This document shows positions 1-64,000 of a stretch of 64,000 nt of DNA, in pieces. Under the pieces are notes generated by a model. The model saw only the letters and a program-made list of their open reading frames with translations, had not been told where the DNA came from and did not search any database. The translations under genes and the position numbers were made by a program. How positions within the stretch are numbered: the first letter of the stretch is position 1; every line of letters starts with the position of its first letter. Source of the DNA: an uncultured Oscillospiraceae bacterium (GTDB lineage Bacteria > Bacillota > Clostridia > Oscillospirales > Acutalibacteraceae); NCBI GenBank assembly GCA_949283785.1, contig CASDTR010000035.1:1-64000 (forward strand), read 5' to 3'.

Positions 1-1
1 A

Positions 2-1225
2 AGAATATGGGATGCCGAAACGGGTAAGCAGATCGGTAAAGCGCTTAAAGGGCACACAGACATTGTTAACTCAGTTGCAATTTCTCAAGACGGTAAAAAA
101 ATTATAAGCGGAAGTGATGATGAAACTATAAGAATGTGGAATACCAAAACGGGTAAGCAGATAGGTAAAGCGTTTGAAGGGCACACAAGCATTGTTACTT
201 CAGTTGCAATTACTCAAGACGGTAAAAAAATCGTAAGCGGAGGTTTGGATAAAACTATAAGAATATGGGATACCGAAACGGGTAAGCAGATAGGTAAAGC
301 GTTTGAAGGGCACACAAGCATTGTTACTTCAGTTGCAATTACTCAAGACGGTAAAAAAATCGTAAGCGGAGGTTTTGATGAAACTATAAGAATATGGGAT
401 GCCGAAACGGGTAAGCAGATCGGTAAAGCGCTTAAAGGGCACACAGACATTGTTAACTCAGTTGCAATTTCTCAAGACGGTAAAAAAATCGTAAGCGGAG
501 GTTTTGATGAAACTGTAAGAATATGGGATACCGAAGCGGGTAAGCAGATAGGTAAAGCGTTTGAAGGGCACACAGACATTGTTAACTCAGTTGCAATTTC
601 TCAAGACGGTAAAAAAATCGTAAGCGGAGGTTTGGATAAAACTATAAGAATATGGGATACCGAAAGGGGTAAGCAGATTGGAGCTGCGCTTAAAGGGCAC
701 ACAGGCACTGTTCGCTCAGTTGCAATTTCTCGAGACGGTAAAAAAATCGTAAGCGGAAGTGATGACAAAACTATAATAATATGGGATACCGAAACAGGTA
801 AGCAAATTGGTAAACCACTTGAAGGGCACACAGGGGGTGTTACTTCGGTTGCAATTTCTCAAGACGGTAAAAAGATTGCAAGCGGAAGCTTTGACAATAC
901 TATAAGAATATGGGATGCTGAAACATGTGAACAGATAGGAGAGCCGCTTGAAGGGCATACTGAAAGAGTTTATTCTGTTGTTTTCTTTGACAATGATAAA
1001 AAGGTTGTAAGCGGGAATGAAGATGGTACCATAAGGATCTGGGATTTGAAAGAAAAAAATTGTACTGTGATGTACGCATTAATTGACGCAGAAATTGAAG
1101 GCTGCAATTTTAAAAATGCCAGATTCCATGGAAAGGATGAAAAGAAGTTTTATCACATTCTTTATTCCGGCGGCGGAATTGTTCCCGAAGAATATATTCC
1201 TAAAACTCCGGATGTGGAAGAGTAA
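2..1225 (+). CDS. WD40-repeat protein, C-terminal part (5' end outside window)
   Basis: The frame is open from the first bases of the window, so the start lies upstream; the ATG at 134 is only an internal Met. It encodes about eight WD40 blades of exactly 43 residues (129 bp), each with the signature GHT..V.SVA.S.DGKKI.SG..D.TIRIWD. The units are nearly identical at DNA level, especially those at about 146-400. After the last blade there is a short tail (IEGCNFKNARF) resembling a pentapeptide-repeat turn. In bacteria, such highly similar WD40 arrays usually form the C-terminal sensor of large NACHT, AAA or protease conflict proteins; the effector part is not visible here, so that role is inference. 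Confidence 0.9.
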   Translation, partial: RIWDAETGKQIGKALKGHTDIVNSVAISQDGKKIISGSDDETIRMWNTKTGKQIGKAFEGHTSIVTSVAITQDGKKIVSGGLDKTIRIWDTETGKQIGKAFEGHTSIVTSVAITQDGKKIVSGGFDETIRIWDAETGKQIGKALKGHTDIVNSVAISQDGKKIVSGGFDETVRIWDTEAGKQIGKAFEGHTDIVNSVAISQDGKKIVSGGLDKTIRIWDTERGKQIGAALKGHTGTVRSVAISRDGKKIVSGSDDKTIIIWDTETGKQIGKPLEGHTGGVTSVAISQDGKKIASGSFDNTIRIWDAETCEQIGEPLEGHTERVYSVVFFDNDKKVVSGNEDGTIRIWDLKEKNCTVMYALIDAEIEGCNFKNARFHGKDEKKFYHILYSGGGIVPEEYIPKTPDVEE

Positions 1226-1331
1226 AACCAAATTGTTTTCTATCCCATAAAGCACTATGGTAAAATATTAATAAAGGGTCAGATATGCTGTATAAACTGC
1301 TAAATATAATATCCGGCAAATAATAGCATAG

Positions 1332-2063
1332 ATGGTGGTGAACTTTGTGGCTGTTTACATTACAGGAGATACTCATGGTCAGCTTGACAGCTTTGACAGG
1401 GAATATATACTGAAAAATATAAAACCAGGGGATAAGCTTATAATATGCGGTGACTTCGGGTTTATATGGCATGACGCTTCTTTGTCAGCAGGTAAAAAAG
1501 CCGATGATATTATGCTGAATTTTCTGGCAGAAAAGCCATATGAAATATTGTTTTGTGAGGGCAATCACGAAAACTTTAACGAACTTTTTAAATATCCTGT
1601 CATAGAAATCTACGGTGGAAAAGTCCATAAGATAAGAGAAAATATTTATCATCTTATGAGAGGTGAAGTATTTAATATTGAAGAAAATACTTTTTTCGTA
1701 ATGGGCGGCGCTTACAGTATTGATAAAGGTGTGCGACAGGAAGGTGTTTCGTGGTGGAAAAAGGAACTTCCCGATGATGCTGAATATAAAAATGCAATAA
1801 GTCATATAAAAGAAAATCATTATAAAATAGATTATATTATTTCGCACACCTGCCCGAGTGAGATAATAAAAGTAATGATGAATCATTATCCCGATGTCCA
1901 TGATGCTGAGTTAACGGGATTCCTTGATTATATTCTTTATGAAGTTGATTTCAGGCATTGGTATTTCGGCCATTGGCACATCGATAAAGATGAAACCTAC
2001 AATATAGCCGGAAAAGAAAAAATGTTTTCTTCTTTATATTCCAATGTGAAAAAAGTAAATTAA
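1332..2063 (+). CDS. Calcineurin-like metallophosphoesterase
   Basis: This is a complete metallophosphoesterase of about 240 residues. Visible metal-binding motifs are GDTHG near residue 11, GDFG near 40, GNHE near 78, and a late HTCP and GHWH. The family hydrolyses phosphomonoesters or diesters using two metal ions; the substrate is unknown. The ATG at 1332 has no clear ribosome site. A GTG at 1347 preceded by GGTGGTGA gives MAVYITGDTHG and may be the true start. A DUF1292 gene follows 13 bp downstream, probably in the same operon. It is the only intact one of four related phosphoesterase genes or remnants in the island. Confidence 0.88.
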   Translation: MVVNFVAVYITGDTHGQLDSFDREYILKNIKPGDKLIICGDFGFIWHDASLSAGKKADDIMLNFLAEKPYEILFCEGNHENFNELFKYPVIEIYGGKVHKIRENIYHLMRGEVFNIEENTFFVMGGAYSIDKGVRQEGVSWWKKELPDDAEYKNAISHIKENHYKIDYIISHTCPSEIIKVMMNHYPDVHDAELTGFLDYILYEVDFRHWYFGHWHIDKDETYNIAGKEKMFSSLYSNVKKVN

Positions 2064-2076
2064 AAGGAGTTTTTAA

Positions 2077-2538
2077 ATGAAAGAGCTGTTAAAGAAATTT
2101 TATGATGATGCAGTTAAAAACAACGGCTGGTGTCTTAGGGACGCCGTAGCTCTCGAAGAAGAGGCCGGTATTGACCCGAAAGAAATTTCGGAAGTTTTAC
2201 TTAAACTGGAGGCTATGAACATACAGCGCTTAGAGGCCGATGACGACAAAGAGCAATTGTCATTTAGCGTTTTGTCAGAAGACGGAAAAGTGACTGAATA
2301 TGAACTGATTCTTACATACCATAACGAGGACAATGGAAAGGATTACATGGTATATACAGATAACTCACTCGATGAGAACGGTAATATAAAGACGTTTGCG
2401 TCAATTTATATCCCGAACACAACTCCTGTCGAGCTGATTCCTATTGAAACAGATGAAGAGTGGGATTTAATCAGTGATCTTTTGGAATCCTATTGCGAAG
2501 ACCAGTACGATGACGAAGACTATGACGATGAAAGATAA
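2077..2538 (+). CDS. DUF1292-domain protein
   Basis: A 153-residue acidic soluble protein preceded by a good AAAGGAG ribosome site. Residues about 60-145 match the pattern of DUF1292 (YrzB/UPF0473-like): the EYELILTYHNEDNGKDYMVY strand segment, the DENGNIKTFASIYIPN segment, and the closing IETDEEWDLISDLLESY helix. The N-terminal 60 residues look helical and may be a separate small domain. The C-terminus is an Asp/Glu tail (DDEDYDDER). Function is unknown. It lies just downstream of the phosphoesterase and is probably co-transcribed with it. Confidence 0.75.
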   Translation: MKELLKKFYDDAVKNNGWCLRDAVALEEEAGIDPKEISEVLLKLEAMNIQRLEADDDKEQLSFSVLSEDGKVTEYELILTYHNEDNGKDYMVYTDNSLDENGNIKTFASIYIPNTTPVELIPIETDEEWDLISDLLESYCEDQYDDEDYDDER

Positions 2539-2632
2539 TCATTCATTGTTAGTTTTATAAGGGACACCGATGTGACGTTCCCTGTGGCATAAGCCAATAA
2601 AAAACCGATTTATTTTAACGTAATAAGAGAAT

Positions 2633-2675
2633 AAAATATAATGAGTATGCTGGAACAGCGTACTCATTATATTTT
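2633..2675 (+). terminator. Strong hairpin, likely intrinsic terminator
   Basis: An 18-bp inverted repeat (2633-2650 pairing with 2658-2675) has a 7-base loop and one G-T wobble; the outer part is A/T only, so the 3' arm ends in ATTTT. It sits between the DUF1292 gene and the membrane-protein pair. Confidence 0.7.
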
Positions 2676-2706
2676 GAAAAACTATTGACTAACTGGAGGT
2701 GAAAAA

Positions 2707-3276
2707 ATGAAGCGTGTGAAAAGTATTCTTAATTATCTGCTGCCTTCGATGACTGCGGTTATTTCTTTTTTCCTTTGTATGAATGATCATATCCTGAAAT
2801 ATTATGATTTTGCATCCTACGAGGACGACTTTTATACGTTGGGTGTGTTTTCCTGGATTGTATTGTTAATAAGGATATGCAATTTTACGTTTTTGAAAAG
2901 CAATCTGATAACATCTCTTTGTTCTTATTGGATGTTTATAAGTTCCATTCATCACTGGCTGACAGAGGACGAATGGACTGCTGAGGTTGTATTGATTTCT
3001 TTGGTAAACATAATTGCTATGCTTTATTTTACAATTACTTATACACTTATACAGTACAGAGAAATCGACAAATTGTGTAAGCTCTTTTACATTGTCACAA
3101 CTGCATTTCTGTTTATAAGTGCATCGTTATACATATCTATAGGTTATATAGCAGCATCTGTTACTTGTGTAATATGTATTTTGCTTATAACTTCTGAAAT
3201 AATGAGAACCGAAGAAAGTTTCAGGGAGGTGGATTATCATGAATTTAAAAAGTTATTCTATGAAGAGGATGACTAA
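2707..3276 (+). CDS. Polytopic membrane protein of unknown function
   Basis: A 189-residue protein with about five or six hydrophobic segments (roughly residues 8-26, 44-63, 66-82, 94-115, 125-143 and 145-165) and a short charged C-terminal tail. The start is supported by CTGGAGGTG nine bases upstream. It overlaps the next membrane-protein gene by 38 bp, so the two are translationally coupled and probably work together. No family is recognised. TTT/TTA-rich codon use fits the AT-rich island. Confidence 0.7.
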   Translation: MKRVKSILNYLLPSMTAVISFFLCMNDHILKYYDFASYEDDFYTLGVFSWIVLLIRICNFTFLKSNLITSLCSYWMFISSIHHWLTEDEWTAEVVLISLVNIIAMLYFTITYTLIQYREIDKLCKLFYIVTTAFLFISASLYISIGYIAASVTCVICILLITSEIMRTEESFREVDYHEFKKLFYEEDD

Positions 3277-4042
3277 GCTTTTGTCATTGCTTTTGCTGGT
3301 TCCGATTGTTCTTGATGTTATGGGTAGTATGCAAATACCGTTTTTTAAGCTTACGCGGCCTTCTGCTTTCAGTTTTATAACGAGCTTTCATTATTTGCCT
3401 GCGGGGCTTTTCGTTATAGTTGCTAATCTTGGTACTAAAGTGCAGTCCTTGATATTTAGGAATTATTCTAGATCTGAAGTTTTTATAAAGTTTATTTTGA
3501 TATCGCAAGCTTTTATATCCGTAACGTTTACTTTTTTTGATGCTAGGTTTTCTTACTTTTTCTTCACATGGGAAGATATGCTTAGTCATTTATTACTTAC
3601 ACTCTTTTACATTTTTCTGTATTTCAATAACAAGGAAAATTCAATGGGTAAAGCCTTAAATGTAACAGTGATTCTGTTTACATGTCTGCAGTTAGTTATT
3701 CATATTCGTTATTTTATGATTTATAAAACTTTCAGCATTATCTCCCTTATACCGTTTTTTGTTGTTTTGGTTTATACGATTTATATTAAAATGTTCGGCA
3801 ATCTGATGCTGGCATTACATTTTGAGGTTTATCCCAACAAGCTTATACGCAATTATCTTCCTGAGAATTTAAAGAATGAAGACGCATGCGCTTTAGGAGT
3901 AATTGGTGATTCTGATTGCAGGTATGTTTTATTGCTCTGTGGAGAAGGCGAGAATTCCACGAGAATTTTATACGATGTAAAAAATCCTGAGCTTTCGAGA
4001 GAGATGGAATTTCCGAGTCGAGAGAATGACCAGGATACATAA
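3239..4042 (+). CDS. Polytopic membrane protein with soluble C-terminal domain
   Basis: A 267-residue protein. The start inside the end of the preceding gene is supported by GGGAGGTG at about 3226. Six likely membrane segments fall within residues 10-190, followed by a soluble cytoplasmic-type tail of about 75 residues ending in charged sequence. No known family is recognised. The overlap with the upstream membrane protein suggests a two-component membrane complex. A terminator hairpin follows at 4081. Confidence 0.7.
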   Translation: MNLKSYSMKRMTKLLSLLLLVPIVLDVMGSMQIPFFKLTRPSAFSFITSFHYLPAGLFVIVANLGTKVQSLIFRNYSRSEVFIKFILISQAFISVTFTFFDARFSYFFFTWEDMLSHLLLTLFYIFLYFNNKENSMGKALNVTVILFTCLQLVIHIRYFMIYKTFSIISLIPFFVVLVYTIYIKMFGNLMLALHFEVYPNKLIRNYLPENLKNEDACALGVIGDSDCRYVLLLCGEGENSTRILYDVKNPELSREMEFPSRENDQDT

Positions 4043-4080
4043 AATATTAAGATAAAACCCGCTTTACTAATTTACATAAA

Positions 4081-4126
4081 GTAAGAGCAATTACACGAAT
4101 TGTGTGTGGTTGCTCTTACTTTTTAT
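4081..4126. terminator. Bidirectional terminator between convergent genes
   Basis: GTAAGAGCAA (4081-4090) pairs perfectly with TTGCTCTTAC (4110-4119), extended by AAA/TTT on the outside and followed by a T-rich tract. It separates the plus-strand membrane genes from the minus-strand gene at 4313. Confidence 0.75.
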
Positions 4127-4312
4127 ATTTTTTTCACTTTCAAAGTGTTTTGAAAAAACGCGCAGCTCATCTCCACAGAGATGATTCATAAGGGTTTGGG
4201 GCTACCCCAACAAAGCAAGCCGAAAATTAGCGAAACGTCCATTGGGGCACTGCTTGCAAATTAGCGAGGTGCAGTTTTTCAGTAAAAGAAACAGTACCTT
4301 TGTGTATTCTTT
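4127..4312. other. Non-coding segment with short direct and inverted repeats
   Basis: No gene is seen. AAATTAGCGA occurs twice in direct orientation (4224-4233 and 4258-4267), and GCAAGC (4215) faces GCTTGC (4252). The segment could be a small non-autonomous repeat or the decayed end of an element; only one copy is visible in the window. Confidence 0.35.
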
Positions 4313-5095
4313 TTAAAATAAAAGCGGCTTTTGTTGACTCTTGTTTAATGTTTCTTTTGCCAATTTCCAATATTTTTGTTCTATTTTTGATCCGTTCTCC
4401 ATTTTTGCTATTTGTTTTGCCTCTTCCTCATCGGATGTTTCCAGCAATGCACATACTGAAGTCTTCCATTGTTTTTGATAACCTTTAGGCAGTGTAAAAT
4501 TATAATTCTTCTTCATAAGATCTTCAGCAGATAAAGCCCCTAAGAAATCTTTGTTTTCAATATTGACTCTGGGAATAAAAATAATTTTCCCGTCTTTGTG
4601 AACAGCACGAGGCTGCAATACAACAGTATCGTTGTATTGGCATTCCAAAACGCTCTTACATTCGTTATATTTACTGCAGTTTTTACAAACCTCCATACCG
4701 ATTCGACTTTGAGTTTGCAACTCGTCATTTACAAGAGCATTTTTAATAAGAAAGGATAAGTAATAATCTCCGCTGTCTGTCAGGCAAATATCTATGCCCC
4801 AGTCATTAAAATGGATAAAAAGCTTTCCTTGATTTTTCTGCTGTCGGCTGCGGGCATATAATACAGCTTTGGTTTCTTTTTCTCTTGCTGCGTATACGGA
4901 GCTGTCTTCAAATTTTCCTTTGTGATGATAATATGCTTCAACGAGCAGGGGTTCAATTCTTAAATTCCCTACATGGATTTCATACTCGTTTATCAGCTTT
5001 GCTCCAATTTCCTGCAAAACTTCGATTTGCTTTTCCGTGTTATCCTCTTTTTCAAGTGCGTCAACAAGTTTTTTTAAATCATGTAATTTGTCCAT
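4313..5095 (-). CDS. Hypothetical protein with a cysteine cluster
   Basis: A 260-residue protein, preceded by AGGAGGATATT on the minus strand. It has an N-terminal helical segment, then a central region reading IEPLLVEAYYHHKG and FIHFNDWGIDICL, and a possible metal-binding Cys cluster (CKNC, then C and C, residues about 137-152). The central part faintly recalls the 3-methyladenine-glycosylase (AAG) core, in which a similar EAYxG segment occurs; I treat this as weak. It is transcribed divergently from the helicase cluster, so it could belong to that defence locus. Confidence 0.65.
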   Translation of the reverse strand: MDKLHDLKKLVDALEKEDNTEKQIEVLQEIGAKLINEYEIHVGNLRIEPLLVEAYYHHKGKFEDSSVYAAREKETKAVLYARSRQQKNQGKLFIHFNDWGIDICLTDSGDYYLSFLIKNALVNDELQTQSRIGMEVCKNCSKYNECKSVLECQYNDTVVLQPRAVHKDGKIIFIPRVNIENKDFLGALSAEDLMKKNYNFTLPKGYQKQWKTSVCALLETSDEEEAKQIAKMENGSKIEQKYWKLAKETLNKSQQKPLLF

Positions 5096-5321
5096 AATAA
5101 TATCCTCCTATTCCTTAATCGGAAATATAATTTCTAATGGTGTATCAATACACATCGGCAGGTCTGCGGCGAAACGGTCATAACACAATATTATTCGGAT
5201 GTATCATGTCAAATAATTGATTTTTATGCAATATTAGAATAGAATAATATAATGTGTAGGTGTACTTAAATTTCTATGTTCCATAAAGATAACAGAATGA
5301 TTTTTAGGTAGGTAATAGGGT

Positions 5322-7958
5322 ATGGAATTAATAAATAATACAAGTAAAACCTTAAAAGATGATTTGTCAGTTGAAATAAAGAAAGGCAGCAAGCTGTCTA
5401 TTGCAGCAGCTTGTTTCTCAATCTATGCTTTTCAGGAACTTAAAAAAGAATTAAGCAGTATTGATGAATTGCGTTTTATATTTACATCTCCTACCTTTAC
5501 AACAGAAAAGGCCAAGAAAGAGAAGCAAGAATTTTATATTCCACGTATTACCCGTGAGCGCAATCTTTATGGTACAGAATTTGAAATCAAATTAAGAAAT
5601 GAATTAACCCAAAAAGCAATTGCACGAGAGTGCGCAGAATGGATCAATAAAAAAGTTACTTTCAAATCTAATATTAGCGATAAATCCATTCAAGGTCAAA
5701 TAGTTGTTGATAATATTGGTTATACTCCTATAAACAACTTCACAACTGTAGAACTTGGATGTGAAAAAGGCAATGTTATAAGTACAACTATAGTTAAGGA
5801 TGAATCCTTGGCTAAATCTCTTTTTGATGATTTTAACGAAATCCGGAATGACAGAAGAATACTTCAGGAAGTCACTGATGAGGTTATTGACAGTATTACA
5901 GCAGCGTATCAGGAAAACTCTCCCGACTTTATTTATTTTGTAACATTATATAATATCTTTACAGAATTTTTAGAAGATATTTCTGAAGATGTTCTTCCCA
6001 ATGAGGCTACTGGATTTAAAGAAAGCAAAATATGGAACATGCTGTATAACTTTCAGAAAGATGCAGTTCTCGCCATAATCAATAAGCTTGAAAAATACAA
6101 TGGATGTATCCTTGCGGACAGTGTAGGATTAGGTAAAACTTTCACGGCACTTGCAGTGGTAAAATATTATGAAAACCGTAATAAATCAGTACTGGTTTTG
6201 TGTCCGAAGAAGCTTACAAACAACTGGAATACATATAAAGATAACTATATAAATAATCCTATTGCATCAGATCGTCTGCGATACGATGTCCTTTATCATA
6301 CCGATCTTAATCGAACGAGCGGAACTTCCAACGGTCTTGATCTGAGCAGGCTCAATTGGGGTGCGTATGATCTCGTTGTAATAGATGAATCGCACAATTT
6401 CCGTAACGGAGGAAAGCTTGTTGAAAATCCCGATGAAAACGATAAAGAAAATCGCTATGTAAAACTTTTGAAAAAGGTTATCAGAGCGGGTGTTAAGACA
6501 AAAGTGCTTATGCTTTCGGCTACACCGGTTAACAATCGTTTTAATGATCTTAAAAATCAGCTTGCCCTTGCCTATGAAGGAAATACGGATTACATAGATG
6601 AAAAATTGAATACAACACGTTCTATTGATGAAATTTTCAAAAATGCTCAGAGAGCGTTTAACGTTTGGAGTAAATGGGAGCCCCAAGATAGAACTACGGA
6701 AAATTTGCTGCGTATGCTCGATTTTGATTTTTTTGAGATTTTGGATAGTGTTACCATTGCACGCTCCAGAATGCATATACAGAAATATTACGATACAACC
6801 GATATAGGTACATTTCCGACGAGACTTAAGCCTTTATCGCTCAGGCCAAAGCTTACTGATTTAAAAGAAGCAATAAATTACAATCAGATTTTTGAGCAGT
6901 TATTACTTTTAAACCTTGCAATATATATGCCGTCTCATTTCATACTGGATAGCAAAATAGAAAAGTACGCTCAGCTCCATGGAGATAATAAGGTCAATGT
7001 TGGCTTTACTCAGGCTAACCGTGAAGAGGGAATCAGAAGGCTGACAGGCATTAATTTGATGAAGCGAATGGAAAGTTCGGTATATTCATTTAATCTTACT
7101 TTGAAAAGAATTAAGGAGTTAATTGATAACACAATTCAGACCATAGATAATTATGATCGTTCTTCAGTAGTAAACCTTGAGCTTACAGATATGACGAACA
7201 TTGAAGAATACGACAGTGAAGATCAGAATGATGAAGAACTTTTCACTTTCGGCAAAAAGGTTAAAATCGAACTTGGAGATATGGATTATAAATCGTGGAG
7301 GCGGAATCTTGTAAAAGATGCAGAAATATTGGAGCTGCTAACCTTAATGGTTGCCGATATCACGCCGGAACACGATTCTAAGCTGCAGGAGCTTTTCAGA
7401 GTCATACGGGATAAACTTGAACATCCTATTAATCCTGGAAATAAGAAGATCATTATTTTTACTGCTTTTGCAGATACTGCAGAATATTTATATGACAATG
7501 TAAGTCAATATGTAAAAGAGACTTTTGGATTGAACACGGCGATGGTATCTGGTTCGGTAGAAGGTAAAACGACAGTTCCGAAGCTTCGCAGTGATCTCAA
7601 TACGGTTTTGACATGCTTTTCTCCCATATCAAAGGACAAGCATTTGCTTATGCCGTCTGATAATACGGAAATAGATTTTCTTATTGCTACCGACTGTATT
7701 TCAGAAGGACAAAACCTACAGGATTGTGATTATTTAATCAATTATGATATACATTGGAATCCTGTACGCATCATTCAGCGCTTTGGACGAATTGATCGTA
7801 TTGGCAGTAAAAATGCATATATTCAGCTTGTAAACTTTTGGCCTGATGTAACGCTCGATGAATATATCGACTTAAAAGCGAAGGTTGAAACCCGTATGAA
7901 GATTGTTGATATGACGGCAACTGGTGATGATAATCTTTTGAGCGATGGGAAAAAGTAG
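5322..7958 (+). CDS. PLD/SNF2-type helicase, main part (frameshifted at 3' end)
   Basis: An 878-residue superfamily 2 ATPase. The N-terminal 200 residues resemble the phospholipase-D-like domain found on this helicase group. Helicase motifs follow: Walker A DSVGLGKT near 265-273, DESHNF near 353, SATP near 390, and the C-terminal helicase lobe with ATDCISEGQNLQ near 787 and QRFGRIDRIG near 818. The frame stops at 7958 after a run of five A's. Adding one A restores VDLEYRKQQLKRLQEEV and joins the downstream frame that ends at 8947. Such helicases occur with DUF4391 and a type III-like Mod, exactly as here, where they act as restriction-like DNA translocases. Confidence 0.88.
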   Translation: MELINNTSKTLKDDLSVEIKKGSKLSIAAACFSIYAFQELKKELSSIDELRFIFTSPTFTTEKAKKEKQEFYIPRITRERNLYGTEFEIKLRNELTQKAIARECAEWINKKVTFKSNISDKSIQGQIVVDNIGYTPINNFTTVELGCEKGNVISTTIVKDESLAKSLFDDFNEIRNDRRILQEVTDEVIDSITAAYQENSPDFIYFVTLYNIFTEFLEDISEDVLPNEATGFKESKIWNMLYNFQKDAVLAIINKLEKYNGCILADSVGLGKTFTALAVVKYYENRNKSVLVLCPKKLTNNWNTYKDNYINNPIASDRLRYDVLYHTDLNRTSGTSNGLDLSRLNWGAYDLVVIDESHNFRNGGKLVENPDENDKENRYVKLLKKVIRAGVKTKVLMLSATPVNNRFNDLKNQLALAYEGNTDYIDEKLNTTRSIDEIFKNAQRAFNVWSKWEPQDRTTENLLRMLDFDFFEILDSVTIARSRMHIQKYYDTTDIGTFPTRLKPLSLRPKLTDLKEAINYNQIFEQLLLLNLAIYMPSHFILDSKIEKYAQLHGDNKVNVGFTQANREEGIRRLTGINLMKRMESSVYSFNLTLKRIKELIDNTIQTIDNYDRSSVVNLELTDMTNIEEYDSEDQNDEELFTFGKKVKIELGDMDYKSWRRNLVKDAEILELLTLMVADITPEHDSKLQELFRVIRDKLEHPINPGNKKIIIFTAFADTAEYLYDNVSQYVKETFGLNTAMVSGSVEGKTTVPKLRSDLNTVLTCFSPISKDKHLLMPSDNTEIDFLIATDCISEGQNLQDCDYLINYDIHWNPVRIIQRFGRIDRIGSKNAYIQLVNFWPDVTLDEYIDLKAKVETRMKIVDMTATGDDNLLSDGKK

Positions 7959-8947
7959 ACCTTGAGTATAGAAAGCAGCAGTTAAAGCGTCTGCAGGAAG
8001 AGGTTGTCGATATTGAAGATATGATTACGGGCATTTCGATTATGGATCTTGGTCTGAACGAATTCAGAATGGATTTGCTTGAGTATATAAAGACTCATAA
8101 CGATCTTGATAAAACGCCATTTGGCTTACATGCAGTTGTACCTTCATGTGAAGGGATGCCTGCAGGTGTCATTTATGTGCTTAAGAATCGTTCAAACAGC
8201 GTTAATATAGACAATCAGAATCGCCTGCATCCGTTTTATATGGTATACGTTAGTATCGATGGAAAGATTGTATGTGATCATTTATCGCCTAAAGAAATGC
8301 TGGATAAAATGCGATTTTTATGCAGAGGAAAAAACGAGCCATATATTTCTTTATGCAAAGCATTTAATAAGGAAACACAAGACGGAAGAAACATGGACGA
8401 GTGTTCGAAGCTTTTGGAGAATGCCATATCTTCTATAATAGAGGTAAAGGAAGAAAGTGACATTGATTCCTTTTTAGGTGGAGGACAGGTAAGCTTTTTG
8501 TCAAATGAAATTAAAGGTTTGGATGATTTTGAGCTTATATGTTTTTTGGTAATAAGAGAGGCATCAAAAGATGATTTACCGAAAGAAGCATATAAACTTG
8601 TAATAGCAGGCACCAGAACTTTTAATGATTATGAATTTCTTTCACATGTTGTTGATGAGCATATTAAAGAGAGAGTAAAAAATACATCTGTGACAATAAT
8701 CAGCGGAGCAGCCAACGGAGCAGATAAACTGGGTGAACGTTATGCGCAAGAAAGAGGATATTCTCTTGAAATTTTTCCGGCGGACTGGGAACATTTAGGT
8801 AATGCAGCCGGACCGGTTCGTAATGCACAGATGGCAAAGGAAGCGGATGAAGTGATTGTTTTTTGGGACGGAGAATCACCTGGAACAAAAAATATGATAG
8901 AAGCAGCCAAAGCAGAGAAAATTCCCTGTACTGTTATTAGGATTTAA
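7959..8947 (+). CDS. Helicase C-terminal region fused to DUF2493/SLOG domain (second part of frameshifted gene)
   Basis: The ATG at 8021 is internal. The frame really continues the upstream helicase after a one-base loss in the A-run near 7950. The first ~180 residues are the helicase tail, ending in the typical DFELICFLVIRE. Directly attached is a SLOG-superfamily domain of the DUF2493 type: VIAGTRTFNDY, ISGAANGADKLGERYA, FPADWEHLGNAAGPVRN, VIVFWDGESPGTKNM. SLOG domains bind or process nucleotide-derived ligands and are often sensors in conflict systems. The fusion suggests ligand control of the helicase (inference). No start codon with a good ribosome site supports independent translation. 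Confidence 0.8.
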
Positions 8948-8967
8948 TAGTTAAAGGAGAAGTCAGA

Positions 8968-9336
8968 ATGCTTGGATTACCAAAGAATACGGAGTTGAAT
9001 AAGCAACTTCCAAAGAAAGCGATTTATGCAAAGTTTCAAATGAATACCTCAGCAAAAGACAAAATCGACAGCGATATAGCAAGAATGTCAATTGTCAATG
9101 AGGTTTCGCCGTCGAGGATAAACATTGCAGCAGGAGAAGCCGTAAAAGGATTCTATGTTCTTTGTGTATATCTTAAGAAGAAAGAATTTGACGAAAAGAA
9201 TATAATAACGATTTCAAAGATTATACCGCAGAAATTGATTATGATATTGGTATATGAAAACGAGTCGAGGCTTGCCAGTATATCATACCCGACTGATGAT
9301 GACGCCATGGGAGAAAACGGAAAATATATCCATTGA
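8968..9336 (+). pseudogene. DUF4391 protein, N-terminal part (frameshifted)
   Basis: It starts with ATG after AAAGGAGAAG and encodes MLGLPKNTELNKQLPKKAI, the canonical N-terminus of DUF4391, followed by DIARMSIVNEVSPSRI and the IIPQKLIMILVYE segment. After residue about 103 the frame leaves the family. An extra A near 9277 is the simplest explanation: removing it gives RLAVYHTRLMMTPWE and continues into the frame that ends at 9565. DUF4391 genes lie between helicase and Mod in type III-like restriction loci; their molecular job is unknown. Confidence 0.85.
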
Positions 9337-9565
9337 ACTTAAAGGGCTTGACCTTGATAAAGTATGGGAAAACATTATTATACAAATCGGCGGGGTGAAT
9401 ATTGACGACGGAAATACCTTTGATGAGCAGATTGTGATTGATGAGCGGAGGGCAAAGCTGCAAAAAGAAATTGACAGGCTTGAAAAACTTGCACGAGCTG
9501 AAAAGCAGCCTAAGAAGAAGTTCGAGCTGGTAAGAAAACGGCAGGAGCTTATAAAGCAGCTCTGA
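9278..9565 (+). pseudogene. DUF4391 protein, C-terminal part (other reading frame)
   Basis: This frame carries the rest of the DUF4391 family: ELKGLDLDKVWENIIIQIGG, then NTFDEQIVIDERRAKLQKEI and a basic coiled-coil-like end (KLARAEKQPKKKFELVRK). The ATG at 9254 is before the frameshift point and is not a natural start. It ends in TGA, which shows TGA is a normal stop in this organism. The following gene begins 15 bp later with GGGGAGG as ribosome site, so the operon continues. Confidence 0.8.
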
Positions 9566-9580
9566 TGGGGAGGCAAAAGC

Positions 9581-10984
9581 ATGGGATTATTTGATATTGA
9601 TAACAAGTGGTTCTTTGGCGGTCTGTTTGATTTTAATCATGACGGAAAAACCAGCTGGAGCGAGCAGTTTATGGCTCATAAGATGTTCGAGGAAGGTGCC
9701 AAAGAGCAGAATAACAATAATTTCTGTTCGAATACTTTCGACAGTGACACACTGCATACACACCGGAAAGCCCGCTCAAAAAGTGAAACAACTGTCAGTG
9801 TTACGGTTTCAATAGAGGTTTCCTTTCCTGATCTCAATAAAAAAGAGGACATTAAAGAAGAAGACTATCCCAATAAAAGGCAGTATAATGCTGCTTGTGC
9901 ACTTGCAGGAACAATTATTTACTGCGACGAGGAATGTGAAAGAGAGAAAAAAGCTATATGTAATTTTATTTTGAATAAGTCCTCAGAGCTTGTTGCAGCA
10001 AGATACCTGACAGCTAGTGGAGATTTTCTCTATGCTCAGGCGGTAAAGGATAATTTTGATTTGCCGATAACACTTCCGGATGAGGATGAGAAAAGAGAAT
10101 ATTTTTTTAAGGATATACTCAAAAAGCTGGCAAGAAAGGATATTCCTCTTTGCTTCGAGGTATGGTCATGGTGCTTGGATAATTTTTTGAAATATTCTGA
10201 GTACGACTCTTTTTCAAAAGCGACACTGACAAATCGAATAATAGATGATCTGTATGATTTCCCGGATGAATTTGAGCCGGCACTCATAAAGTATTTAAGC
10301 AGTCATCCGGATTTCAGAAAAGCAGTAATAAGAGAAGCTGATGAGGTTTCAGGCAAACTGCCAAAATTAATTGTTGACGCAATCAAGCTGGATTTGCATG
10401 ATACGGCAAAGCTGCTTTTTGAAGACGGACTTGCGAATGCTGACGGTAAATGGAAACCAATAAACAAGCTTATGTCAGATACTATTCTTTTCGCTGAAAA
10501 TTACGACGAGCTTGAAACGATTGAATATGTAGAGCAAAATCTTTTACCTCTTGTCAAGGCATATCCGGACGGAATGATAGCTGATGAAATTGAAACGTGG
10601 GAAAGAGATATTGCCGAATATAAACTCGATGTTGAAAAGCGATGTGATAAGTACGCTTATCTGAGGGAGGGGAAAGATAGAAAAGCGTTGGGGGAAGGCA
10701 ATAACAAAGAGAAAAAAGCTGTAAATATATCTCAGCAATTGGATGATAAAGCGGTTTATACTTATTGCGGTGTGTTGCTTTCGTTTTCCTCTCGACCATA
10801 TTTTTTCAGAACGGATAAAGATGATATAGAAATCGGCGACAGGGTAATTGTTCCTGTGGGCATTGATAATGAGAAAACGGAAGGCGTTGTAGTTTCAATC
10901 GGGAAATATTTGCGCATAGTAGCTCCGTTTCCTGTTGAAAAAACAAAGTTTATAATAAAAAAAGTTGTACCGGAAGAAGAGTAG
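9581..10984 (+). CDS. EF-hand-like protein with PriA-like C-terminal domain
   Basis: A 467-residue protein of unknown function embedded in the restriction-like operon. Near the N-terminus is FDFNHDGKTSWSEQF, a canonical EF-hand loop (D-x-N-x-D-G with Glu at position 12) following the GGLFDF lead-in. Residues about 70-370 are largely helical. The last ~85 residues (VYTYCGVLLSFSSRPYFF, then IEIGDRVIVPVGIDNEKTEGVVVSI) resemble the beta-barrel 3'-DNA-end binding domain at the N-terminus of PriA. A DNA-binding accessory role is possible but unproven. The start is supported by GGGGAGGCAAAAGC directly upstream. Confidence 0.75.
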   Translation: MGLFDIDNKWFFGGLFDFNHDGKTSWSEQFMAHKMFEEGAKEQNNNNFCSNTFDSDTLHTHRKARSKSETTVSVTVSIEVSFPDLNKKEDIKEEDYPNKRQYNAACALAGTIIYCDEECEREKKAICNFILNKSSELVAARYLTASGDFLYAQAVKDNFDLPITLPDEDEKREYFFKDILKKLARKDIPLCFEVWSWCLDNFLKYSEYDSFSKATLTNRIIDDLYDFPDEFEPALIKYLSSHPDFRKAVIREADEVSGKLPKLIVDAIKLDLHDTAKLLFEDGLANADGKWKPINKLMSDTILFAENYDELETIEYVEQNLLPLVKAYPDGMIADEIETWERDIAEYKLDVEKRCDKYAYLREGKDRKALGEGNNKEKKAVNISQQLDDKAVYTYCGVLLSFSSRPYFFRTDKDDIEIGDRVIVPVGIDNEKTEGVVVSIGKYLRIVAPFPVEKTKFIIKKVVPEEE

Positions 10985-11038
10985 TTAAAGATATCTGAGC
11001 TTGTGCAAAAGATAAAAAATTGAAAGAGGAGTTAAAAG

Positions 11039-11647
11039 ATGTCTAAGGTTTTTGATTTTATCATTGCAAATGCAGGATGGATTATTGCTATTATAGGTTT
11101 CTGTATTCCGCCTGTCAGAGAGTTTTTCATCAAAAAATTTCAATCATCTTTGGACAAAGCGTTAGAGGATAGAAAAAGCTTAAACGATAGAAAAAATTAC
11201 ATTAGCAAGACGAGGTTTGATACTGAATTTCAAATTTACAGAGAACTGTCAAAAAGTTTTTTTAATGCTACAAAAAAGATACACCGTTTAATTCCTTACG
11301 GCGTTTCAACAGTTCCGGTGTTTGAAAACGAAAAAGATAAAGATAAGTATGAGCACGAAATTTACCAGGATGCTTTCAATGACTATATTATTGCCAGGGA
11401 TGCTCTGATTAGTAATGCTCCTTTTATACGAAAAGATATTTATGATAAATATTATGAATTGTTAGAAATATGCAATTTACAATTAAATGTATATTTTCAA
11501 AGATGGAATTTGTCTTTTGCAGGACTAAAGTATGAAGAAAGAATGCCTGAGATTGTGGATTATAAAAGAACAAAAGAAATGACGGATAAGTTTGAAAAAT
11601 TAAACGATGAGGTAAGAAACTACTTGGCAAATTTGGATGTGTTATAA
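11039..11647 (+). CDS. Membrane-anchored protein of unknown function
   Basis: A 202-residue protein with one N-terminal hydrophobic segment (residues about 7-25, FIIANAGWIIAIIGFCI), followed by a basic stretch and a long helical, charged cytoplasmic-type domain. AAAGAGGAG lies upstream of the ATG. No family is recognised. It is one of five small membrane-anchored genes flanking the mod gene (also 11713, 13974, 14629 and 15221), so membrane anchoring is a shared theme of this cluster. Confidence 0.7.
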   Translation: MSKVFDFIIANAGWIIAIIGFCIPPVREFFIKKFQSSLDKALEDRKSLNDRKNYISKTRFDTEFQIYRELSKSFFNATKKIHRLIPYGVSTVPVFENEKDKDKYEHEIYQDAFNDYIIARDALISNAPFIRKDIYDKYYELLEICNLQLNVYFQRWNLSFAGLKYEERMPEIVDYKRTKEMTDKFEKLNDEVRNYLANLDVL

Positions 11648-11712
11648 TATCCGAATAAAGTGCTATATAAATTAAGATCGAAAAATTCAGTTAGAAAAGA
11701 GTTGAGTTTAAA

Positions 11713-12039
11713 TTGAATGCAGTCTTTGAAAAGCTATCCAGACAATGTATTCTACGAATAGCTATATGTTTGTTAGTTTCAATTGTTTTGATTATTTTTT
11801 TACCACCTGATTTTTATTTGAATCTTTTAATTGAAGAAAAATTTAAAGATTTCTATCCAACAGCTATTAAATTGTTCCTTTATAGTGGAGTCTTACTTTT
11901 GGTTTTATATGTTTTAGAGTACATTTTAAAATACACTATGTATGTTTTAAAAAGATTTGCAAGATGGCTTTTAAAAATATGGATAAAAAAATATCAAAAA
12001 AATCATCCCGATGTAAAATTTGAACAGAGAGGTAACTAA
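11713..12039 (+). CDS. Small two-helix membrane protein
   Basis: A 108-residue protein that would begin at TTG (11713) after AAAAGAGTTGAG, as no ATG is placed suitably. There are two hydrophobic segments, about residues 15-33 (IAICLLVSIVLIIFLPP) and 55-75 (LFLYSGVLLLVLYVLEYIL), then a basic C-terminus rich in Lys and Trp. It ends two bases before the mod start, so the two are translationally coupled. Function is unknown; the start choice is uncertain. Confidence 0.55.
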   Translation: MNAVFEKLSRQCILRIAICLLVSIVLIIFLPPDFYLNLLIEEKFKDFYPTAIKLFLYSGVLLLVLYVLEYILKYTMYVLKRFARWLLKIWIKKYQKNHPDVKFEQRGN

Positions 12040-12040
12040 A

Positions 12041-12214
12041 ATGTCTAAGCTCAAAATGCACACGCCGAATAAGGCGGATGAAAACTATAAAAAACTTGCT
12101 GAGCTGTTTCCCAATGCGGTAACTGAGACCATTGACGAAAACGGCGAGGTAGTACGTGCTATTGATAAAGATGTGCTCATGCAGGAGATAAATACAATGG
12201 TAGTAGACGGCTGA
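12041..12214 (+). pseudogene. mod: Type III-like Mod methyltransferase, N-terminal piece before in-frame TGA
   Basis: ATG at 12041 follows AGAGGTAACTAA and begins MSKLKMHTPNKADENYKKLA, the usual start of these site-specific adenine methyltransferases. The frame then meets TGA at 12212-12214 and continues without any shift into EERYQFTWPDKKKSV and the large downstream frame. Relatives read GREERYQ here, so a CGA to TGA change is the simplest explanation. The rest of the protein could only be made by read-through or by restart at an internal codon. Confidence 0.82.
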
Positions 12215-12256
12215 GAGGAACGATATCAGTTTACATGGCCTGATAAGAAAAAGTCA

Positions 12257-13972
12257 GTGCTGTTTGCGAATGCACCCATAGCAAAAACCCTCAGACCATG
12301 CAGAGAAGAAAGTGTTGATTTTGATAATACAGAAAATCTGTACATAGAGGGCGACAATCTTGAAGTGCTCAAGCTTTTGCAGGAAACCTATCTCGGCAAA
12401 TTTAATCTTATTTATATTGATCCTCCATATAACACAGGGAATGATATTCTTTATGCTAATGATTATTCAGTCAGGCAGGAGGAATATGAAGAAAAATATG
12501 AATTAGATAGTGAAGGGAATTATCTGTACACTAATACTGATTTAAACGGTAGATATCATACTAACTGGTTAAATATGATAAATCAACGTATCCGTCTTGC
12601 CAAAAATCTTTTGACTGAAGATGGCTTTTTTGCAATTGCTATTGACCACAACGAATTGTTCAATCTTGGTCAAGTTTGTGATGAGGTTTTTGGTTTTTGT
12701 AATCGAATTGGAATAATAACTGTGGTACATAAACCTGAGGGTAGAAACCAAGCAAAATTTATTGGTCCGAGTAATGAGTTTATGTTGTTGTATGCAAAAA
12801 ATGAAACAGTTGCTAAACTTCAGAATGTGGTACTTGACCCTGAGATATCAGCAAAATATGATAAAAAAGATGATGCAGGCCATTACAGGCTGCAGAACTT
12901 TATTAGAATGACCGACGGAAAACTTGCCTACAGAAGTGTAAGGCCAAAATTTTGGTATCCGATATATGTAGACGTAACTAACAATAAAATCTCAACGAAT
13001 AAATCTGATTTATGTGTAGACTGTATTGAAGTTTACCCTAAGACAAAAGCTGGAGTAGAAATGAGTTGGAAAGTGTTGCCTAACTCAGCTCAAGAACTTA
13101 TTGAAAATGGTAACCTAATTCTAAGCGTAGATAAAGAAGGCTTCATCACGATTATGGAAAAAATCAGAGAGAAGCAAGTTATTAAAACTCATTGGATAAG
13201 AAAAGAATATAATGCAATTAAGTATGGTACAAAAATTGTTAATGAATTACTAAAGGCAAATCTTTTTGACTTCCCTAAATCGTTGTTTTTAGTAGAAGAT
13301 GTTATAAAATTATGCTGTCCACCAAATGGTATGGTGCTTGATTTTTTTTCTGGTTCAGCAACAACAGCACATGCTACTATTTTGTCAAATTTGAGAGATA
13401 ATGGAACTAGAAAATTTGTTATTGCTCAAATTCCAGCTTCTTGTCCAGAAAATAGTGCAGCCTATAAAGAGGGTTATAAAAACATCTGTGAAATCGGCAA
13501 AGAGCGTATTCGCAGAGCTGGTGCAAAAATTAAAGAAGAAAATCCGCTTACAACACAAAACCTTGATGTCGGTTTTCGTGTTCTCAAGTGCGACAGCTCC
13601 AATATGAAAGATGTCTATTATAATCCTTCTGAGTATGAGCCGTCGCTGTTCTCAGGTCTTTCAGACAATATCAAAGAGGACAGAACTCCGGAAGACCTGT
13701 TATTCCAGGTAATGCTTGATTTAGGTGTTCTGCTTTCAAGTAAAATTGAAGAAACAACTATTGCCGGCAAAAAGGTATTCAATGTTGCGGATGGCTTCCT
13801 TATCGCCTGCTTTGATGAGAAAGTAACCGACGAAACCATTACAGCCGTCGCAAAACAGAAGCCTTATTATTTTGTAATGCGTGACAGCTCCATGGCTTCC
13901 GACAGTGTTGCCGCCAATTTTGAGCAGATTTTCGCTGCATATAGCCCTGAAACTGTAAGGAAGGTACTGTAA
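12257..13972 (+). CDS. mod: Site-specific DNA adenine methyltransferase (type III Mod-like), main part
   Basis: A 571-residue remainder of the Mod protein from an internal start (or after read-through of the TGA at 12212). Motif IV DPPYNTGND lies near residues 53-61, before the SAM-binding DFFSGSATTAHA near 360-371; this is the beta-class order of type III Mod enzymes. The middle carries the variable target-recognition region. The C-terminal part (FRVLKCDSSNMKDVYYNP) is typical of the family. In working systems Mod methylates adenine in the recognition site and guides the partner Res; no Res is present downstream. Confidence 0.88.
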   Translation: MLFANAPIAKTLRPCREESVDFDNTENLYIEGDNLEVLKLLQETYLGKFNLIYIDPPYNTGNDILYANDYSVRQEEYEEKYELDSEGNYLYTNTDLNGRYHTNWLNMINQRIRLAKNLLTEDGFFAIAIDHNELFNLGQVCDEVFGFCNRIGIITVVHKPEGRNQAKFIGPSNEFMLLYAKNETVAKLQNVVLDPEISAKYDKKDDAGHYRLQNFIRMTDGKLAYRSVRPKFWYPIYVDVTNNKISTNKSDLCVDCIEVYPKTKAGVEMSWKVLPNSAQELIENGNLILSVDKEGFITIMEKIREKQVIKTHWIRKEYNAIKYGTKIVNELLKANLFDFPKSLFLVEDVIKLCCPPNGMVLDFFSGSATTAHATILSNLRDNGTRKFVIAQIPASCPENSAAYKEGYKNICEIGKERIRRAGAKIKEENPLTTQNLDVGFRVLKCDSSNMKDVYYNPSEYEPSLFSGLSDNIKEDRTPEDLLFQVMLDLGVLLSSKIEETTIAGKKVFNVADGFLIACFDEKVTDETITAVAKQKPYYFVMRDSSMASDSVAANFEQIFAAYSPETVRKVL

Positions 13973-13973
13973 T

Positions 13974-14612
13974 ATGGGCGATATTTTTAAATTTAATTTT
14001 CCTATTGGCTGGGACGAGCTGGGCGTAATTTTTACTTCTCTGGGTGCGATTTTTACTTTTTTTGCTGTGATTGTGGCTTTATTTGCTAATCATAATTCCG
14101 GGAAGCAATTGAAAAAAGCGCTTCAAATGCATGAACAGTCAAAAAATATAGAACTATTTGATAAGAGAGTGGCTTTGATAGAAGATATAAAAAATAATGT
14201 AACTATATCATATACAGCATTAAAATTGCTATTTAATGATGAAATTGTTTCTTCAATGGAGGCGTATACGAAGAGTCACAACATTGTTGGGGATTATAAA
14301 ATGGATGATCATAGTTACTGGATTTTATTTAATAAGCAGTATGGATATGAAAAACAGCATCTGATAATGAAATTGTTTAGATATTGTGATGATTTTGATA
14401 ATTTGACTGATAAACAAAAATCTGATTTCAAAAGTCTATGTGATTCATATACAGTATGTGCTTCGGGAGAGAATGGAGTTGAAAGGACAATTAATTATTA
14501 TGATATTGCTGAAAATTTAACCAAAGCACGTGCCGCCGATGAAGCAAATAAAGAGGTGCTTATCAAACAAATGGAACAATATATTTCTGATTCGATAAAG
14601 CCGCTTTCCTGA
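13974..14612 (+). CDS. Membrane-anchored protein of unknown function
   Basis: A 212-residue protein starting one base after the mod stop codon, so coupled to it. One long hydrophobic segment (about residues 17-43, LGVIFTSLGAIFTFFAVIVALF) is followed by a mostly helical cytoplasmic domain. It ends in TGA. No family is assigned. Similar small membrane-anchored passenger genes are common in restriction islands, but here several occur in a row. Confidence 0.7.
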   Translation: MGDIFKFNFPIGWDELGVIFTSLGAIFTFFAVIVALFANHNSGKQLKKALQMHEQSKNIELFDKRVALIEDIKNNVTISYTALKLLFNDEIVSSMEAYTKSHNIVGDYKMDDHSYWILFNKQYGYEKQHLIMKLFRYCDDFDNLTDKQKSDFKSLCDSYTVCASGENGVERTINYYDIAENLTKARAADEANKEVLIKQMEQYISDSIKPLS

Positions 14613-14628
14613 GGAGACAAATAAAACT

Positions 14629-15135
14629 ATGAAATTTGATTTTTCTGCTCCGCTGACGTTAGGTGAAGTTATAACAATCCTTATCGGCGCAGCACCTGTT
14701 TTAGCAACGATTGTAACTGTCATTGTAAAAAAATTCAGAAAAGTATTTTATGCAGAGCCAATTATAAGAGTGGATAATTGTGATGGTTTGTGCATGAATA
14801 TAATAGTGGACTTACATAATATTACACCAAATACAATACTGATAACGGATGCTGTTGTGGTTAAAAGGCTTTTTGGTATATTAAAAAAAGATATTTGGGG
14901 TGAAGATATACTCAATGTACCTATTAATGTGATTGGAAATGGGCATGTTGAATTGTCGATAAGAATACACCCACTTTTTTATGATAGATTAGCTGACGAA
15001 AAAAATAAATTTATCAATTTATGGATTCCTTATTTATGTGTAACAGATGCTTCTAAAAGGAAGCACTATATTAGATTAATTTCAAATGTTGAATTTTTAA
15101 AGTCTCTAATAGAGTTTTATTTGATAGAGACATAA
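14629..15135 (+). CDS. Single-pass membrane protein (paralogue 1 of 2)
   Basis: A 168-residue protein preceded by GAGGAGACAA. It has an N-terminal membrane segment (about residues 12-32), then a beta-rich domain with LWIPYLCVTDASKRKHYIRL near the end. The next gene has the same layout and the same closing motif (FWVPYLCVIDSNGRKKYIKI), so the two are paralogues from a tandem duplication. The function is unknown. Confidence 0.7.
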   Translation: MKFDFSAPLTLGEVITILIGAAPVLATIVTVIVKKFRKVFYAEPIIRVDNCDGLCMNIIVDLHNITPNTILITDAVVVKRLFGILKKDIWGEDILNVPINVIGNGHVELSIRIHPLFYDRLADEKNKFINLWIPYLCVTDASKRKHYIRLISNVEFLKSLIEFYLIET

Positions 15136-15220
15136 AATTGCAGAAAGAACATAAAACCATTGCAAAAACATCGGGCGATTGTAATGGGAGAACGCTGTAA
15201 AGAATAATGAAGGTGCTGTA

Positions 15221-15778
15221 ATGATTTTTGATGCAACTGTTCCTGTTACTTGGAGTGATATTTTATCCTCTACTCTATCCCTTTGTTCTGTGGTCATCTC
15301 TGTAATTGCTTTGTTTAGAACTTTTTATAGAAAAAAGTTTTATGGAAGTGCTTGGATTGTAAATACAGAGGGTGAAACATTAGGTGTACGTATAGAAGCT
15401 ACACTGTACAATATATCCGGCACAAGCATATTGGTTAAAGATGCATATGTTTGTGAACGTTTTTTAAAACTTTTTTATAATCGCAAACACATATTGTGGA
15501 GAGACTTTATAAAAAATCCGTTTTTCATTAAGAACGATGATTCTTATGAGATGACTATGGATTTGTGTTTATATTATGATTCACTGATAGATGGAAGAAA
15601 AAATAGACATTCACGATTCTGGGTACCATATTTATGTGTGATAGATAGTAATGGCAGGAAAAAATATATAAAAATTGATAAAAATATGGTGCTCCTGGAA
15701 AAGCTTGATATGGCAATATGCAAAGCCAGTTTGGATTTGTTTGAAAAAACAAGAGTAAACAAAAAAGCTGATGAATAA
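15221..15778 (+). CDS. Single-pass membrane protein (paralogue 2 of 2)
   Basis: A 185-residue protein with GAAGGTGCTGTA ahead of its ATG. It shares with the preceding gene an FDA/FSAP start, one membrane segment near residues 14-32, a segment on local interactions (LYNISGTSILVKDAYV versus LHNITPNTILITDAVV), and the VPYLCVID motif. A further ribosome-site-like AGAAAGGTGCAG and ATG follow at 15820-15838, but no gene continues there, indicating a lost downstream neighbour. Confidence 0.7.
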   Translation: MIFDATVPVTWSDILSSTLSLCSVVISVIALFRTFYRKKFYGSAWIVNTEGETLGVRIEATLYNISGTSILVKDAYVCERFLKLFYNRKHILWRDFIKNPFFIKNDDSYEMTMDLCLYYDSLIDGRKNRHSRFWVPYLCVIDSNGRKKYIKIDKNMVLLEKLDMAICKASLDLFEKTRVNKKADE

Positions 15779-15868
15779 AGTATCACAAGTTTTAAAATTA
15801 TAACAACTCTGTAAAAAAGAAAGGTGCAGTAACAATGCCGCCCACCCATAAGGAAGTAATGGTATCTT

Positions 15869-15903
15869 GCAGGGCAGCATGGCAAATTGCTATGCTGTCC
15901 TGC
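15869..15903. other. Hairpin at recombinase-remnant boundary
   Basis: GCAGGGCAGCAT (15869-15880) pairs with ATGCTGTCCTGC (15892-15903), with one wobble. It overlaps the stop codon of the minus-strand chimeric gene. It could end that transcript, although no clear U-run follows, or mark the end of a mobile element. Confidence 0.5.
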
Positions 15904-16510
15904 TTTTCCTTTGCCGTTCAATGGTCTGCTTGTCCTCGTCCTGCTTCAGTTCCCCGACGAAGTTCCAGATAATCTGGATTTTCTGCCGCCGGTGGCCTCT
16001 GGACTTGTCCGGTGCGTGGACGATAATTTTCTTCACAAACTCATTGACAATCGTAGGCGTAAGTTCGGTAACCCCTACATACTTCCGAATGACCGCCGCG
16101 AAACTGTCAAAATCCGCTTTGTCCTGCTCGTAGGCATTTACCATTTCCCGGTCTGCCTTGACCTTTTCCGTCAGTTCTTTCTGCTCCGCTTCATACTCGG
16201 CGAATAACTTCAAAAACCGTTCGTGAGAGATTGCGCCGGATATATCGTCCTCATAGATAAGTTTGAGCTTGATTTTATCCCAGTCTTCCCGCAATTCTAC
16301 TTTTCTTCCCAGTGTGCGTACTGCTTTGCTGTCCGGCGCCAGCATACAGCCGATACGATGGCGCACATCAAAGCTCTTGGAAGCGTGATACGCACGGTTG
16401 CAGGAGGAAAAACGCATACCGTCATGGTAAATAAAGCAGGGAAAATCGTTATCCAGAAAAGCATATTTCCCTTTAAAAGAATCAATCACAGTCTTTTCCA
16501 TGTGCTTCAC
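15890..16510 (-). CDS. Chimeric gene: NADAR domain joined to serine-recombinase C-terminal tail
   Basis: The N-terminal ~87 residues match the NADAR (YbiA-like) fold: DSFKGKYAFLDNDFPC, YHDGMRFSSCNRAYHASK, then LGRKVELREDWDKIKLKL. The remaining ~120 residues are the tail of a large serine recombinase of the Tn4451/Tn5397 type: YEDDISGAISHERFLKLFAEY, AEQKELTEKV, then VTELTPTIVNEFVKKIIVHA and the HRRQKIQIIWNF end. The junction near residue 88 preserves the frame. NADAR enzymes remove ADP-ribose from guanine or process NAD-derived metabolites; here the domain's own C-terminal helices are missing. The gene starts 4 bp after the WYL regulator stop, so both share one transcript. Confidence 0.78.
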   Translation of the reverse strand: MKHMEKTVIDSFKGKYAFLDNDFPCFIYHDGMRFSSCNRAYHASKSFDVRHRIGCMLAPDSKAVRTLGRKVELREDWDKIKLKLIYEDDISGAISHERFLKLFAEYEAEQKELTEKVKADREMVNAYEQDKADFDSFAAVIRKYVGVTELTPTIVNEFVKKIIVHAPDKSRGHRRQKIQIIWNFVGELKQDEDKQTIERQRKSRTA

Positions 16511-16514
16511 TCCT

Positions 16515-17579
16515 TTAATAATTGTTTTTATATTTTCTCACGGTTTCCTCCATGATGTTCCTTACCTTGTCCGCAAATTCTGCGGGCTCCAGTACAATTA
16601 CATCCGGTGAAAACGCTTTTGCAAACTGTTCCATGGACATTTCGTTAGTGTAGGCGGTTACGGTGACGCCTTCGTCATTTTCATCTGAAAATGTAACATC
16701 TTTCCCAAACATGTCTATTACATCGCTTATCATCGGCCTTGTTATGCGGAATTTGACCCGTACACTGTCGCTGGAAAACATATATATGTGTTCTTTCATG
16801 TATTCTGCGAGATTAAGGCGCTGTCCGTTTGCGCCGTGTAGAGTTTGGAACGGCTTTACAGGCTCGTCCAGAATTTGCAGCTCTCTTATGCGGTCAATTC
16901 GGTAATTTGAAATATCGTTGTATTTGTCATAGTTGCAAATCAGATAATATTTTCCCTCTTTGATCGCCATCTGGTAAGGGCTCACAATATATTCCCTTTC
17001 GGTTCCGTCAGGACGCTTTTTCGGATGCATCTTTTTGTCGGTTCCATACTCTGCATATTTGAAAATTACTTTCTTGCCGTGACTTATTGCCTCATCCAGT
17101 AATTCTATATTTAAAAAAATTTGTTTGTTGTCGGTTCTGTCATCGGCCAGCAAGGCGATGTGTTTCATCCTTGAATGAAAATATACGCTTGATAATCCCT
17201 CAATTTTGCTTAAAAGCCTTTTGCGTTGATTGTAGGGGATGTGCTTTGAAGAAATCAGACTGTCAATGATAAGCCGCAGCTCACTGTCATCAAATTCACG
17301 TTTCAGATAAAAGTCTGACAGGATATATGTTTCCTCCATTTCACCTGTCTGTGAATTCGGCATCATGCGCAGAGTTTCGCTGTATTCTATTTCATAACCG
17401 AAATCAATCAGATTCATGAGATTGCGTTTGATTGTTTTTCTGTCAGCCTTCATGTGATATTCCTTTTGCAGGATTTCCGCTATTTCCTTTTGGCTGAGTC
17501 TGTGGTCAGCATCGGTGTAGCGACGGAGAATGTCCAGAATATTCATTATAATAAGCTTTTTCGGCTGAGTTTCATACAT
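16515..17579 (-). CDS. WYL-domain transcriptional regulator (copy 1)
   Basis: A 354-residue regulator. The N-terminal winged helix (residues about 10-70) includes HRLSQKEIAEILQKEY and DRKTIKRNLMNLIDFGYEI. The WYL domain (about 165-240) has the ligand-pocket segment EYIVSPYQMAIKEGKYYLIC and NYRIDRI. The C-terminal extension (WCX-like) spans about 260-350. WYL regulators often control phage-defence genes by sensing nucleic-acid-type ligands. It drives the NADAR chimera directly downstream and is a close paralogue of the regulator at 19124. A promoter and a dyad shared with that paralogue lie upstream. Confidence 0.9.
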   Translation of the reverse strand: MYETQPKKLIIMNILDILRRYTDADHRLSQKEIAEILQKEYHMKADRKTIKRNLMNLIDFGYEIEYSETLRMMPNSQTGEMEETYILSDFYLKREFDDSELRLIIDSLISSKHIPYNQRKRLLSKIEGLSSVYFHSRMKHIALLADDRTDNKQIFLNIELLDEAISHGKKVIFKYAEYGTDKKMHPKKRPDGTEREYIVSPYQMAIKEGKYYLICNYDKYNDISNYRIDRIRELQILDEPVKPFQTLHGANGQRLNLAEYMKEHIYMFSSDSVRVKFRITRPMISDVIDMFGKDVTFSDENDEGVTVTAYTNEMSMEQFAKAFSPDVIVLEPAEFADKVRNIMEETVRKYKNNY

Positions 17580-17608
17580 TGTCTAAATCCCCCATTAATT
17601 ATGATTTA

Positions 17609-17636
17609 ATTATATCATTTGTCTGAATTTTTACAA
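17609..17636 (-). promoter_or_regulatory. Promoter of WYL regulator copy 1
   Basis: Read on the minus strand: -35 TTGTAA (17636-17631), 16-bp spacer, -10 TATAAT (17614-17609), about 30 bp ahead of the ATG. Confidence 0.6.
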
Positions 17637-17638
17637 TC

Positions 17639-17660
17639 TTGTTATACATTGTAACAATAA
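17639..17660. promoter_or_regulatory. Dyad upstream of WYL copy 1, candidate operator
   Basis: TTGTTATAC (17639-17647) faces TAACAATAA (17652-17660), forming an imperfect palindrome just upstream of the -35. The same TTGTTATAC ... ACAATAA arrangement occurs at the promoter of the paralogous WYL gene (20204-20226), so it is likely the shared autoregulatory site. Confidence 0.5.
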
Positions 17661-17707
17661 GGCACTTTATACAAATATGCGATCTGTTTTTTTCTATCAA
17701 TGTTTCA

Positions 17708-18390
17708 TCAAGGAACATAAAACTCTTCAAAAGTATCGAGACATATGCATCCCAGAGGATTGCCGAAAGCTGCTGAGCAGTCAATGGCAATGTGATTGTT
17801 TTTTCGATAAATCCTGCCTTTATATGCTTTGTCAATGAGCTCTGTGGGTGTGTGACCGGATACGAAAAATTTATCTTCAAAATATATTTTGTCATACTCG
17901 ATTTTGCCGATTATAAAATCGTTAAATTGGCACAAGTCAAGATTCTGCATTTTTTCCTTTTTCGGTCCTGTGTGGGACAGAAAAAAGCTGCGTCCTGATA
18001 CGGTGATTTCATCAAATAAGGGGAGCGAGTTCAGATAGAAAGAACTTTCTCCCTGTCTGCGTCACTCAGTGCCCTGAATTTTTCAAAGGTGGGATATCCT
18101 CCATCGGAAAACCACATATTATAAATTTGTTTTAAGTTATCTGCATCAGGAGAATTTACAATAAGAGGCAGACTCCTTAACAGTTTAAAAGCTGTGTGAT
18201 CATGATTTCCACGAAGACAGATTACGTTTTTGCGCTCGGAAAGATCCAGCAGCAGTTTTATTCCGTCGGGACCTCTGTCCACCACATCCCCAAGGATATA
18301 AAGTGTGTCGCTGTCGCTGAACTGAATTTTTCTGAGCATTTCGGTAAATTTGTCATAGCATCCGTGTAAATCTGAAACTGCATAAATCAT
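17708..18390 (-). pseudogene. Ser/Thr-phosphatase-like metallophosphoesterase, frameshifted
   Basis: The N-terminal part (18390 down to about 18031) carries SDLHG, GDVVDRGPDG and GNHDH; the C-terminal part, read in another frame to 17708, has SGHTPTELI and IDCSAAFGNPLGCICLD. A single missing T near 18033 separates them: restoring it gives KVLSYLNSLPLFDEITVSG and one continuous protein of about 227 residues. The complete catalytic set would then be present. It may be decay or a sequencing error. It is a different subfamily from the phosphoesterase at 1332. Confidence 0.82.
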
Positions 18391-18526
18391 TGATTTAACC
18401 CCCGAATCTGTCAGTATAAAATAATTTTATGCTGTTTTTTCGCTGCGGGTATATTCTATCAGCGGGGATGAGTTGAAAAAAGGACATCCTTTTTGATATG
18501 CTGGAGCAGTTTTGTATTTTGCCCAT

Positions 18527-18560
18527 AAAAAATCACCGAAAGCTGAGCCTTCGGTGAAAA
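18527..18560 (-). terminator. Terminator of the lipoprotein gene
   Basis: TCACCGAA (18533-18540) pairs with TTCGGTGA (18550-18557). On the minus strand the stem is followed by TTTTTT, just past the stop at 18568. Confidence 0.8.
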
Positions 18561-18567
18561 TCTGATT

Positions 18568-18990
18568 TTAATGATTGCTTTCCAGAATGAAAACCAAAAA
18601 TACGGATTCTATATGCTCTGGGTCATCGTACACCGTTGCCTCTTCCGATGCAATATCAACAAGATAGGAAATGCTGCCGTCCCTGGCTTCCTGGGGAGTG
18701 AACGGTGTAGGACAATAAGAACCTGAAAAGGTGACTATATATTTTGTTTCGCTGTCCTCATAAGGGACATAGCTCCATTCATAGCGGTGAAAAACAGTGT
18801 TTATCATTTCCGCAACGGACGGCGCCCAGCCTTCTTCTGCCGGTACCTTTTGTAAAACACTTTCGATTTGAGCAGCAGTGTCGTTGTATGTTTCCGCTTT
18901 CTTTGTCTGGGATTTGCTGCCGCATCCTGCAAAGGCAAGTAAAATAACGGCAACTGTTAAAAGGGCAATCACTCTTACTTTTCTTTTCAT
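18568..18990 (-). CDS. Putative lipoprotein
   Basis: A 140-residue protein with a type II signal: basic MKRKVR, hydrophobic core, and lipobox LAFAGC with the lipidated Cys near residue 23. The mature part is small and mixed alpha/beta, with no recognised family. An excellent AGGAGG ribosome site precedes the ATG. It is probably an exported, membrane-tethered protein. It stands alone between the two WYL loci; a perfect dyad lies about 80 bp upstream. Confidence 0.75.
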   Translation of the reverse strand: MKRKVRVIALLTVAVILLAFAGCGSKSQTKKAETYNDTAAQIESVLQKVPAEEGWAPSVAEMINTVFHRYEWSYVPYEDSETKYIVTFSGSYCPTPFTPQEARDGSISYLVDIASEEATVYDDPEHIESVFLVFILESNH

Positions 18991-19069
18991 AAAATTACCT
19001 CCTGTTATTTAGGTAATTTCATGTTATCAGAACCCCTGGTATAAAAATGGTATATAAAACTTATTTTTT

Positions 19070-19089
19070 ATTTGACAGGTACGTCAAAT
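19070..19089. promoter_or_regulatory. Perfect dyad upstream of the lipoprotein gene
   Basis: ATTTGAC (19070-19076) and GTCAAAT (19083-19089) form a perfect 7-bp inverted repeat around 6 bp. On the minus strand it contains TTGACG, a possible -35 element, so a regulator could bind over the promoter. Confidence 0.4.
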
Positions 19090-19123
19090 TTTATAAACTG
19101 AAAGCTTAAATCACTTTCTGTCT

Positions 19124-20176
19124 TTAATTATAATTTTTTATTGCCTCTTCAAGATCCTTTTTAATTTCTTCCGCCAAAGAAAGCGGAGAAAGTACTTTTG
19201 CATGCAGAGCATATTGCAGCGCCCATCTTCGCATTGCCATCAGATTTACGTGAACCTTTGCCGTGATCTCTTCTTCCGTTTCATCGAGGAAGGTGATCTC
19301 ATTTCCGAACCAGTCTATTACATCGTTGATGAGATATTTTTTAAAGCTGAATGTGACTGCGGCGCTTTCACCGGTAAACATGTAAATATGCTCTGCCATA
19401 TGTTTTGGCAGGCTGAATCCGTTTTCCAGCCCCTTTACTTTTTTTGCGGGCTTTATAGGTGTATCAAGAAGTTTTATATTTGTAATGCGGTCGATGCGAT
19501 AGTTTGACACATTGTCATATTTATCATAGTTGCAGATAAGATAATACCGTCCGTTGGCCGCCGCAATCTGATATGGATTGATAATGTATTCTCTGGGTTT
19601 TCCGTCGCTGTTAAGGCGGGGATGGAGCTTAAAGTCGGTATCATAATTATTGTAAGTAAACGCAACCTGTCTGCCTTTGCTGATTGCCTCATCCAGAATG
19701 TCAATGGTATAAAATATCTGTTTGTTCTGCGGAGCCATGTCAGGCATAGTCTGAATATGTTTTACACGGGATTTGAAATATTTGTTTGACAATCCCGACA
19801 GTTTATCCACCAGCTCTTTGCATTGACTGTACGGAATGTGCTTTGAAAAAAGCAGACCGTCAATGAGCAGCCTCAGCTCGCTGTCTGAAAAATCACGGAC
19901 AAGATAAAAATCAGAGAGTATGTAGCTTTCCTCCAATTCGCCGGTTTTGGAATTGGGTATCATCCTGCTGGATTCGCTGTATTCAATTTCATATCCGAAC
20001 TCAATTAAATTAAGTATATTGCGCTTTATGGATTTTCTCTCCACGGTCATATTATATTCTGTTTTAAGAATATCAACGATTTCCTTCTGGCTGAGTCTGT
20101 GATCTTCGTCAGTGTATTTTCTTAAAATATCAAGGATGTTTATAATCAAAATTTTCTTCGGCTGCATCGTGTACAT
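19124..20176 (-). CDS. WYL-domain transcriptional regulator (copy 2)
   Basis: About 350 residues, clearly paralogous to the regulator at 16515 along the whole length: HRLSQKEIVDILKTEY in the winged helix, REYIINPYQIAAANGRYYLIC and NYRIDRI in the WYL domain, and a C-terminal extension. The ATG at 20176 is chosen because GAGGTGAG sits directly in front of it; the GTG at 20185 would overlap that site. It is divergent from the membrane protein at 20342, which is a candidate target. The shared dyad overlaps its promoter. Confidence 0.88.
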   Translation of the reverse strand: MYTMQPKKILIINILDILRKYTDEDHRLSQKEIVDILKTEYNMTVERKSIKRNILNLIEFGYEIEYSESSRMIPNSKTGELEESYILSDFYLVRDFSDSELRLLIDGLLFSKHIPYSQCKELVDKLSGLSNKYFKSRVKHIQTMPDMAPQNKQIFYTIDILDEAISKGRQVAFTYNNYDTDFKLHPRLNSDGKPREYIINPYQIAAANGRYYLICNYDKYDNVSNYRIDRITNIKLLDTPIKPAKKVKGLENGFSLPKHMAEHIYMFTGESAAVTFSFKKYLINDVIDWFGNEITFLDETEEEITAKVHVNLMAMRRWALQYALHAKVLSPLSLAEEIKKDLEEAIKNYN

Positions 20177-20194
20177 ACAACTCACCTCATACTC

Positions 20195-20223
20195 AGTATA
20201 TTATTGTTATACGGATTTTACAA
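20195..20223 (-). promoter_or_regulatory. Promoter of WYL regulator copy 2
   Basis: On the minus strand: -35 TTGTAA (20223-20218), 17-bp spacer, -10 TATACT (20200-20195), about 19 bp ahead of the start codon. Confidence 0.55.
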
Positions 20224-20226
20224 TAA
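20204..20226. promoter_or_regulatory. Dyad over WYL copy 2 promoter, candidate operator
   Basis: TTGTTATAC (20204-20212) and TTACAATAA (20218-20226) match the half-sites of the motif at 17639-17660. Here the motif covers the -35 and spacer, a position suited to repression. Confidence 0.5.
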
Positions 20227-20341
20227 TTGATGGGATAAAAAAATCCCATTACCGTTATTATTTAGTTGCTTTTTAAAATTCACCTAAATGGGACTCATTT
20301 CGGATTTTTAAACGGTTATATTCTCAGAAAGGGTGAATATT

Positions 20342-21025
20342 ATGAGCAAAGAAAAAACTTCTTCATCACGCAAGGTATCCGACAAAATAATAAAAGCCTT
20401 CAGACATGACGCTGAAATCAAAGCTCAATACTTTAAAATGTGGGTTCTTAACCTTCTGGGAGCAATTGTCACAGCTCTTGTCTTCGCTGCCGCAGTTGCG
20501 CTGGAGTATTCTGAAGATGACCTGTGGCTCATTTCCAATATCTGGGGAATACCTTTAGAGTTTGCTGCAACTGCAATTTTGCTGAAAATTGTTCCTTCCT
20601 ACAACAGAGAGACTTACCGGTTGTCAGACGGTTCTGTAGCATCAGGCCATAATTTTATTAAGTTTTTGTATTTCACAATTTCATTTGTTCCTTTGTACTT
20701 GTGCGTCTGGCTGAGATTTCATATTGACGCAGTTAAAGCTGTATTCATGACGCCCATAGTTATGGCAATCGCATTCGGTATTACTATATTTGAGTCTTCA
20801 GTTACGTCAAGGATGACGTATTCTCCACATGACCCTCACCGTAGAGGCGCAGGGATTTCAGTAGTTGAACTTGAGCGGCTGCGTGAAAATCAGAAATCCG
20901 CCGGGATTGACCCTGATAAACTGCCTTTGTGCTGCTTTTCCGATTCGGTACTCGACTTATCTATTACTGACTGGAGAAATATCAAGCGTGATATGGAACT
21001 GGCAGGATATTTCCGTTTTAGTTAA
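20342..21025 (+). CDS. Four-helix membrane protein of unknown function
   Basis: About 227 residues from the ATG at 20342, preceded by AAAGGGTGA. The upstream GTG at 20333 lies inside that ribosome site and is less likely. Four hydrophobic segments fall near residues 35-54, 62-82, 103-122 and 128-147, followed by a soluble tail of about 75 residues. It is divergently transcribed from WYL copy 2 and might be its target; WYL-regulated membrane effectors are known in defence islands, but nothing in the sequence proves an effector role. Confidence 0.65.
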   Translation: MSKEKTSSSRKVSDKIIKAFRHDAEIKAQYFKMWVLNLLGAIVTALVFAAAVALEYSEDDLWLISNIWGIPLEFAATAILLKIVPSYNRETYRLSDGSVASGHNFIKFLYFTISFVPLYLCVWLRFHIDAVKAVFMTPIVMAIAFGITIFESSVTSRMTYSPHDPHRRGAGISVVELERLRENQKSAGIDPDKLPLCCFSDSVLDLSITDWRNIKRDMELAGYFRFS

Positions 21026-21121
21026 TTGTTTTGTATATGTTTAAACTGGTGCGACAAAATCGTACCATAAACTTATGTATCATTGAAAAGCGTAAATCAG
21101 GAAAATTTAACGGTGAGTAAA

Positions 21122-21655
21122 ATGAACGACAAAAAGATAAGAGATATTTTGATTGAATATTTGAAAACAGAAAAATCTGAAGTGCGTATTTATCAGGAGA
21201 AGTCAATCGGATCTTCAATATGTGATCTCATGACCGTAACAGATTGCTTGACAGGTTATGAGATCAAAAGCGACAGCGACAACTATACACGTCTGGAGTC
21301 GCAGGTGAAGGCATATCGCAGATTTTTCGATAAAAATTATATTGTTGTGGGAGAAAGTCATAAACGGTCGGTTATAAGCAAAGTGCCTGAAAGCTGGGGA
21401 ATTATTGTTGTTTGGGAAGATGGAATAAATGTTGAGCGTGAGGCTGAAGAGGAGAGCGGTCCCTTTCCTTCACGAAAAGATCAGCTGAGCATTCTTTGGA
21501 AGCTTGAGCTTAAAAATTTGCTGATAAAGTCCGGGCTGTCTTTTTATACCTACAAAAGCAAAGAGTATATTATCAATAAGATAGTGGAGCAGGTAGATGA
21601 TTCGGTAATAAAGAGGCATATTGTATACGAACTTCTTCATCGTGATTTTTCGTAG
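21122..21655 (+). CDS. sce7726-type PD-(D/E)XK nuclease domain, probably N-terminus of the following helicase
   Basis: The domain starts MNDKKIRDILIEYL (ATG at 21122). The nuclease signature is SSICDLMTV (Asp35) followed by TGYEIKSDSDNY (Glu47, Lys49), then QVKAYRRFFDKNYIVVGE, as in the sce7726 family. The frame stops at TAG (21653) after LLHRDFS. The same frame continues without a shift and without any usable start into the SNF2 helicase at 21656, and RDFS-x-F is where this family normally goes on. I therefore infer that the TAG is a nonsense codon in a nuclease-helicase fusion; a naturally separate gene remains possible. Confidence 0.75.
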   Translation: MNDKKIRDILIEYLKTEKSEVRIYQEKSIGSSICDLMTVTDCLTGYEIKSDSDNYTRLESQVKAYRRFFDKNYIVVGESHKRSVISKVPESWGIIVVWEDGINVEREAEEESGPFPSRKDQLSILWKLELKNLLIKSGLSFYTYKSKEYIINKIVEQVDDSVIKRHIVYELLHRDFS

Positions 21656-22949
21656 TTTGGCGCCGCAGATAATTCAATATATTATTCCAAAACCAAGGAG
21701 AATGGAACTGATACTGAAGATGATTTTCTGACAGAAGAACTGGTTGATACTCTTTCGGAAAAGGATTTAAATCAGTTTACCCTTGATCAGTGGATTCTGC
21801 TTTACAGGCAGGCAAAAACAGTTCAGAACAAAAAGCAGGCAGCATATTTGTCGGGGGCTGGAAAACGTGTTCCTCACGAAATAACTTTTAAAGATATCGA
21901 AGTGTTTCCGGGGGTGCCGTGGCTGAGTGACGACATAATAAATGATTTTGTTTATTACCTTATTTACGGTACCGAAAACACCTCAGATTCAGATAATAAA
22001 TATATTAGTTATGAACCGGTTACAGGGTATTGGTATATAAAAGATAAAAGGATGTACAGAAATAACAGAATAAATTATACATACGGATTACCGGATTATA
22101 ACGCACTGTTCATTTTTGAGGCCATGCTTAACCTGCGTGAAATCAAACTCTTTGATATATTCAGAAAATACGACGAGAAAAGAACAATTGCCGCCAGGGA
22201 AAAGTACGATGTAATACTGGGACTTTTTAAAGAATGGATATGGCAGAGTGATGACAGAAAATGGGAAATAGAAGAAGCGTATAATAAAGCATTTGGTAAG
22301 TTCAAAGCCGGTAAATATGACGGTTCATCCCTGAAATTTCCGGAAATGAGCAAGGATATAGCGCTGTATCCCTATCAGAAAGATGCAGTTCAGAGAATAC
22401 TGACCGAGAAAAATACGCTTCTTGCCTTTGATGTCGGTTCTGGAAAAACGTATATTATGATTGCCGCTGCCATGAAATTGAGAGAAACGGGAATTTCACG
22501 AAAGAATATGTTTGTTGTTCCCAATAATATTGTAGGACAGTGGGAACTTATATTTAAAAGAATGTATCCTGAAAGCAGGTTGCTTACCATAGATCCGAAA
22601 TCTTTCAAGCCGGAAATGCGGCAAAAGGTATTGAAGCAGATACAGGAAGCAGATTATGACGGCATTATTATTGCATACAGCTGTTTTGAGATGATTCCGC
22701 TTTCCGGCGAAGCGGTTATGGCTCAAATTAATAAGAAACTGGATGAACTTAAAGGTGCCGTATGCAATCTGCGATATCAATACGGAACACAATCTGCTAT
22801 TGACAGAGAGTCTGCTTATTTGAAGAAACTTGCTGCCGAAATGCTTGCGGGACTGCATTGCAAGGCAGAAGGAATTACTTTTGATGAGCTTGAAATAAAC
22901 AGTTTGTTTGTTGATGAGGCGCATAATTTTAAGAATAGCGCGAAGCGTT
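21656..22949 (+). pseudogene. SNF2-family helicase, 5' exon (interrupted by group II intron)
   Basis: Open in the same frame as the sce7726 domain, with no ATG and only a TTG at 21848. Residues include ITFKDIEVFPGVPWLSDDII, then YPYQKDAVQRILTEKNTLLA, Walker A DVGSGKT, FVVPNNIVGQW, and motif II VDEAHNFKN. Exon sequence ends at 22949 inside a Ser codon, where the intron begins; reading on gives only CA and a stop. The helicase lobe resembles those of large mobile-element helicase proteins. With its nuclease domain it would be a nuclease-translocase. Confidence 0.8.
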
Positions 22950-25778
22950 GTGCATAAGTCGTAGCTGGCAGCTATGACGAACAGCACCATACGATAGCAC
23001 TTGCTATTACAAGAAAATATCGTAGAGAACTCATATCTCAAATTCAGAGGTGAAATTCCTCTGCCGTACAGAATCAATGCCGGAATGGAGAAATCCCACA
23101 GCGGTCTGTCAAACCGCAGGCAGTACGAGAGCTAATACTCCACTGTGCGCTGTCTATCTGTAAGTAGACAGGGTACAAAGCGTGGTGAAGTCGTAACCTG
23201 AAAACCTAAACCGAGAGGCATGGATAATAATGGTGCGGGCTTCCGAAACCTATGGCTATACGTTAGGGAAAGCTATGCAGCATCGTAAGAGTGATAGGCA
23301 CCCGAAAGGGTGAAAATTGGAAAAAGTGAGTGTGGTTGGTTTTTCTGCATTCACCCCATGAGATGAAATGCTCATGCGGACTTGCACAGCAACTGTGATT
23401 CAAAGTGCAAGTGGATTTTCCCGGTGTAAGGTAGCGGCCTAAGGGTTTCAAAGGTCTTTTGACCATAAGGATAGAGATTTGGGAACGCTTGAGAGCCTGT
23501 GTTTGGAGTGTTACAGCACAATGAAGGACACAGGAAGTCAGCCGTGCCATAGTAGTCTGCGATTGGGTAATGCCAATCACACGGGGCTGAAATGCTCCAC
23601 GGCGAAGGGCACGAGTCAGATTGATTTGTAAATTTCACAAAAGAAAATCTTATAACTCCCTGAAAGATGGGTGACGAACTGCGAGGTGAAAACCTTGTGC
23701 ATTTAGACGTCAGATTTTCAACAGAAACAGAATTGAAGCAGTTCCAAGACCTGCTTTATGAAAAGTCTGGTCAAGGTGTTTCATTCACCGGACTGTTGGA
23801 AGCGATGGCAAACGAAGTAACCATCGTGACCGCTGTTCATAACATCAAGTCCAATAAGGGCAGCAAAACTGCCGGCGTGGACAGGATGAAAATGGACAGA
23901 TATCTTCAGATGCCAAAAGAAGAACTATTACGGTTGATTCAAGAAAATTTCTCCAATTATAAACCAAAACCAGCAAAACAAAAATATATTGAAAAAGCCA
24001 ACGGCAAAATGCGACCTTTGGGTATCCCCACTGTGTTAGACAGGATTATTCAGGAGTGTGTTCGACTGATTCTCGAACCGATATGCGAAGCGAGATTTTA
24101 TCCGCACAGCTATGGGTTTCGCCCATACCGGGCACAGAAGCACGCAATCCGAGATATTGTCAATGTCATAAATGCAAGTGTGAAATCCAAAGATCAGCCA
24201 GTATGGGCAGTTGAGGGTGATATTAAAGGCTGTTTTGACAATATCAACCACCGGCTGCTGCTCAATAAGCTGTGGCGAATCGGCATACATGACAAGAGAG
24301 TTTTGAAAATCGTCAGTCAGATGCTGAAAGCCGGATATATTGACAATGACCTCTATCATGCAACGGAAATGGGCACACCACAGGGCGGTATTTTATCACC
24401 ACTGCTGTCAAATGTGTATCTCAATGACTTTGACTGGTATGTAGGTCGCTGCTATATGGAGCCGCACCGACAATGCAAACACAAATGCAATGATACTCGG
24501 CGGCTCAAGTGGTCTGGGGTCACTCCCAAGTACAATTTTCGTTATGCTGACGATTGGGTAATCCTGACATCAACGGAGCAGGAAGCACTCCGGATGAAGC
24601 AAGAACTCACAAAGTATTTCAAATATCGCATGAAACTGGAATTGTCGCAGGAAAAGACCTATGTAACCGATTTAAGAAAGGACGGTATCCATTTTCTCGG
24701 TTACATAGTCAAGGCAGAACGCAAGCGCAAAACCCCAAATCCATCCACATGGTCAGAACATCTGGTTGGAAAACCGCTCCCTGACATGGAGCGACTATCC
24801 AAGAAAATCCATAGTCTGCAAAAAGAAATCCGGAAAATTGGTCTCTACACAAAGCCCAATACGCAGGCGGCACAAATCCAGTATGTGAACTCCATAATCA
24901 TGGGTCTGGCACAATATCTTCAACCGTCCATCTGTTCCCACGCCTATCATGCTATAGACCGCAGAGTGAACAACACGGCACTTGCAGTTTGGAAAAAGCT
25001 GTTCCCGAAACAGTACAACGATATGCAAATACCGCTAAAGGAACTCTGCAATCTGCCTCATAGGCATGAGGGTTACGACAGTAAAACTTTCGCTATAGAA
25101 ATTGACGGAAAATGGTTCGGTATTACTATGGCTTTCATTACGCACAGCAAATATGAAAGCAAGCCATTTGACCAGAATATGACTCCATACACGGAAGATG
25201 GGCGACGACGATATGTGAATTACAGAAACAAGCATAAGCCTCTGCCTTGCGACCGTCCCTCCATTAACAGTCCAGAGGACCTTGCGCTGTCTGCCTATGC
25301 AACGGGTAAGGGCTGGAAAGCGAATTTTGAGTACTTTATGAATCGTGAATATGCTTATAACCGGGACAAGGGAAAATGTAAATGCTGTGGCAAATACTTT
25401 TCTGAAATCGTCCCAAAGCATTGCCACCATGTAAATAACAGGCTTCCGATTGATAGAATCAACAAGGTTCCCAATTTGGCATGGCTTTGTGTACCGTGTC
25501 ACCGCATGGTACACAACAGTCCAATACCGCCTGAGCTGGATGCAAAGACGGTACGCAAAATCCAGAAATACAGAGATAAACTCAAAATGTGGAATTTACA
25601 AGTGCGCCGTACTCGCGAGGGTACGAGTGCAGTGAAATCAGTAGAAAGTAAGTCAATTTGATGGAAGGCTGGGTGCGCTGAAAGGTGCACGCCCGGCGTG
25701 AGACGGGGGAAAATCTGGAGGAAACGAATGTGCGGCTTCGCCGCACATAACGTCCAAACGATTACCTATCGTCATTAC
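22950..25778 (+). mobile_element. Group II intron with intact maturase
   Basis: A 2829-bp intron inserted just after helicase motif II. The 5' end is GTGCATAAG. IBS1 in the exon, AAGCGTT (22943-22949), is perfectly complementary to AACGCTT in domain I (23484-23490), a seven-base EBS1-IBS1 match. Domain V is the GAAA-capped hairpin at 25668-25697 (GCTGGG ... CCCGGC with a CG bulge). Domain VI follows and ends with TTACCTATCG ... ATTAC at 25778. Removing 22950-25778 joins CGT-T to CT-TTG and restores the helicase frame exactly (KRSLRTNLRN). Confidence 0.9.
23667..25661 (+). CDS. ltrA: Group II intron reverse transcriptase/maturase with HNH endonuclease
   Basis: A 664-residue intact LtrA-type protein. 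The reverse transcriptase domain holds RPLGIPTVLDRIIQE, GDIKGCFDNI, GTPQGGILSPLLSN and the catalytic FRYADDW (Tyr293-Asp296). A maturase/thumb domain follows, then a C-terminal zinc HNH nuclease: CKCCGKYF, HCHHVNNRLPIDRIN, LCVPCHRMVH. It splices the host intron and copies it into new sites. The ATG at 23667 has a weak ribosome site; TTG at 23694 after GCGAGGTGAAAACC is an alternative start. All catalytic residues are present, so the intron may be active. Confidence 0.95.
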   Translation: MGDELRGENLVHLDVRFSTETELKQFQDLLYEKSGQGVSFTGLLEAMANEVTIVTAVHNIKSNKGSKTAGVDRMKMDRYLQMPKEELLRLIQENFSNYKPKPAKQKYIEKANGKMRPLGIPTVLDRIIQECVRLILEPICEARFYPHSYGFRPYRAQKHAIRDIVNVINASVKSKDQPVWAVEGDIKGCFDNINHRLLLNKLWRIGIHDKRVLKIVSQMLKAGYIDNDLYHATEMGTPQGGILSPLLSNVYLNDFDWYVGRCYMEPHRQCKHKCNDTRRLKWSGVTPKYNFRYADDWVILTSTEQEALRMKQELTKYFKYRMKLELSQEKTYVTDLRKDGIHFLGYIVKAERKRKTPNPSTWSEHLVGKPLPDMERLSKKIHSLQKEIRKIGLYTKPNTQAAQIQYVNSIIMGLAQYLQPSICSHAYHAIDRRVNNTALAVWKKLFPKQYNDMQIPLKELCNLPHRHEGYDSKTFAIEIDGKWFGITMAFITHSKYESKPFDQNMTPYTEDGRRRYVNYRNKHKPLPCDRPSINSPEDLALSAYATGKGWKANFEYFMNREYAYNRDKGKCKCCGKYFSEIVPKHCHHVNNRLPIDRINKVPNLAWLCVPCHRMVHNSPIPPELDAKTVRKIQKYRDKLKMWNLQVRRTREGTSAVKSVESKSI

Positions 25779-27526
25779 CTTTGAGAACAAACTTGCGAAA
25801 CATTTCGGGAATTAATATAAAGGGTTCAAAAAAATGTCTTGATATGCTTCATAAGGTCTGGAATGTTCAGGAAGAAAATAACGGACGCGGTGCAATTTTT
25901 GCAACAGGTACACCTATATGTAACTCCATTTCCGATACATATGCTATGCAGATGTATCTTCAGTATGATCAGTTAAAGGAGATGCATTTTGACCGCTTTG
26001 ATAATTGGGTAAAAAGTTTTGCAAAGCCAGAGTATATCTGTGAAATTGATGTAGATACGTCGAAATTCAGATTTATCAACCGCTTTTCACGTTTTTTCAA
26101 TCTCCCTGAGCTTTCAAAAATGTTTTCGGGCGTGGCAGCATTTTATGCGGTAGATGATGAATCGGAATTGCCTGAATTTTCAGGGTATGACGATATACTT
26201 ATACCACGGAATGTAAGACTTCAGGAATATATGGACAGCCTTTGCAGGCGAACTGAAAAAATCAGAGCAAAAGAGGTTGATAAAAAACAGGACAATATGC
26301 TGAAAGTGAGTACCGACGGACGTAAAGCGGCGCTTGATCTGCGGCTGGTAGAAAAAGAACAACCCTATAATGAAAATTCCAAAATCTTTCAGTGTGTAAA
26401 AAACGTTGCGTCCGTTTACAGGCAGGATAAAGATTATGTACAAATTATTTTCTGTGATTATTCAACTCCTAAGAATATGGAATTCAATGTTTATTCAGAA
26501 CTCAAGAAACATTTAATTGAAGAAGGCATTCCCAAATGAGAAATAGCATTTATCCACAGTTATCACTCAGAAGCCGGGAAAGTCAGGCTTTATGAAAAAG
26601 TTAATGCAGGCAAAGTCCGCATACTTATCGGGTCAACTTTCAAGTTGGGAATAGGTGCCAATGTACAGACGAAGCTAAAGGCTATTCATCATCTGGATGT
26701 GCCTTGGAGGCCGGCGGACATGGTGCAACGGGAAGGACGAATCATCAGAAAGGGCAATAAAAATGATACGGTGTCTGTTTACAGATATATCTGTGGCGGA
26801 AGTTTTGATGCTTATTCCTGGCAGGTACTCGAAACAAAACAACGCTTTATTTCTCAATTTCTTGCAGGCTCAGCCTATCAGAGAACGGTTTCAGATTTGG
26901 AAGAAAATGTTTTAACCTATGCTCAGGTTAAGGCGTTGGCCATATCCGATCCGCAAATGAAAGTTCTGGCAGAAAAGGAAAACGAATTAAGAAGAATCCG
27001 GCTTCTTTCATCGGAATATATTTTCTCTCGTGAGAAAATATGTAAACAGAACGAAGAATTATATAAACGTATTCCGGAATTGAAAAATCGCCTTGAAGTC
27101 ACAAAGGAAAATGATAGATATGTGAGTGGAATTTCTGGAGAAGTTATTAAAAACGAGTATATGCGTATAAAATCACTTATAACTAAAAATCAGGATATGA
27201 CGCTGCAAAACTCAGAATTGTCCTTTCTTGATTTTAAAATTTTGTATCCCGAAGAACAGAATGAGAAGAAACCCTACATTGTTCTCGAAAGGCTTAATGT
27301 AAAGTACAGAGTTGAAATCGGTGAATCGCCGGCGGGAAATGCACGCCGAATTGTGAATTTCCTGAAAAAGCTCTCCGACCTGTGCAATACATATCGAGAA
27401 CAGATAAAAAAACTGGAAGATACTGCCGAGCAAAACAAAAAAGTTATGAAAGGAAATAACCCCTATATAAACGAAATCAGCAGATTGTCTGATGAAATCA
27501 GAAACATAAAATCTCAAATAATTTAA
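25779..27526 (+). pseudogene. SNF2-family helicase, 3' exon with in-frame TGA
   Basis: It continues the helicase after the intron: GRGAIFATGTPICNSISDTY, DRFDNWVKSFAKPE, RKAALDLRLVEKEQPY, and IIFCDYSTPKN. A TGA at 26537-26539 interrupts PK-EIAFIHSYHSEAG. The frame then resumes unchanged with LIGSTFKLGIGANVQ and PWRPADMVQREGRIIRKGN (motifs V and VI), and a coiled-coil C-terminus. Exons plus nuclease domain total 3576 bp, exactly 1192 codons in one frame. With TAG at 21653 and this TGA, the gene carries two nonsense codons, so full-length protein is unlikely. Confidence 0.8.
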
Positions 27527-27542
27527 AGGTCAGAATAACAGT

Positions 27543-27736
27543 TTATTTGCCGAGAATAAGCTGTACATTGGGCAGACGGAGCATCCAGCAAAGCATCTCG
27601 ATTCCGCCGTCGCCGCCGCAGTCAATAACATCTCCGAGGACGTAAAGAAAGTCATCCTCCGAAATCCGGCTTTTTCAAGGAGGCTGCTGAACTTTTAGAG
27701 AGGGTATCCGTGAAGGTCTGAAATTACATATGTCAT
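27543..27736 (-). pseudogene. Metallophosphoesterase N-terminal fragment
   Basis: On the minus strand from ATG at 27736: MTYVISDLHGYPL, a TAA, KFSSLLEKAGF, then after a frame change DDFLYVLGDVIDCGGDGG and LCWMLRLPNVQLILGNK. These are the SDLHG and GDVIDRG motifs of Ser/Thr-type phosphatases; the sequence stops right at the GNHE motif. Both a stop codon and a frameshift are present, so this is dead sequence. It could be the missing first half of the fragment at 34.9 kb. Confidence 0.75.
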
Positions 27737-27849
27737 AAAGTATCCTATCAAAATAAGTATAGTGGTGTTGATTTTATATTACATGGTCTTATGTGACGAT
27801 AACATACCGTGGAACGAATAATCACGGGGCTGCAATATACAGGTAAATA

Positions 27850-27878
27850 TTGAAACATTATTCATAAGACATTATAAT
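27850..27878 (+). promoter_or_regulatory. Sigma-A promoter of the DUF262 operon
   Basis: TTGAAA (27850-27855), a 17-bp spacer and TATAAT (27873-27878) lie 38 bp ahead of the DUF262 start. Confidence 0.7.
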
Positions 27879-27915
27879 GAATTTAATATATTGCCTATAT
27901 GTTCAGGAGGATAAA

Positions 27916-29241
27916 ATGAGTAATACAAACTCACAAAACGACAATTTTAACATTGTATGGGTTAAGGATTTGTTAGATTGCAGACTCTCTGTGCCGGATT
28001 ATCAGAGACCGTATAAATGGAGCGCAAAATCAGCCCTTACTCTTTTTAACGATATATACCAGGCTCATGAAAAGAATGTAAGGGAATACCGTTTGGGAAC
28101 AATAATCCTGTATCAAAATAATGAGAATGGTTTAGAGATTGTTGACGGACAGCAAAGAATTACAACCCTGCTGATTCTACTTTACGCTTTAGACCCGGAA
28201 AACGAGTTTTCGTACATAATGAGAAATCTTAAATTCAAAAGTTCGTCCTTTAACGCAGTAAAAACCAATTATGAGGTTTTTCGTTTAAAGCTCCAGGGGA
28301 CTTCCTCTGATGACAGAGAGAAATTAAAAAGTTTTATACTCGAGAAATGCAGTGTTGTTAAAATAGTTACCTGCGATTATCAGGAAGCTTTTCAGTTTTT
28401 TGATTCACAGAATTCCAGAGGCAAAAGTCTTGATCCCCACGATCTTCTTAAAGCTTATCATCTCAGGGAAATGGAGAATGTGGATAAAAAAGAAAAAATA
28501 GAAACCGTTGCCTGCTGGGAAGGTTATGACCAGAAAAAAATTGCCGAGCTTTTCAGAAACTATTTGTACCCCATGATAATGTGGTATAAACAGAAAAGCG
28601 GACTGTATTATTCGCAAAAGAATATTGACACTTTCAAGGGAATTAAAATCAAAAATCAATATGATTACAGCGTTTATGCCAAAGCAGCAAATCTGTATAT
28701 AGAAAACTTTACTCAGTGTCATTATAATGAACTTATAGGTACAAAAGCTAATCAGCATCAGCTTATGCAGCCTCTGATAGCGGGAAAAAGATTTTTTTCA
28801 TACACGGTTCATTATCTTGAGTTGCTCGAAAGAACCGATGGAAAAGTAGAAGAACTTATAGAAGCAAAAACTTTGCCGAATTTTCCCAGAAGTCACGGAG
28901 GCGATCTCTATATATACAATATGTTCCTGTGTGCGCTTATGTTTTTTGCCGACAGATTCGGAGAGGATGCGCTTATTGATCATGTGATATTAAGATTGTT
29001 TCAATGGGCATATTCACTCAGGCTGAGCATGCTTTCGGTATATCAGGAAACTGTAAATAAATACGCATTGGGAAGACATGAAAAATTAGGGAACAAAAAT
29101 ATATTTGAATTTATCAGCAGTATCAACGAACCTGCCGAACTGGATTTGTTTGAACTTGCTTTTGTAAGAGATGACATGGACATTAAGGAAAAATATGCAA
29201 AAATCTATGATAAAATAAAAGAATTGCAGGGGGAAAAATGA
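27916..29241 (+). CDS. DUF262 protein (GmrSD-like), first of tandem pair
   Basis: 441 residues from the ATG at 27916, which follows CAGGAGGATAAA; the ATG at 27877 lies upstream of that site. It has the DUF262 (ParB/Srx-fold) core: VPDYQRPYKW near residue 26, RLGTIILYQ, and IVDGQQRITTLLILLYAL near 74. QFFDSQNSRGKSLDPHDLLKAYHL follows, also typical. I see no C-terminal DUF1524/HNH motif. In GmrSD type IV restriction enzymes, the DUF262 part couples NTP hydrolysis to cleavage of modified DNA. Its stop overlaps the next start (ATGA), so the two are one unit. Confidence 0.88.
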   Translation: MSNTNSQNDNFNIVWVKDLLDCRLSVPDYQRPYKWSAKSALTLFNDIYQAHEKNVREYRLGTIILYQNNENGLEIVDGQQRITTLLILLYALDPENEFSYIMRNLKFKSSSFNAVKTNYEVFRLKLQGTSSDDREKLKSFILEKCSVVKIVTCDYQEAFQFFDSQNSRGKSLDPHDLLKAYHLREMENVDKKEKIETVACWEGYDQKKIAELFRNYLYPMIMWYKQKSGLYYSQKNIDTFKGIKIKNQYDYSVYAKAANLYIENFTQCHYNELIGTKANQHQLMQPLIAGKRFFSYTVHYLELLERTDGKVEELIEAKTLPNFPRSHGGDLYIYNMFLCALMFFADRFGEDALIDHVILRLFQWAYSLRLSMLSVYQETVNKYALGRHEKLGNKNIFEFISSINEPAELDLFELAFVRDDMDIKEKYAKIYDKIKELQGEK

Positions 29242-31151
29242 TGAGTGAGCAGGAAAATAAAAAAATTCAACCTCTGAATATGAAAGAGCTTTTTAAGGAA
29301 GCTGAATATGTAATACCGATTTATCAGCGCAATTATGCATGGGAAAACGAAGAAATAGAGCAGCTAATTAAAGACATAAATGACAACAAAAACGAAAACT
29401 ATTATTTAGGAACTCTCATTGTGAAAAAAACAGGTAATAAGCAGTATGAAGTTATTGACGGTCAGCAAAGGCTTACAACTCTGTTTTTACTTATTCTGTA
29501 TCTGAACAGCAGAGTACCTGAAGATGGAGAAATGCCTATCTGTGATTCAGCTTTAAGCTTTGAAGTTAGGGACAAGTCTAATGAAGTTTTGAATGCTATT
29601 CGGAAAAATCCGGAGGCAGAACAGACTAACAATGAAATAATAAACGGATACGATATAATCAAAAAATATTTTGAAAATAACAAAGATATAGATGTAAGAG
29701 AATTCAAGAAAAAATTTAAATCTTCAATCGAAATTGTCCGTGTAGAAATACCGGAAGATACAGATAAAAACCACTATTTTGAAATAATGAACACCCGTGG
29801 CGAACAGCTTGAAGCTCATGAAATTGTAAAGGCAAGAATACTTCGAGTCCTCAGCGCAAATAATGACAACTGCGAAGCGGCTGCAAGTATATGGGACGCC
29901 TGTGCGGATATGGATTCCTATATTCAAATGAACTTCACGCCTGAAATAAGAACGAAGCTTTTTGAAAATAGCTGGAATAAATTTATCCCTGAAAGTTTTG
30001 ATGAAATATCTGAAATTTTTGCCGAATACAGAAAAAGTCAAAATACCGAAGGGAATTTTTTTGAGGAAAAAAGCCTGGCTGATATTCTTAAGGATAAGTG
30101 CAAAACTGCCGACGATACCAAGGAAGCCGAGGAGAATATGCGGTTCGAATCCATAATATCTTTTCCTGATTTTCTTTTGCAGGTAAAAGCGGTTTGCGGA
30201 GAAAAAACAGATAATGAAAATGATGAAGAAAGTCTCAACAGCAATAATCTTATAAAAATTTTTGAGGATTATATTCCGAAGTCTGATGACAAAGCCGTTC
30301 AGGCTGAAAGGGTCAAAAATTTCATATTTAACCTTTTGAAGCTCCGATATCTTTTTGATAAATACATTGTCAAAAGAGAATTTGCCCGTGATTATAAAGA
30401 AGAGGGAAGATGGTCTCTGCAAAAGCTGGAATCCTATACGGAAAAGAATAAAAAACCTAAATATACCGCTTCATTCAGCGACGATGACAATAAGAATAAA
30501 CGTTTGAGAATGCTCGAATCCTGTCTGCGTGTCACTTATACTTCCGCAAAATCAATGCACTGGATTACAAAAGCTCTGCGTTTTCTTGCCGAAACAAATG
30601 AAGACAGTATAGAGGCAACAGATTTGATTCATGAGCTTGAAAGGTATTGCAGCAAAAAGGTTTGTGATGCCAAGGCGTTTGATTCCGACTACGATCAGCG
30701 AACAGGTTTCTTTATTGAACGAATTGTCTTTACATATCTTGATTATCTGCTTTACTGGAAACAGGATGAAGTCAAGGGACTGAGTGAGTTTTTTGAGGAG
30801 GAAAAATCGGAAAATAAGGAGTGGTATTTTCAGTTCAGAAATTCAATTGAGCATTTTTATCCCCGCCATCCGGATAATAAAAAAGATTGGACTGCTGAGC
30901 AGTATGATGATTTCGGAAATCTCGCATTGGTAACAGCCAAAGGAAATTCAAAATTTTCGAATTCCGAACCGAGTTCAAAGATAATATATGATAATGTAAT
31001 AAATCAAAGTTTGAAACTTAAAATAATGAAATATATTACGAAAAACGACAAGGATGGCTGGACCCCTGAAAAAGCAAAAGAACATGGAAGAATTATGCTC
31101 GGTTTCCTCGAACGCAACGTGATAAAATGCCTGGAGGAAGATACAGAGTAA
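29238..31151 (+). CDS. DUF262-DUF1524 protein (GmrSD-like), second of tandem pair
   Basis: A 637-residue partner of the preceding gene, overlapping it by 4 bp. The N-terminal DUF262 has VIPIYQRNYAWENEEIEQL near residue 25, YYLGTLIV, and VIDGQQRLTTLFLLILYL near 72; FEIMNTRGEQLEAHEIVKARI follows. The C-terminal DUF1524 nuclease has IEHFYPRHP near 536, then YDDFGNLALVT and NSKFSN, where His is the catalytic HNH-type residue. The pair probably forms a type IV-like restriction complex against modified phage DNA (inference from the family). Confidence 0.9.
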   Translation: MMSEQENKKIQPLNMKELFKEAEYVIPIYQRNYAWENEEIEQLIKDINDNKNENYYLGTLIVKKTGNKQYEVIDGQQRLTTLFLLILYLNSRVPEDGEMPICDSALSFEVRDKSNEVLNAIRKNPEAEQTNNEIINGYDIIKKYFENNKDIDVREFKKKFKSSIEIVRVEIPEDTDKNHYFEIMNTRGEQLEAHEIVKARILRVLSANNDNCEAAASIWDACADMDSYIQMNFTPEIRTKLFENSWNKFIPESFDEISEIFAEYRKSQNTEGNFFEEKSLADILKDKCKTADDTKEAEENMRFESIISFPDFLLQVKAVCGEKTDNENDEESLNSNNLIKIFEDYIPKSDDKAVQAERVKNFIFNLLKLRYLFDKYIVKREFARDYKEEGRWSLQKLESYTEKNKKPKYTASFSDDDNKNKRLRMLESCLRVTYTSAKSMHWITKALRFLAETNEDSIEATDLIHELERYCSKKVCDAKAFDSDYDQRTGFFIERIVFTYLDYLLYWKQDEVKGLSEFFEEEKSENKEWYFQFRNSIEHFYPRHPDNKKDWTAEQYDDFGNLALVTAKGNSKFSNSEPSSKIIYDNVINQSLKLKIMKYITKNDKDGWTPEKAKEHGRIMLGFLERNVIKCLEEDTE

Positions 31152-31278
31152 ATTATATATCCCGGGAAGCTGCGTGGGGCGCCCCTTCACATTTCATGGA
31201 GAGACGTTTCAAATACATTATTTGTCCCATTGCTCAGAGCGGCAACACAAATATAACAGCAACTTATGAATTAAAAAG

Positions 31279-31308
31279 GAGAGCGTGGTGCTCATATGCC
31301 ACGCTCTC
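31279..31308. terminator. Bidirectional terminator hairpin
   Basis: GAGAGCGTGG (31279-31288) pairs perfectly with CCACGCTCTC (31299-31308). It lies between the DUF262 operon and the convergent AAA ATPase gene, flanked by AAAAA upstream, which gives a U-run for the minus-strand transcript. Confidence 0.75.
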
Positions 31309-31325
31309 AATTATATGCTCTGTTA

Positions 31326-32774
31326 TTATTCCATTTCGCAATAGCCGTGCTTTTCTGCATGTCCAAGCAGATAAAGGAACGCAAAGGCCGGAATACGGAT
31401 CAAATCTTTGCCGTTTTTTGTATTGTGGACGCCGAAGTCATCGGCGGTTTTGGTCACCACGATTGAGGCAGCAGCCTCTCCGCTCAACTCTACGATTGCG
31501 GAATCATCCGGGATAGGAGCACCTTCCCGGTACTTCACTTCGATGAGGATATTTTTGGAATTGGAGTATTCCACCACAACATCAATTTCCTTCCTGCGTT
31601 TGCCACCACGATAGTATCCTACCGATGCGGCCTGTTGATAATAAAATGCGGCTACATGCTTATAAACAGCGGTTTCCACAAGCTTTCCCATTTCCACCGG
31701 GTCGCTTAGTAGGGAATCATCCATTAAAACCGCATTACGGATCGCCGAATCAGCAATATAAATCTTTGGACTGGCTTTCAGAACTTTTTTCCTGCCATAT
31801 TTATGGGCCAGCTCTGATAAATCAGGTTGGCGCTTTCCAAATACTCAATATAGTTTTCGACGGTAGGCCTGGAAACACCATTCAATTCCTTTGCAATCGC
31901 CTCAATAGAAACGATCTCAGAAGAAACATTGCACAGATAAAGGAAAATTCGTTCCAACTCTGTTGCATTACGGATCTTGTAAAGTGAGGGCAAATCTCTC
32001 TTGAGCACTTTGTCAACCACATCTTCGCGCATGACCTGCTGGGCCAGGATGTCATTATCAGCCAGAGCCAGTTCGGGGAATCCGCCTACTTGCAGATAGC
32101 GGTTAAAGTAGTTCTGCACTTTGGAGAGCTGCAGCATGATCTGAGTGCGTTCCTGCTGCGGCCTATATATCAGCTGTGTAATCTTCAAATCGTCCGGCAG
32201 ATCGGGACGATCCACATTTAGCAGTTCACAGTACTTATAGAAAGACAGTGTTGGAACCTGGATAGCTGACCAGTGTCCGGCGCCGCTCTCCTGGCTTCCC
32301 TTGATCAAAACTGGACTGGCTGAGCCGGTGGCTACCATTTTGGTATCCAGTTGCATATCGTAGATTGTTTTCAGCCATTTATCCCAATCCTGCGCATACT
32401 GGATCTCATCAAAAAAAGTAGTAGACATCCTGCTCCGGATAGATATTTTCGTGATAGCACTCCAGAATCTCATTCATGGCACTCAACTTCAACATAGGAT
32501 GATCCATGGAGATAAAGACGATTTTCTGAGGCGGCACGCCGTTTTGGAGCAGGGCCTCGATCATTTGGTATTGTATAGTGGTCTTTCCCACTCGTCTTGT
32601 TCCGGTTAAGACAACTGTGCGCCGTATGTTGTTCTGATTCAAGCGTTTCATGGCCTCATAAAAGGCGAATCGCTTATAGTTCTTGGATAATTTTGGGTTT
32701 ACGACTCCTGTCTTCCACCAGGGGTTGTAGAAAACCAATACTTTCAACAATCTTTCCTTGCTGATGATAGCCAT
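31326..32774 (-). pseudogene. AAA ATPase with DUF4143 domain, two frameshifts
   Basis: Three minus-strand frames together make one ATPase of about 480 residues. From 32774: TGTRRVGKTTIQYQM (Walker A) and VFISMDHP. From about 32415: FFDEIQYAQDWDKWLK (Walker B), VATGSASPVL, then the DUF4143 part NRYLQVGGFPELAL. From about 31785: KASPKIYIADSAIRNAVLMD, KRRKEIDVVVEYSNSKNILI and EVKYREG (nuclease-like end). The breaks lie in homopolymers: seven T's where six are expected (32411-32417) and six A's where seven are expected (31785-31790). Such ATPases are common near toxin or mobile loci. Sequencing error is a real alternative to decay. Confidence 0.85.
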
Positions 32775-33516
32775 ACAACAACCTCATTTTTTAATATAGC
32801 AACGTTAATTTTAATTTTTATCAATAAATATTATAAGTATACTTACAATATTTTATTGCAAAGATTGATAAATAAACTGCTATGTTATCCAGTGCGGGAT
32901 GTTATTATGCAATGTGATTTCAGAAAACTATTTGAAAGTGATAGAATATATAGCTTTAGTGTGCTATACTGGATTCAAAAAATACTGATTAAGGATTCAA
33001 TATAATATTTAGTGATTTAGATTGTGGAGACCCGCAAAACGACATACTAACCAATGAATTAAGTTGAAAATGATTATTCCTAATTTACACATTAGTTAGG
33101 TTTCAGATAACCTGATTTGAGTAAAAAAGAAAGTGAATACTGACACCAACCGTCAGATTACGGAGTTTGTTTTGCTTTTCAAAAGGTGAAAATTTATTGT
33201 TTTTTATTTGTATTCATTTGGCCTATGTCGGCAGTATTGAATGACAAGTAGTTATACTGTCATGGTTTTAGCAAATCTGCAGAAATATATATTGCAATAC
33301 CATAGAAGAACACGATGTTATCAATAGCATACTTTCCGCTTAATATGCGGGTACTTATAAATTTATATTCCGTTACTAATACGAATTATAAAAGCTGTGA
33401 TAAGCTGGTAAATTTCAGTGGAATTTATGCAACAAACCTGCCGAATATCATAAAACGTCATATTTCATTGTTGATTCAGTTTATAAACTGCACCGGAAGT
33501 AGAAAGAGGGGTTCTT
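32775..33516. other. AT-rich intergenic region without genes
   Basis: About 740 bp, strongly AT-rich, with stops in all frames and no recognisable protein remnant or RNA gene. It separates the divergent ATPase and alcohol dehydrogenase genes and presumably holds both promoters; I cannot assign them reliably. Confidence 0.5.
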
Positions 33517-34554
33517 ATGCTTGCTTACACATACATTGAACATGGAAAATTTGAACTTGTAGAAAAGCCGAAACCTGTTATTTCAGACGATAGGGACGCA
33601 ATTGTAAAAGTCACTTTGGCCAGCATTTGTTCCAGCGACTTACATATAAAGCACGGCAGTGTGCCAAGAGCCGTACCGGGAATTACCGTGGGGCATGAAA
33701 TGGTTGGTATTGTCGAGCAAGTAGGGTCGGCAGTAAATACTGTTAAGCCCGGAGACCGTGTAACTGTGAATGTAGAGACCTTCTGCGGGGACTGCTTTTT
33801 CTGCAAAAATGGATGGGTGAACAACTGTACCGATTCAAACGGCGGTTGGGCGCTGGGATGCCGCATTGACGGTGGACAGGCTGAGTATGTCCGTGTGCCC
33901 TATGCGGATCAGGGGCTTGATAAAATTCCCGACTCCGTTACGGATTTACAGGCGCTGCTTGTGGGAGATGTACTTGCAACGGGATACTGGGCAGCGAATA
34001 TATCTGAAATCAAACATGGAGATACAGTATTGATTATCGGAGCAGGACCTACGGGACTGTGCACTCTCCAATGTGTGGGGCTTCATCAGCCGAAACGGAT
34101 AATCATCTGTGATGTGGATGAAAGCCGCCTTGCCTTTGTACGTGAGCGCTATCCCGACGTACTGACCGTTACTCCTGACAATGTTAGAGAATTTGTACTC
34201 TCTCACAGTGACCACGGCGGCGCAGATGTTGTGCTTGAAGTGGCAGGAACCGATGACACTTTCCGTATGGCGTGGGAATGTGCCCGCCCCAATGCCATTG
34301 TAACGATAGTAGCGCTTTATAACAGTCCGCAGGTTTTGCCCCTGCCTGAAATGTACGGAAAAAACCTGACATTCAAAACCGGCGGCGTAGACGGATGCAA
34401 CTGTAAAGAAACCTTAGAACTTATTGCCAGTGGAAAGATAGATACTGTTCCTTTGATTACCCATACCGTACCGCTCAGGGATATTGCAAAAGGGTATGAA
34501 CTTTTTGAAGCAAAGCGAGACGGCGTAATTAAGGTAGCGGTTACAATGGATTAA
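33517..34554 (+). CDS. Zinc-dependent alcohol dehydrogenase
   Basis: A 345-residue medium-chain dehydrogenase/reductase. Catalytic zinc ligands are Cys38 and the GHE pair His60-Glu61. The structural zinc lobe has Cys90, Cys93, Cys96 and Cys104. The Rossmann fold shows VLIIGAGPTGLCTLQ, and ICDVDESRL after the second strand suggests NAD rather than NADP use. It oxidises an alcohol or polyol reversibly; the substrate is not readable. AGAAAGAGGGG precedes the ATG. It stands alone in the island, with higher GC than its surroundings, so it may be a separate acquisition. Confidence 0.93.
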   Translation: MLAYTYIEHGKFELVEKPKPVISDDRDAIVKVTLASICSSDLHIKHGSVPRAVPGITVGHEMVGIVEQVGSAVNTVKPGDRVTVNVETFCGDCFFCKNGWVNNCTDSNGGWALGCRIDGGQAEYVRVPYADQGLDKIPDSVTDLQALLVGDVLATGYWAANISEIKHGDTVLIIGAGPTGLCTLQCVGLHQPKRIIICDVDESRLAFVRERYPDVLTVTPDNVREFVLSHSDHGGADVVLEVAGTDDTFRMAWECARPNAIVTIVALYNSPQVLPLPEMYGKNLTFKTGGVDGCNCKETLELIASGKIDTVPLITHTVPLRDIAKGYELFEAKRDGVIKVAVTMD

Positions 34555-34899
34555 TAAAATGATGTAGTTATAAAAACAAGAAAACGAGTTTTCAAATGGC
34601 TGGATGTTTCGTTTATTAAAAGGAAGATCTAATGCTTTTTGTTGTCACCTTATGTACAATGGAAAGTTTTAATTTCATATCAATTGAACAGGCAAAAATT
34701 GCCTGCGCTAAAAAGCTTTTCAACTAGATGTCAACGAGCAAAGTGAGATATCATGATGTTGACAGTTATCAGTCGCTTTTGAATGTTATGAAGTCATTAA
34801 AATAACAGAGGAAATATAGTTTCCGGTCAAGGAGCTCTATGCGCCTGAGAATCAGGTCCGCATTGAATAGCATCAGCGGATTTTACCCAAAATTTAACA
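34555..34899. other. Degenerate intergenic stretch
   Basis: No intact gene. A frame from an ATG at about 34632 reads FISIEQAKIACAKKLF and, after a TAG, KVRYHDVDSYQSLLNVMKSL before stopping near 34804. This may be a decayed small gene, but I recognise no family. Confidence 0.3.
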
Positions 34900-35131
34900 G
34901 AAACAGTATAACGACGGCACGGCTATCCGCTGGGCAAATTCAAAGCATTGATGAATATTTTGGCGATATTATTACGGTTTTCGGACATACGCCGACTATG
35001 TCATACGGAAAAGAATATACCGGAAAATCATCAGAACCAAAACTTGGATTGATGTTGATGTCGGCGCAGCCTACGGACAAAAGCCTGCTCTGCTGCGCCT
35101 TGACGATTTACAGGAATTTTATGCGGATTAA
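34900..35131 (+). pseudogene. Metallophosphoesterase C-terminal fragment, frameshifted
   Basis: It contains YFGDIITVFGHTPTMSYG, the late GHTP motif of the phosphatase family. After loss of one A in the run at 35024-35027 it continues in another frame with WIDVDVGAAYGQKPALLRL and DDLQEFYAD, then TAA. No N-terminal motifs precede it. The subfamily is the same as the N-terminal fragment at 27.5 kb, but in opposite orientation. The 176-residue open frame at 34839-35369 covers this remnant by chance and is not a gene. Confidence 0.75.
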
Positions 35132-35179
35132 AAAGCAAGAAATTCACCGTATAGGGCAAGATGAAAATACAGCTGAAAT

Positions 35180-35207
35180 GACTTGTTCGTTGAGCAAGTC
35201 GTTTTTT
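35180..35207 (+). terminator. Intrinsic terminator
   Basis: GACTTG (35180-35185) pairs with CAAGTC (35195-35200), followed by G and a run of six T's. Confidence 0.65.
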
Positions 35208-35408
35208 ATGTCCCTAATTTATCCCATCGTGCTTGATATAATAAAGACAACAAAGAGAAGAGGAACTTTATTTGTAAACTTTCTGCAAACAATCGCAAAA
35301 ATCTCCAAAATTTTCGTGTTCGCCGGTATTATATGGTGCCATAATGCGGGGATATCGTTCGTTTTTTAATTTGCAGATAAATATCAATAATAAAAAGGAG
35401 AGATTCGT

Positions 35409-35603
35409 ATGCAAACAGTAGGTTCAAACACAAAACTTTGTGTAACTTGTGCTATGTATGACGGATCAAGAGTTCCTAAGGAGCATTTCGTAGATTTTGA
35501 GTAATTTAGTTGCGGAAAATGCTGTGCTCAATTTCCGCAAGGCATAGATGTTAAACCGTGTTATTCCTGCTCTGCATGGACTAAATGGGCGCCATTACGC
35601 TGA
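35409..35603 (+). pseudogene. Small cysteine-rich zinc-ribbon-like protein with internal TAA
   Basis: The ATG at 35409 has AAAAAGGAGAG upstream. It reads MQTVGSNTKLCVTCAMYDGS and VPKEHFVDFE, then TAA at 35502. The same frame resumes with FSCGKCCAQFPQG and VKPCYSCSAWTKWAPL, ending in TGA at 35601. The combined 64 codons have paired Cys motifs (CVTC, CGKCC, CYSC), like a small zinc-binding protein. The stop splits it in two; neither half would keep a complete metal site. Confidence 0.55.
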
Positions 35604-35649
35604 ATATGGTGAAATTCCAAAAGAAGTAATGAGGGAGGCGTAGTTATAA

Positions 35650-35763
35650 ATGGAACATTCACAGAAACTGACTAAAACAAAAAGATCCGACAGACTAAGC
35701 TGTTTTTGTATGGCAATGCGTCTCTCTTGTTACGGATACACGATTGAGGAACGAAAAAAGTAA
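35650..35763 (+). CDS. Possible small ORF of 37 residues
   Basis: It starts MEHSQKLTKTKRSDRLSCFC and ends ERKK-TAA. GAGGGAGGCG lies about 12 bases upstream of the ATG. No relatives are recognised and it is too short for confidence. It may be the remnant of a larger gene between the Cys-rich protein and the SLOG protein. Confidence 0.3.
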   Translation: MEHSQKLTKTKRSDRLSCFCMAMRLSCYGYTIEERKK

Positions 35764-35905
35764 TTGATTATGACAGCGCTCTTGCGGATATCCAGGAGCC
35801 GTGCATGGAATGGTCGGAAAGGGTTCTTTCTTGTTTTATAAATGTGTCGGCTTGCTGAATTCGTAAAAAGGAAGATTGAAATCAAGAAAAACGGTAAGTG
35901 ATATT

Positions 35906-37528
35906 ATGAAAATTTTTATCGGTGGCTCTAAAGCTGTAAAAATAAACACTACTGTTATCGAAGATATGCTTGAAAAGGCAATACAAGATGAAGTGGAATT
36001 TGTAATCGGCGACTGCTACGGAGTGGATGCCACTGTGCAAAGTTTTCTTGCCGAAATGGAGTATTCCCATGTCACAGTTTTCACTGCTCTCCCGAAAGCA
36101 AGACATAATGTCGGTCGTTGGCGGGAAATTAAAATTGATGCAACTACGAAAAAATCTTTTTTCGCTCATCGTAAAAAAGACGCCGCAATGGTGGAATCGG
36201 CGGACGCAGGCTTTATGATCTGGGACGGCAAAAGCAAAGGAACATTTCTGAATATCATCGATCTGTTAGCCTACGGAAAAACGGTTAAGGTTTATTTTAC
36301 GGAAACTCAAAATTTTGTCACTCTGAACACCGCCAAACAACTATCGGATATTTTTCCGAATGGAGCAGAAGCTGAAAGCTACTTAAGCACAGAGGAACAA
36401 GCAGCTTTGCTCAAATGTTTTATCCCTTCTGTATCAATGAGAGGGTATTTGGCTGAAAAAAAGCTTGATAAACATAATTTATCGGCTATCATCCGTGGTT
36501 CTGCAGTATCGTTAGAGAAGAAACTGCAATGGCTGCGTCTTCTTGCCGGCAGAGAAAATGTTTTTGCCGAGATTGCAAATAAACTTCAAGATAAAAATGC
36601 AACAGAAAATAAAACATTCGCTGTTCGTTCAGCATTATTTACGATAAAAAATTCTTTTGCCGAAGATGCCGGACAAATCCGCCGAGCGCTTCAAGAGCTT
36701 ACCTTGAAACCTGGTGAAATCTTCAATCTGGTTGAAGCGTGGTATGACGACGAACTAAGGGATAGAAAAACCGACAGCGGAATGCCGGTTTTGAACCTTG
36801 AAAAAGCGCTGGACTATATTTATTATGACATCAAGGAATGTGAAATAGAAAAAAGCTGCACCTGCTGGTATGAGCTGCAAAAATGGGTGCCGAATGCGGA
36901 CGGTACAATGTCGCATACTTATACCTATTACTTATGGCAGAATCAAATTATTTATTTTGAAAAAACAGAGGCGGTTAATTCCGATGAGGAGAAATCGGAG
37001 AGCATACCTTATTCATTTGAGCCAAAAACATACCGATATTCAAGTGACAGTCAGAATCTGAATCTGCCGATACCGTTCCATGTCGGCGATATAGTAACAA
37101 TCGACTGCCGACCGTTTCATCCGGTACATCACGCCGTTATTCTGGAAGTGGGTGACAACATAGACTGTTGCTGTGTGCAGGCGCTTTGCAGTACAGAAAC
37201 AGGAACATGGCTTTTGGGCGCACTCAAGCACGGAAATATATTTTTAAATGATTTTTTTGTTGTCTCTCCGTTATACCGGCTTGCTGAATGTACCGAACCG
37301 CTGCCGGAGCAGGAAAAGCTTTTGTATCAGTTGCGGGAATATCTTGCGGATAATGAAGAATGCGGAAGAGCCATATCCAATAAACTTACAGCTCTGAAAG
37401 AAATAAATAAAGCAAGAGAAATTAACATTACAGAACAGACTGGATCGCTTTTATTGGAATGCTTCGGAGAATTTGACGAGGACAATAAATATGAGGATAA
37501 CGAAGAAAACGAGAGAATGAATATATGA
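35906..37528 (+). CDS. SLOG-domain protein with large unknown C-terminal region
   Basis: 540 residues from the ATG at 35906 (a TTG at 35876 is an alternative). The N-terminal ~125 residues form a SLOG/DUF2493-like Rossmannoid: MKIFIGGSKAVKI, FVIGDCYGVDATVQSFLAE, then ADAGFMIWDGKSKGTFLNI. This resembles the domain fused to the helicase at 8.6-8.9 kb, though the loops differ. The rest includes a helical region around residues 200-290 and a beta-rich region (HVGDIVTIDCRPFHPVHHAV) near 395. It ends in an acidic tail. Nucleotide-ligand sensing is likely for the first domain; the partner is unknown. The next small gene overlaps or abuts its stop. Confidence 0.75.
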   Translation: MKIFIGGSKAVKINTTVIEDMLEKAIQDEVEFVIGDCYGVDATVQSFLAEMEYSHVTVFTALPKARHNVGRWREIKIDATTKKSFFAHRKKDAAMVESADAGFMIWDGKSKGTFLNIIDLLAYGKTVKVYFTETQNFVTLNTAKQLSDIFPNGAEAESYLSTEEQAALLKCFIPSVSMRGYLAEKKLDKHNLSAIIRGSAVSLEKKLQWLRLLAGRENVFAEIANKLQDKNATENKTFAVRSALFTIKNSFAEDAGQIRRALQELTLKPGEIFNLVEAWYDDELRDRKTDSGMPVLNLEKALDYIYYDIKECEIEKSCTCWYELQKWVPNADGTMSHTYTYYLWQNQIIYFEKTEAVNSDEEKSESIPYSFEPKTYRYSSDSQNLNLPIPFHVGDIVTIDCRPFHPVHHAVILEVGDNIDCCCVQALCSTETGTWLLGALKHGNIFLNDFFVVSPLYRLAECTEPLPEQEKLLYQLREYLADNEECGRAISNKLTALKEINKAREINITEQTGSLLLECFGEFDEDNKYEDNEENERMNI

Positions 37529-37529
37529 A

Positions 37530-37808
37530 TTTATTAATTCCAAGGGCATCCGGGCGCATTGTGAGAAAATCGGACACACATTCAACACAATGGAATGCGC
37601 TTATCTGATTTATCAGAGCCGAAATCATACGTTGTCCGAAAAGCATTCCGCATGGAAAAAGCTGATTGAAGCTATGTCGGATACGGTAATTGAAGAACGG
37701 ATAAACTGTCCGCATTATGACAGCCTGTATGATTTTTTACGTCTATTCGGCACAGTTGACCGGGATAATCCATCTTTTCGTATGGCTTTGGGATATATTT
37801 GGGATTAG
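37530..37808 (+). pseudogene. Small hypothetical protein, start lost and 3' end replaced by IS
   Basis: The frame from 37530 reads YEFINSKGIRAHCEKIGHTF, then MECAYLIYQSRNHTLSEKHS and KKLIEAMSDTVIEERI. It matches a small helical protein type common in Clostridia next to SLOG-like genes. The expected start codon is ATA, not ATG, so only the ATG at 37590 is usable. After YDSLYDFL (about 37735) the sequence becomes the inverted IS transposase; the last ~23 codons are not native. Confidence 0.55.
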
Positions 37809-38273
37809 GAAGCTTGACGGTCATCTGACCATGTTTTTTCGAAAAACAATACAGATCGGAAACAGACCTTGTATAACCTCGTTGACGCAGCTTTACCCAG
37901 AATACAACTAAATCGGTGTTAGGATTGCGCCTGCGCATATTCTTGATGAGTTTAATCTCGTCCTGGGTGTGCTGATTTGGATGACTGTGCGGTCTGTGAG
38001 ATCGGTCTGCGAGTGACTGAAAAGTCCCGTCATATCTCTTACGCCAACGGTAGACGTATTGCCGATTCAACTTGCATCGAATTGCCGCTGCTGTTACACC
38101 GTATTTGTTGGAATATTCAATTACCGATTGCCTAAATCTCATTGTTTGTGTTATCTTATTCATAGCCAATAGGATGACACCTGCCTTTCGGTTTTGTGTG
38201 AGCAACTCTACCTTAGCATAGGTCTCTCCTATTTGCTATTTATTTTTTCTCTTTTTGTCACACATCATTGTAA
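37735..38273 (-). mobile_element. Truncated IS481-like insertion sequence
   Basis: The right end at about 38273 reads TGTTACAATGATGTGTGAC on the minus strand, a plausible IS terminus beginning with TGT. The element runs leftward through a transposase start and stops abruptly at about 37735 inside a host gene, with the catalytic part and the other end missing. Confidence 0.6.
37740..38163 (-). pseudogene. IS481-like transposase, N-terminal fragment
   Basis: From the ATG at 38163: MNKITQTMRFRQSVIEYSNK, a helix-turn-helix with GVTAAAIRCKLNRQYVYRW, a second with RPHSHPNQHT, and the linker PKPYEKMDYPGQ that leads into the integrase core. Homology ends at RIDVK, where the first catalytic Asp would lie, so the DDE domain is gone. 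Codons below about 37738 belong to the opposite-strand gene. Confidence 0.75.
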
Positions 38274-38423
38274 CACCTACATATATTTTATTTCTGATTG
38301 TTAATCTCCGAGATGCAGCTTCGTATTATATATTCCAATATTTTATCAAAGCGCTTATGTTGACGGCGTTTTATTTTATATTTTCAAAATCTTCAACTAC
38401 TTTAATTTAATAAAAGTATCACC

Positions 38424-38466
38424 CGCCGGTCAAGCAGACTTTCCCTGCCTGGCCGGTGCTTTTTAT
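38424..38466 (+). terminator. GC-rich hairpin with T-run
   Basis: GCCGGTCAAGCAG and CTGCCTGGCCGGT pair with small mismatches, followed by GCTTTTTATT. Either it ends transcription entering from the left or it is part of the leader of the integration module. Confidence 0.6.
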
Positions 38467-38559
38467 TAAAAATAGCCCTGCGAAGGCCACCAGAATGGAC
38501 GTACGGCAGCCACGGCAGGAGCGAGATTTTCGTATACAATAATATATGTAATAACCGAG

Positions 38560-38960
38560 AGGTTTTACATGTACCTTGAAAACTGAATATCATTCTTCAG
38601 GCACAGCCCTGTGACGAGGAGCTACATCAGCGGAGAGTGCGACGATCGCCTTTATGGGTGGGAGCGCGAACTGGCCTGTAAATATCGGATTGCTTCCGAT
38701 ATTCAGCGATGATCCGTCACAGAATAATGAGACTTCTGTACGCAGCCGGGCGAGAACCGCCCGGGGGTGAAATTCCCATGGAGCCGGTCAGCAGCCGGAC
38801 GCCTGAATGTATTCCCGCAGGAACAGAGTTCCTGTGTCTTCGGGGGTGTCGGGGACAAATACGGAGAAAGCATAGTGATTTAAAGCTGTACAAACAGTTT
38901 TGATGATAGACGGCAGGCGGCGACGTCTGCCATGTATATAAAAATTTGGGGAAAGGAAGT
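38560..38960 (+). other. Hairpin-rich non-coding leader of the integration module
   Basis: The segment is clearly more GC-rich than the island around it and has no gene. It begins near TACCTTGAAAACTGAAT (38571), a sequence type found beside Clostridial elements. Visible hairpins are AATATCGGA/TCCGATATT (near 38682-38702), CCGGGCG/CGCCCGG (near 38748-38766), CCGG/CCGG (near 38782), GGAAC/GTTCC (near 38820) and GGCAG/CTGCC (near 38910-38933). A structured RNA or regulatory leader for the downstream toxin-xis-int genes is possible. Confidence 0.4.
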
Positions 38961-38970
38961 CGGAGTAAAG

Positions 38971-39360
38971 ATGATAAAACATGAAAAGACAATGAGTAAA
39001 GATTGGTTTTTTAGAAGAGGTGATATTTACCTTGCAAACCTAAGTGCAGAGCTTAACAATAATCACGGAAGCATTCAGGGCGGCATAAGACCTGTAATTG
39101 TGGTTTCAAACAATATGGCCAATCACTTCAGCCCCTTGCTTTCGGTTGTACCCGTTACTTCAGAGATTAAAAAGGTCGGTCAGCCTACCCATTACATACT
39201 CCGGCATACAAAACGGCTGGATAAAATGTCAATGGCAGTGGCAGAACAGACAACACAGCTTAACAAAACCAATGAAATCCGATATATCGGAAAGCTCGGC
39301 GCAAAGGATATGGCAGGCATCGAGGAGGCGCTGCGTATACATTATCATCTGCAGACGTAG
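38971..39360 (+). CDS. PemK/MazF-family endoribonuclease toxin
   Basis: 129 residues from the ATG at 38971 (GGAAG and GGAG lie just upstream). The fold signature is complete: FRRGDIYLANLS, GIRPVIVVSNNMANH, LSVVPVTSEIKK and AVAEQTTQLNKTNEI. The family cleaves single-stranded RNA at short motifs. No antitoxin gene is visible directly upstream; the non-coding leader lies there. It sits next to excisionase and integrase, a position used by stability or regulatory genes of integrative elements. Confidence 0.88.
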   Translation: MIKHEKTMSKDWFFRRGDIYLANLSAELNNNHGSIQGGIRPVIVVSNNMANHFSPLLSVVPVTSEIKKVGQPTHYILRHTKRLDKMSMAVAEQTTQLNKTNEIRYIGKLGAKDMAGIEEALRIHYHLQT

Positions 39361-39424
39361 CGTTGTGTAGTTTAAAGTGTAAATAAATAGGAGTTTGCTT
39401 TAAAAGTATGAACGGAGTGATTTT

Positions 39425-39619
39425 ATGAAAGAGGTTCCTATCTGGGAAAAAACAAATCTCACGCTGGAAGAAGCCGCCGCTTATTCCGGAATCGGTATCA
39501 ATAAATTAAGAGAAATCACAAATAACGAAAGATGCGATTTTGTGCTGTGGGTCGGTACAAAACGACTAATTAAAAGAAAACAGCTGGACAAATTTACAGA
39601 GCAGTGCTACTCCCTTTAA
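39425..39619 (+). CDS. xis: Excisionase (Tn916 Xis-like)
   Basis: A 64-residue winged-helix DNA-binding protein: MKEVPIWEKTNLTLEEAAAY then IGINKLREIT and a basic end KRLIKRKQLDKF. This is the typical architecture of excisionases from Tn916-type elements. AACGGAGTG lies 6-8 bases upstream of the ATG. It directs the integrase towards excision by bending DNA at the element ends. The neighbouring integrase confirms the assignment. Confidence 0.88.
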   Translation: MKEVPIWEKTNLTLEEAAAYSGIGINKLREITNNERCDFVLWVGTKRLIKRKQLDKFTEQCYSL

Positions 39620-39753
39620 TTGCCATTGACATATTAACATTATCATGGTAAAAAGAGCTCCGATGTGATAAAATAAGGGTGCGGCGAAACAGCGTCAGCC
39701 GCAGTACGTCATATCGGGGCTCTTTTCGTTTGGAAGAAAGGAGTACACATTGT

Positions 39754-40947
39754 ATGTCAGCCAAACGCAGAGACAAACAAGGTCGTGTTTTACGAACCGG
39801 AGAGAGCCAGAGAAAAGACGGACTTTACGAATACCGTTATACAGATGCCAATAAGAAAAGACGTTCAATTTATTCTGCTGATTTGATGGAGCTTCGTAAG
39901 AAAGAGGACGAAATTCAGGTTATGCGATACGAGGGCATTGATTATGCCGGAGGAGAGATAACAGTCCTTCAACTGGTGGAGCGATACACCAGCATCAAAC
40001 GAGGCGTGCGCTATAATACCCAGACAGGTTACCGATTTGTGCTGGAAGTTTTGAAAAAGCAGGTTTTCGGTCAGCAGAAAATCCGTGATATCAAGATGTC
40101 TGATGCCAAGCTGTGGGTTATCAGTTTGTTTGATCAGGGTTATTCCTACAGCACCATTGCAAGTATCAGGGGTGTTGTAAAACCCGCATTTCAGATGGCA
40201 TATACTGAAGATATCATCCGCAGAAATCCCTTTGAGTTCCGATTGGATATCATTCCAAACAATACTCAGAAAAGGGTAGCATTGTCTGAGAAGCAGCAAA
40301 GAGATTATCTTAACTTTATCGCTCAGGATGAGCATTACAGCAAATATCTTGACGAGATAATCATTCTTCTGGGTACAGGGATGCGTATCAGCGAGTTCTG
40401 TGGACTTACCATGCAGGATCTGGATTTTGAACGCCGAAGAATTCGAGTGGATCACCAGCTTGTGCGAACCCGTGAGGGTAAGCGCTATATTGAGAAAACT
40501 AAAACCGAGTGCGGACGCCGCTATATTCCCATGAGCGATGAGGTCTATCGGAGTTTTTACAATATACTGGCCAATCGAAAGAAGCAGAAGAAAGAAATTA
40601 TGATTGACGGCTACGCAGGATTTGTCCTTTTGGATAAGGACGGCAATCCTAAAGTGGCTATGCACATTCCAAAAGTGGTCAAACGACTGTGGGAGAAATA
40701 CAACGAGGAAAACGTTATTCCTCTGCCGAGAATTACTCCTCATGTGTTTCGCCACACCTTCTGCACCAATATGGCAAATGCAGGAATGGATTTGAAAAGT
40801 CTGCAATATTTAATGGGGCATTCAGATGTAAGCGTCACTCTGAATGTATACACACATAACAGCTATGAAAAAGCTGAGGAGTCCATGGCGAAGATTGTAT
40901 CCATCGGAGGCGAGATGCCGCCGGCGATAATGAAACGCTTTGGATAG
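39754..40947 (+). CDS. int: Tyrosine site-specific integrase (Tn916 type)
   Basis: 397 residues from the ATG at 39754, preceded by AAAGGAG; upstream in-frame codons are not translated. An N-terminal arm-binding domain (DGLYEYRYTD) is followed by a SAM-like core-binding domain and the catalytic domain. Catalytic residues are visible: Arg211 in GTGMRISE, His330 and Arg333 in TPHVFRHTF, His356 in LMGHSD and nucleophile Tyr366 in LNVYTH. The enzyme inserts and excises the element. It is the last gene of the AT-rich island, about 150 bp from the first core gene, so the right attachment site should lie between them. Confidence 0.95.
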   Translation: MSAKRRDKQGRVLRTGESQRKDGLYEYRYTDANKKRRSIYSADLMELRKKEDEIQVMRYEGIDYAGGEITVLQLVERYTSIKRGVRYNTQTGYRFVLEVLKKQVFGQQKIRDIKMSDAKLWVISLFDQGYSYSTIASIRGVVKPAFQMAYTEDIIRRNPFEFRLDIIPNNTQKRVALSEKQQRDYLNFIAQDEHYSKYLDEIIILLGTGMRISEFCGLTMQDLDFERRRIRVDHQLVRTREGKRYIEKTKTECGRRYIPMSDEVYRSFYNILANRKKQKKEIMIDGYAGFVLLDKDGNPKVAMHIPKVVKRLWEKYNEENVIPLPRITPHVFRHTFCTNMANAGMDLKSLQYLMGHSDVSVTLNVYTHNSYEKAEESMAKIVSIGGEMPPAIMKRFG

Positions 40948-41104
40948 AAAGTCGGATTTTCCGCTTTTTACGTACCACATTTACTACGCCAAATAGACGA
41001 GCATCTATGTAGAGAAGCGTAGATTTATGTCGAAAACGGAAATTTTATTTGTGAAAATCATACAAAAATATAGAGATATAAAGACTTATAATGAGGTATA
41101 ATGC
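40948..41104. other. Likely right end (attR) of the integrated element
   Basis: The 157 bp between the integrase stop and the first core gene are AT-rich. They include short repeats such as GTAGAGAAGCGTAGA near 41009, the kind of region where Tn916-type integrases bind. Base composition changes just beyond. No matching left copy could be identified within the window, so the exact core is not assigned. Confidence 0.4.
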
Positions 41105-41569
41105 ATGATAAATGTAATTTTTTTGTGCCACGGCAATATTTGCCGCAGTCCCATGGCGGAGTTTGTGCTGAAAGATATGACTGAAAAAATGGGACTAAAG
41201 GACAAATTTTATATTCGGTCAGCCGCCACGAGCCGAGAGGCTCTGGGGGAACCCGTCCATAGAGGAACGAAAAAAATCCTCTCTGAGCACGGGATTTCCT
41301 GCGACGGGAAATACGCGGTGCAGCTCAAGGCGTCGGACTATGACAAATATGATTTCATAATCGCCATGGACAGCTATAATGTTGAAAACATCAAATATAT
41401 CATCCCCGAAGACCCACAGAGCAAAATTTCAAAGCTTCTTTATTTTACCGATGATCCCGGGGATATAAGCGACCCGTGGTATACGGGAGATTTCAGGAAA
41501 ACATGGCAAGATATTACCAAAGGATGCAAAGGTTTCCTTGACTTTCTTTCTCAGGCGGATTATATTTAA
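41105..41569 (+). CDS. Low-molecular-weight protein tyrosine phosphatase
   Basis: A 154-residue LMW-PTP. The P-loop CHGNICRS (nucleophile Cys8, Arg14) is at the N-terminus and the general acid Asp123 lies in SDPWYTGDF. The mid segment DYDKYDFIIAMDSYN is also typical. It removes phosphate from protein tyrosines or arginines. First gene of the core region, with a terminator directly downstream at 41576. Confidence 0.93.
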   Translation: MINVIFLCHGNICRSPMAEFVLKDMTEKMGLKDKFYIRSAATSREALGEPVHRGTKKILSEHGISCDGKYAVQLKASDYDKYDFIIAMDSYNVENIKYIIPEDPQSKISKLLYFTDDPGDISDPWYTGDFRKTWQDITKGCKGFLDFLSQADYI

Positions 41570-41575
41570 TGCTGT

Positions 41576-41604
41576 CCCCTGCCTTTCGGGGCAGGGGCTT
41601 TTCA
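41576..41604 (+). terminator. Intrinsic terminator
   Basis: CCCCTGCC (41576-41583) and GGCAGGGG (41590-41597) form a GC-rich stem followed by CTTTTC. Confidence 0.8.
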
Positions 41605-41635
41605 TGTAAAAAATTTTTTCTTTACGGAGAGCTTT

Positions 41636-42838
41636 ATGAGTATCAGAAATAATTTTTCCCATACCGTAAACGCCTGTTATCTCGCCTCGATTTCACAGGC
41701 GGCCATAGTTAACTTTCTGCCCCTGCTTTTTCTCACTCTTCAAAAGGATTACGGGATCTCCTTTGAGCAGATTTCCTTTTTGGTCACGGTTAATTTCGGA
41801 ATACAGCTGCTTACGGATCTTGTGTCGGCCAAGTTCGTCGATAAAATCGGATACCGTGCTGCGGTGATGTCGGCGCATATACTGTGCTCTGCGGGACTTT
41901 TCGGAATTGCGTTTATTCCCGATATGATGGCTTCACCCTATACGGGATTCTGCCTTTGCGTAGCCGTCTACGCAGTGGGCGGAGGACTCCTTGAAGTTAT
42001 AACAAGCCCTATTGTGGAGGCCTGTCCCAGCGACAAGAAGGACGCCGCCATGAGTATGCTCCACTCCTTTTACTGTTGGGGCTGTGTCTTTGTAATCATA
42101 GCAAGCACGGCCTTTTTCTCGGTGTTCGGCATCGAAAACTGGAAAATCCTCGCCTGCGTCTGGGCTATGCTGCCTCTTGCCAACTGCATATACTTCGCCT
42201 TTGTCCCAATCAACAGGACCGTCGAGCGGGAAAAAGCCATGTCCATATCCGACCTTTTAAAAAGCAGAATGTTTTGGATACTCTGTTTGCTCATGGTCTG
42301 CTCGGGAGCCAGTGAGCTGGGCATGAGCCAGTGGGCGTCGGCCTTTGCGGAGGCAGGCCTCGGGGTGTCAAAGACCGTAGGCGATCTTGCGGGACCCTGC
42401 TTCTTTGCTGTGCTTATGGGCCTTGCAAGGCTCTTTTACGGAAAGTTCAGCGACAAAATACGTCTGGGTACGTTTATGTTTTTAAGCTCAGTGCTGTGTA
42501 TCGTAAGCTATCTCCTGGCCTCACTTTCGTCGAGTCCCGTTCTTGGTCTGCTGGGCTGCGGATTGTGCGGACTTTCGGTAGGCATAATGTGGCCCGGAAG
42601 CATCAGTATGGGAGCGAAGGCTCTGCCAGCCGGCGGAACCGCTCTTTTTGCCCTCCTTGCCCTTGCAGGTGACGTCGGCTGCTCAATAGGTCCTGCCGCT
42701 ATCGGCATAGTTTCCGATATTTACGGAGAGAATCTTAAGGTAGGCATCGGAGCGGGAGTCGTTTTCCCTGCCGTACTTATAGTGGGAATAATAATTTGTC
42801 TGAGAGCGTGGAAAAAGAAGACGGGAGAAAGAATCTAA
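41636..42838 (+). CDS. Major facilitator superfamily transporter
   Basis: 400 residues with about 12 membrane helices. The MFS loop 2-3 region reads VSAKFVDKIGYRAAVM and the second half repeats it as FYGKFSDKIRLGTFM, giving the expected twofold layout. The substrate is not evident; overall similarity is to sugar or drug-type MFS proteins. ACGGAGAGC precedes the ATG. The CAT-like gene follows 10 bp downstream, so the two are probably co-transcribed. Confidence 0.9.
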   Translation: MSIRNNFSHTVNACYLASISQAAIVNFLPLLFLTLQKDYGISFEQISFLVTVNFGIQLLTDLVSAKFVDKIGYRAAVMSAHILCSAGLFGIAFIPDMMASPYTGFCLCVAVYAVGGGLLEVITSPIVEACPSDKKDAAMSMLHSFYCWGCVFVIIASTAFFSVFGIENWKILACVWAMLPLANCIYFAFVPINRTVEREKAMSISDLLKSRMFWILCLLMVCSGASELGMSQWASAFAEAGLGVSKTVGDLAGPCFFAVLMGLARLFYGKFSDKIRLGTFMFLSSVLCIVSYLLASLSSSPVLGLLGCGLCGLSVGIMWPGSISMGAKALPAGGTALFALLALAGDVGCSIGPAAIGIVSDIYGENLKVGIGAGVVFPAVLIVGIIICLRAWKKKTGERI

Positions 42839-42848
42839 AGGTGGCAAT

Positions 42849-43484
42849 ATGGTTTTTATACCTGTAAATCTTGAGCAATATCCCCGCAGGGAGCACTACG
42901 AACATTATAAAAGCAATGTCCCGTGTACATATTCGATGACGGACAATTTGGATATAACAGGGCTCAGGGAAAAGGCGGCCGAGAAAGGACTGAAATTTTA
43001 TCCTGCCTTTATATACGCTGCGGCGAAAGCCGTAAACGGCAGAAAAGAGTTCAGGACCTGCTGCGATAAAAACGGAGTTCTCGGTTTTTATGATGTGCTT
43101 CATCCCTCATACACGGTATTCCGTAAGGAAAGTGAGACATTTTCGTCCCTTTGGACGAAGTATGATGAGGATTTTTACACCTTTTGTAAAAATGCGGAAA
43201 AGGATATGGCTGCTTTTTCGGGCAAAGGCCTTTTCCCTCAAAAGGATGCACCCGAAAACCTCCTCAATATTTCCGCCGTGCCGTGGCGTTCCTTTACGGG
43301 ATTTAATCTTAACCTGCCGCCGGGGCATGAATTTTATCTGCCCATTTTAACAGCGGGCAAATACTTTACGGAAAACGGAAGGACCTTGATTCCTCTGTCC
43401 GTTCAGGTTCACCACGGGGTTTGCGACGGCTTTCACGTTTGCAGGCTTTTTGATGATATTGAAAATATTGTAAAATCGCTTTGA
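42849..43484 (+). CDS. Chloramphenicol acetyltransferase-family protein
   Basis: A 211-residue type A CAT fold protein. The active-site signature VHHGVCDGFH has the catalytic His (188/189) and the DG pair at 193-194. NISAVPWRSFTGFNLNL matches the CAT strand with the conserved Trp-Ser. It transfers acetyl from acetyl-CoA to a hydroxyl; genuine chloramphenicol resistance is possible but chromosomal homologues often act on other substrates. AAGGTGG precedes the ATG and the gene follows the MFS transporter closely. Confidence 0.88.
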   Translation: MVFIPVNLEQYPRREHYEHYKSNVPCTYSMTDNLDITGLREKAAEKGLKFYPAFIYAAAKAVNGRKEFRTCCDKNGVLGFYDVLHPSYTVFRKESETFSSLWTKYDEDFYTFCKNAEKDMAAFSGKGLFPQKDAPENLLNISAVPWRSFTGFNLNLPPGHEFYLPILTAGKYFTENGRTLIPLSVQVHHGVCDGFHVCRLFDDIENIVKSL

Positions 43485-43495
43485 TAAAGAAAAGC

Positions 43496-43524
43496 GGCTG
43501 AAAGGATTCCTAATCCTTTCAGCC
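43496..43524. terminator. Bidirectional terminator
   Basis: GGCTGAAAGGA (43496-43506) pairs perfectly with TCCTTTCAGCC (43514-43524), then TTTGTTTT; it serves the CAT gene and the convergent DUF4838 gene. Confidence 0.85.
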
Positions 43525-43540
43525 TTTGTTTTATTGAGAG

Positions 43541-45367
43541 TTAAATTTTAAGCCTGAAGTTTGTCACTACGCAGAAGGGGATCTTTTCCGAGAGCTTGAG
43601 CCGTTTGTAATAATATTCTTCAAATTCGCTGAGAGGAAGTCCGCATTCGCTCAGCTGCCTGAAACCGAACTTTCGCGCAAGATGGAAGAATTCATCGGCG
43701 GCCTTTCGCTTTCCTTTAATATCCCGTGAAAGCTCCATCATCTTAGCGTACAGAACGGGAAGCTTTGCCTTCTTGACCCTGCTGAGGTATTCCTCGTTTT
43801 CGGCGCGGCATTCGGCGCGGGAAAAGATGTTCAGGTATTCCCTGATGTTTTCAGAGGACAGATAGCCGAAGGCGTGGAATATAGGGAAATCGTATAGCCC
43901 CAGTTCCTTCTGAGATCTTACGAGCTCACGGGAGCAGCGATTCATGTAGGCAGCTATCATGGGGGCGGCTTTGCCGTAATAGGCGGCAAGATAGCGGTTT
44001 ATAAAATCCTGAGTATCCATTTCGGAGCCGTCCCAAAGCAGCCGCGACAGGAGGTAACACCTTAAATCCGCCATTTCGTCGTTTTCCTCACGGGAGGCCT
44101 GGTGAAAAACTCCCTGAACGTTGTTGTCCTCATAGAAGCGCTGGTTTTCCCTTTGGACGGCAAAGTTGGGGAAGGGGAGAATTAAGTGCTTAAAGTTTAC
44201 GACGTAGTCCCATATGATGATGTTATCGCATACATCCTTCCAGCCCTCAAGGAAGCTTTTGAAATCCGCCGACTTTTTAGTGCCTCCCTCGTAATAAGAT
44301 GAGGCCTGACTTCCCGGCATGGCGCAGAGCTTTACGGCGACATTTTTCTCCGCCTTGATGGTCTTAGGCGGGCGGATTGTATTGTGATAGGCCAGGGTCG
44401 ATATGATTTTATCGGGAAATTCCCTTGCCAGCTTGTTGATAAAGGGAAGAAGGGTGCCCATGCCAGAGCCTTCCCTTTCGTTTGCCTCGCGGCATTTGGG
44501 ACAGGTACAGCCCTTCTGTTCTGCCCAGCTGTCCATTACGCTGAAATCCCAGTATTTGCACTGAGGATTTTCCTCTATTTTCTTTGCCAGACGATCCCTC
44601 ACTATTTCATATACCTCGGGATTTGAAAGGCACAGAAGGGCTTCGTGTCCCGGTCTGATTTTACCTATCTTATCGCCCTTTTTGGCGTAGTATTCGGGAT
44701 GTTCGGCGTAAAACTCTTTCGGCGGCACGAAATCCCAGTAGGTGTGGCACCAATTTCCCCAGCCGATAAACTCGATGCGCTCCCCGTCCTTGTTGTCGCC
44801 GATGCCGTTGAGGCGGAGTTTTTCGTGCCACGGGAAATAGAGGGCTTCATGGGCATAGACGCTGCGCCACTTCATTTTCGGTTCGAAGATTTTGTCGGGA
44901 GGCGAGAGGCGTGCTGTTTTGAGCTTCGGGATATAATTATCGTTGGGAGTGAGCCACATACAGCCGAGATATTCCTCCAAAAATCCGTAAATTCCGTAGA
45001 CGGTTCTTATGTCGTCGCAGGCGTATATATAAATTGAATCGCCTTCGGATGTGATGCTGAAGCCGTTTTCCGACGGTTCGGCTTTGATGCCCCTGTCGGT
45101 TTTGCCGATGACTATTTCATGGGTATGGGCTTTTCTCTCATCTGTGTAAACGGGGAATTCCGCCCCCGACATCTCAAAGAGGATTTTTTTCATATCCGTT
45201 GCGGCGCCGTATATTTTCTCTCCTGAGTCCCTTGGGATGATGATAATATAATCTGTTTTTGAGTTTTCAAAAAGGACAATTTCATTTTCCTTGCGGGAAC
45301 TGATTTTTTCAGCGAACTTTTTGTCAAAATCAAGATCCGGGCGTAACCTCAGAATTTCTCCGAACAT
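43541..45367 (-). CDS. DUF4838 (glucuronidase-like) protein
   Basis: 608 residues from the ATG at 45367, placed 8 bases after AAAGGAG; longer frames upstream lack a ribosome site. The N-terminal alpha-glucuronidase-type domain (IYGAATDMKKILFEMSG, then TVYGIYGFLEEYLGCMWL) is followed by a TIM-barrel-like DUF4838 region with FVPPKEFYAEHPEYYA, DFSVMDSWAEQKGCTCPKC and IIIWDYVVNF. No signal peptide is seen, so it is likely cytoplasmic. It probably cleaves a uronic-acid or related sugar linkage; the substrate is not known. Confidence 0.85.
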   Translation of the reverse strand: MFGEILRLRPDLDFDKKFAEKISSRKENEIVLFENSKTDYIIIIPRDSGEKIYGAATDMKKILFEMSGAEFPVYTDERKAHTHEIVIGKTDRGIKAEPSENGFSITSEGDSIYIYACDDIRTVYGIYGFLEEYLGCMWLTPNDNYIPKLKTARLSPPDKIFEPKMKWRSVYAHEALYFPWHEKLRLNGIGDNKDGERIEFIGWGNWCHTYWDFVPPKEFYAEHPEYYAKKGDKIGKIRPGHEALLCLSNPEVYEIVRDRLAKKIEENPQCKYWDFSVMDSWAEQKGCTCPKCREANEREGSGMGTLLPFINKLAREFPDKIISTLAYHNTIRPPKTIKAEKNVAVKLCAMPGSQASSYYEGGTKKSADFKSFLEGWKDVCDNIIIWDYVVNFKHLILPFPNFAVQRENQRFYEDNNVQGVFHQASREENDEMADLRCYLLSRLLWDGSEMDTQDFINRYLAAYYGKAAPMIAAYMNRCSRELVRSQKELGLYDFPIFHAFGYLSSENIREYLNIFSRAECRAENEEYLSRVKKAKLPVLYAKMMELSRDIKGKRKAADEFFHLARKFGFRQLSECGLPLSEFEEYYYKRLKLSEKIPFCVVTNFRLKI

Positions 45368-45565
45368 ATACATTTCTCCTTTTATTGAATTATATGAAAA
45401 TGGTATCAGAATAACATCTGCGGCGCAATTCGTAAAAAAGTAAAAGTTTTGCGGGGTGAAATGTATAACCGAAACAGAAAAAATATCATTTTCAGCAAAA
45501 AGATTTGCTGTGGCGTAAAACACAGCGGCTTTAGCATTGTTTACAATACATTAAAAAGTTATTTG

Positions 45566-45595
45566 TTTACTTGAAGGGATACAATGTGATATAAT
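45566..45595 (+). promoter_or_regulatory. Sigma-A promoter of the lipoprotein gene
   Basis: TTTACT (45566-45571), an 18-bp spacer and TATAAT (45590-45595) lie 34 bp before the ATG at 45630. Confidence 0.65.
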
Positions 45596-45629
45596 TATCA
45601 AAACAATATGAGTACGGAAGGTGACACCC

Positions 45630-46055
45630 ATGAAAAAGATAATTTCTGTAATTACTGCTGCAGTTCTTATTTTCGCTTTGGCAGGCTGCAGCTTATTTAA
45701 GGATGAAGTGGATATTTCGGGCAAATATACTTACAGCAGTACAGTAAGCATAAGCGCCGTAGAGGAAAACAGCACGGACAAAATGAAAGTTACTTATACG
45801 ATTACAATAAGCGGAGACGCTGCGGATATAGCCAATTTGAAAAGCTATGAGGTGTTTTTAAGTGATGAGGCTGAAAAGCTTCTTGTTGAAACAGGCGAAG
45901 AGACATCCGAAAGCAGCGATACGAAGACTACCGTAAACGGTTCCATGATATTTGATACCTCCGGAAAAAGTAAGGATGAAATATACTCTATGGTATTTAT
46001 ACAGGGAGTGAAGCTTACCGATAAGGACGGAAACAAGTGTGTCTTAAACGGCTGA
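45630..46055 (+). CDS. Putative lipoprotein
   Basis: About 141 residues from the ATG at 45630 after GGAAGGTGAC. The lipoprotein signal is clear: MKKIISVITAAVLIFALAGC with lipidated Cys20. The mature domain is beta-rich, Ser/Thr-rich and has no recognised family. It would be anchored on the outer face of the membrane. A terminator follows at 46065. Confidence 0.78.
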   Translation: MKKIISVITAAVLIFALAGCSLFKDEVDISGKYTYSSTVSISAVEENSTDKMKVTYTITISGDAADIANLKSYEVFLSDEAEKLLVETGEETSESSDTKTTVNGSMIFDTSGKSKDEIYSMVFIQGVKLTDKDGNKCVLNG

Positions 46056-46064
46056 TATTTAAAA

Positions 46065-46095
46065 AAACTTCCGTACGTTTTGTGCGGAGGTTTTA
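46065..46095 (+). terminator. Intrinsic terminator
   Basis: AAACTTCCGTAC and TGCGGAGGTTT pair (some G-U), followed by a T-tract. Confidence 0.65.
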
Positions 46096-46184
46096 TATGT
46101 TTATGTGAGTCAACATTCAAGGCCTGTCATTGACAAATGCTTATTGGTATGATAATTTATATTTTACAGTTAGGAGGATGTAAT

Positions 46185-46994
46185 ATGAAAAAAGTTATTG
46201 CTGTTCTGCTGGCGCTGATGCTTTTGTTAACCTTTGCGGGATGCGGTGACAGTTCCGGCGTCAAGGAAAGCGATTCTTCGGACGTAAACATCGGTGACAA
46301 AACGGAACAAACGGAAAAGCAGGACAACAAAGGTTATAAGAGCATTGAGATAACTGCCGACGTCGGAGCGGTAAAGATAAGAACTGCCGAGGAGTTTTCT
46401 CTTAAGACAAGGAATATAAACGAGTCGTGGCTTAAAATAGAAGAGGAAGGGAAATCATATAAGTTGACGTATTCGCCCGATGTTTCCGATTCCTCAACCG
46501 TAGGAGGCTCCACACATGAGCTGATTCTTTATATTCCCGAAGATGACTGTCCCGAAGAAATAATAATTACCATGGGAGCGGGATATTTGGAGGCCGATGA
46601 TTTAACCTGTGAGAGCATACGCATAAATCAGAGCGCAGGAGCTGTCAGAGTCAGCGGACTTACAGCCGACAAGGGTGATTTTAGGTGCGGCGCAGGATAC
46701 TTCAATGTAGAAAACCTTAAAATCAAGGATACCCTTGATATAACCGGAGGCATGGGCTATTCTGATATAGCGGGAGATTTCGGAAAAAATGTAACAGTCA
46801 ACGGCGGAGTAGGTGCGATGCGCCTTGATTTTGACGGCTCAAGAGATGATTACGCCATCAGCGCGAACACCCCTACACGCGTTTTATATGTTGACCACGC
46901 TTTGTATAGCACTTCCGATGAGGATGATTCATCCGAGGGCGTAATAACCGTAGATGGAGGAATCGGCAGAATAGATATTAATTTTACTGCCTGA
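46185..46994 (+). CDS. Lipoprotein with DUF4097-like beta-helix domain
   Basis: About 269 residues from the ATG at 46185, which has AGGAGGATGTAAT in front; the ORF start at 46137 is not used. The signal ends in LLTFAGC. Residues about 55-265 are repeated short strands with patterns like ITADVGAVKIRT, ITMGAGYLEADD, NQSAGAVRVSGL and VNGGVGAMRLDF, the turn-rich pattern of DUF4097 adhesin-like beta-helices. It is probably a surface protein with a structural or binding role. Confidence 0.82.
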   Translation: MKKVIAVLLALMLLLTFAGCGDSSGVKESDSSDVNIGDKTEQTEKQDNKGYKSIEITADVGAVKIRTAEEFSLKTRNINESWLKIEEEGKSYKLTYSPDVSDSSTVGGSTHELILYIPEDDCPEEIIITMGAGYLEADDLTCESIRINQSAGAVRVSGLTADKGDFRCGAGYFNVENLKIKDTLDITGGMGYSDIAGDFGKNVTVNGGVGAMRLDFDGSRDDYAISANTPTRVLYVDHALYSTSDEDDSSEGVITVDGGIGRIDINFTA

Positions 46995-47010
46995 TTTTTT
47001 AATTATAAAT

Positions 47011-47047
47011 AAAGACGGTGTGCGGGATTTTTTGGCACACCGTCTTT
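47011..47047. terminator. Bidirectional terminator
   Basis: A perfect 13-bp stem: AAAGACGGTGTGC (47011-47023) with GCACACCGTCTTT (47035-47047). It is shared by the DUF4097 lipoprotein and the convergent M56 gene. Confidence 0.88.
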
Positions 47048-47052
47048 TGTTT

Positions 47053-48978
47053 TCAGATGTCTGTCTGTGGGGCGGGAGGAATGGGGACATTTTCCCCTCG
47101 GGAATTCATGTAAAACCATTGTATTTCCGCATCTGCTTCTGAAACCGTGACGCTTCCGAAGGGACTTTTTTCACTCGGAAGAGGTATTTCCTCAAGGCCG
47201 ATATATTGACTTTGGCCATCGGAGAAGCTGTCAGCTGCAAATATTTCATAGGCGCCCGAGATGTTCCCGAGGGCAAAGCTGAATTTTAAATTCCTGCCGC
47301 CGACGCTGAAATGAACGGAATCAGTCGTAATCACCGTTTCGCTCTTTTCGTCCTTGGGATAAAACCTTGAAGTTACAAGAGTGTATCTGTATTCACCGTG
47401 CTCTTCCTGTTCCCGCAGAACACTGCAGCCCATTCCGCCGTCGATTTCCCAAAGCTCCAGAACATATCCGTCATAGTCGCTGTGACTGAAGGTATAGAAA
47501 ACATAGGGAAGCTCATCGGGCTTCAGGGCGTCTTTTGCCGCGAATTCACTCAGTGAGGCCGGATATGTCTGGGTGCTTTTTGCGTCGGCGGAAAAAATAT
47601 GTGTCACGTCAAGCTCGCCGCTTCCTGTGCAAACTATCAAATTGCTGCCGCCTGTGCATGGGATGATATATGCTGCGTCATCGTCTCCTTCGATAAAATA
47701 GGCTTCCTGCTCCCCTTTTTTGAGGAGCTTTTCTATTTTCTTTGCCTGCTTTTCCGCTTTTTCATCGTATGCTGCTGAGGTGACGCAAAGGGCTATTGAT
47801 TTTTTTACGTCTGAAAATTCTGTTTTTTCAAGCTCTCCCAAATATTTGTACTGCTCCTGTGTGCTGACGCTTTTATACATCTTTCCGTCTGAGGTGACAA
47901 AGAAGGAGCACTCGCTCAGAGCGTTGCCTGTAACTGAAAAGGAAGGGTCTGCCCACAGACACTCGTTTATTTTGTATCGTGTACCAACATAAGGCGTTTC
48001 CTTGGGTATGGGATTGCCGATAAAGATAACCGATAAAAAAACGATGACTATTGAGGAAAGAACGGTTATGATAACTGCAGGCTTTTTGTATTTCAGGATA
48101 TTCTTTATTCTCTGCTTTACGGAGCTTTCGCCGAAAGCAAGAGGGATACCCGAAACTACTCTTTTGCCTGCGGAGAGATTGAGAAGGGACGCCGAATAGT
48201 CGGCTCTTACATCCTCCTTCATTTTATCCATGACCGCTTCATCGCAGGACATTTCCATATCCCTGCCCGAAAGGCAGAAAGCGAGCCATATGAAGGGATT
48301 GAACCAGTGAAAGCAGAGCACCGCGAAGGACAAAAGCCTTATTATGTGGTCGCCTCTTTTTATGTGGCAGCGCTCGTGAAGGATTATGTATTGAAGCTCC
48401 TCCTCTTTTACTGAAACGGGGAGATAGATTTTCGGCGAAAAGATTCCCTTTACAAATGGCGTTGTGATTTTATCGCAGACATATATGTTTTCCCTCAGCA
48501 AAACCGCTTCCCGCAGCTTACCTTTAAGCTTTATGAATGAAAAGGCGCCGCAGAGAGCCATTGCGGCGGCTCCGGCAAGCCATATAAATCCCGACACTGT
48601 AAAAAGTTCGGGCTTAAACAGGCTGTTTTCGCTTTTGCTTTCCGTCACGGATAATGTGCTGTGAGAAGACAGCAGCGCCGCCGTAATGTTTTCTCCCCTT
48701 TCCGCCTCTATATAGCTGTTTTCAAAGTCCGCATTTTCCTCAGAGAAATCTCTGATCCCGTTTTCGGTGAAAATGCCGTCGGAGACGGTTTCGGGTACGG
48801 CCGAGAAGGGCAGGGAAAAGGAGACGGGACACAGAAGCCTAAAAAGCACCGCCGACCACAGAATGCAGGAAAATATTTTAGGGGATTTTTTAAGAAAAAG
48901 CCTTACAAAAACCACAAACAACGTAATTATTGCGCCTACTGCGCTCATGTTGAGAACGGTGTAAAACAGAGTATTCAT
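47053..48978 (-). CDS. M56-family (BlaR1/MecR1-like) membrane metallopeptidase
   Basis: 641 residues. Four membrane segments: about 8-30, 36-52, 126-148 and 307-330. The zinc site HERCH (His201, Glu202, His205) lies on the cytoplasmic loop, with MEMSCDEAV near 242-250 giving the third ligand. The C-terminal ~310 residues form a large extracytoplasmic domain, not a penicillin-binding domain like that of BlaR1. In the family, an outside signal triggers cleavage of the BlaI-type repressor encoded directly upstream. What it senses is unknown. Confidence 0.9.
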   Translation of the reverse strand: MNTLFYTVLNMSAVGAIITLFVVFVRLFLKKSPKIFSCILWSAVLFRLLCPVSFSLPFSAVPETVSDGIFTENGIRDFSEENADFENSYIEAERGENITAALLSSHSTLSVTESKSENSLFKPELFTVSGFIWLAGAAAMALCGAFSFIKLKGKLREAVLLRENIYVCDKITTPFVKGIFSPKIYLPVSVKEEELQYIILHERCHIKRGDHIIRLLSFAVLCFHWFNPFIWLAFCLSGRDMEMSCDEAVMDKMKEDVRADYSASLLNLSAGKRVVSGIPLAFGESSVKQRIKNILKYKKPAVIITVLSSIVIVFLSVIFIGNPIPKETPYVGTRYKINECLWADPSFSVTGNALSECSFFVTSDGKMYKSVSTQEQYKYLGELEKTEFSDVKKSIALCVTSAAYDEKAEKQAKKIEKLLKKGEQEAYFIEGDDDAAYIIPCTGGSNLIVCTGSGELDVTHIFSADAKSTQTYPASLSEFAAKDALKPDELPYVFYTFSHSDYDGYVLELWEIDGGMGCSVLREQEEHGEYRYTLVTSRFYPKDEKSETVITTDSVHFSVGGRNLKFSFALGNISGAYEIFAADSFSDGQSQYIGLEEIPLPSEKSPFGSVTVSEADAEIQWFYMNSRGENVPIPPAPQTDI

Positions 48979-48983
48979 AGAAT

Positions 48984-49343
48984 TTACCTCCTGTTTTCCT
49001 CAATGAGCTTTTTGAGCTCTTCAATCTCCCTGTCAGATAATTTTTTTCTTCTTGTGAAAGCTGCGAGAAATCCCGGAAGGGAGCCGTTGAAGGTCTCGTC
49101 CACAAACTCCTCGCTTTGCAGGGAATAAAAATCCTTTTCCGAAATGAGGGAGGTGACGCATCCGTCCGAGTTTTGAAAAATCCCTCTCAGGCAAAGTCTT
49201 TTAAGGACTGTGTAAGTGGTGGATTTTTTCCACCCCAGTTCCTTTTCGCACAGCTTAACAAGGTCCCCTGAGGATACGGGCTCGTTATCCCAGATTATTT
49301 TGGCGAATTTTCCTTCAATTGCCCCGAGTCTGTATTCCGACAT
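48984..49343 (-). CDS. BlaI/MecI-family repressor
   Basis: 119 residues from the ATG at 49343, preceded by GAGGTGATC. A winged helix with IIWDNEPVSSGDLVKLCEKE then KKSTTYTVLKRLCLRGIF is followed by a dimerisation helix region ending RKKLSDREIEELKKLIEE. It represses its own operon until cleaved by the M56 protein encoded 5 bp downstream. Promoter and a 17-bp dyad lie upstream at 49373-49433. Confidence 0.92.
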   Translation of the reverse strand: MSEYRLGAIEGKFAKIIWDNEPVSSGDLVKLCEKELGWKKSTTYTVLKRLCLRGIFQNSDGCVTSLISEKDFYSLQSEEFVDETFNGSLPGFLAAFTRRKKLSDREIEELKKLIEENRR

Positions 49344-49372
49344 ATTTTGATCACCTCTTTTTCTTAATTTTG

Positions 49373-49389
49373 GTCTACTATATGTAAAC
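49373..49389. promoter_or_regulatory. Candidate BlaI operator
   Basis: GTCTAC (49373-49378) and GTAAAC (49384-49389) form a near-perfect dyad around TATAT. It lies just downstream of the -10 box of the blaI-like promoter, as expected for a repressor site; BlaI-type sites have a TACA/TGTA core. Confidence 0.6.
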
Positions 49390-49404
49390 CTGCACTTCGG
49401 TCTT

Positions 49405-49433
49405 ATTGTAGCACCCCGTTTCCGCAAAGTCAA
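49405..49433 (-). promoter_or_regulatory. Sigma-A promoter of the BlaI/M56 operon
   Basis: Minus strand: TTGACT (49433-49428), 17-bp spacer, TACAAT (49410-49405). Confidence 0.75.
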
Positions 49434-49434
49434 G

Positions 49435-49805
49435 GACCTGCCTGTTAAGGGCAGGTCATAGTTTGTCGATAAAGTTATTTTTATGTTGAAATAATATTTT
49501 TAAGCTGTTTTGCACGATTAAGAAGAAATCCGATACAGCGCAGAAAACAACGCAGCATCAGAGCTTTTTCGATGTGCTTTCTCTGTCGAGAGAACCTTCC
49601 TGCGGGAGGATATATTTGCTGTGCGCTCTGCCTTAAATGCGCGAAACACACCGGGCTCAGTCTGCAATCCCTCAGTCGAAGCTTCGATTTGCAAGCTTTC
49701 TTTGACAAGGAAGCCGAGTTTTTGCACAGAATTTAAGGCTTTTCGACAGTCTTAAGGATCTGCCCTTAACGAGCAGGCTCTCTTCTGTGAGTGCTGAAAA
49801 TTGTG
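49435..49805. other. Intergenic region with hairpin
   Basis: A hairpin (GACCTGCC 49435-49442 with GGCAGGTC 49450-49457) sits immediately beside the -35 of the BlaI operon. The remaining ~340 bp up to the fucosidase stop have no gene or recognised RNA; short open frames there have no ribosome sites. Confidence 0.45.
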
Positions 49806-51356
49806 TTATTTCTCTGCGTCAGCCGCAGCCTTTTTGTTTTTGCGCCTTTCGTTGAGCAAATAAATTTTGCTGCCCGTTTCACGGAAAAATTTTTCCGCCT
49901 TTGAAGCGAAAATTTCAAATTTTGTAAAGGTGGGAACGCCGCCGTTTTCGCAGTAAGCAGTGATGTTCTGAATATAGGGAACGCTGCGGCAAGAGGTTAT
50001 TTTGACCTTAATTCCATTAGCGGAAATTTTCTCGAAAAGGGCAAGCTTCCTGAAGCCGATTACGGTACCCGAATACACTTTTTTCTCCCCGCTGTCCGTA
50101 AGGGCGTAAATTTCAAAGGCTTCAACGCGCTGTGAAAAATCGCACTGCTCTTTTAACGCCGCCTTATCTATCAGTGCAGGCGCCGCAAAATTCAGGGTTA
50201 TTGTGTAAGAATCCTTTTCTTCGGCGGGAGAATAGGCACTTTCATCGTCTGCGGTTACGTTTTTGCAGGGGAAGCCGTCCCTTGCCGTGTCGGCGCAGAC
50301 GCAGGAGACCTTTACCGGGTATTCAAAGGCGCTTTCTGTTGCCTCTCCCAGCTCTGCAAGACGTTTAACGTCATTTTCCGCCAAAAGTCCCTCTTTTGAC
50401 GGGGGAGCGGTGAGCAGAAGCAGGCTGTTGCCCCAGACGGAGGTGTAGTAAATATTGAGAAGGTTTTTGAGGCTTCTTACTCTGCTGTCCTCTTTTTTGT
50501 GATAGAACCAGCCGGGACGCACCGAAACGTCTACCTCGGCGGGATACCAGATGAATTCGTCATAGGGTGCGAGAGCCTTTCGGCTGCCGATGTCCTCCTT
50601 TACGGTGTCGGCGCTCTGCATCTTTTCCCCGTCCTCGTCCTGCTGGCTCTTTGCGGCGATGTTCTGTGTGCTGAACTGAAATTTCGGCACTACGTTCCAT
50701 TCGCTCTCGCGGGCATAGCCCCCCTCGTTGCCTACCCAGCGGACGTCGGGGCCGCAGTTTGAAATGCAGGCGTTGGGCTGAAGAGTACGCACGGTATCGT
50801 AAATTCTGTCAAAATCGTATTTTTGCTTAGGCTTTCCGTCCATATGGGCTCCGCAGGCTCCGTCGAGCCATACGCAGAAGATTTCCCCGTAGCCTGTCAG
50901 GAGCTCCGTGAGCTGAGCTATGTAAAAATCATTGTATTTATCAGTGCCGTAATATTCACTGTTTCTGTCCCACGGGGAAAGGTATATTCCGAATTTAAGG
51001 CCGAGCTTTTTGCAGGAGTCGCTCACTTCCCTTACTACGTCGCCTTTGCCGTTTTTGTAGGGGCTGTTTTTAACTGAATATTCTGTTGTATCGGTAGGCC
51101 AAAGGCAGAAGCCGTCGTGGTGCTTGCAGGTGAGTATGACCCCTTTTGCTCCCGCTTTTTTCACCGCTTCCACCCATTGGTCGGTGTTCTGGTTTGTGGG
51201 ATTAAACATGTTTGCAGGGGTTTTTCCGTCTCCCCATTCCTTACCCGTAAAGGTGTTCATGCCGTAGTGGAAAAACACGTTGAAGCCCATTTCCTGATAT
51301 GCCTTCTGTCTTTGAGACGGGACTACGCTTATGTATCTCTCGATTTCTTTATCCAT
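49806..51356 (-). CDS. Alpha-L-fucosidase (GH29)
   Basis: 516 residues from the ATG at 51356 (GGCGG a few bases upstream). GH29 motifs: FNVFFHYGMNTFTGKEWGDG, TCKHHDGFCLWPT (His79-His80), IYLSPWDRN, and VWLDGACG with nucleophile Asp165. The C-terminal ~150 residues form a beta-sandwich typical of the family. There is no signal peptide, so it is cytoplasmic and likely acts on imported fucosyl oligosaccharides. The catalytic acid cannot be placed with certainty. Confidence 0.92.
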   Translation of the reverse strand: MDKEIERYISVVPSQRQKAYQEMGFNVFFHYGMNTFTGKEWGDGKTPANMFNPTNQNTDQWVEAVKKAGAKGVILTCKHHDGFCLWPTDTTEYSVKNSPYKNGKGDVVREVSDSCKKLGLKFGIYLSPWDRNSEYYGTDKYNDFYIAQLTELLTGYGEIFCVWLDGACGAHMDGKPKQKYDFDRIYDTVRTLQPNACISNCGPDVRWVGNEGGYARESEWNVVPKFQFSTQNIAAKSQQDEDGEKMQSADTVKEDIGSRKALAPYDEFIWYPAEVDVSVRPGWFYHKKEDSRVRSLKNLLNIYYTSVWGNSLLLLTAPPSKEGLLAENDVKRLAELGEATESAFEYPVKVSCVCADTARDGFPCKNVTADDESAYSPAEEKDSYTITLNFAAPALIDKAALKEQCDFSQRVEAFEIYALTDSGEKKVYSGTVIGFRKLALFEKISANGIKVKITSCRSVPYIQNITAYCENGGVPTFTKFEIFASKAEKFFRETGSKIYLLNERRKNKKAAADAEK

Positions 51357-51438
51357 ATGCACACCGCCTGTTAAATTGCTTAATTAACTGTATGATAATA
51401 TAGAAGTCTGTCACGGTCAACAAGGGACGGAGAAAAAG

Positions 51439-51474
51439 AAACGCATCCGCCTTAGAAAAAATGCGGATGCGTTT
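51439..51474 (-). terminator. Terminator of the amidohydrolase gene
   Basis: AAACGCATCCGC (51439-51450) pairs perfectly with GCGGATGCGTTT (51463-51474), just beyond the stop at 51480. On the minus strand the 3' side runs into TTTCTTTTTC. Confidence 0.82.
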
Positions 51475-51479
51475 GGCTG

Positions 51480-53084
51480 TTATGCTGTATAAATTTCCTT
51501 GCCGTTTTTGATTGTTTTGACGATTTTAATTTTATCAAGGCTTTCGGGGCCGATTTCCAGCGGGTTTTCCGAAAGAATCACAAAATCCGCCTTCTTTCCC
51601 TTTGCCGCAGAGCCTCTTATATCCTCTTCAAAATACTGCCTTGCGGCGTTTATCGTAACGGCCTTGAGAGCTTCATAAACGGAAATTCTTTCATCTTCAC
51701 CGAGGATGCGGCCCTTTTCGGTTTTTCTTAAAACTGCGCACTGAACGGTTTTGAGCATGTCGGGCGGCGTTACGGGTGTATCCTGATGAAAGGTGAAGGG
51801 GAGAGCGTATTTGAGAGCAGTTCCTGCGGGACTGAGCTTTTCTGCTCTTTCGGCGCCTAAGTTTTCAAGGTGTATTTCTCCCCAGTGCGAGATATGGTAA
51901 ATGAAAAAGGAGGGGATAAAGCCGAGGTCGGCGGCTCTTCTGAGCTGGTCTTTGCGGATAAGCTGAGCGTGGATAATGACGGGCCTTATTCTTTTAAGGG
52001 CTTCTCTGCCGGAGGAGCCGTGTTTTTTCTCATAGATTTCACAGGCTCTTTCTCCGCAGTCAAGAAGCTGCTGAGCCGCCATATCGCCGTTGCAGTGGGC
52101 GAGGAGCTGTCTTTTCTCTTCCATCCCTTTTAAAAGAGCCGACGTGACCTGCTCGTCCTTCATTGTGCCGTATCCGCAGAAGTCTCCGTCATTGTATGGC
52201 TCTGTAAGCCATGCGGTTTTTCCCTGAGGGGAGCCGTCAAGGAAGATCTTATATCCTCCTGCCTTAAAGGGTGCGCCGTATTCTTCCGCCTCTTTGCCCA
52301 AGGAAAATACCTCTGTGCCTGCGCCTATATCGCTGTATGCGGTGATATTCAGGTACATTTCCCCGCTTCTAAGGAAGCCTCGATAGAGGGGTATCATTTC
52401 CTTTGCGAAAAAGCCCTCCTGTACATATGTGATGCCGTGGGAGGCATAGAGCTCCTGTCCTTTTCGGCAGGCCTTTATAAAGTCATCGGGGGATGGCATG
52501 GGTACTTTTTTCTGGAAAGAGATAAAAGCGCTCTCCTCCATAAAGCCCGTCAGGCCTTTTTCGTCCCTTGCGATTTTCCCGCCCTCGGGGCAGGGGGTGT
52601 TCTCGTCTGCGGAAAGCTCTTTAAGGGCAAGGGAGCCGAAAACTCCCATATGCCCCGAAACATGCTCGATTACAACGGGATTAAGAGGTGCGGCCGTATC
52701 TAAGACAGCTTTGGAGGGGTGTTCTTTTTCTCTGAGCAGGTTCTGGTCATAGCCCTTGCCCGTTATCCAGACCCCTTCGGGGATATTGTTCTCCTTTATG
52801 AAAGACGCAATCCTGTTTTTAATGTCATCGAAGGACTGAGCGTTACCCAGCGGTACCTGCAAAAATGAAAAAGCCGCCGAAATAAAGTGGCTGTGGGCGT
52901 CGATGAAGGCGGGCATAAGGGTCTGCCCCTTGAGATCGTAAAGGGAAGCGTCGTTTTCCGCTTTCTCCCTGAGCTCTTCAAAGCCGCCCGTTTCGGCGAT
53001 GATTCCGTTCTCCACCAAAACAGCCTCAGGGAAAACACCGTCCTCCATTGTGATAATGCTTCCGCCGTAATAGAGAGTTTTCAT
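51480..53084 (-). CDS. Amidohydrolase family protein (YtcJ-like)
   Basis: A 534-residue metal-dependent hydrolase. The metal-binding DAHSH (Asp62-His66) follows LKGQTLMPAFI. Further ligands appear in LLAHCNGDMAAQQ and VIIHAQLI, with the late FHQDTPVTPP Asp. N-terminal and C-terminal strands (ITMEDGVFPEAVLVENG, KADFVILSENPLEI) form the usual beta-sandwich. The YtcJ group hydrolyses amide-like bonds; the true substrate is unknown. The patatin-like gene lies 14 bp upstream on the same strand, so the two are likely co-transcribed. Confidence 0.9.
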   Translation of the reverse strand: MKTLYYGGSIITMEDGVFPEAVLVENGIIAETGGFEELREKAENDASLYDLKGQTLMPAFIDAHSHFISAAFSFLQVPLGNAQSFDDIKNRIASFIKENNIPEGVWITGKGYDQNLLREKEHPSKAVLDTAAPLNPVVIEHVSGHMGVFGSLALKELSADENTPCPEGGKIARDEKGLTGFMEESAFISFQKKVPMPSPDDFIKACRKGQELYASHGITYVQEGFFAKEMIPLYRGFLRSGEMYLNITAYSDIGAGTEVFSLGKEAEEYGAPFKAGGYKIFLDGSPQGKTAWLTEPYNDGDFCGYGTMKDEQVTSALLKGMEEKRQLLAHCNGDMAAQQLLDCGERACEIYEKKHGSSGREALKRIRPVIIHAQLIRKDQLRRAADLGFIPSFFIYHISHWGEIHLENLGAERAEKLSPAGTALKYALPFTFHQDTPVTPPDMLKTVQCAVLRKTEKGRILGEDERISVYEALKAVTINAARQYFEEDIRGSAAKGKKADFVILSENPLEIGPESLDKIKIVKTIKNGKEIYTA

Positions 53085-53098
53085 AATTATTCTCCTTT

Positions 53099-53965
53099 TC
53101 AGCCGGCTTCTGCGTTTCTGTCCTCAAGATAGTTCATAAGGCTGTCGCAAAGCTTTTCGGCGACCTCATGGCCGTGTTCATAGGCGGCCTTCAGCTTTTC
53201 CCTGTTCTTTTCCGCTGTTTTGACGTTGAGGGGGAATTCCGGTCTGATTACGAATATGCGGCCCTTTTTCTCAAGGTCGTATATATATTCAAGGGTTTCG
53301 TTATAGACGATGTGCCTTTGGGCTACGGATTTAACCATTTCGGGATATTTTTTGTAAGCTCTTTCGATAATGGGAAGAGCGCGTGTCTTTTGCTTTATGA
53401 ATCCTTCCGGCTGAGTGAGCACCACGACGTTTTTCGTGCAGCCCATTTCTATGGACTTTTTAATGGGTATTGAGTCGGCTATTCCGCCGTCAAGATAGGG
53501 AATGCCGTCAAAATATACCTCCTTTGACACTAAGGGGAGAGAACTGGAAGCGTGGATGTATTCAACGTCGTCAAAGAGATCCTTTACCCTCTTGTATTCC
53601 GCCTGTCCCGTAAGGCAGTTGGTGATGGCCGCATAAAATGCCGTGCCGTTTTTTTTGAAAGTCTCATTATCTATGGGATAGAGCTTTTCTGGAATTTCAT
53701 GGTAAATCATTTTCGGGCCGAAGAGATCTCCCGTTTTAATGAGATTTCCCATGCTTAAAAATTCTTTTCTGTCAAGGTAATCCACTGTTACGCTGTAAGC
53801 TCTGCCGTGCTGGTTAGACAGAAAGCTGCAAGCGTGGCAGGAGCCAGCGGATACGCCTATACAATTGTCGAAATGTATATTCTTCTCGAGGAAGAAATCG
53901 CACACGCCGGCGGTAAAAACACCTCTGAGACCGCCGCCTTCAAGTACAAGTCCTGTTTTTTCCAT
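53099..53965 (-). CDS. Patatin-like phospholipase
   Basis: 288 residues from the ATG at 53965; longer frames upstream run through AT-rich non-coding DNA. Motifs are GGGLRGVFTAG (oxyanion hole), GVSAG with nucleophile Ser39, and YLDGGIADSIP with Asp159, the Ser-Asp dyad. It belongs to the bacterial YjjU/YlbK group. It probably hydrolyses phospholipid or neutral-lipid ester bonds in the cytoplasm. The ribosome site (AGAGG) is modest. Confidence 0.92.
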   Translation of the reverse strand: MEKTGLVLEGGGLRGVFTAGVCDFFLEKNIHFDNCIGVSAGSCHACSFLSNQHGRAYSVTVDYLDRKEFLSMGNLIKTGDLFGPKMIYHEIPEKLYPIDNETFKKNGTAFYAAITNCLTGQAEYKRVKDLFDDVEYIHASSSLPLVSKEVYFDGIPYLDGGIADSIPIKKSIEMGCTKNVVVLTQPEGFIKQKTRALPIIERAYKKYPEMVKSVAQRHIVYNETLEYIYDLEKKGRIFVIRPEFPLNVKTAEKNREKLKAAYEHGHEVAEKLCDSLMNYLEDRNAEAG

Positions 53966-54162
53966 TTTCTGAGCCTCTTTTTCATGGATTTTAATGGTGA
54001 AAATTTTTCGTATCGGAAAATATTTTACCACAAAAAAGCGGAAATACAAATTTTAAAGATGGTAAAAAGAAAAAAGTACAAAAGATTTTAATTTTTTTAA
54101 AGCGGTTTTCGGAGAAATATTGTATAATCGTTTATATAAATTTTTAAAACGAGGTGTAAAAC

Positions 54163-54558
54163 ATGAAGGAAAAAAAGAAAGTTATAATTGCGGTGGTGGC
54201 TCTTGTGGCGGCCGTCGCCGTATTTGCGGGGATTTATTTTGCATTCGGACGTCCCGACACAAGTGAAGGCAGCAAGACTGTCACCGTTGAGGTTTCAGCC
54301 CCCGATTACTCAAAGACCCATGAAATCAAAACCGACGCCGAGTTTTTAGGCGACGCCCTTAAAGAAGAGGGAATGATAGAGGGCGAGGACAGCCAGTACG
54401 GACTGTTTATAACCACAGTTGATTCCATTAAGGCCGACGACTCAAAGCAGCAGTGGTGGTGCATAACCAAGGGCGGAGCCGACGTTATGACGGGAGCCGA
54501 TTCAACGCCCATAGCCGACGGCGATACCTTTGAGCTCACCCTCAAGGAAGGATATTGA
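54163..54558 (+). CDS. Membrane-anchored DUF4430 protein
   Basis: 131 residues with an uncleaved-type N-terminal membrane anchor (residues about 6-28) and an outside DUF4430 domain (transcobalamin C-terminal-like): KTDAEFLGDALKEEGMI, YGLFITTVDSI, QQWWCITKGG and GDTFELTLKEGY. A TATAAT box lies about 40 bp upstream and GAGGTGT precedes the ATG. It ends exactly where an ECF S-component begins. The pair probably forms an uptake system in which DUF4430 helps capture the ligand; a cobalamin-type ligand is suggested only by the fold name. Confidence 0.85.
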   Translation: MKEKKKVIIAVVALVAAVAVFAGIYFAFGRPDTSEGSKTVTVEVSAPDYSKTHEIKTDAEFLGDALKEEGMIEGEDSQYGLFITTVDSIKADDSKQQWWCITKGGADVMTGADSTPIADGDTFELTLKEGY

Positions 54559-55058
54559 TGAAAATACGGGAAATTGCGGTTTCCGCTTTTCTTACGGCAA
54601 TATTGTATTTGCAGCAGGTGGCTCTGTCTCCTCTGCCGAACATTCATCTTTGCGCACTGCTTCTGATTTTGTACACGCTGTATTTTCCGAAGCTGGTGTT
54701 TCCCGTAACCGCCGCCTTCATACTTCTCGAAGGCATAACCTACGGCTTCGGCATGTGGTGGATAAGCTATCTCTACATCTGGCCGCTGCTTGTGGCTCTG
54801 GTATTTCTTTTCCGCAGAAATAAGTCTAAGTGGTTCTGGGCGGCGGTGGGGGGAGGCTTCGGCCTCATATACGGAGCGCTGTGCGCGATACCCTATCTGT
54901 TTATAGGTGGTATCTCAACTGCTACGGCTTACTGGATCGCAGGCATACCCTTTGACCTTATTCACTGCGTGGGAAATTTTGCAGCAATCGCCCTTTTGTG
55001 GAAGCCGTTGGAGCGGGTATTCAAAAAGCTGGGCGGCTCCATGAAAAAAGGAGTGTAA
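54558..55058 (+). CDS. ECF transporter S component
   Basis: 166 residues, about six membrane helices, overlapping the last base of the DUF4430 gene (TGATG). The pattern of short helices with IREIAVSAFLTAILYLQQVA, WWISYLYIWPLLVAL and FDLIHCVGNFAAIALLWKPL fits vitamin-type S components. These bind the substrate and share a common energising module (EcfAA'T) encoded elsewhere. Ligand unknown; the link to DUF4430 hints at a corrinoid-like compound (inference). Confidence 0.85.
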   Translation: MKIREIAVSAFLTAILYLQQVALSPLPNIHLCALLLILYTLYFPKLVFPVTAAFILLEGITYGFGMWWISYLYIWPLLVALVFLFRRNKSKWFWAAVGGGFGLIYGALCAIPYLFIGGISTATAYWIAGIPFDLIHCVGNFAAIALLWKPLERVFKKLGGSMKKGV

Positions 55059-55156
55059 AGGAGAGCCGAACAGGGAGCTGATCCCGCGGTATTCTATTTT
55101 AAAGGATAAAAAACTGAGGATAACATTAGGAAAAATCAGGTTAAGAAGGTGGTTTT

Positions 55157-55795
55157 ATGAATCAGAAGGAGCGTATGCTGGCCGGACTTCCCTATAAAGC
55201 ATGGCTCGACGGCCTTTCTCGGGAAAGGCTCGAAAACAAAAAGAGAATATACGAGTATAACAATCTCCCTCCCGAAAGGTGGGGAGAGATGACGGAGCTC
55301 ATAAAGAATATCCTGGGAAAAACGGGGAAGGAGGTCCATATAGAGCCGCCCTTCCGCTGCGATTACGGCAGGAATATTGAGGTGGGCGAGAATTTTTACT
55401 CAAATTTTAACCTTGTCATCCTGGATGTGGGAAAGGTGAAAATCGGGGATAATGTCATGTTCGGTCCCAATGTGGCCGTTTATACTGCGGGACATCCTCT
55501 TCACCACGAGTCCCGAAACAGCGGCTACGAATACGGCATAGGCATAACAATCGGAAACAACGTCTGGATAGGCGGCAATACGGCGGTGATGCCGGGGGTG
55601 ACGATCGGCGACAACTGCGTCATAGGCGGCGGAAGCGTCGTCACGAAAGATATCCCTCCCGACTGCATAGCCGTGGGCAATCCCTGCCGTGTGATTCGGA
55701 AAATAACCGATGAGGATAAAAAGTATTATTTTAAAGACAGGGAATTTGACGTTGACGACTATCTTGATTCTGTCTTTAATGTTTCGGAGCTGTAA
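55157..55795 (+). CDS. maa: Sugar O-acetyltransferase (Maa/LacA-like)
   Basis: A 212-residue left-handed beta-helix enzyme. The N-terminal Maa domain (ERMLAGLPYKAWLD) is followed by hexapeptide repeats, including IGDNVMFGPNVAVYTAGHPL with catalytic His113, and IGNNVWIGGNTAVMPGVTIG. It transfers acetyl from acetyl-CoA to a sugar such as maltose or glucose, as a trimer. AAGGTGG precedes the ATG. A strong terminator follows. Confidence 0.93.
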   Translation: MNQKERMLAGLPYKAWLDGLSRERLENKKRIYEYNNLPPERWGEMTELIKNILGKTGKEVHIEPPFRCDYGRNIEVGENFYSNFNLVILDVGKVKIGDNVMFGPNVAVYTAGHPLHHESRNSGYEYGIGITIGNNVWIGGNTAVMPGVTIGDNCVIGGGSVVTKDIPPDCIAVGNPCRVIRKITDEDKKYYFKDREFDVDDYLDSVFNVSEL

Positions 55796-55823
55796 AACTT
55801 TGAAAAAATAAAATACACAAGCA

Positions 55824-55867
55824 AAACGCCCCCTTGTGCTCTTAAAACTCAGCACGAGGGGGCGTTT
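55824..55867. terminator. Strong bidirectional terminator
   Basis: A 17-bp stem: AAACGCCCCCTTGTGCT (55824-55840) with AGCACGAGGGGGCGTTT (55851-55867), one wobble. It separates the acetyltransferase from the convergent HAD gene. Confidence 0.88.
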
Positions 55868-55885
55868 GAATTTCTGAATAACAAA

Positions 55886-56551
55886 TTATAGTTCCTTGAT
55901 GAGATCGGATAAAGTATAGTTTTCTTCTCCTTTGTTTCTAATAATTTTAATGAATTTGCATCCTGCGTTTTCTGCGGTTTTTCTGTCTTTTTCTTCATCA
56001 CCTACGAACAATAATTCATTGGTCTTTATTTTAAGTTCCTTTGCAATATAATTCAAACCGTAAGGATTTGGTTTTCTGTAACCGCAGCTGAGAGAAGAAA
56101 CGTATAAATCAAAATATTGTAATAAGTCAATTATATCTCTCCTGAAAAATTCATCAGGCATTGCGGCAGGCAAATCGGTTAGTGTCGCAATTTTATAATT
56201 TTTTTCCTTCAATTTAATTATGGAAGGAACAGTTTCTTTATAAATAATCGGAATCAGATGCAATTCTTCAAAGAATGAATAAATAAATTCATCTATCGGA
56301 AAATTTAAATTCCATTCTTTTATTGCATGTGAAAAAATATATTGCGGAGTATATTCCTTTTCTCTGTAATTTAATCTGGGATTATATGATTTTAAGATTT
56401 CAACAGATCTGTCAATTTCCGTTTCGCTGACATCACATTGATATTTTTTGCTCACGGAGTTAAAGCTCTTTTTGTAATAATTAACCCATGAATATGGCAT
56501 ACCGTTATATTCCATAAGTGTACCGCCAATATCGAAAACAACAGCTTTCAT
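55886..56551 (-). CDS. HAD-superfamily hydrolase
   Basis: About 221 residues from the ATG at 56551 (GTG at 56560 is an alternative). Motif I is FDIGGTLMEY with nucleophile Asp7; the usual second Asp is Gly, a known variant. Motif II is ATLTDLP, motif III Lys in GYRKPNP, and motif IV LLFVGDEEKDRKTAENAG. The helical cap lies between residues 15 and 100. It is likely a small-molecule phosphatase. The gene is visibly more AT-rich than its neighbours, suggesting separate acquisition. Confidence 0.9.
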   Translation of the reverse strand: MKAVVFDIGGTLMEYNGMPYSWVNYYKKSFNSVSKKYQCDVSETEIDRSVEILKSYNPRLNYREKEYTPQYIFSHAIKEWNLNFPIDEFIYSFFEELHLIPIIYKETVPSIIKLKEKNYKIATLTDLPAAMPDEFFRRDIIDLLQYFDLYVSSLSCGYRKPNPYGLNYIAKELKIKTNELLFVGDEEKDRKTAENAGCKFIKIIRNKGEENYTLSDLIKEL

Positions 56552-56630
56552 AATTTCCACATCCCGACTCTCATTTCATTGTGAGATTTTCTCTGACAAT
56601 TTATTGCAGAAAAAATATAAAAATTAATAT

Positions 56631-57191
56631 TTATTCAACAATAAGATTTAAGCACAGTCCTGCCGCTCCGCACAGAACCATTACAAGAATGGGATTCCAT
56701 TTGAATTTACGAAGAATCACAAAAGCGGCAAGAAAAAGTCCGCAGCCTATAAGGTCAAAGGTTTCAAGATTGATTTTTTCTCCGCCGAAAAGCACCATGG
56801 AGAGAATGGAGAGCCCTGCTCCCGCTATAAGGGCGACTACGGCAGGACGAAGGCTTGCCAGTACGCTTTGAAGCAGGGACATTTCTTTATACCGATAGTA
56901 AATAAATGCAAGTATAGAAACTATGATGCATGAGGGGAGAATGCAGCCGAAAGTAGCTATTACGGCTCCGGGAATACCTGCGATTCTAATTCCCACAAAG
57001 GTGGCGCTGTTTACGGCTATTGGGCCGGGCGTCATTTCGGCAATGGTTATAAGGTCGGTAAATTCACCCATGGTGAGCCAGTGGTAGTTGTCCACAACCT
57101 GACTTTGTATCAGTGGCATTGCGGCGTAGCCTCCGCCGATGCTGAAAAGCCCAACCTGCAAAAAGGAGAGGAAAAGGCGCAGGTAAATCAT
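56631..57191 (-). CDS. chrA: Chromate transporter, second subunit
   Basis: A 186-residue half-size CHR-family protein with about six membrane helices. Signatures are FLQVGLFSIGGGYAAMPLI and AEMTPGPIAVNSATFVG. It overlaps its partner by 4 bp (ATGA), so the two halves form one split transporter. CHR proteins move chromate or related oxyanions; the physiological substrate in gut Clostridia is uncertain. Confidence 0.9.
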   Translation of the reverse strand: MIYLRLFLSFLQVGLFSIGGGYAAMPLIQSQVVDNYHWLTMGEFTDLITIAEMTPGPIAVNSATFVGIRIAGIPGAVIATFGCILPSCIIVSILAFIYYRYKEMSLLQSVLASLRPAVVALIAGAGLSILSMVLFGGEKINLETFDLIGCGLFLAAFVILRKFKWNPILVMVLCGAAGLCLNLIVE

Positions 57192-57793
57192 TTTTTACGC
57201 TCCTTTCTCTTTTTTGCAAATGCGCTTGCTGTCCCTACGGACGCAGCCGCTATGATGATGTATATTACGTTGACGTCAAAGAAAAAGGTCCCTGCGAAAG
57301 CGGCAAGCATAATGAGGATGTGCAGCAGGGAGCGCACTTTTATGACCTTTGAGCCGAGAGAACACACAATGTCCAGAATCACCGCCGCGACGCCTGCCTG
57401 CATTCCTTTTAGTACCAAAGCCACATACTTATTGGAGGCAAAGGCGGCATAGAAAAATGATATTACCGAAAGTATTATCATCGGCGGCAGAATTGTTCCG
57501 AGAGTCGCAACTATCATTCCCGTGAACCCGGCAACACGCCAGCCTACAAGGATTGCGGCGTTTACGGCTATGGCCCCGGGAGAGGATTGGGCAAGGGCGG
57601 TGAGATCCAGCATTTCCTGTTCATCGATCCAGTGAAGTTCATCCACAAACTTCCTCTTCATAAAGGTTATTATTACGAAGCCCCCGCCAAAGGTAAAGGT
57701 GCTTATGTAGAGAGTGCTCAGAAACAGCTTAAGCAAGGTTTTGCTCTTTTTTTCGTTTTTAATTGGCTTTGTCTCGTTTTCCACTGAGTTCAC
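57188..57793 (-). CDS. chrA: Chromate transporter, first subunit
   Basis: A 201-residue half-size CHR-family protein: STFTFGGGFVIITFMKRKFV, then LAQSSPGAIAVNAAILVGW, with about six helices and a basic C-terminus KKRKERKK. The N-terminal basic stretch before the first helix is cytoplasmic. It pairs with the overlapping gene at 56631 as a heteromeric transporter. Confidence 0.9.
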   Translation of the reverse strand: MNSVENETKPIKNEKKSKTLLKLFLSTLYISTFTFGGGFVIITFMKRKFVDELHWIDEQEMLDLTALAQSSPGAIAVNAAILVGWRVAGFTGMIVATLGTILPPMIILSVISFFYAAFASNKYVALVLKGMQAGVAAVILDIVCSLGSKVIKVRSLLHILIMLAAFAGTFFFDVNVIYIIIAAASVGTASAFAKKRKERKK

Positions 57794-57878
57794 TCCCCAA
57801 AAAGCGATAGATATACCGAAACTATTATAGTGGTAAGGGGAAGTTTTTTCCAGTGCTTTTTAATAAGGTAAAAAATTT

Positions 57879-57901
57879 AAAAATCCCCAAAGGGGATTTT
57901 T
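57879..57901. terminator. Terminator hairpin
   Basis: AAAAATCCCC (57879-57888) pairs with GGGGATTTTT (57892-57901), a classic stem with flanking A and T runs. Confidence 0.75.
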
Positions 57902-57920
57902 GTAAATTCAGTTTAAAGCA

Positions 57921-57954
57921 AAACGGGAAACCGCCGTCAAAGGGTTCCCCGTTT
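57921..57954 (-). terminator. Terminator of the zinc ABC operon
   Basis: AAACGGGAAACC (57921-57932) pairs with GGTTCCCCGTTT (57943-57954); on the minus strand the stem ends in CGTTTTGCTTT, six bases past the permease stop. Confidence 0.8.
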
Positions 57955-57960
57955 AAGCTT

Positions 57961-58797
57961 TTACTTTTTCTTTCTGAAAATATATGAGACAAAGAACAGC
58001 ACCGCAGAAATGAGGACTATTGTAGCTCCCGCGGAGGTGTTTAGATAGAAGGAGAAAATAACGCCTGCGATACCTGAGGAAAGGGAGAGCCCAACCGATG
58101 AGAAAAGATACTGCCTTGAATTTGTTGAAAAGTTTCTGGCGCATGCGGCGGGTAAAATAAGCATTGAGTTAATGAGAAGCACACCCACCCATTTTATGGA
58201 GAGCATGACCACTACCGCAACAAGCACTACGAATATATTTTCGATGAGGGCTACCCTTACTCCGCGGCTTGCGGCAAGCTCGCGGTTTATGCTCACGAGT
58301 GTGAGCTTATTGTAAATCAGAGCCCAGATTATTGTGACGCACAGGAGCGTCACGGCGAGAATGAGTATCTCCGAGGGGGTGACGCTTAAAATATCTCCTA
58401 TGAGATAGGAGGAATACTTTGAAAATCCTCCGCCCACTGAGAGGATCACAAGGCCAAGGGCTATGGCCGCCGAGGAAAAGACGCTTATGACCGTATCGGC
58501 GGAAGCTGTGCCTGCGGAGCGGACCTTTGTGATGATAAGAGCTAAAAGTATTCCGAAGGCCACCATGCTTATGAGCTCGTTGTCAACGCCTAAAATCACG
58601 CCCAAGGCGATGCCCGTAAGAGCTGAGTGTCCCAAAGCGTCGGAAAAGAAAGCCATGTTGTGGTTTACCGCCATTGTGCCGAGCATGCCCAGAAGGGGAG
58701 TTATGAGCAATACCGCAAGCAAGGCGTTCTTCATAAAATCATACTGCGCCCAGGTAAAGGGGAGCAGTGTTTCCGTAATCTTGTATATAACTTCCAT
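57961..58797 (-). CDS. znuB: Metal (zinc/manganese) ABC transporter permease
   Basis: A 278-residue ABC-3 family permease with about eight helices. The family motif region LGHSALTGIALGVILG near residue 60 and REVAASRGVRVAL-like RELAASRGVRVALIEN near 180 are visible; the latter faces the ATPase. It is the last gene of a znuA-znuC-znuB-type operon, about 70 bp after the ATPase gene. It forms the membrane channel for zinc uptake. Confidence 0.93.
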   Translation of the reverse strand: MEVIYKITETLLPFTWAQYDFMKNALLAVLLITPLLGMLGTMAVNHNMAFFSDALGHSALTGIALGVILGVDNELISMVAFGILLALIITKVRSAGTASADTVISVFSSAAIALGLVILSVGGGFSKYSSYLIGDILSVTPSEILILAVTLLCVTIIWALIYNKLTLVSINRELAASRGVRVALIENIFVVLVAVVVMLSIKWVGVLLINSMLILPAACARNFSTNSRQYLFSSVGLSLSSGIAGVIFSFYLNTSAGATIVLISAVLFFVSYIFRKKK

Positions 58798-58866
58798 TTT
58801 AAACCTCGTGCGACGGCGCGATAAAGGCGTTGGCCTTCATCCCCGTGAATTTTTCCTTAATGTATT

Positions 58867-59601
58867 TTAACCTATTGTACCGAATGCCTTTCGGAATTCT
58901 TCGGAGCCGAAGACCTCTTCAACGGTGCCCGAGATAAGTCCGCCCCGATGAAGCAGGAGCACCTTGTCGGCATATTGGCGTACCAGCTCAAGGTCGTGGG
59001 AGACCATGACGATGGCCATGTGGTACGTCTTTCTCAAATCGGCAACCTGCTTATAAAACTGTTCCGAGCCCACGGTATCGACGCCGGAAACGGGCTCGTC
59101 CAAAATAAGCAGTTCAGGTACGGGATAGATAGCCTGGCAGAGCATCACGCGCTGGAGTTCTCCTCCCGAAAGCATGCCCAGGGAGCGCTTTGAAAGGTCC
59201 CTGCACCCCGATTTTTCGAGGGATTCCAGCACCTGTGCCTTTTCCTTTTTCTTTCCTCCCAGCCATACGGGGAAGCAAGAGCGTCCCGCAAGTAGAAAAT
59301 CCATTACGCTCATGGGGGAGCTTCTGTCAAATTCCAGGAACTGGGGAACATAGCCTATTTTGATTTTCTCTATTACGTCGCCGCTGTGGGAGGCGTATTT
59401 TACGGAGCCGCTGTGACGGATTTCTCCCAAAATGCTTTTTAAAAGCGTGGTCTTGCCCGCCCCGTTTACGCCTATGAGGGCCGTAAGCTGACCGCAGTGC
59501 ATATCGAAGCTTATATTGTCCAGGAGTAGCTCCCTGCCCTTTTTTACGGTTAAATTCTTTATTTCCACGCTGCAAAGTCCGCAGCCGTTTTCAGCTTTCA
59601 C
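58867..59601 (-). CDS. znuC: Metal ABC transporter ATP-binding protein
   Basis: A 244-residue ABC ATPase: Walker A GVNGAGKTTLLK near 43-54, Q-loop YVPQ near 91, signature LSGGELQRV near 145, Walker B LLILDEPVSGVD near 164 and H-loop MVSHDLE near 200. It overlaps the substrate-binding protein gene by 4 bp. It powers zinc uptake with the permease downstream. Confidence 0.94.
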   Translation of the reverse strand: MKAENGCGLCSVEIKNLTVKKGRELLLDNISFDMHCGQLTALIGVNGAGKTTLLKSILGEIRHSGSVKYASHSGDVIEKIKIGYVPQFLEFDRSSPMSVMDFLLAGRSCFPVWLGGKKKEKAQVLESLEKSGCRDLSKRSLGMLSGGELQRVMLCQAIYPVPELLILDEPVSGVDTVGSEQFYKQVADLRKTYHMAIVMVSHDLELVRQYADKVLLLHRGGLISGTVEEVFGSEEFRKAFGTIG

Positions 59602-60533
59602 GAAAGCACCGCCTTTTTGATTGTCTCGCAGTTTTCGAGCATTATTTTTTCGTATGAATCCTTTGAGCCGTCGCCGCTTGTTACGGGATTGAGGGTATAT
59701 ACCGGTACTCCTGTTTCATTTGACAAAACCTGCGCGGCTGAGCCTTTATAATCAGGCTCCGTAAAAATGGCTTTAATATCATTTGACTTTATGAGCTCCG
59801 TGAGCCTTACAAGCTCTTTTGTACCCGGCTCGGCTCCGTCGTCGCTGTCGAAGCTGGCGGCAAAGACAAGTGAGTAATCCTCGGCAAAATAGTCGTAGGC
59901 CTCGTGGAAGGAAATGAACTCGGCTCCCTTGCAGGAAGCCAGCTCCGTCTTTATTGTGCTGTCGAGTGCATAGAGCTTTTGAAGATAGATTTCAAGATTT
60001 TCCGAAATTCTTTTTTCGTATTGCGGAAAGACCTTTATAAGTCCCGCCGCAATGTTTTCGGTCTGCCTGGCGGCATTCTTCGGGGACATCCATATATGGG
60101 CGTTTCCCTCATGGTCATGGTCGTGGCCGTGTTCTTCCTCGGCTTCGTGGTTATGGCTGTCCTCGTCATCCGCTCCGATTATCTCTATGCCCTGTGATGA
60201 GTCGATAACGGGTGCATCGGACATCTCGGTGGCTTTTTCGAGAAATTCCTCCATGCCCGCACCGTTTATCACAACGGCCTTCGCCGTCGCAAGAGCTTTC
60301 ATGTCCTTTGGCATGAGGGTGTAGTCGTGGAGACATCCGTTGTGATTTTCCGTCATGTTTAGGATTTTAACGTCCTCTATTCCGTCAAGGAGATTGAGGG
60401 TGAAGATGTATACGGGATAAAATGTAGTAAGTATGATGCTTTTATCCTCGTACTCGTCGCCTGCTGAGCATCCAGTGAATGCCGCGGAAAAGAGAAGTAT
60501 AAAAGAGAGAAAAAGGGAAACAAATCGCTTCAT
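59598..60533 (-). CDS. znuA: Zinc ABC transporter substrate-binding lipoprotein
   Basis: 311 residues from the ATG at 60533; the longer frame to 60608 includes non-coding leader. The lipoprotein signal ends in SAAFTGC (Cys22). The metal-binding cluster A-I fold shows LTTFYPVYIFTLNLL, HDYTLMPKDMKAL and FISFHEAYDYFAEDY. A His/Asp-rich loop (residues about 125-147, DSHNHEAEEEHGHDHDHEG) marks it as zinc-type rather than manganese-type. It is the first gene of the operon, opposite the Fur/Zur regulator, with a shared dyad in between. Confidence 0.93.
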   Translation of the reverse strand: MKRFVSLFLSFILLFSAAFTGCSAGDEYEDKSIILTTFYPVYIFTLNLLDGIEDVKILNMTENHNGCLHDYTLMPKDMKALATAKAVVINGAGMEEFLEKATEMSDAPVIDSSQGIEIIGADDEDSHNHEAEEEHGHDHDHEGNAHIWMSPKNAARQTENIAAGLIKVFPQYEKRISENLEIYLQKLYALDSTIKTELASCKGAEFISFHEAYDYFAEDYSLVFAASFDSDDGAEPGTKELVRLTELIKSNDIKAIFTEPDYKGSAAQVLSNETGVPVYTLNPVTSGDGSKDSYEKIMLENCETIKKAVLS

Positions 60534-60620
60534 TTTATATGATATTATCCGCCTGAGAATCAGACGCTGCCTTTCTTCAAAATTAACTGTGTTTTTTATT
60601 AAGCTCAAAAAAGAAAAAGC

Positions 60621-60643
60621 TTATTGCAAATCAGTTGCAATAA
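60621..60643. promoter_or_regulatory. Perfect dyad, likely Zur/Fur operator between znuA and the regulator
   Basis: TTATTGCAA (60621-60629) and TTGCAATAA (60635-60643) form a perfect 9-bp inverted repeat around ATCAG. It overlaps the -35 of the plus-strand regulator promoter. Confidence 0.8.
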
Positions 60644-60652
60644 GTATATAAT
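60624..60652 (+). promoter_or_regulatory. Promoter of the Fur/Zur-family gene
   Basis: TTGCAA (60624-60629), a 17-bp spacer and TATAAT (60647-60652). The -35 lies inside the dyad, so regulator binding should block its own transcription. Confidence 0.65.
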
Positions 60653-60664
60653 GAAACAGCGGAT

Positions 60665-61150
60665 ATGTCAACAATTCAGGAAGGCAAAGAGGTGGAAAAA
60701 GTGGAAAAAGCGCGCCGTCAGACCCCGAGGAAAAAGGCGATTTCAGAGATAATAGAAAATTCTCATGAGCCCATGACAGCCGAGGAGATTTTTGAAAAGG
60801 CAAGTCCTCTTTTTAAGAATCTCGCCATAACCACGGTTTACAGGACCTTGGACGCCATGGAACAGAGCGGGGAGATAAGCCGAAGTATTTATGATGACGG
60901 TGTTGCAAGGTATGTTTGCAGCAAGACCCACCGCCATTTTCTGACCTGCCTCAAATGCCGCAAATCGGTGGCAATAGAAGGCTGTCCCTTTGAATCGGCG
61001 GAGGAGGAGATCTGCCGAAAGACTGGATTTAAGATTTCGAAGCACAAGGTTGAGCTTTTCGGATACTGTCCCGAATGTCAGCGAACTGAGCCCGGCAGCG
61101 TGACGCTGCACCCAAGCCTTACGCCGAATGAAGACAACGAAAAAACATAA
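60665..61150 (+). CDS. zur: Fur-family metalloregulator (probably Zur)
   Basis: Up to 161 residues. Winged helix with MTAEEIFEKASPLFKNLAIT and TVYRTLDAMEQSGEI, then the metal-binding HRHFLTCLKCRKS and structural zinc CPEC near the end. Divergence from a zinc ABC operon argues for Zur rather than Fur or PerR. The ATG at 60665 is only about 6 bases from the expected transcript start; GTG at 60692 (AGGAAGG upstream) or 60701 (AGAGGTGG upstream) are better-placed starts, which would drop 9 or 12 residues. Confidence 0.88.
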   Translation: MSTIQEGKEVEKVEKARRQTPRKKAISEIIENSHEPMTAEEIFEKASPLFKNLAITTVYRTLDAMEQSGEISRSIYDDGVARYVCSKTHRHFLTCLKCRKSVAIEGCPFESAEEEICRKTGFKISKHKVELFGYCPECQRTEPGSVTLHPSLTPNEDNEKT

Positions 61151-61459
61151 CCGTCTGCACGCAATCCGCACATCAAGTGGCGGCAATGAGCTGCTATAAT
61201 TGCCTGCATGTAGGCTGAGCCTGCACGCAAAACAGCGGAAAGCAGCAATGACTGCCTGCGCTTAAAAGATTCGAAAAATGAGCGGAAGCATGTTCAATCG
61301 TCTCTTTGTACATGTATGTTTAACAACAAAAATAACCGTCTGCCTTAAAGGTTCAACTTTTCGGCGGACGGTTATTTAATTATGCGTTCAAAGGGACTGA
61401 AAGGAAATATTTATTGTACTGCATGCGATATACGTCTGCGCTTAAAAGACGCTGAAATC
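61151..61459. other. Intergenic region with hairpin and short repeats
   Basis: No gene. AAATAACCGTCTGCC pairs with GGCGGACGGTTATTT (about 61330-61378), a probable terminator. ATAACCGTCTGC occurs at 61147 and 61332, and CTGCGCTTAAAAGA at 61256 and 61436, giving an A-B-A-B arrangement of short direct repeats spaced about 180 bp. Confidence 0.5.
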
Positions 61460-61894
61460 TTAATTCTCCTCATCGGAACCGTTTTCTTTTTGCTTGAGCT
61501 TTAACTCCGTGACGAAATCGAATTTATCTTTTGGCGATACGATAATATTTTTCTTTTTGCCGTTTTTAAAATAGGTGATGACAAGTCTGTCCCTTGAGAG
61601 TGCAGCGGAATCTCCCGTTACGGAGCCCGGCTGGCATGACACTATCATATTGTAGGGAATGACTTTTTTCGTGAACAGACCGCTTCTCACCGTAAGGGCC
61701 GAGTCGCCCGTGACGTAATAAGTAAACAGATATGTGGGAAGCAGGAAAAGGAAAAACATCAGCCCAAACATTATCGCCGCAAGGAGCATGGTGGCGTTTC
61801 CCAGAGAGGCGGCGTAGATGGTGTATGCGGTAAAAGCGCAGAAAACGATAACGCTCAGATGGAACCACCAGTCGATTTTTGATTTATATTTCAT
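61460..61894 (-). CDS. PH-domain-like membrane protein
   Basis: A 144-residue protein with two N-terminal membrane helices (about residues 10-28 and 37-58), then a bacterial PH-like domain: YYVTGDSALTVRSGLFTKK, IPYNMIVSCQPG, LVITYFKNGKKKNIIVSP and KDKFDFVTEL. The pattern of TGDSALTVRSG and SPKDK is that of YdbS/DUF1200-type bPH domains. The role is unknown, probably at the membrane. The charged tail is short. Confidence 0.8.
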   Translation of the reverse strand: MKYKSKIDWWFHLSVIVFCAFTAYTIYAASLGNATMLLAAIMFGLMFFLFLLPTYLFTYYVTGDSALTVRSGLFTKKVIPYNMIVSCQPGSVTGDSAALSRDRLVITYFKNGKKKNIIVSPKDKFDFVTELKLKQKENGSDEEN

Positions 61895-61920
61895 TGCTGA
61901 ACTGCTCCTTAATTTAATTT

Positions 61921-61953
61921 AAAAAACCGGAGAAGCGCAGAGCCTCTCCGGAT
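61921..61953 (-). terminator. Terminator of the aldolase gene
   Basis: CCGGAGA (61927-61933) pairs with TCTCCGG (61945-61951); the minus-strand 3' side is TTTTTT. Confidence 0.8.
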
Positions 61954-61971
61954 ACGGGTTTAGGAAAAAGA

Positions 61972-62907
61972 TTACGCCTTGCCTGCGCAGCCGAGAACGC
62001 AGTTGATCTTATGCTCAACGACTTCCTTGATAGCGTCGCGGGCGGGAGTAAGATACTGTCTGGGATCAAAGTGGCCGGGATTCTCAGCAAGATGCTTACG
62101 GATGGAAGCTGTCATTGCAAGACGGATGTCGGAGTCAACATTGATTTTGCAAACCGCCATGGAAGCAGCCTGACGAAGCATATCCTCCGGGATACCGATA
62201 GCGTCGGGCATCTTACCGCCGAATTCGTTGATCATCTTTACATACTCGGGCATTACTGAGCTTGCGCCGTGAAGGACAATGGGAAATCCGGGAAGCTTCT
62301 TGGAGACCTCTTCGAGGATGTCGAAGCGGAGCTGAGGCTTCTGGCCGGGTTTGAATTTGTAAGCGCCGTGGCTTGTGCCGATTGCGATAGCAAGGGAGTC
62401 AACACCTGTGCGTGTTACGAAATCGTAAACCTGCTCGGGATCTGTATAATGAGCGTCCTCAGCGCTTACGTTGACATCATCCTCGATGCCTGCAAGCTGT
62501 CCGAGTTCGCCTTCAACTACTACGCCGTGAGCATGAGCATACTCAACAACCTTCTTTGTAAGAGCCACGTTCTCCTCATAGGGATGAGCGGAACCGTCGA
62601 TCATAACGGAAGTGAAACCGCCGTCGATGCAGCCTTTGCAGGTCTCGAAATCGGGGCCATGGTCAAGGTGAAGGGCAATAGGAAGGCCTGTCTCCTCGGC
62701 GGCTGCCTCAACGAGCTTTACAAGATAGCCGTGATGAGCGTATTTTCTTGCTCCTGCAGAAGCCTGAAGGATAACAGGCGCATTGAGCTCCTTGCATGCG
62801 GCTGTAATTCCCTGAACGATTTCCATGTTGTTTACGTTGAAAGCGCCGATGGCGTATCCGCCTTCATAAGCCTTCTTAAACATTTCTGTTGTAGTTACAA
62901 GTGGCAT
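61972..62907 (-). CDS. fba: Class II fructose-bisphosphate aldolase
   Basis: 311 residues from the ATG at 62907, nine bases after AAGGAG; the GTG at 62916 overlaps that site. Class II motifs: IGAFNVNNMEIVQGI, ALHLDHGPDFETC (catalytic Asp82, zinc ligand His83), VVEGELGQLAG, IAIGTSHGAYKF and FPIVLHGASSVM (zinc ligands in both), and CKINVDSDIRLA. It cleaves fructose-1,6-bisphosphate in glycolysis, with zinc. Well conserved, with the G/C-preferring codons of a highly expressed gene. Confidence 0.95.
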   Translation of the reverse strand: MPLVTTTEMFKKAYEGGYAIGAFNVNNMEIVQGITAACKELNAPVILQASAGARKYAHHGYLVKLVEAAAEETGLPIALHLDHGPDFETCKGCIDGGFTSVMIDGSAHPYEENVALTKKVVEYAHAHGVVVEGELGQLAGIEDDVNVSAEDAHYTDPEQVYDFVTRTGVDSLAIAIGTSHGAYKFKPGQKPQLRFDILEEVSKKLPGFPIVLHGASSVMPEYVKMINEFGGKMPDAIGIPEDMLRQAASMAVCKINVDSDIRLAMTASIRKHLAENPGHFDPRQYLTPARDAIKEVVEHKINCVLGCAGKA

Positions 62908-62993
62908 GTTAAACACTCCTTTTAATTTCTCGGTATATTATACCCTATTAAAAGACTATTGTCAAAGCATTAACATCCTAAACGTGCTTATCT

Positions 62994-64000
62994 TCAGAAA
63001 AAGAGGAATTTCTTTTTCCTGTGTCCGATGTCGTGCTTATTGGTTATATAGACGCTGTCGGATGAGCAGCCCTCAAGCTCAAGGACAACTATCTCGTTGT
63101 CGTCCTGAAGGATTACGCCGGGAAGGTAAAGGGACCTCTGAGGTCCGATGTCCCAGTATCTTCCGAGATTGAAGCCGTTTACAAAGACGCAGCCCTTGGT
63201 AAATCCGTCAAGATGCACGAAGCAGTCGGCTCTCGAGGAGGTGCGGAAGGTGCCCTTTTTGAAAAGGGGGTATCCCGTGCCGCCGGTATATCTGAAATTG
63301 CTGACTTTTGTATTGAGAGGGATCGAGAAAATTTCCCAGCCGAAAAGTATCTGATTGCCAAGACGTATCCGGGATACACCCTTGCGGTCATACATATGTA
63401 TTCCGTAGTTTGTGCGTCCCATGGATTCTACAAGTATATCAAGCTGCACTTCGCCGGAAATTTTTCCTATATCCATGCCCTGATCTTCGTCGTTTCTGTA
63501 AATTCGGCCCTTGTACTCACCGTCCACAAAGATATAGGCTCTGTCGCGGAGCTCGTCAAGGTAGAGCTTTTTATTGTAATAGCCCTTTACCTTCTTGCGG
63601 TAGAGGATGAGTCCGTGGAACTGGTCCAGGTCCTCCATGCTCTTTGGGAAGGGGCTCTCGTATTTTGCGGAAACGGCTTCAAGATTCTGCATGAGGGAAG
63701 CGGACTGGGTTAGCTTTACCTCGCCGATGTTCTGAAGCTCGGGTTCCGGGGGAAGCTTTGCGGGGGCAAGTCCCTGATGCTGAAGGAGCACTTTCCTTAC
63801 GGCGTAATATTTGGGGGTGTAGCCACCCCATTCCGTAAGGAGGGCGTCGTCGTCGTAGCTGGTGATTGTGGGTTTGTATTCGGAGTCACAGTTGGCTCCT
63901 GCGTTAAAGCCGAAATTGGTGCCGCCGTGGAACATGTAGAAGCTGAAATTGCCGTCCGCATTGAGCATGTTTTTAAGCTCGGGAACTACTGTTTTATAGG
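62994..64000 (-). CDS. Beta-galactosidase (GH35), C-terminal part (5' end outside window)
   Basis: The frame is open to the window edge (VVPELKN precedes the Met at 63968), so the start and catalytic acid region lie outside. Visible GH35 features are FYMFHGGTNFGF and GANCDSEYKPTITSYDDDAL at the end of the barrel. The jelly-roll domains follow with AYIFVDGEYKGRIYR, ILVESMGRTNYG, and FVNGFNLGRYWDIGPQRSLY. It hydrolyses terminal beta-galactose, probably in the cytoplasm. It fits glycan-use genes such as the fucosidase at 49.8 kb. Confidence 0.9.
   Translation of the reverse strand, partial: YKTVVPELKNMLNADGNFSFYMFHGGTNFGFNAGANCDSEYKPTITSYDDDALLTEWGGYTPKYYAVRKVLLQHQGLAPAKLPPEPELQNIGEVKLTQSASLMQNLEAVSAKYESPFPKSMEDLDQFHGLILYRKKVKGYYNKKLYLDELRDRAYIFVDGEYKGRIYRNDEDQGMDIGKISGEVQLDILVESMGRTNYGIHMYDRKGVSRIRLGNQILFGWEIFSIPLNTKVSNFRYTGGTGYPLFKKGTFRTSSRADCFVHLDGFTKGCVFVNGFNLGRYWDIGPQRSLYLPGVILQDDNEIVVLELEGCSSDSVYITNKHDIGHRKKKFLFF

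Follow-up and report, generated by a model that had tools for sequence, protein, structure and literature searches.

An SNF2-type restriction helicase with a C-terminal SLOG domain: an interrupted copy in an Oscillospiraceae operon and its intact relatives

Background

SLOG domains occur in several described phage and defence proteins. According to excerpts of the source papers, the Thoeris effector ThsA is activated by cADPR isomers (PMC11204291, PMC10022894), and residues of its SLOG domain coordinate 3'cADPR, with R371, K388 and E403 named (PMC10022894). Phage SLOG fusions are described as sporadic in an excerpt of PMC9503650; they include a fusion to a Superfamily-1 helicase, and sensing of an NAD+/ADP-ribose derivative was suggested for them. 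The titles of the structure entries 4ljk and 4ljl state that DprA binds single-stranded DNA. Among restriction-like machines, the BREX-related Type-2 systems contain an HKD-Swi2/Snf2 helicase, a DUF499 ATPase, an N6-methyltransferase and DUF3780, as given in part of PMC12839542; the word SLOG is absent from the main text of that paper. A fusion of an SNF2 helicase with a SLOG domain was unreported in the titles and abstracts searched, which lie mostly outside the subscription literature. DUF4391 was mentioned once in the parts of the literature searched, in a work that by its title has another subject.

Results

Organization of the locus

The window, that is the whole stretch of 64,000 nucleotides analysed here, contains a helicase region at 5322-8947 which an earlier note had read as one open gene. 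This region is divided between two reading frames. A TAG codon ends ORF A (5322-7958), and the remainder of the helicase lies in a different frame. This frame break and the breaks in the neighbouring genes were absent from the earlier note. The features are listed below.

5322-7958, + strand: ORF A, first 878 residues of an SNF2-type helicase, with the N-terminal region and both helicase lobes (Pfam, PADLOC)
7940-7958, + strand: frame break, near 7945-7958, within or next to a G/A run, followed by TAG (reading frames; relatives are open here)
7959-8563, + strand: helicase C-terminal region in the second frame, ending ...DFELICFLVIRE (identity to unfused helicases)
8564-8590, + strand: short linker, variable among the fused proteins (alignment of 10 fused tails)
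8591-8947, + strand: SLOG domain of the YAcAr (DUF2493) family, stop codon included (Pfam PF10686, AlphaFold2)
8968-9565, + strand: DUF4391 gene in two frames, 8968-9336 and 9254-9565 (Pfam PF14335, E 1.5e-15)
9581-12039, + strand: cargo genes between DUF4391 and Mod (9581-10984, 11039-11647 and 11713-12039)
12041-13972, + strand: type III Mod methyltransferase with an in-frame TGA at 12212-12214 (PADLOC, tblastn)
13974-15778, + strand: three small genes 3' of Mod, in the place taken by cargo and then Res in relatives
34632-34799, + strand: remnant of a type III Res subunit, its last 57 residues, with one internal stop

ORF A matched the Pfam families Helicase_C (E 9.2e-15) and SNF2-rel_dom (E 3.7e-12), and the PADLOC profile C3a139 (HKD+Snf2) aligned with its residues 2 to 874 (E 6.4e-108). 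ORF A is 84.5% identical to the helicase of the intact fused relative L049, and the alignment of that protein to the window is divided between frame 3 (5307-7955) and frame 2 (7949-8944). ORF B (8021-8947, 308 aa) holds the helicase C-terminus, DFELICFLVIRE, the linker and then the YAcAr/DUF2493 SLOG domain. The complete YAcAr domain past DFELICFLVIRE, in frame with the helicase C-terminus, was thus confirmed as the earlier note had described it: PF10686 matched ORF B residues 192-257 with E 1.6e-15 and 57.1 bits, above the gathering cut-off of 28.2. PF10686 (YAcAr) is the family we take to be the former DUF2493. The helicase C-terminal region shares 71-72% identity with the unfused helicases of L032 and L036, and 85% with that of L058.

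Interruption of the window copy

Further lesions were found downstream. The DUF4391 homology switches frame near 9272-9276, where tblastn with the DUF4391 of L049 matched in two frames. The Mod gene is interrupted by its TGA, across which Mod residues 1-617 of the fused relative L050 match in a single frame by tblastn; the portion past the TGA matched PADLOC MTase_III with E 5.1e-169. Relatives of the product of the 11039 cargo gene occupy the corresponding slot in L050, L051, L055 and L058. The pairing of type III Mod with Res is broken in the window, Mod being interrupted and Res only a tail. This Res remnant was the sole match in the genome to the one query used, the Res protein of L036. 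It sits about 19 kb downstream of the rest of the operon.

The window copy is unlikely to function, given the interruptions in helicase, DUF4391 and Mod and the survival of no more than the tail of Res. Assembly error may instead be the source of these lesions. As a control of assembly quality, all 54 matches to ABC-transporter domains in this genome were free of internal stops, which supports true decay without proving it, since breaks outside the matches escape this control. Programmed frameshifting at the helicase break was not favoured, as the frame is open throughout in all nine fused relatives, and L049, L050 and L051, compared closely, need no shift at this position. Two of these three carry an A-rich run of their own there.

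Occurrence of the fusion

A scan of a genome collection (84,980 species by the description of the tool) with ORF B gave at least 459 relatives, of which 80 loci were kept. Among these, at least nine other species, related gut bacteria (L049-L057, 57-76% identity), cover the fusion fully, over ORF B residues 1-308 or 1-307 and in one case 1-299. They include strains of Massiliimalia timonensis, Negativibacillus massiliensis and Faecalibacterium gallinarum. The helicase of each of the nine is one uninterrupted ORF of 1199-1221 aa. These intact homologues bear out the statement of the earlier note that a true helicase-SLOG fusion exists in a restriction-like operon, and the search for helicases with a C-terminal DUF2493 that it had proposed thereby returned nine fused loci.

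Usual C3a139-type members stop at about DFELICFLVVR/K, and the fused branch adds the SLOG domain. The number of residues past this end motif was bimodal in the kept loci, 1-15 in 69 and 127-132 in nine, while two (L122 and L126) escaped the pattern. With 69 of the 80 loci ending so closely, the earlier view that the usual helicase ends at this point was found to hold. A separate SLOG gene was sought among the downstream ORFs of the unfused relatives and none was found; tblastn over loci L032-L128 limited the SLOG matches to the nine fused loci and L048. The SLOG of L048 stands alone and belongs to another member of the genus. The arrangement that the earlier note had named as pointing to an artefact, a separate DUF2493 gene in the homologues, was accordingly absent from the stretches searched.

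The fusion is rare in sampled whole genomes. Of 300 genomes sampled from the family, one carried it, the window's own, and eleven others had the helicase part only. The sample of the order gave two fusions in 394 genomes, with 15 genomes matching at E up to 1e-60, and that of the class three in 391, with 17 matching at E up to 1e-50. The three samples share genomes, the one that holds the window being in all of them; the additional two carriers, judged from the agreement of contig coordinates, are the genomes of L049 and L057. Coverage of 80% of ORF B was reached by none of the 124 matching plasmid records and none of the 765 matching phage records. All four relatives on viral contigs, among the matches listed, were unfused. 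DNA nearly identical to the window was not found in plasmids.

Operon order and cargo

The fused loci have the order helicase-SLOG, DUF4391, cargo, Mod, cargo, Res, and the unfused relatives have the same order. DUF4391 and Mod matches were present in all nine fused relatives, the Mod of L052 being split over two ORFs. Res was found on the fetched stretch in seven of the nine, the stretches of L049 and L055 ending inside a Mod gene; in those seven loci the SLOG domain is therefore no substitute for Res. The cargo is variable. Many of its products resemble defence effectors, namely TIR, Abi_C, AbiH, KAP NTPase, Fic and SIR2, also RhuM and others, in a scan that covered 21 of the 22 cargo ORFs of fused loci and 116 of the 138 of unfused loci; one listing of the cargo families gives 25 of 49.

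Evolutionary histories of tail and body

The ten fused SLOG domains formed one clade against 64 other YAcAr domains, mostly free-standing genes, with support 99/98, which drops to 92/88 when only 13 outgroups are used. The helicases of the same ten proteins are scattered, and a single helicase clade was rejected (p-AU 1.1e-65, lnL 547 lower; 71 of 85 rows). The helicase tree needs seven changes of fusion state; well-supported branches force at least four in one of two trees and at least six in the other. The DUF4391 genes adjoining the fused helicases are also scattered, and one clade was rejected for them as well (p-AU 2.5e-5; 80 rows, leaving out five loci and proteins shorter than 180 aa).

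Individual groupings, picked after the trees were seen, were then compared on both data sets. Helicase-like groupings were rejected by the SLOG data, both for the nine without L056 (p-AU 0.016) and for the window with L055 (p-AU 0.002). The SLOG domains of L055 and L056 are sisters (99/89 in the large tree, 93/87 in the small tree), a pair which the helicase data reject strongly (p-AU 3.5e-49); the pair L049 and L050 is rejected by the helicase data only just (p-AU 0.046). The small trees comprised 29 of 85 helicase rows and 13 of the 64 other SLOG domains.

The DNA of L049 and L050 was compared along the locus. Identity along the helicase is about 76% (66-82% in windows of 200), climbs within the last ~100 bases before the helicase/SLOG junction, and is 88-92% through SLOG and DUF4391; the cargo differs, and at the start of Mod identity returns to 87%. 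Since the start of Mod is also alike, the helicase body rather than the tail may have been exchanged in this pair. The junction is the point where the two histories part, whichever side was exchanged. This conflict between the SLOG tree and the helicase and DUF4391 trees, together with the identity step, indicates that recombination has brought SLOG tails and helicase bodies into new combinations, the tail behaving as a C-terminal module. Transfer of SLOG together with DUF4391 as a rule was considered; L049 and L050 fit it, but the DUF4391 tree does not support it.

Selection, conserved residues and structure

The dN/dS of the SLOG domain was about 0.08 for L049/L050, 0.18 for L049/window and 0.12 for L050/window, these three of nine pairs being measurable and dS being saturated in the other six. 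The values show purifying selection on the domain in the measurable pairs. In the alignment made here, from which the pattern G.R, SG.A.G.D, RN was derived, all ten fused domains keep the first-loop G and R, the SG, the GxD and the RN, as do 63-64 of the 64 others. At tail position 112, close to the end of the domain, all ten fused proteins have an asparagine versus five of the 64 others.

The structure prediction proposed in the earlier note was confident for the tail and poor for the whole protein. In the AlphaFold2 model, ORF B residues 191-308 have pLDDT 85-97 by blocks of ten and are preceded by a low-confidence stretch, so the SLOG is predicted to fold as a confident separate domain; the full-length model (mean pLDDT 61.5) is too poor for SLOG-motor contacts. 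The best Foldseek matches of ORF B, none stronger than E 4.7e-4, were weak ones to ShosA, DprA, eIF2B subunits and ThsA. Credible sequence relatives of ORF B were not found among solved structures.

Discussion

The helicase-SLOG fusion on a restriction motor is real and conserved, and it is broken in the window; the mechanism given here is an inferred one. The reading judged slightly likelier to be right than wrong joins four elements: the type III-like restriction operon in the window is a copy in decay, the fusion is intact elsewhere, tails and bodies have recombined, and the SLOG acts as a sensor switch. In intact systems the SLOG would sense a small nucleotide-type ligand or, less likely, DNA. 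Its binding would switch the SNF2-type DNA motor, and this switching would add a check of the infection state to the Mod/Res machine. In the window such a SLOG-gated machine would no longer work, with motor, DUF4391 and Mod interrupted and Res lost. Control by a putative nucleotide-derived ligand, which the earlier note had proposed, is plausible.

The ligand-gated motor is preferred with DNA binding as a strong rival, because the weak fold matches include both ThsA and DprA. The SLOG could possibly be a DprA-like module that binds a single strand or an end and helps the motor to grip or load on foreign DNA with no ligand involved, an explanation we hold to be less probable but serious. ShosA and DprA are the two best Foldseek matches, secondary DprA matches were obtained below the cut-offs (Pfam E 8e-4, NCBIfam E 1.1e-3), a weak profile alignment (E 0.58-1) places GSR...SG.A.G.D on DprA, and the host protein is itself a DNA motor. 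However, ThsA, the cADPR-isomer sensor, has a similar Foldseek score at rank 6, and the cores of the fused SLOG domains are not strongly basic, their net charges ranging from -4 to +5 (-4 in the window). The profile match to DprA is also near noise because an unrelated designed enzyme scores better (E 0.51).

Plant immune receptors carry integrated decoys. By comparison, the SLOG might be a plug-in trigger that restriction motors exchange by recombination: with a relative of phage SLOG proteins set on the motor, an immune signal, or the phage factor that attacks such a signal, would switch the machine on; this is regarded as unlikely.

A Thoeris-like circuit, in which a TIR of the cargo slot makes a cADPR-type signal sensed by the helicase SLOG, is rather improbable. 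A TIR lies in the slot between DUF4391 and Mod in three of nine fused loci (L049, L052 and L054) versus five of 68 unfused loci in which DUF4391 and Mod were both seen, the duplicates L036 and L076 being left out (Fisher p 0.047, in a post hoc test on small numbers). Counting the 75 unfused loci with any downstream ORF, the figure is five of 75 (p 0.037). Six of the nine fused loci are without a TIR, the five unfused loci have a TIR without a SLOG, and the window cargo proteins scanned (11713-12039 lay outside the scan) gave no TIR match. The enrichment is a lead for such a circuit and no more.

With similarly small probability, the fusion is ancestral and was repeatedly lost, without any exchange of tails. 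One stop codon suffices to lose the SLOG, and parsimony alone cannot separate gain from loss; the conflict between the SLOG and helicase trees, the sister SLOGs of L055 and L056 on helicases that reject the pairing, and the identity step in L049/L050 all stand against it. The tree conflicts are not accounted for by losses from a single ancestral fusion alone, and loss may contribute. The frame breaks of the window might suggest an artefact, in which a separate SLOG gene became joined to the helicase through a lost stop or through misassembly; this is refuted by nine intact fused homologues from different assemblies, three of them of named strains, with no separate SLOG gene in the stretches searched.

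Under the preferred ligand-gated reading, restriction motors may be gated by a second signal, through a sensor-type domain whose history is unlike that of its carrier helicase and of the adjoining gene. The intact homologues in named strains make this gating testable, and the naturally unfused helicases serve as controls.

Comparison with known systems

The profile of PADLOC C3a139 (HKD+Snf2) matches the window helicase, as described above. The HxK(x)nD motif of PLD/HKD nucleases was sought in the first 240 residues of 85 helicases and gave one chance-like match, and the window proteins gave no match to Pfam PLD. The NCBIfam model NF038317 for DISARM DrmD scored 151 bits, below its cut-off of 610. 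Sequence similarity of ORF B to ThsA was not detected.

As far as the excerpted part of PMC12839542 describes them, the BREX-related Type-2 systems likewise combine an SNF2 helicase with a methyltransferase and auxiliary effectors, but their partners differ from the DUF4391, type III Mod and Res found here. Thoeris ThsA (SIR2-SLOG) is likewise a defence effector with a SLOG domain; its effector part is SIR2, whereas here it is a DNA motor, and a TIR gene is present in only three of nine fused loci. The phage fusions in the excerpt of PMC9503650 likewise join a SLOG domain to a helicase. Those are phage proteins with a Superfamily-1 helicase, whereas the fusion described here joins the SLOG to a bacterial SNF2 motor within a restriction operon in ten species.

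Relatives' loci and genes around Mod

The unfused helicase of L058, a relative's locus, clusters in the tree with the fused helicase of L049. Its tail was found to be 12 residues long, and about 100 bases separate the gene from DUF4391; a search for a SLOG remnant in this stretch (L058:6526-6675) found none. Across the relatives' loci (L032-L128), the restriction operon has two variable cargo slots, DUF4391-Mod and Mod-Res, and these often carry genes similar to defence effectors. The position of the relatives' cargo and Res is taken in the window by:

13974-15778, three small genes 3' of Mod

The products of 14629-15135 and 15221-15778 were compared and showed 29% identity to each other.

Other genes of the window

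35876-37528, 550-residue protein with an N-terminus resembling a second SLOG-type domain
21848-27526, helicase gene, seemingly interrupted
23667-25661, group II intron-type reverse transcriptase gene, inside the helicase span
17599-18390, calcineurin-like phosphoesterase gene
27877-31151, adjacent pair of GmrSD-type restriction genes
38932-39360, toxin gene of the PemK/MazF type (E 3.4e-20 in Pfam)

The second SLOG-type resemblance was detected with the profile built on the SLOG domains of fused helicases (E 3.8e-4), and the Pfam scan of this protein returned no match. The first of the GmrSD-type genes has DUF7834 as its C-terminal part.

The calcineurin-like phosphoesterase gene may be broken; the ORF at 17599-17895 gave no match, and at 18031-18390 the Pfam match is confined to the beginning of the profile. 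The helicase gene at 21848-27526 looks interrupted by the reverse transcriptase gene, with its ResIII part at 21848-22957 and weak SNF2 and Helicase_C matches, under the cut-off, at 25781-27526.
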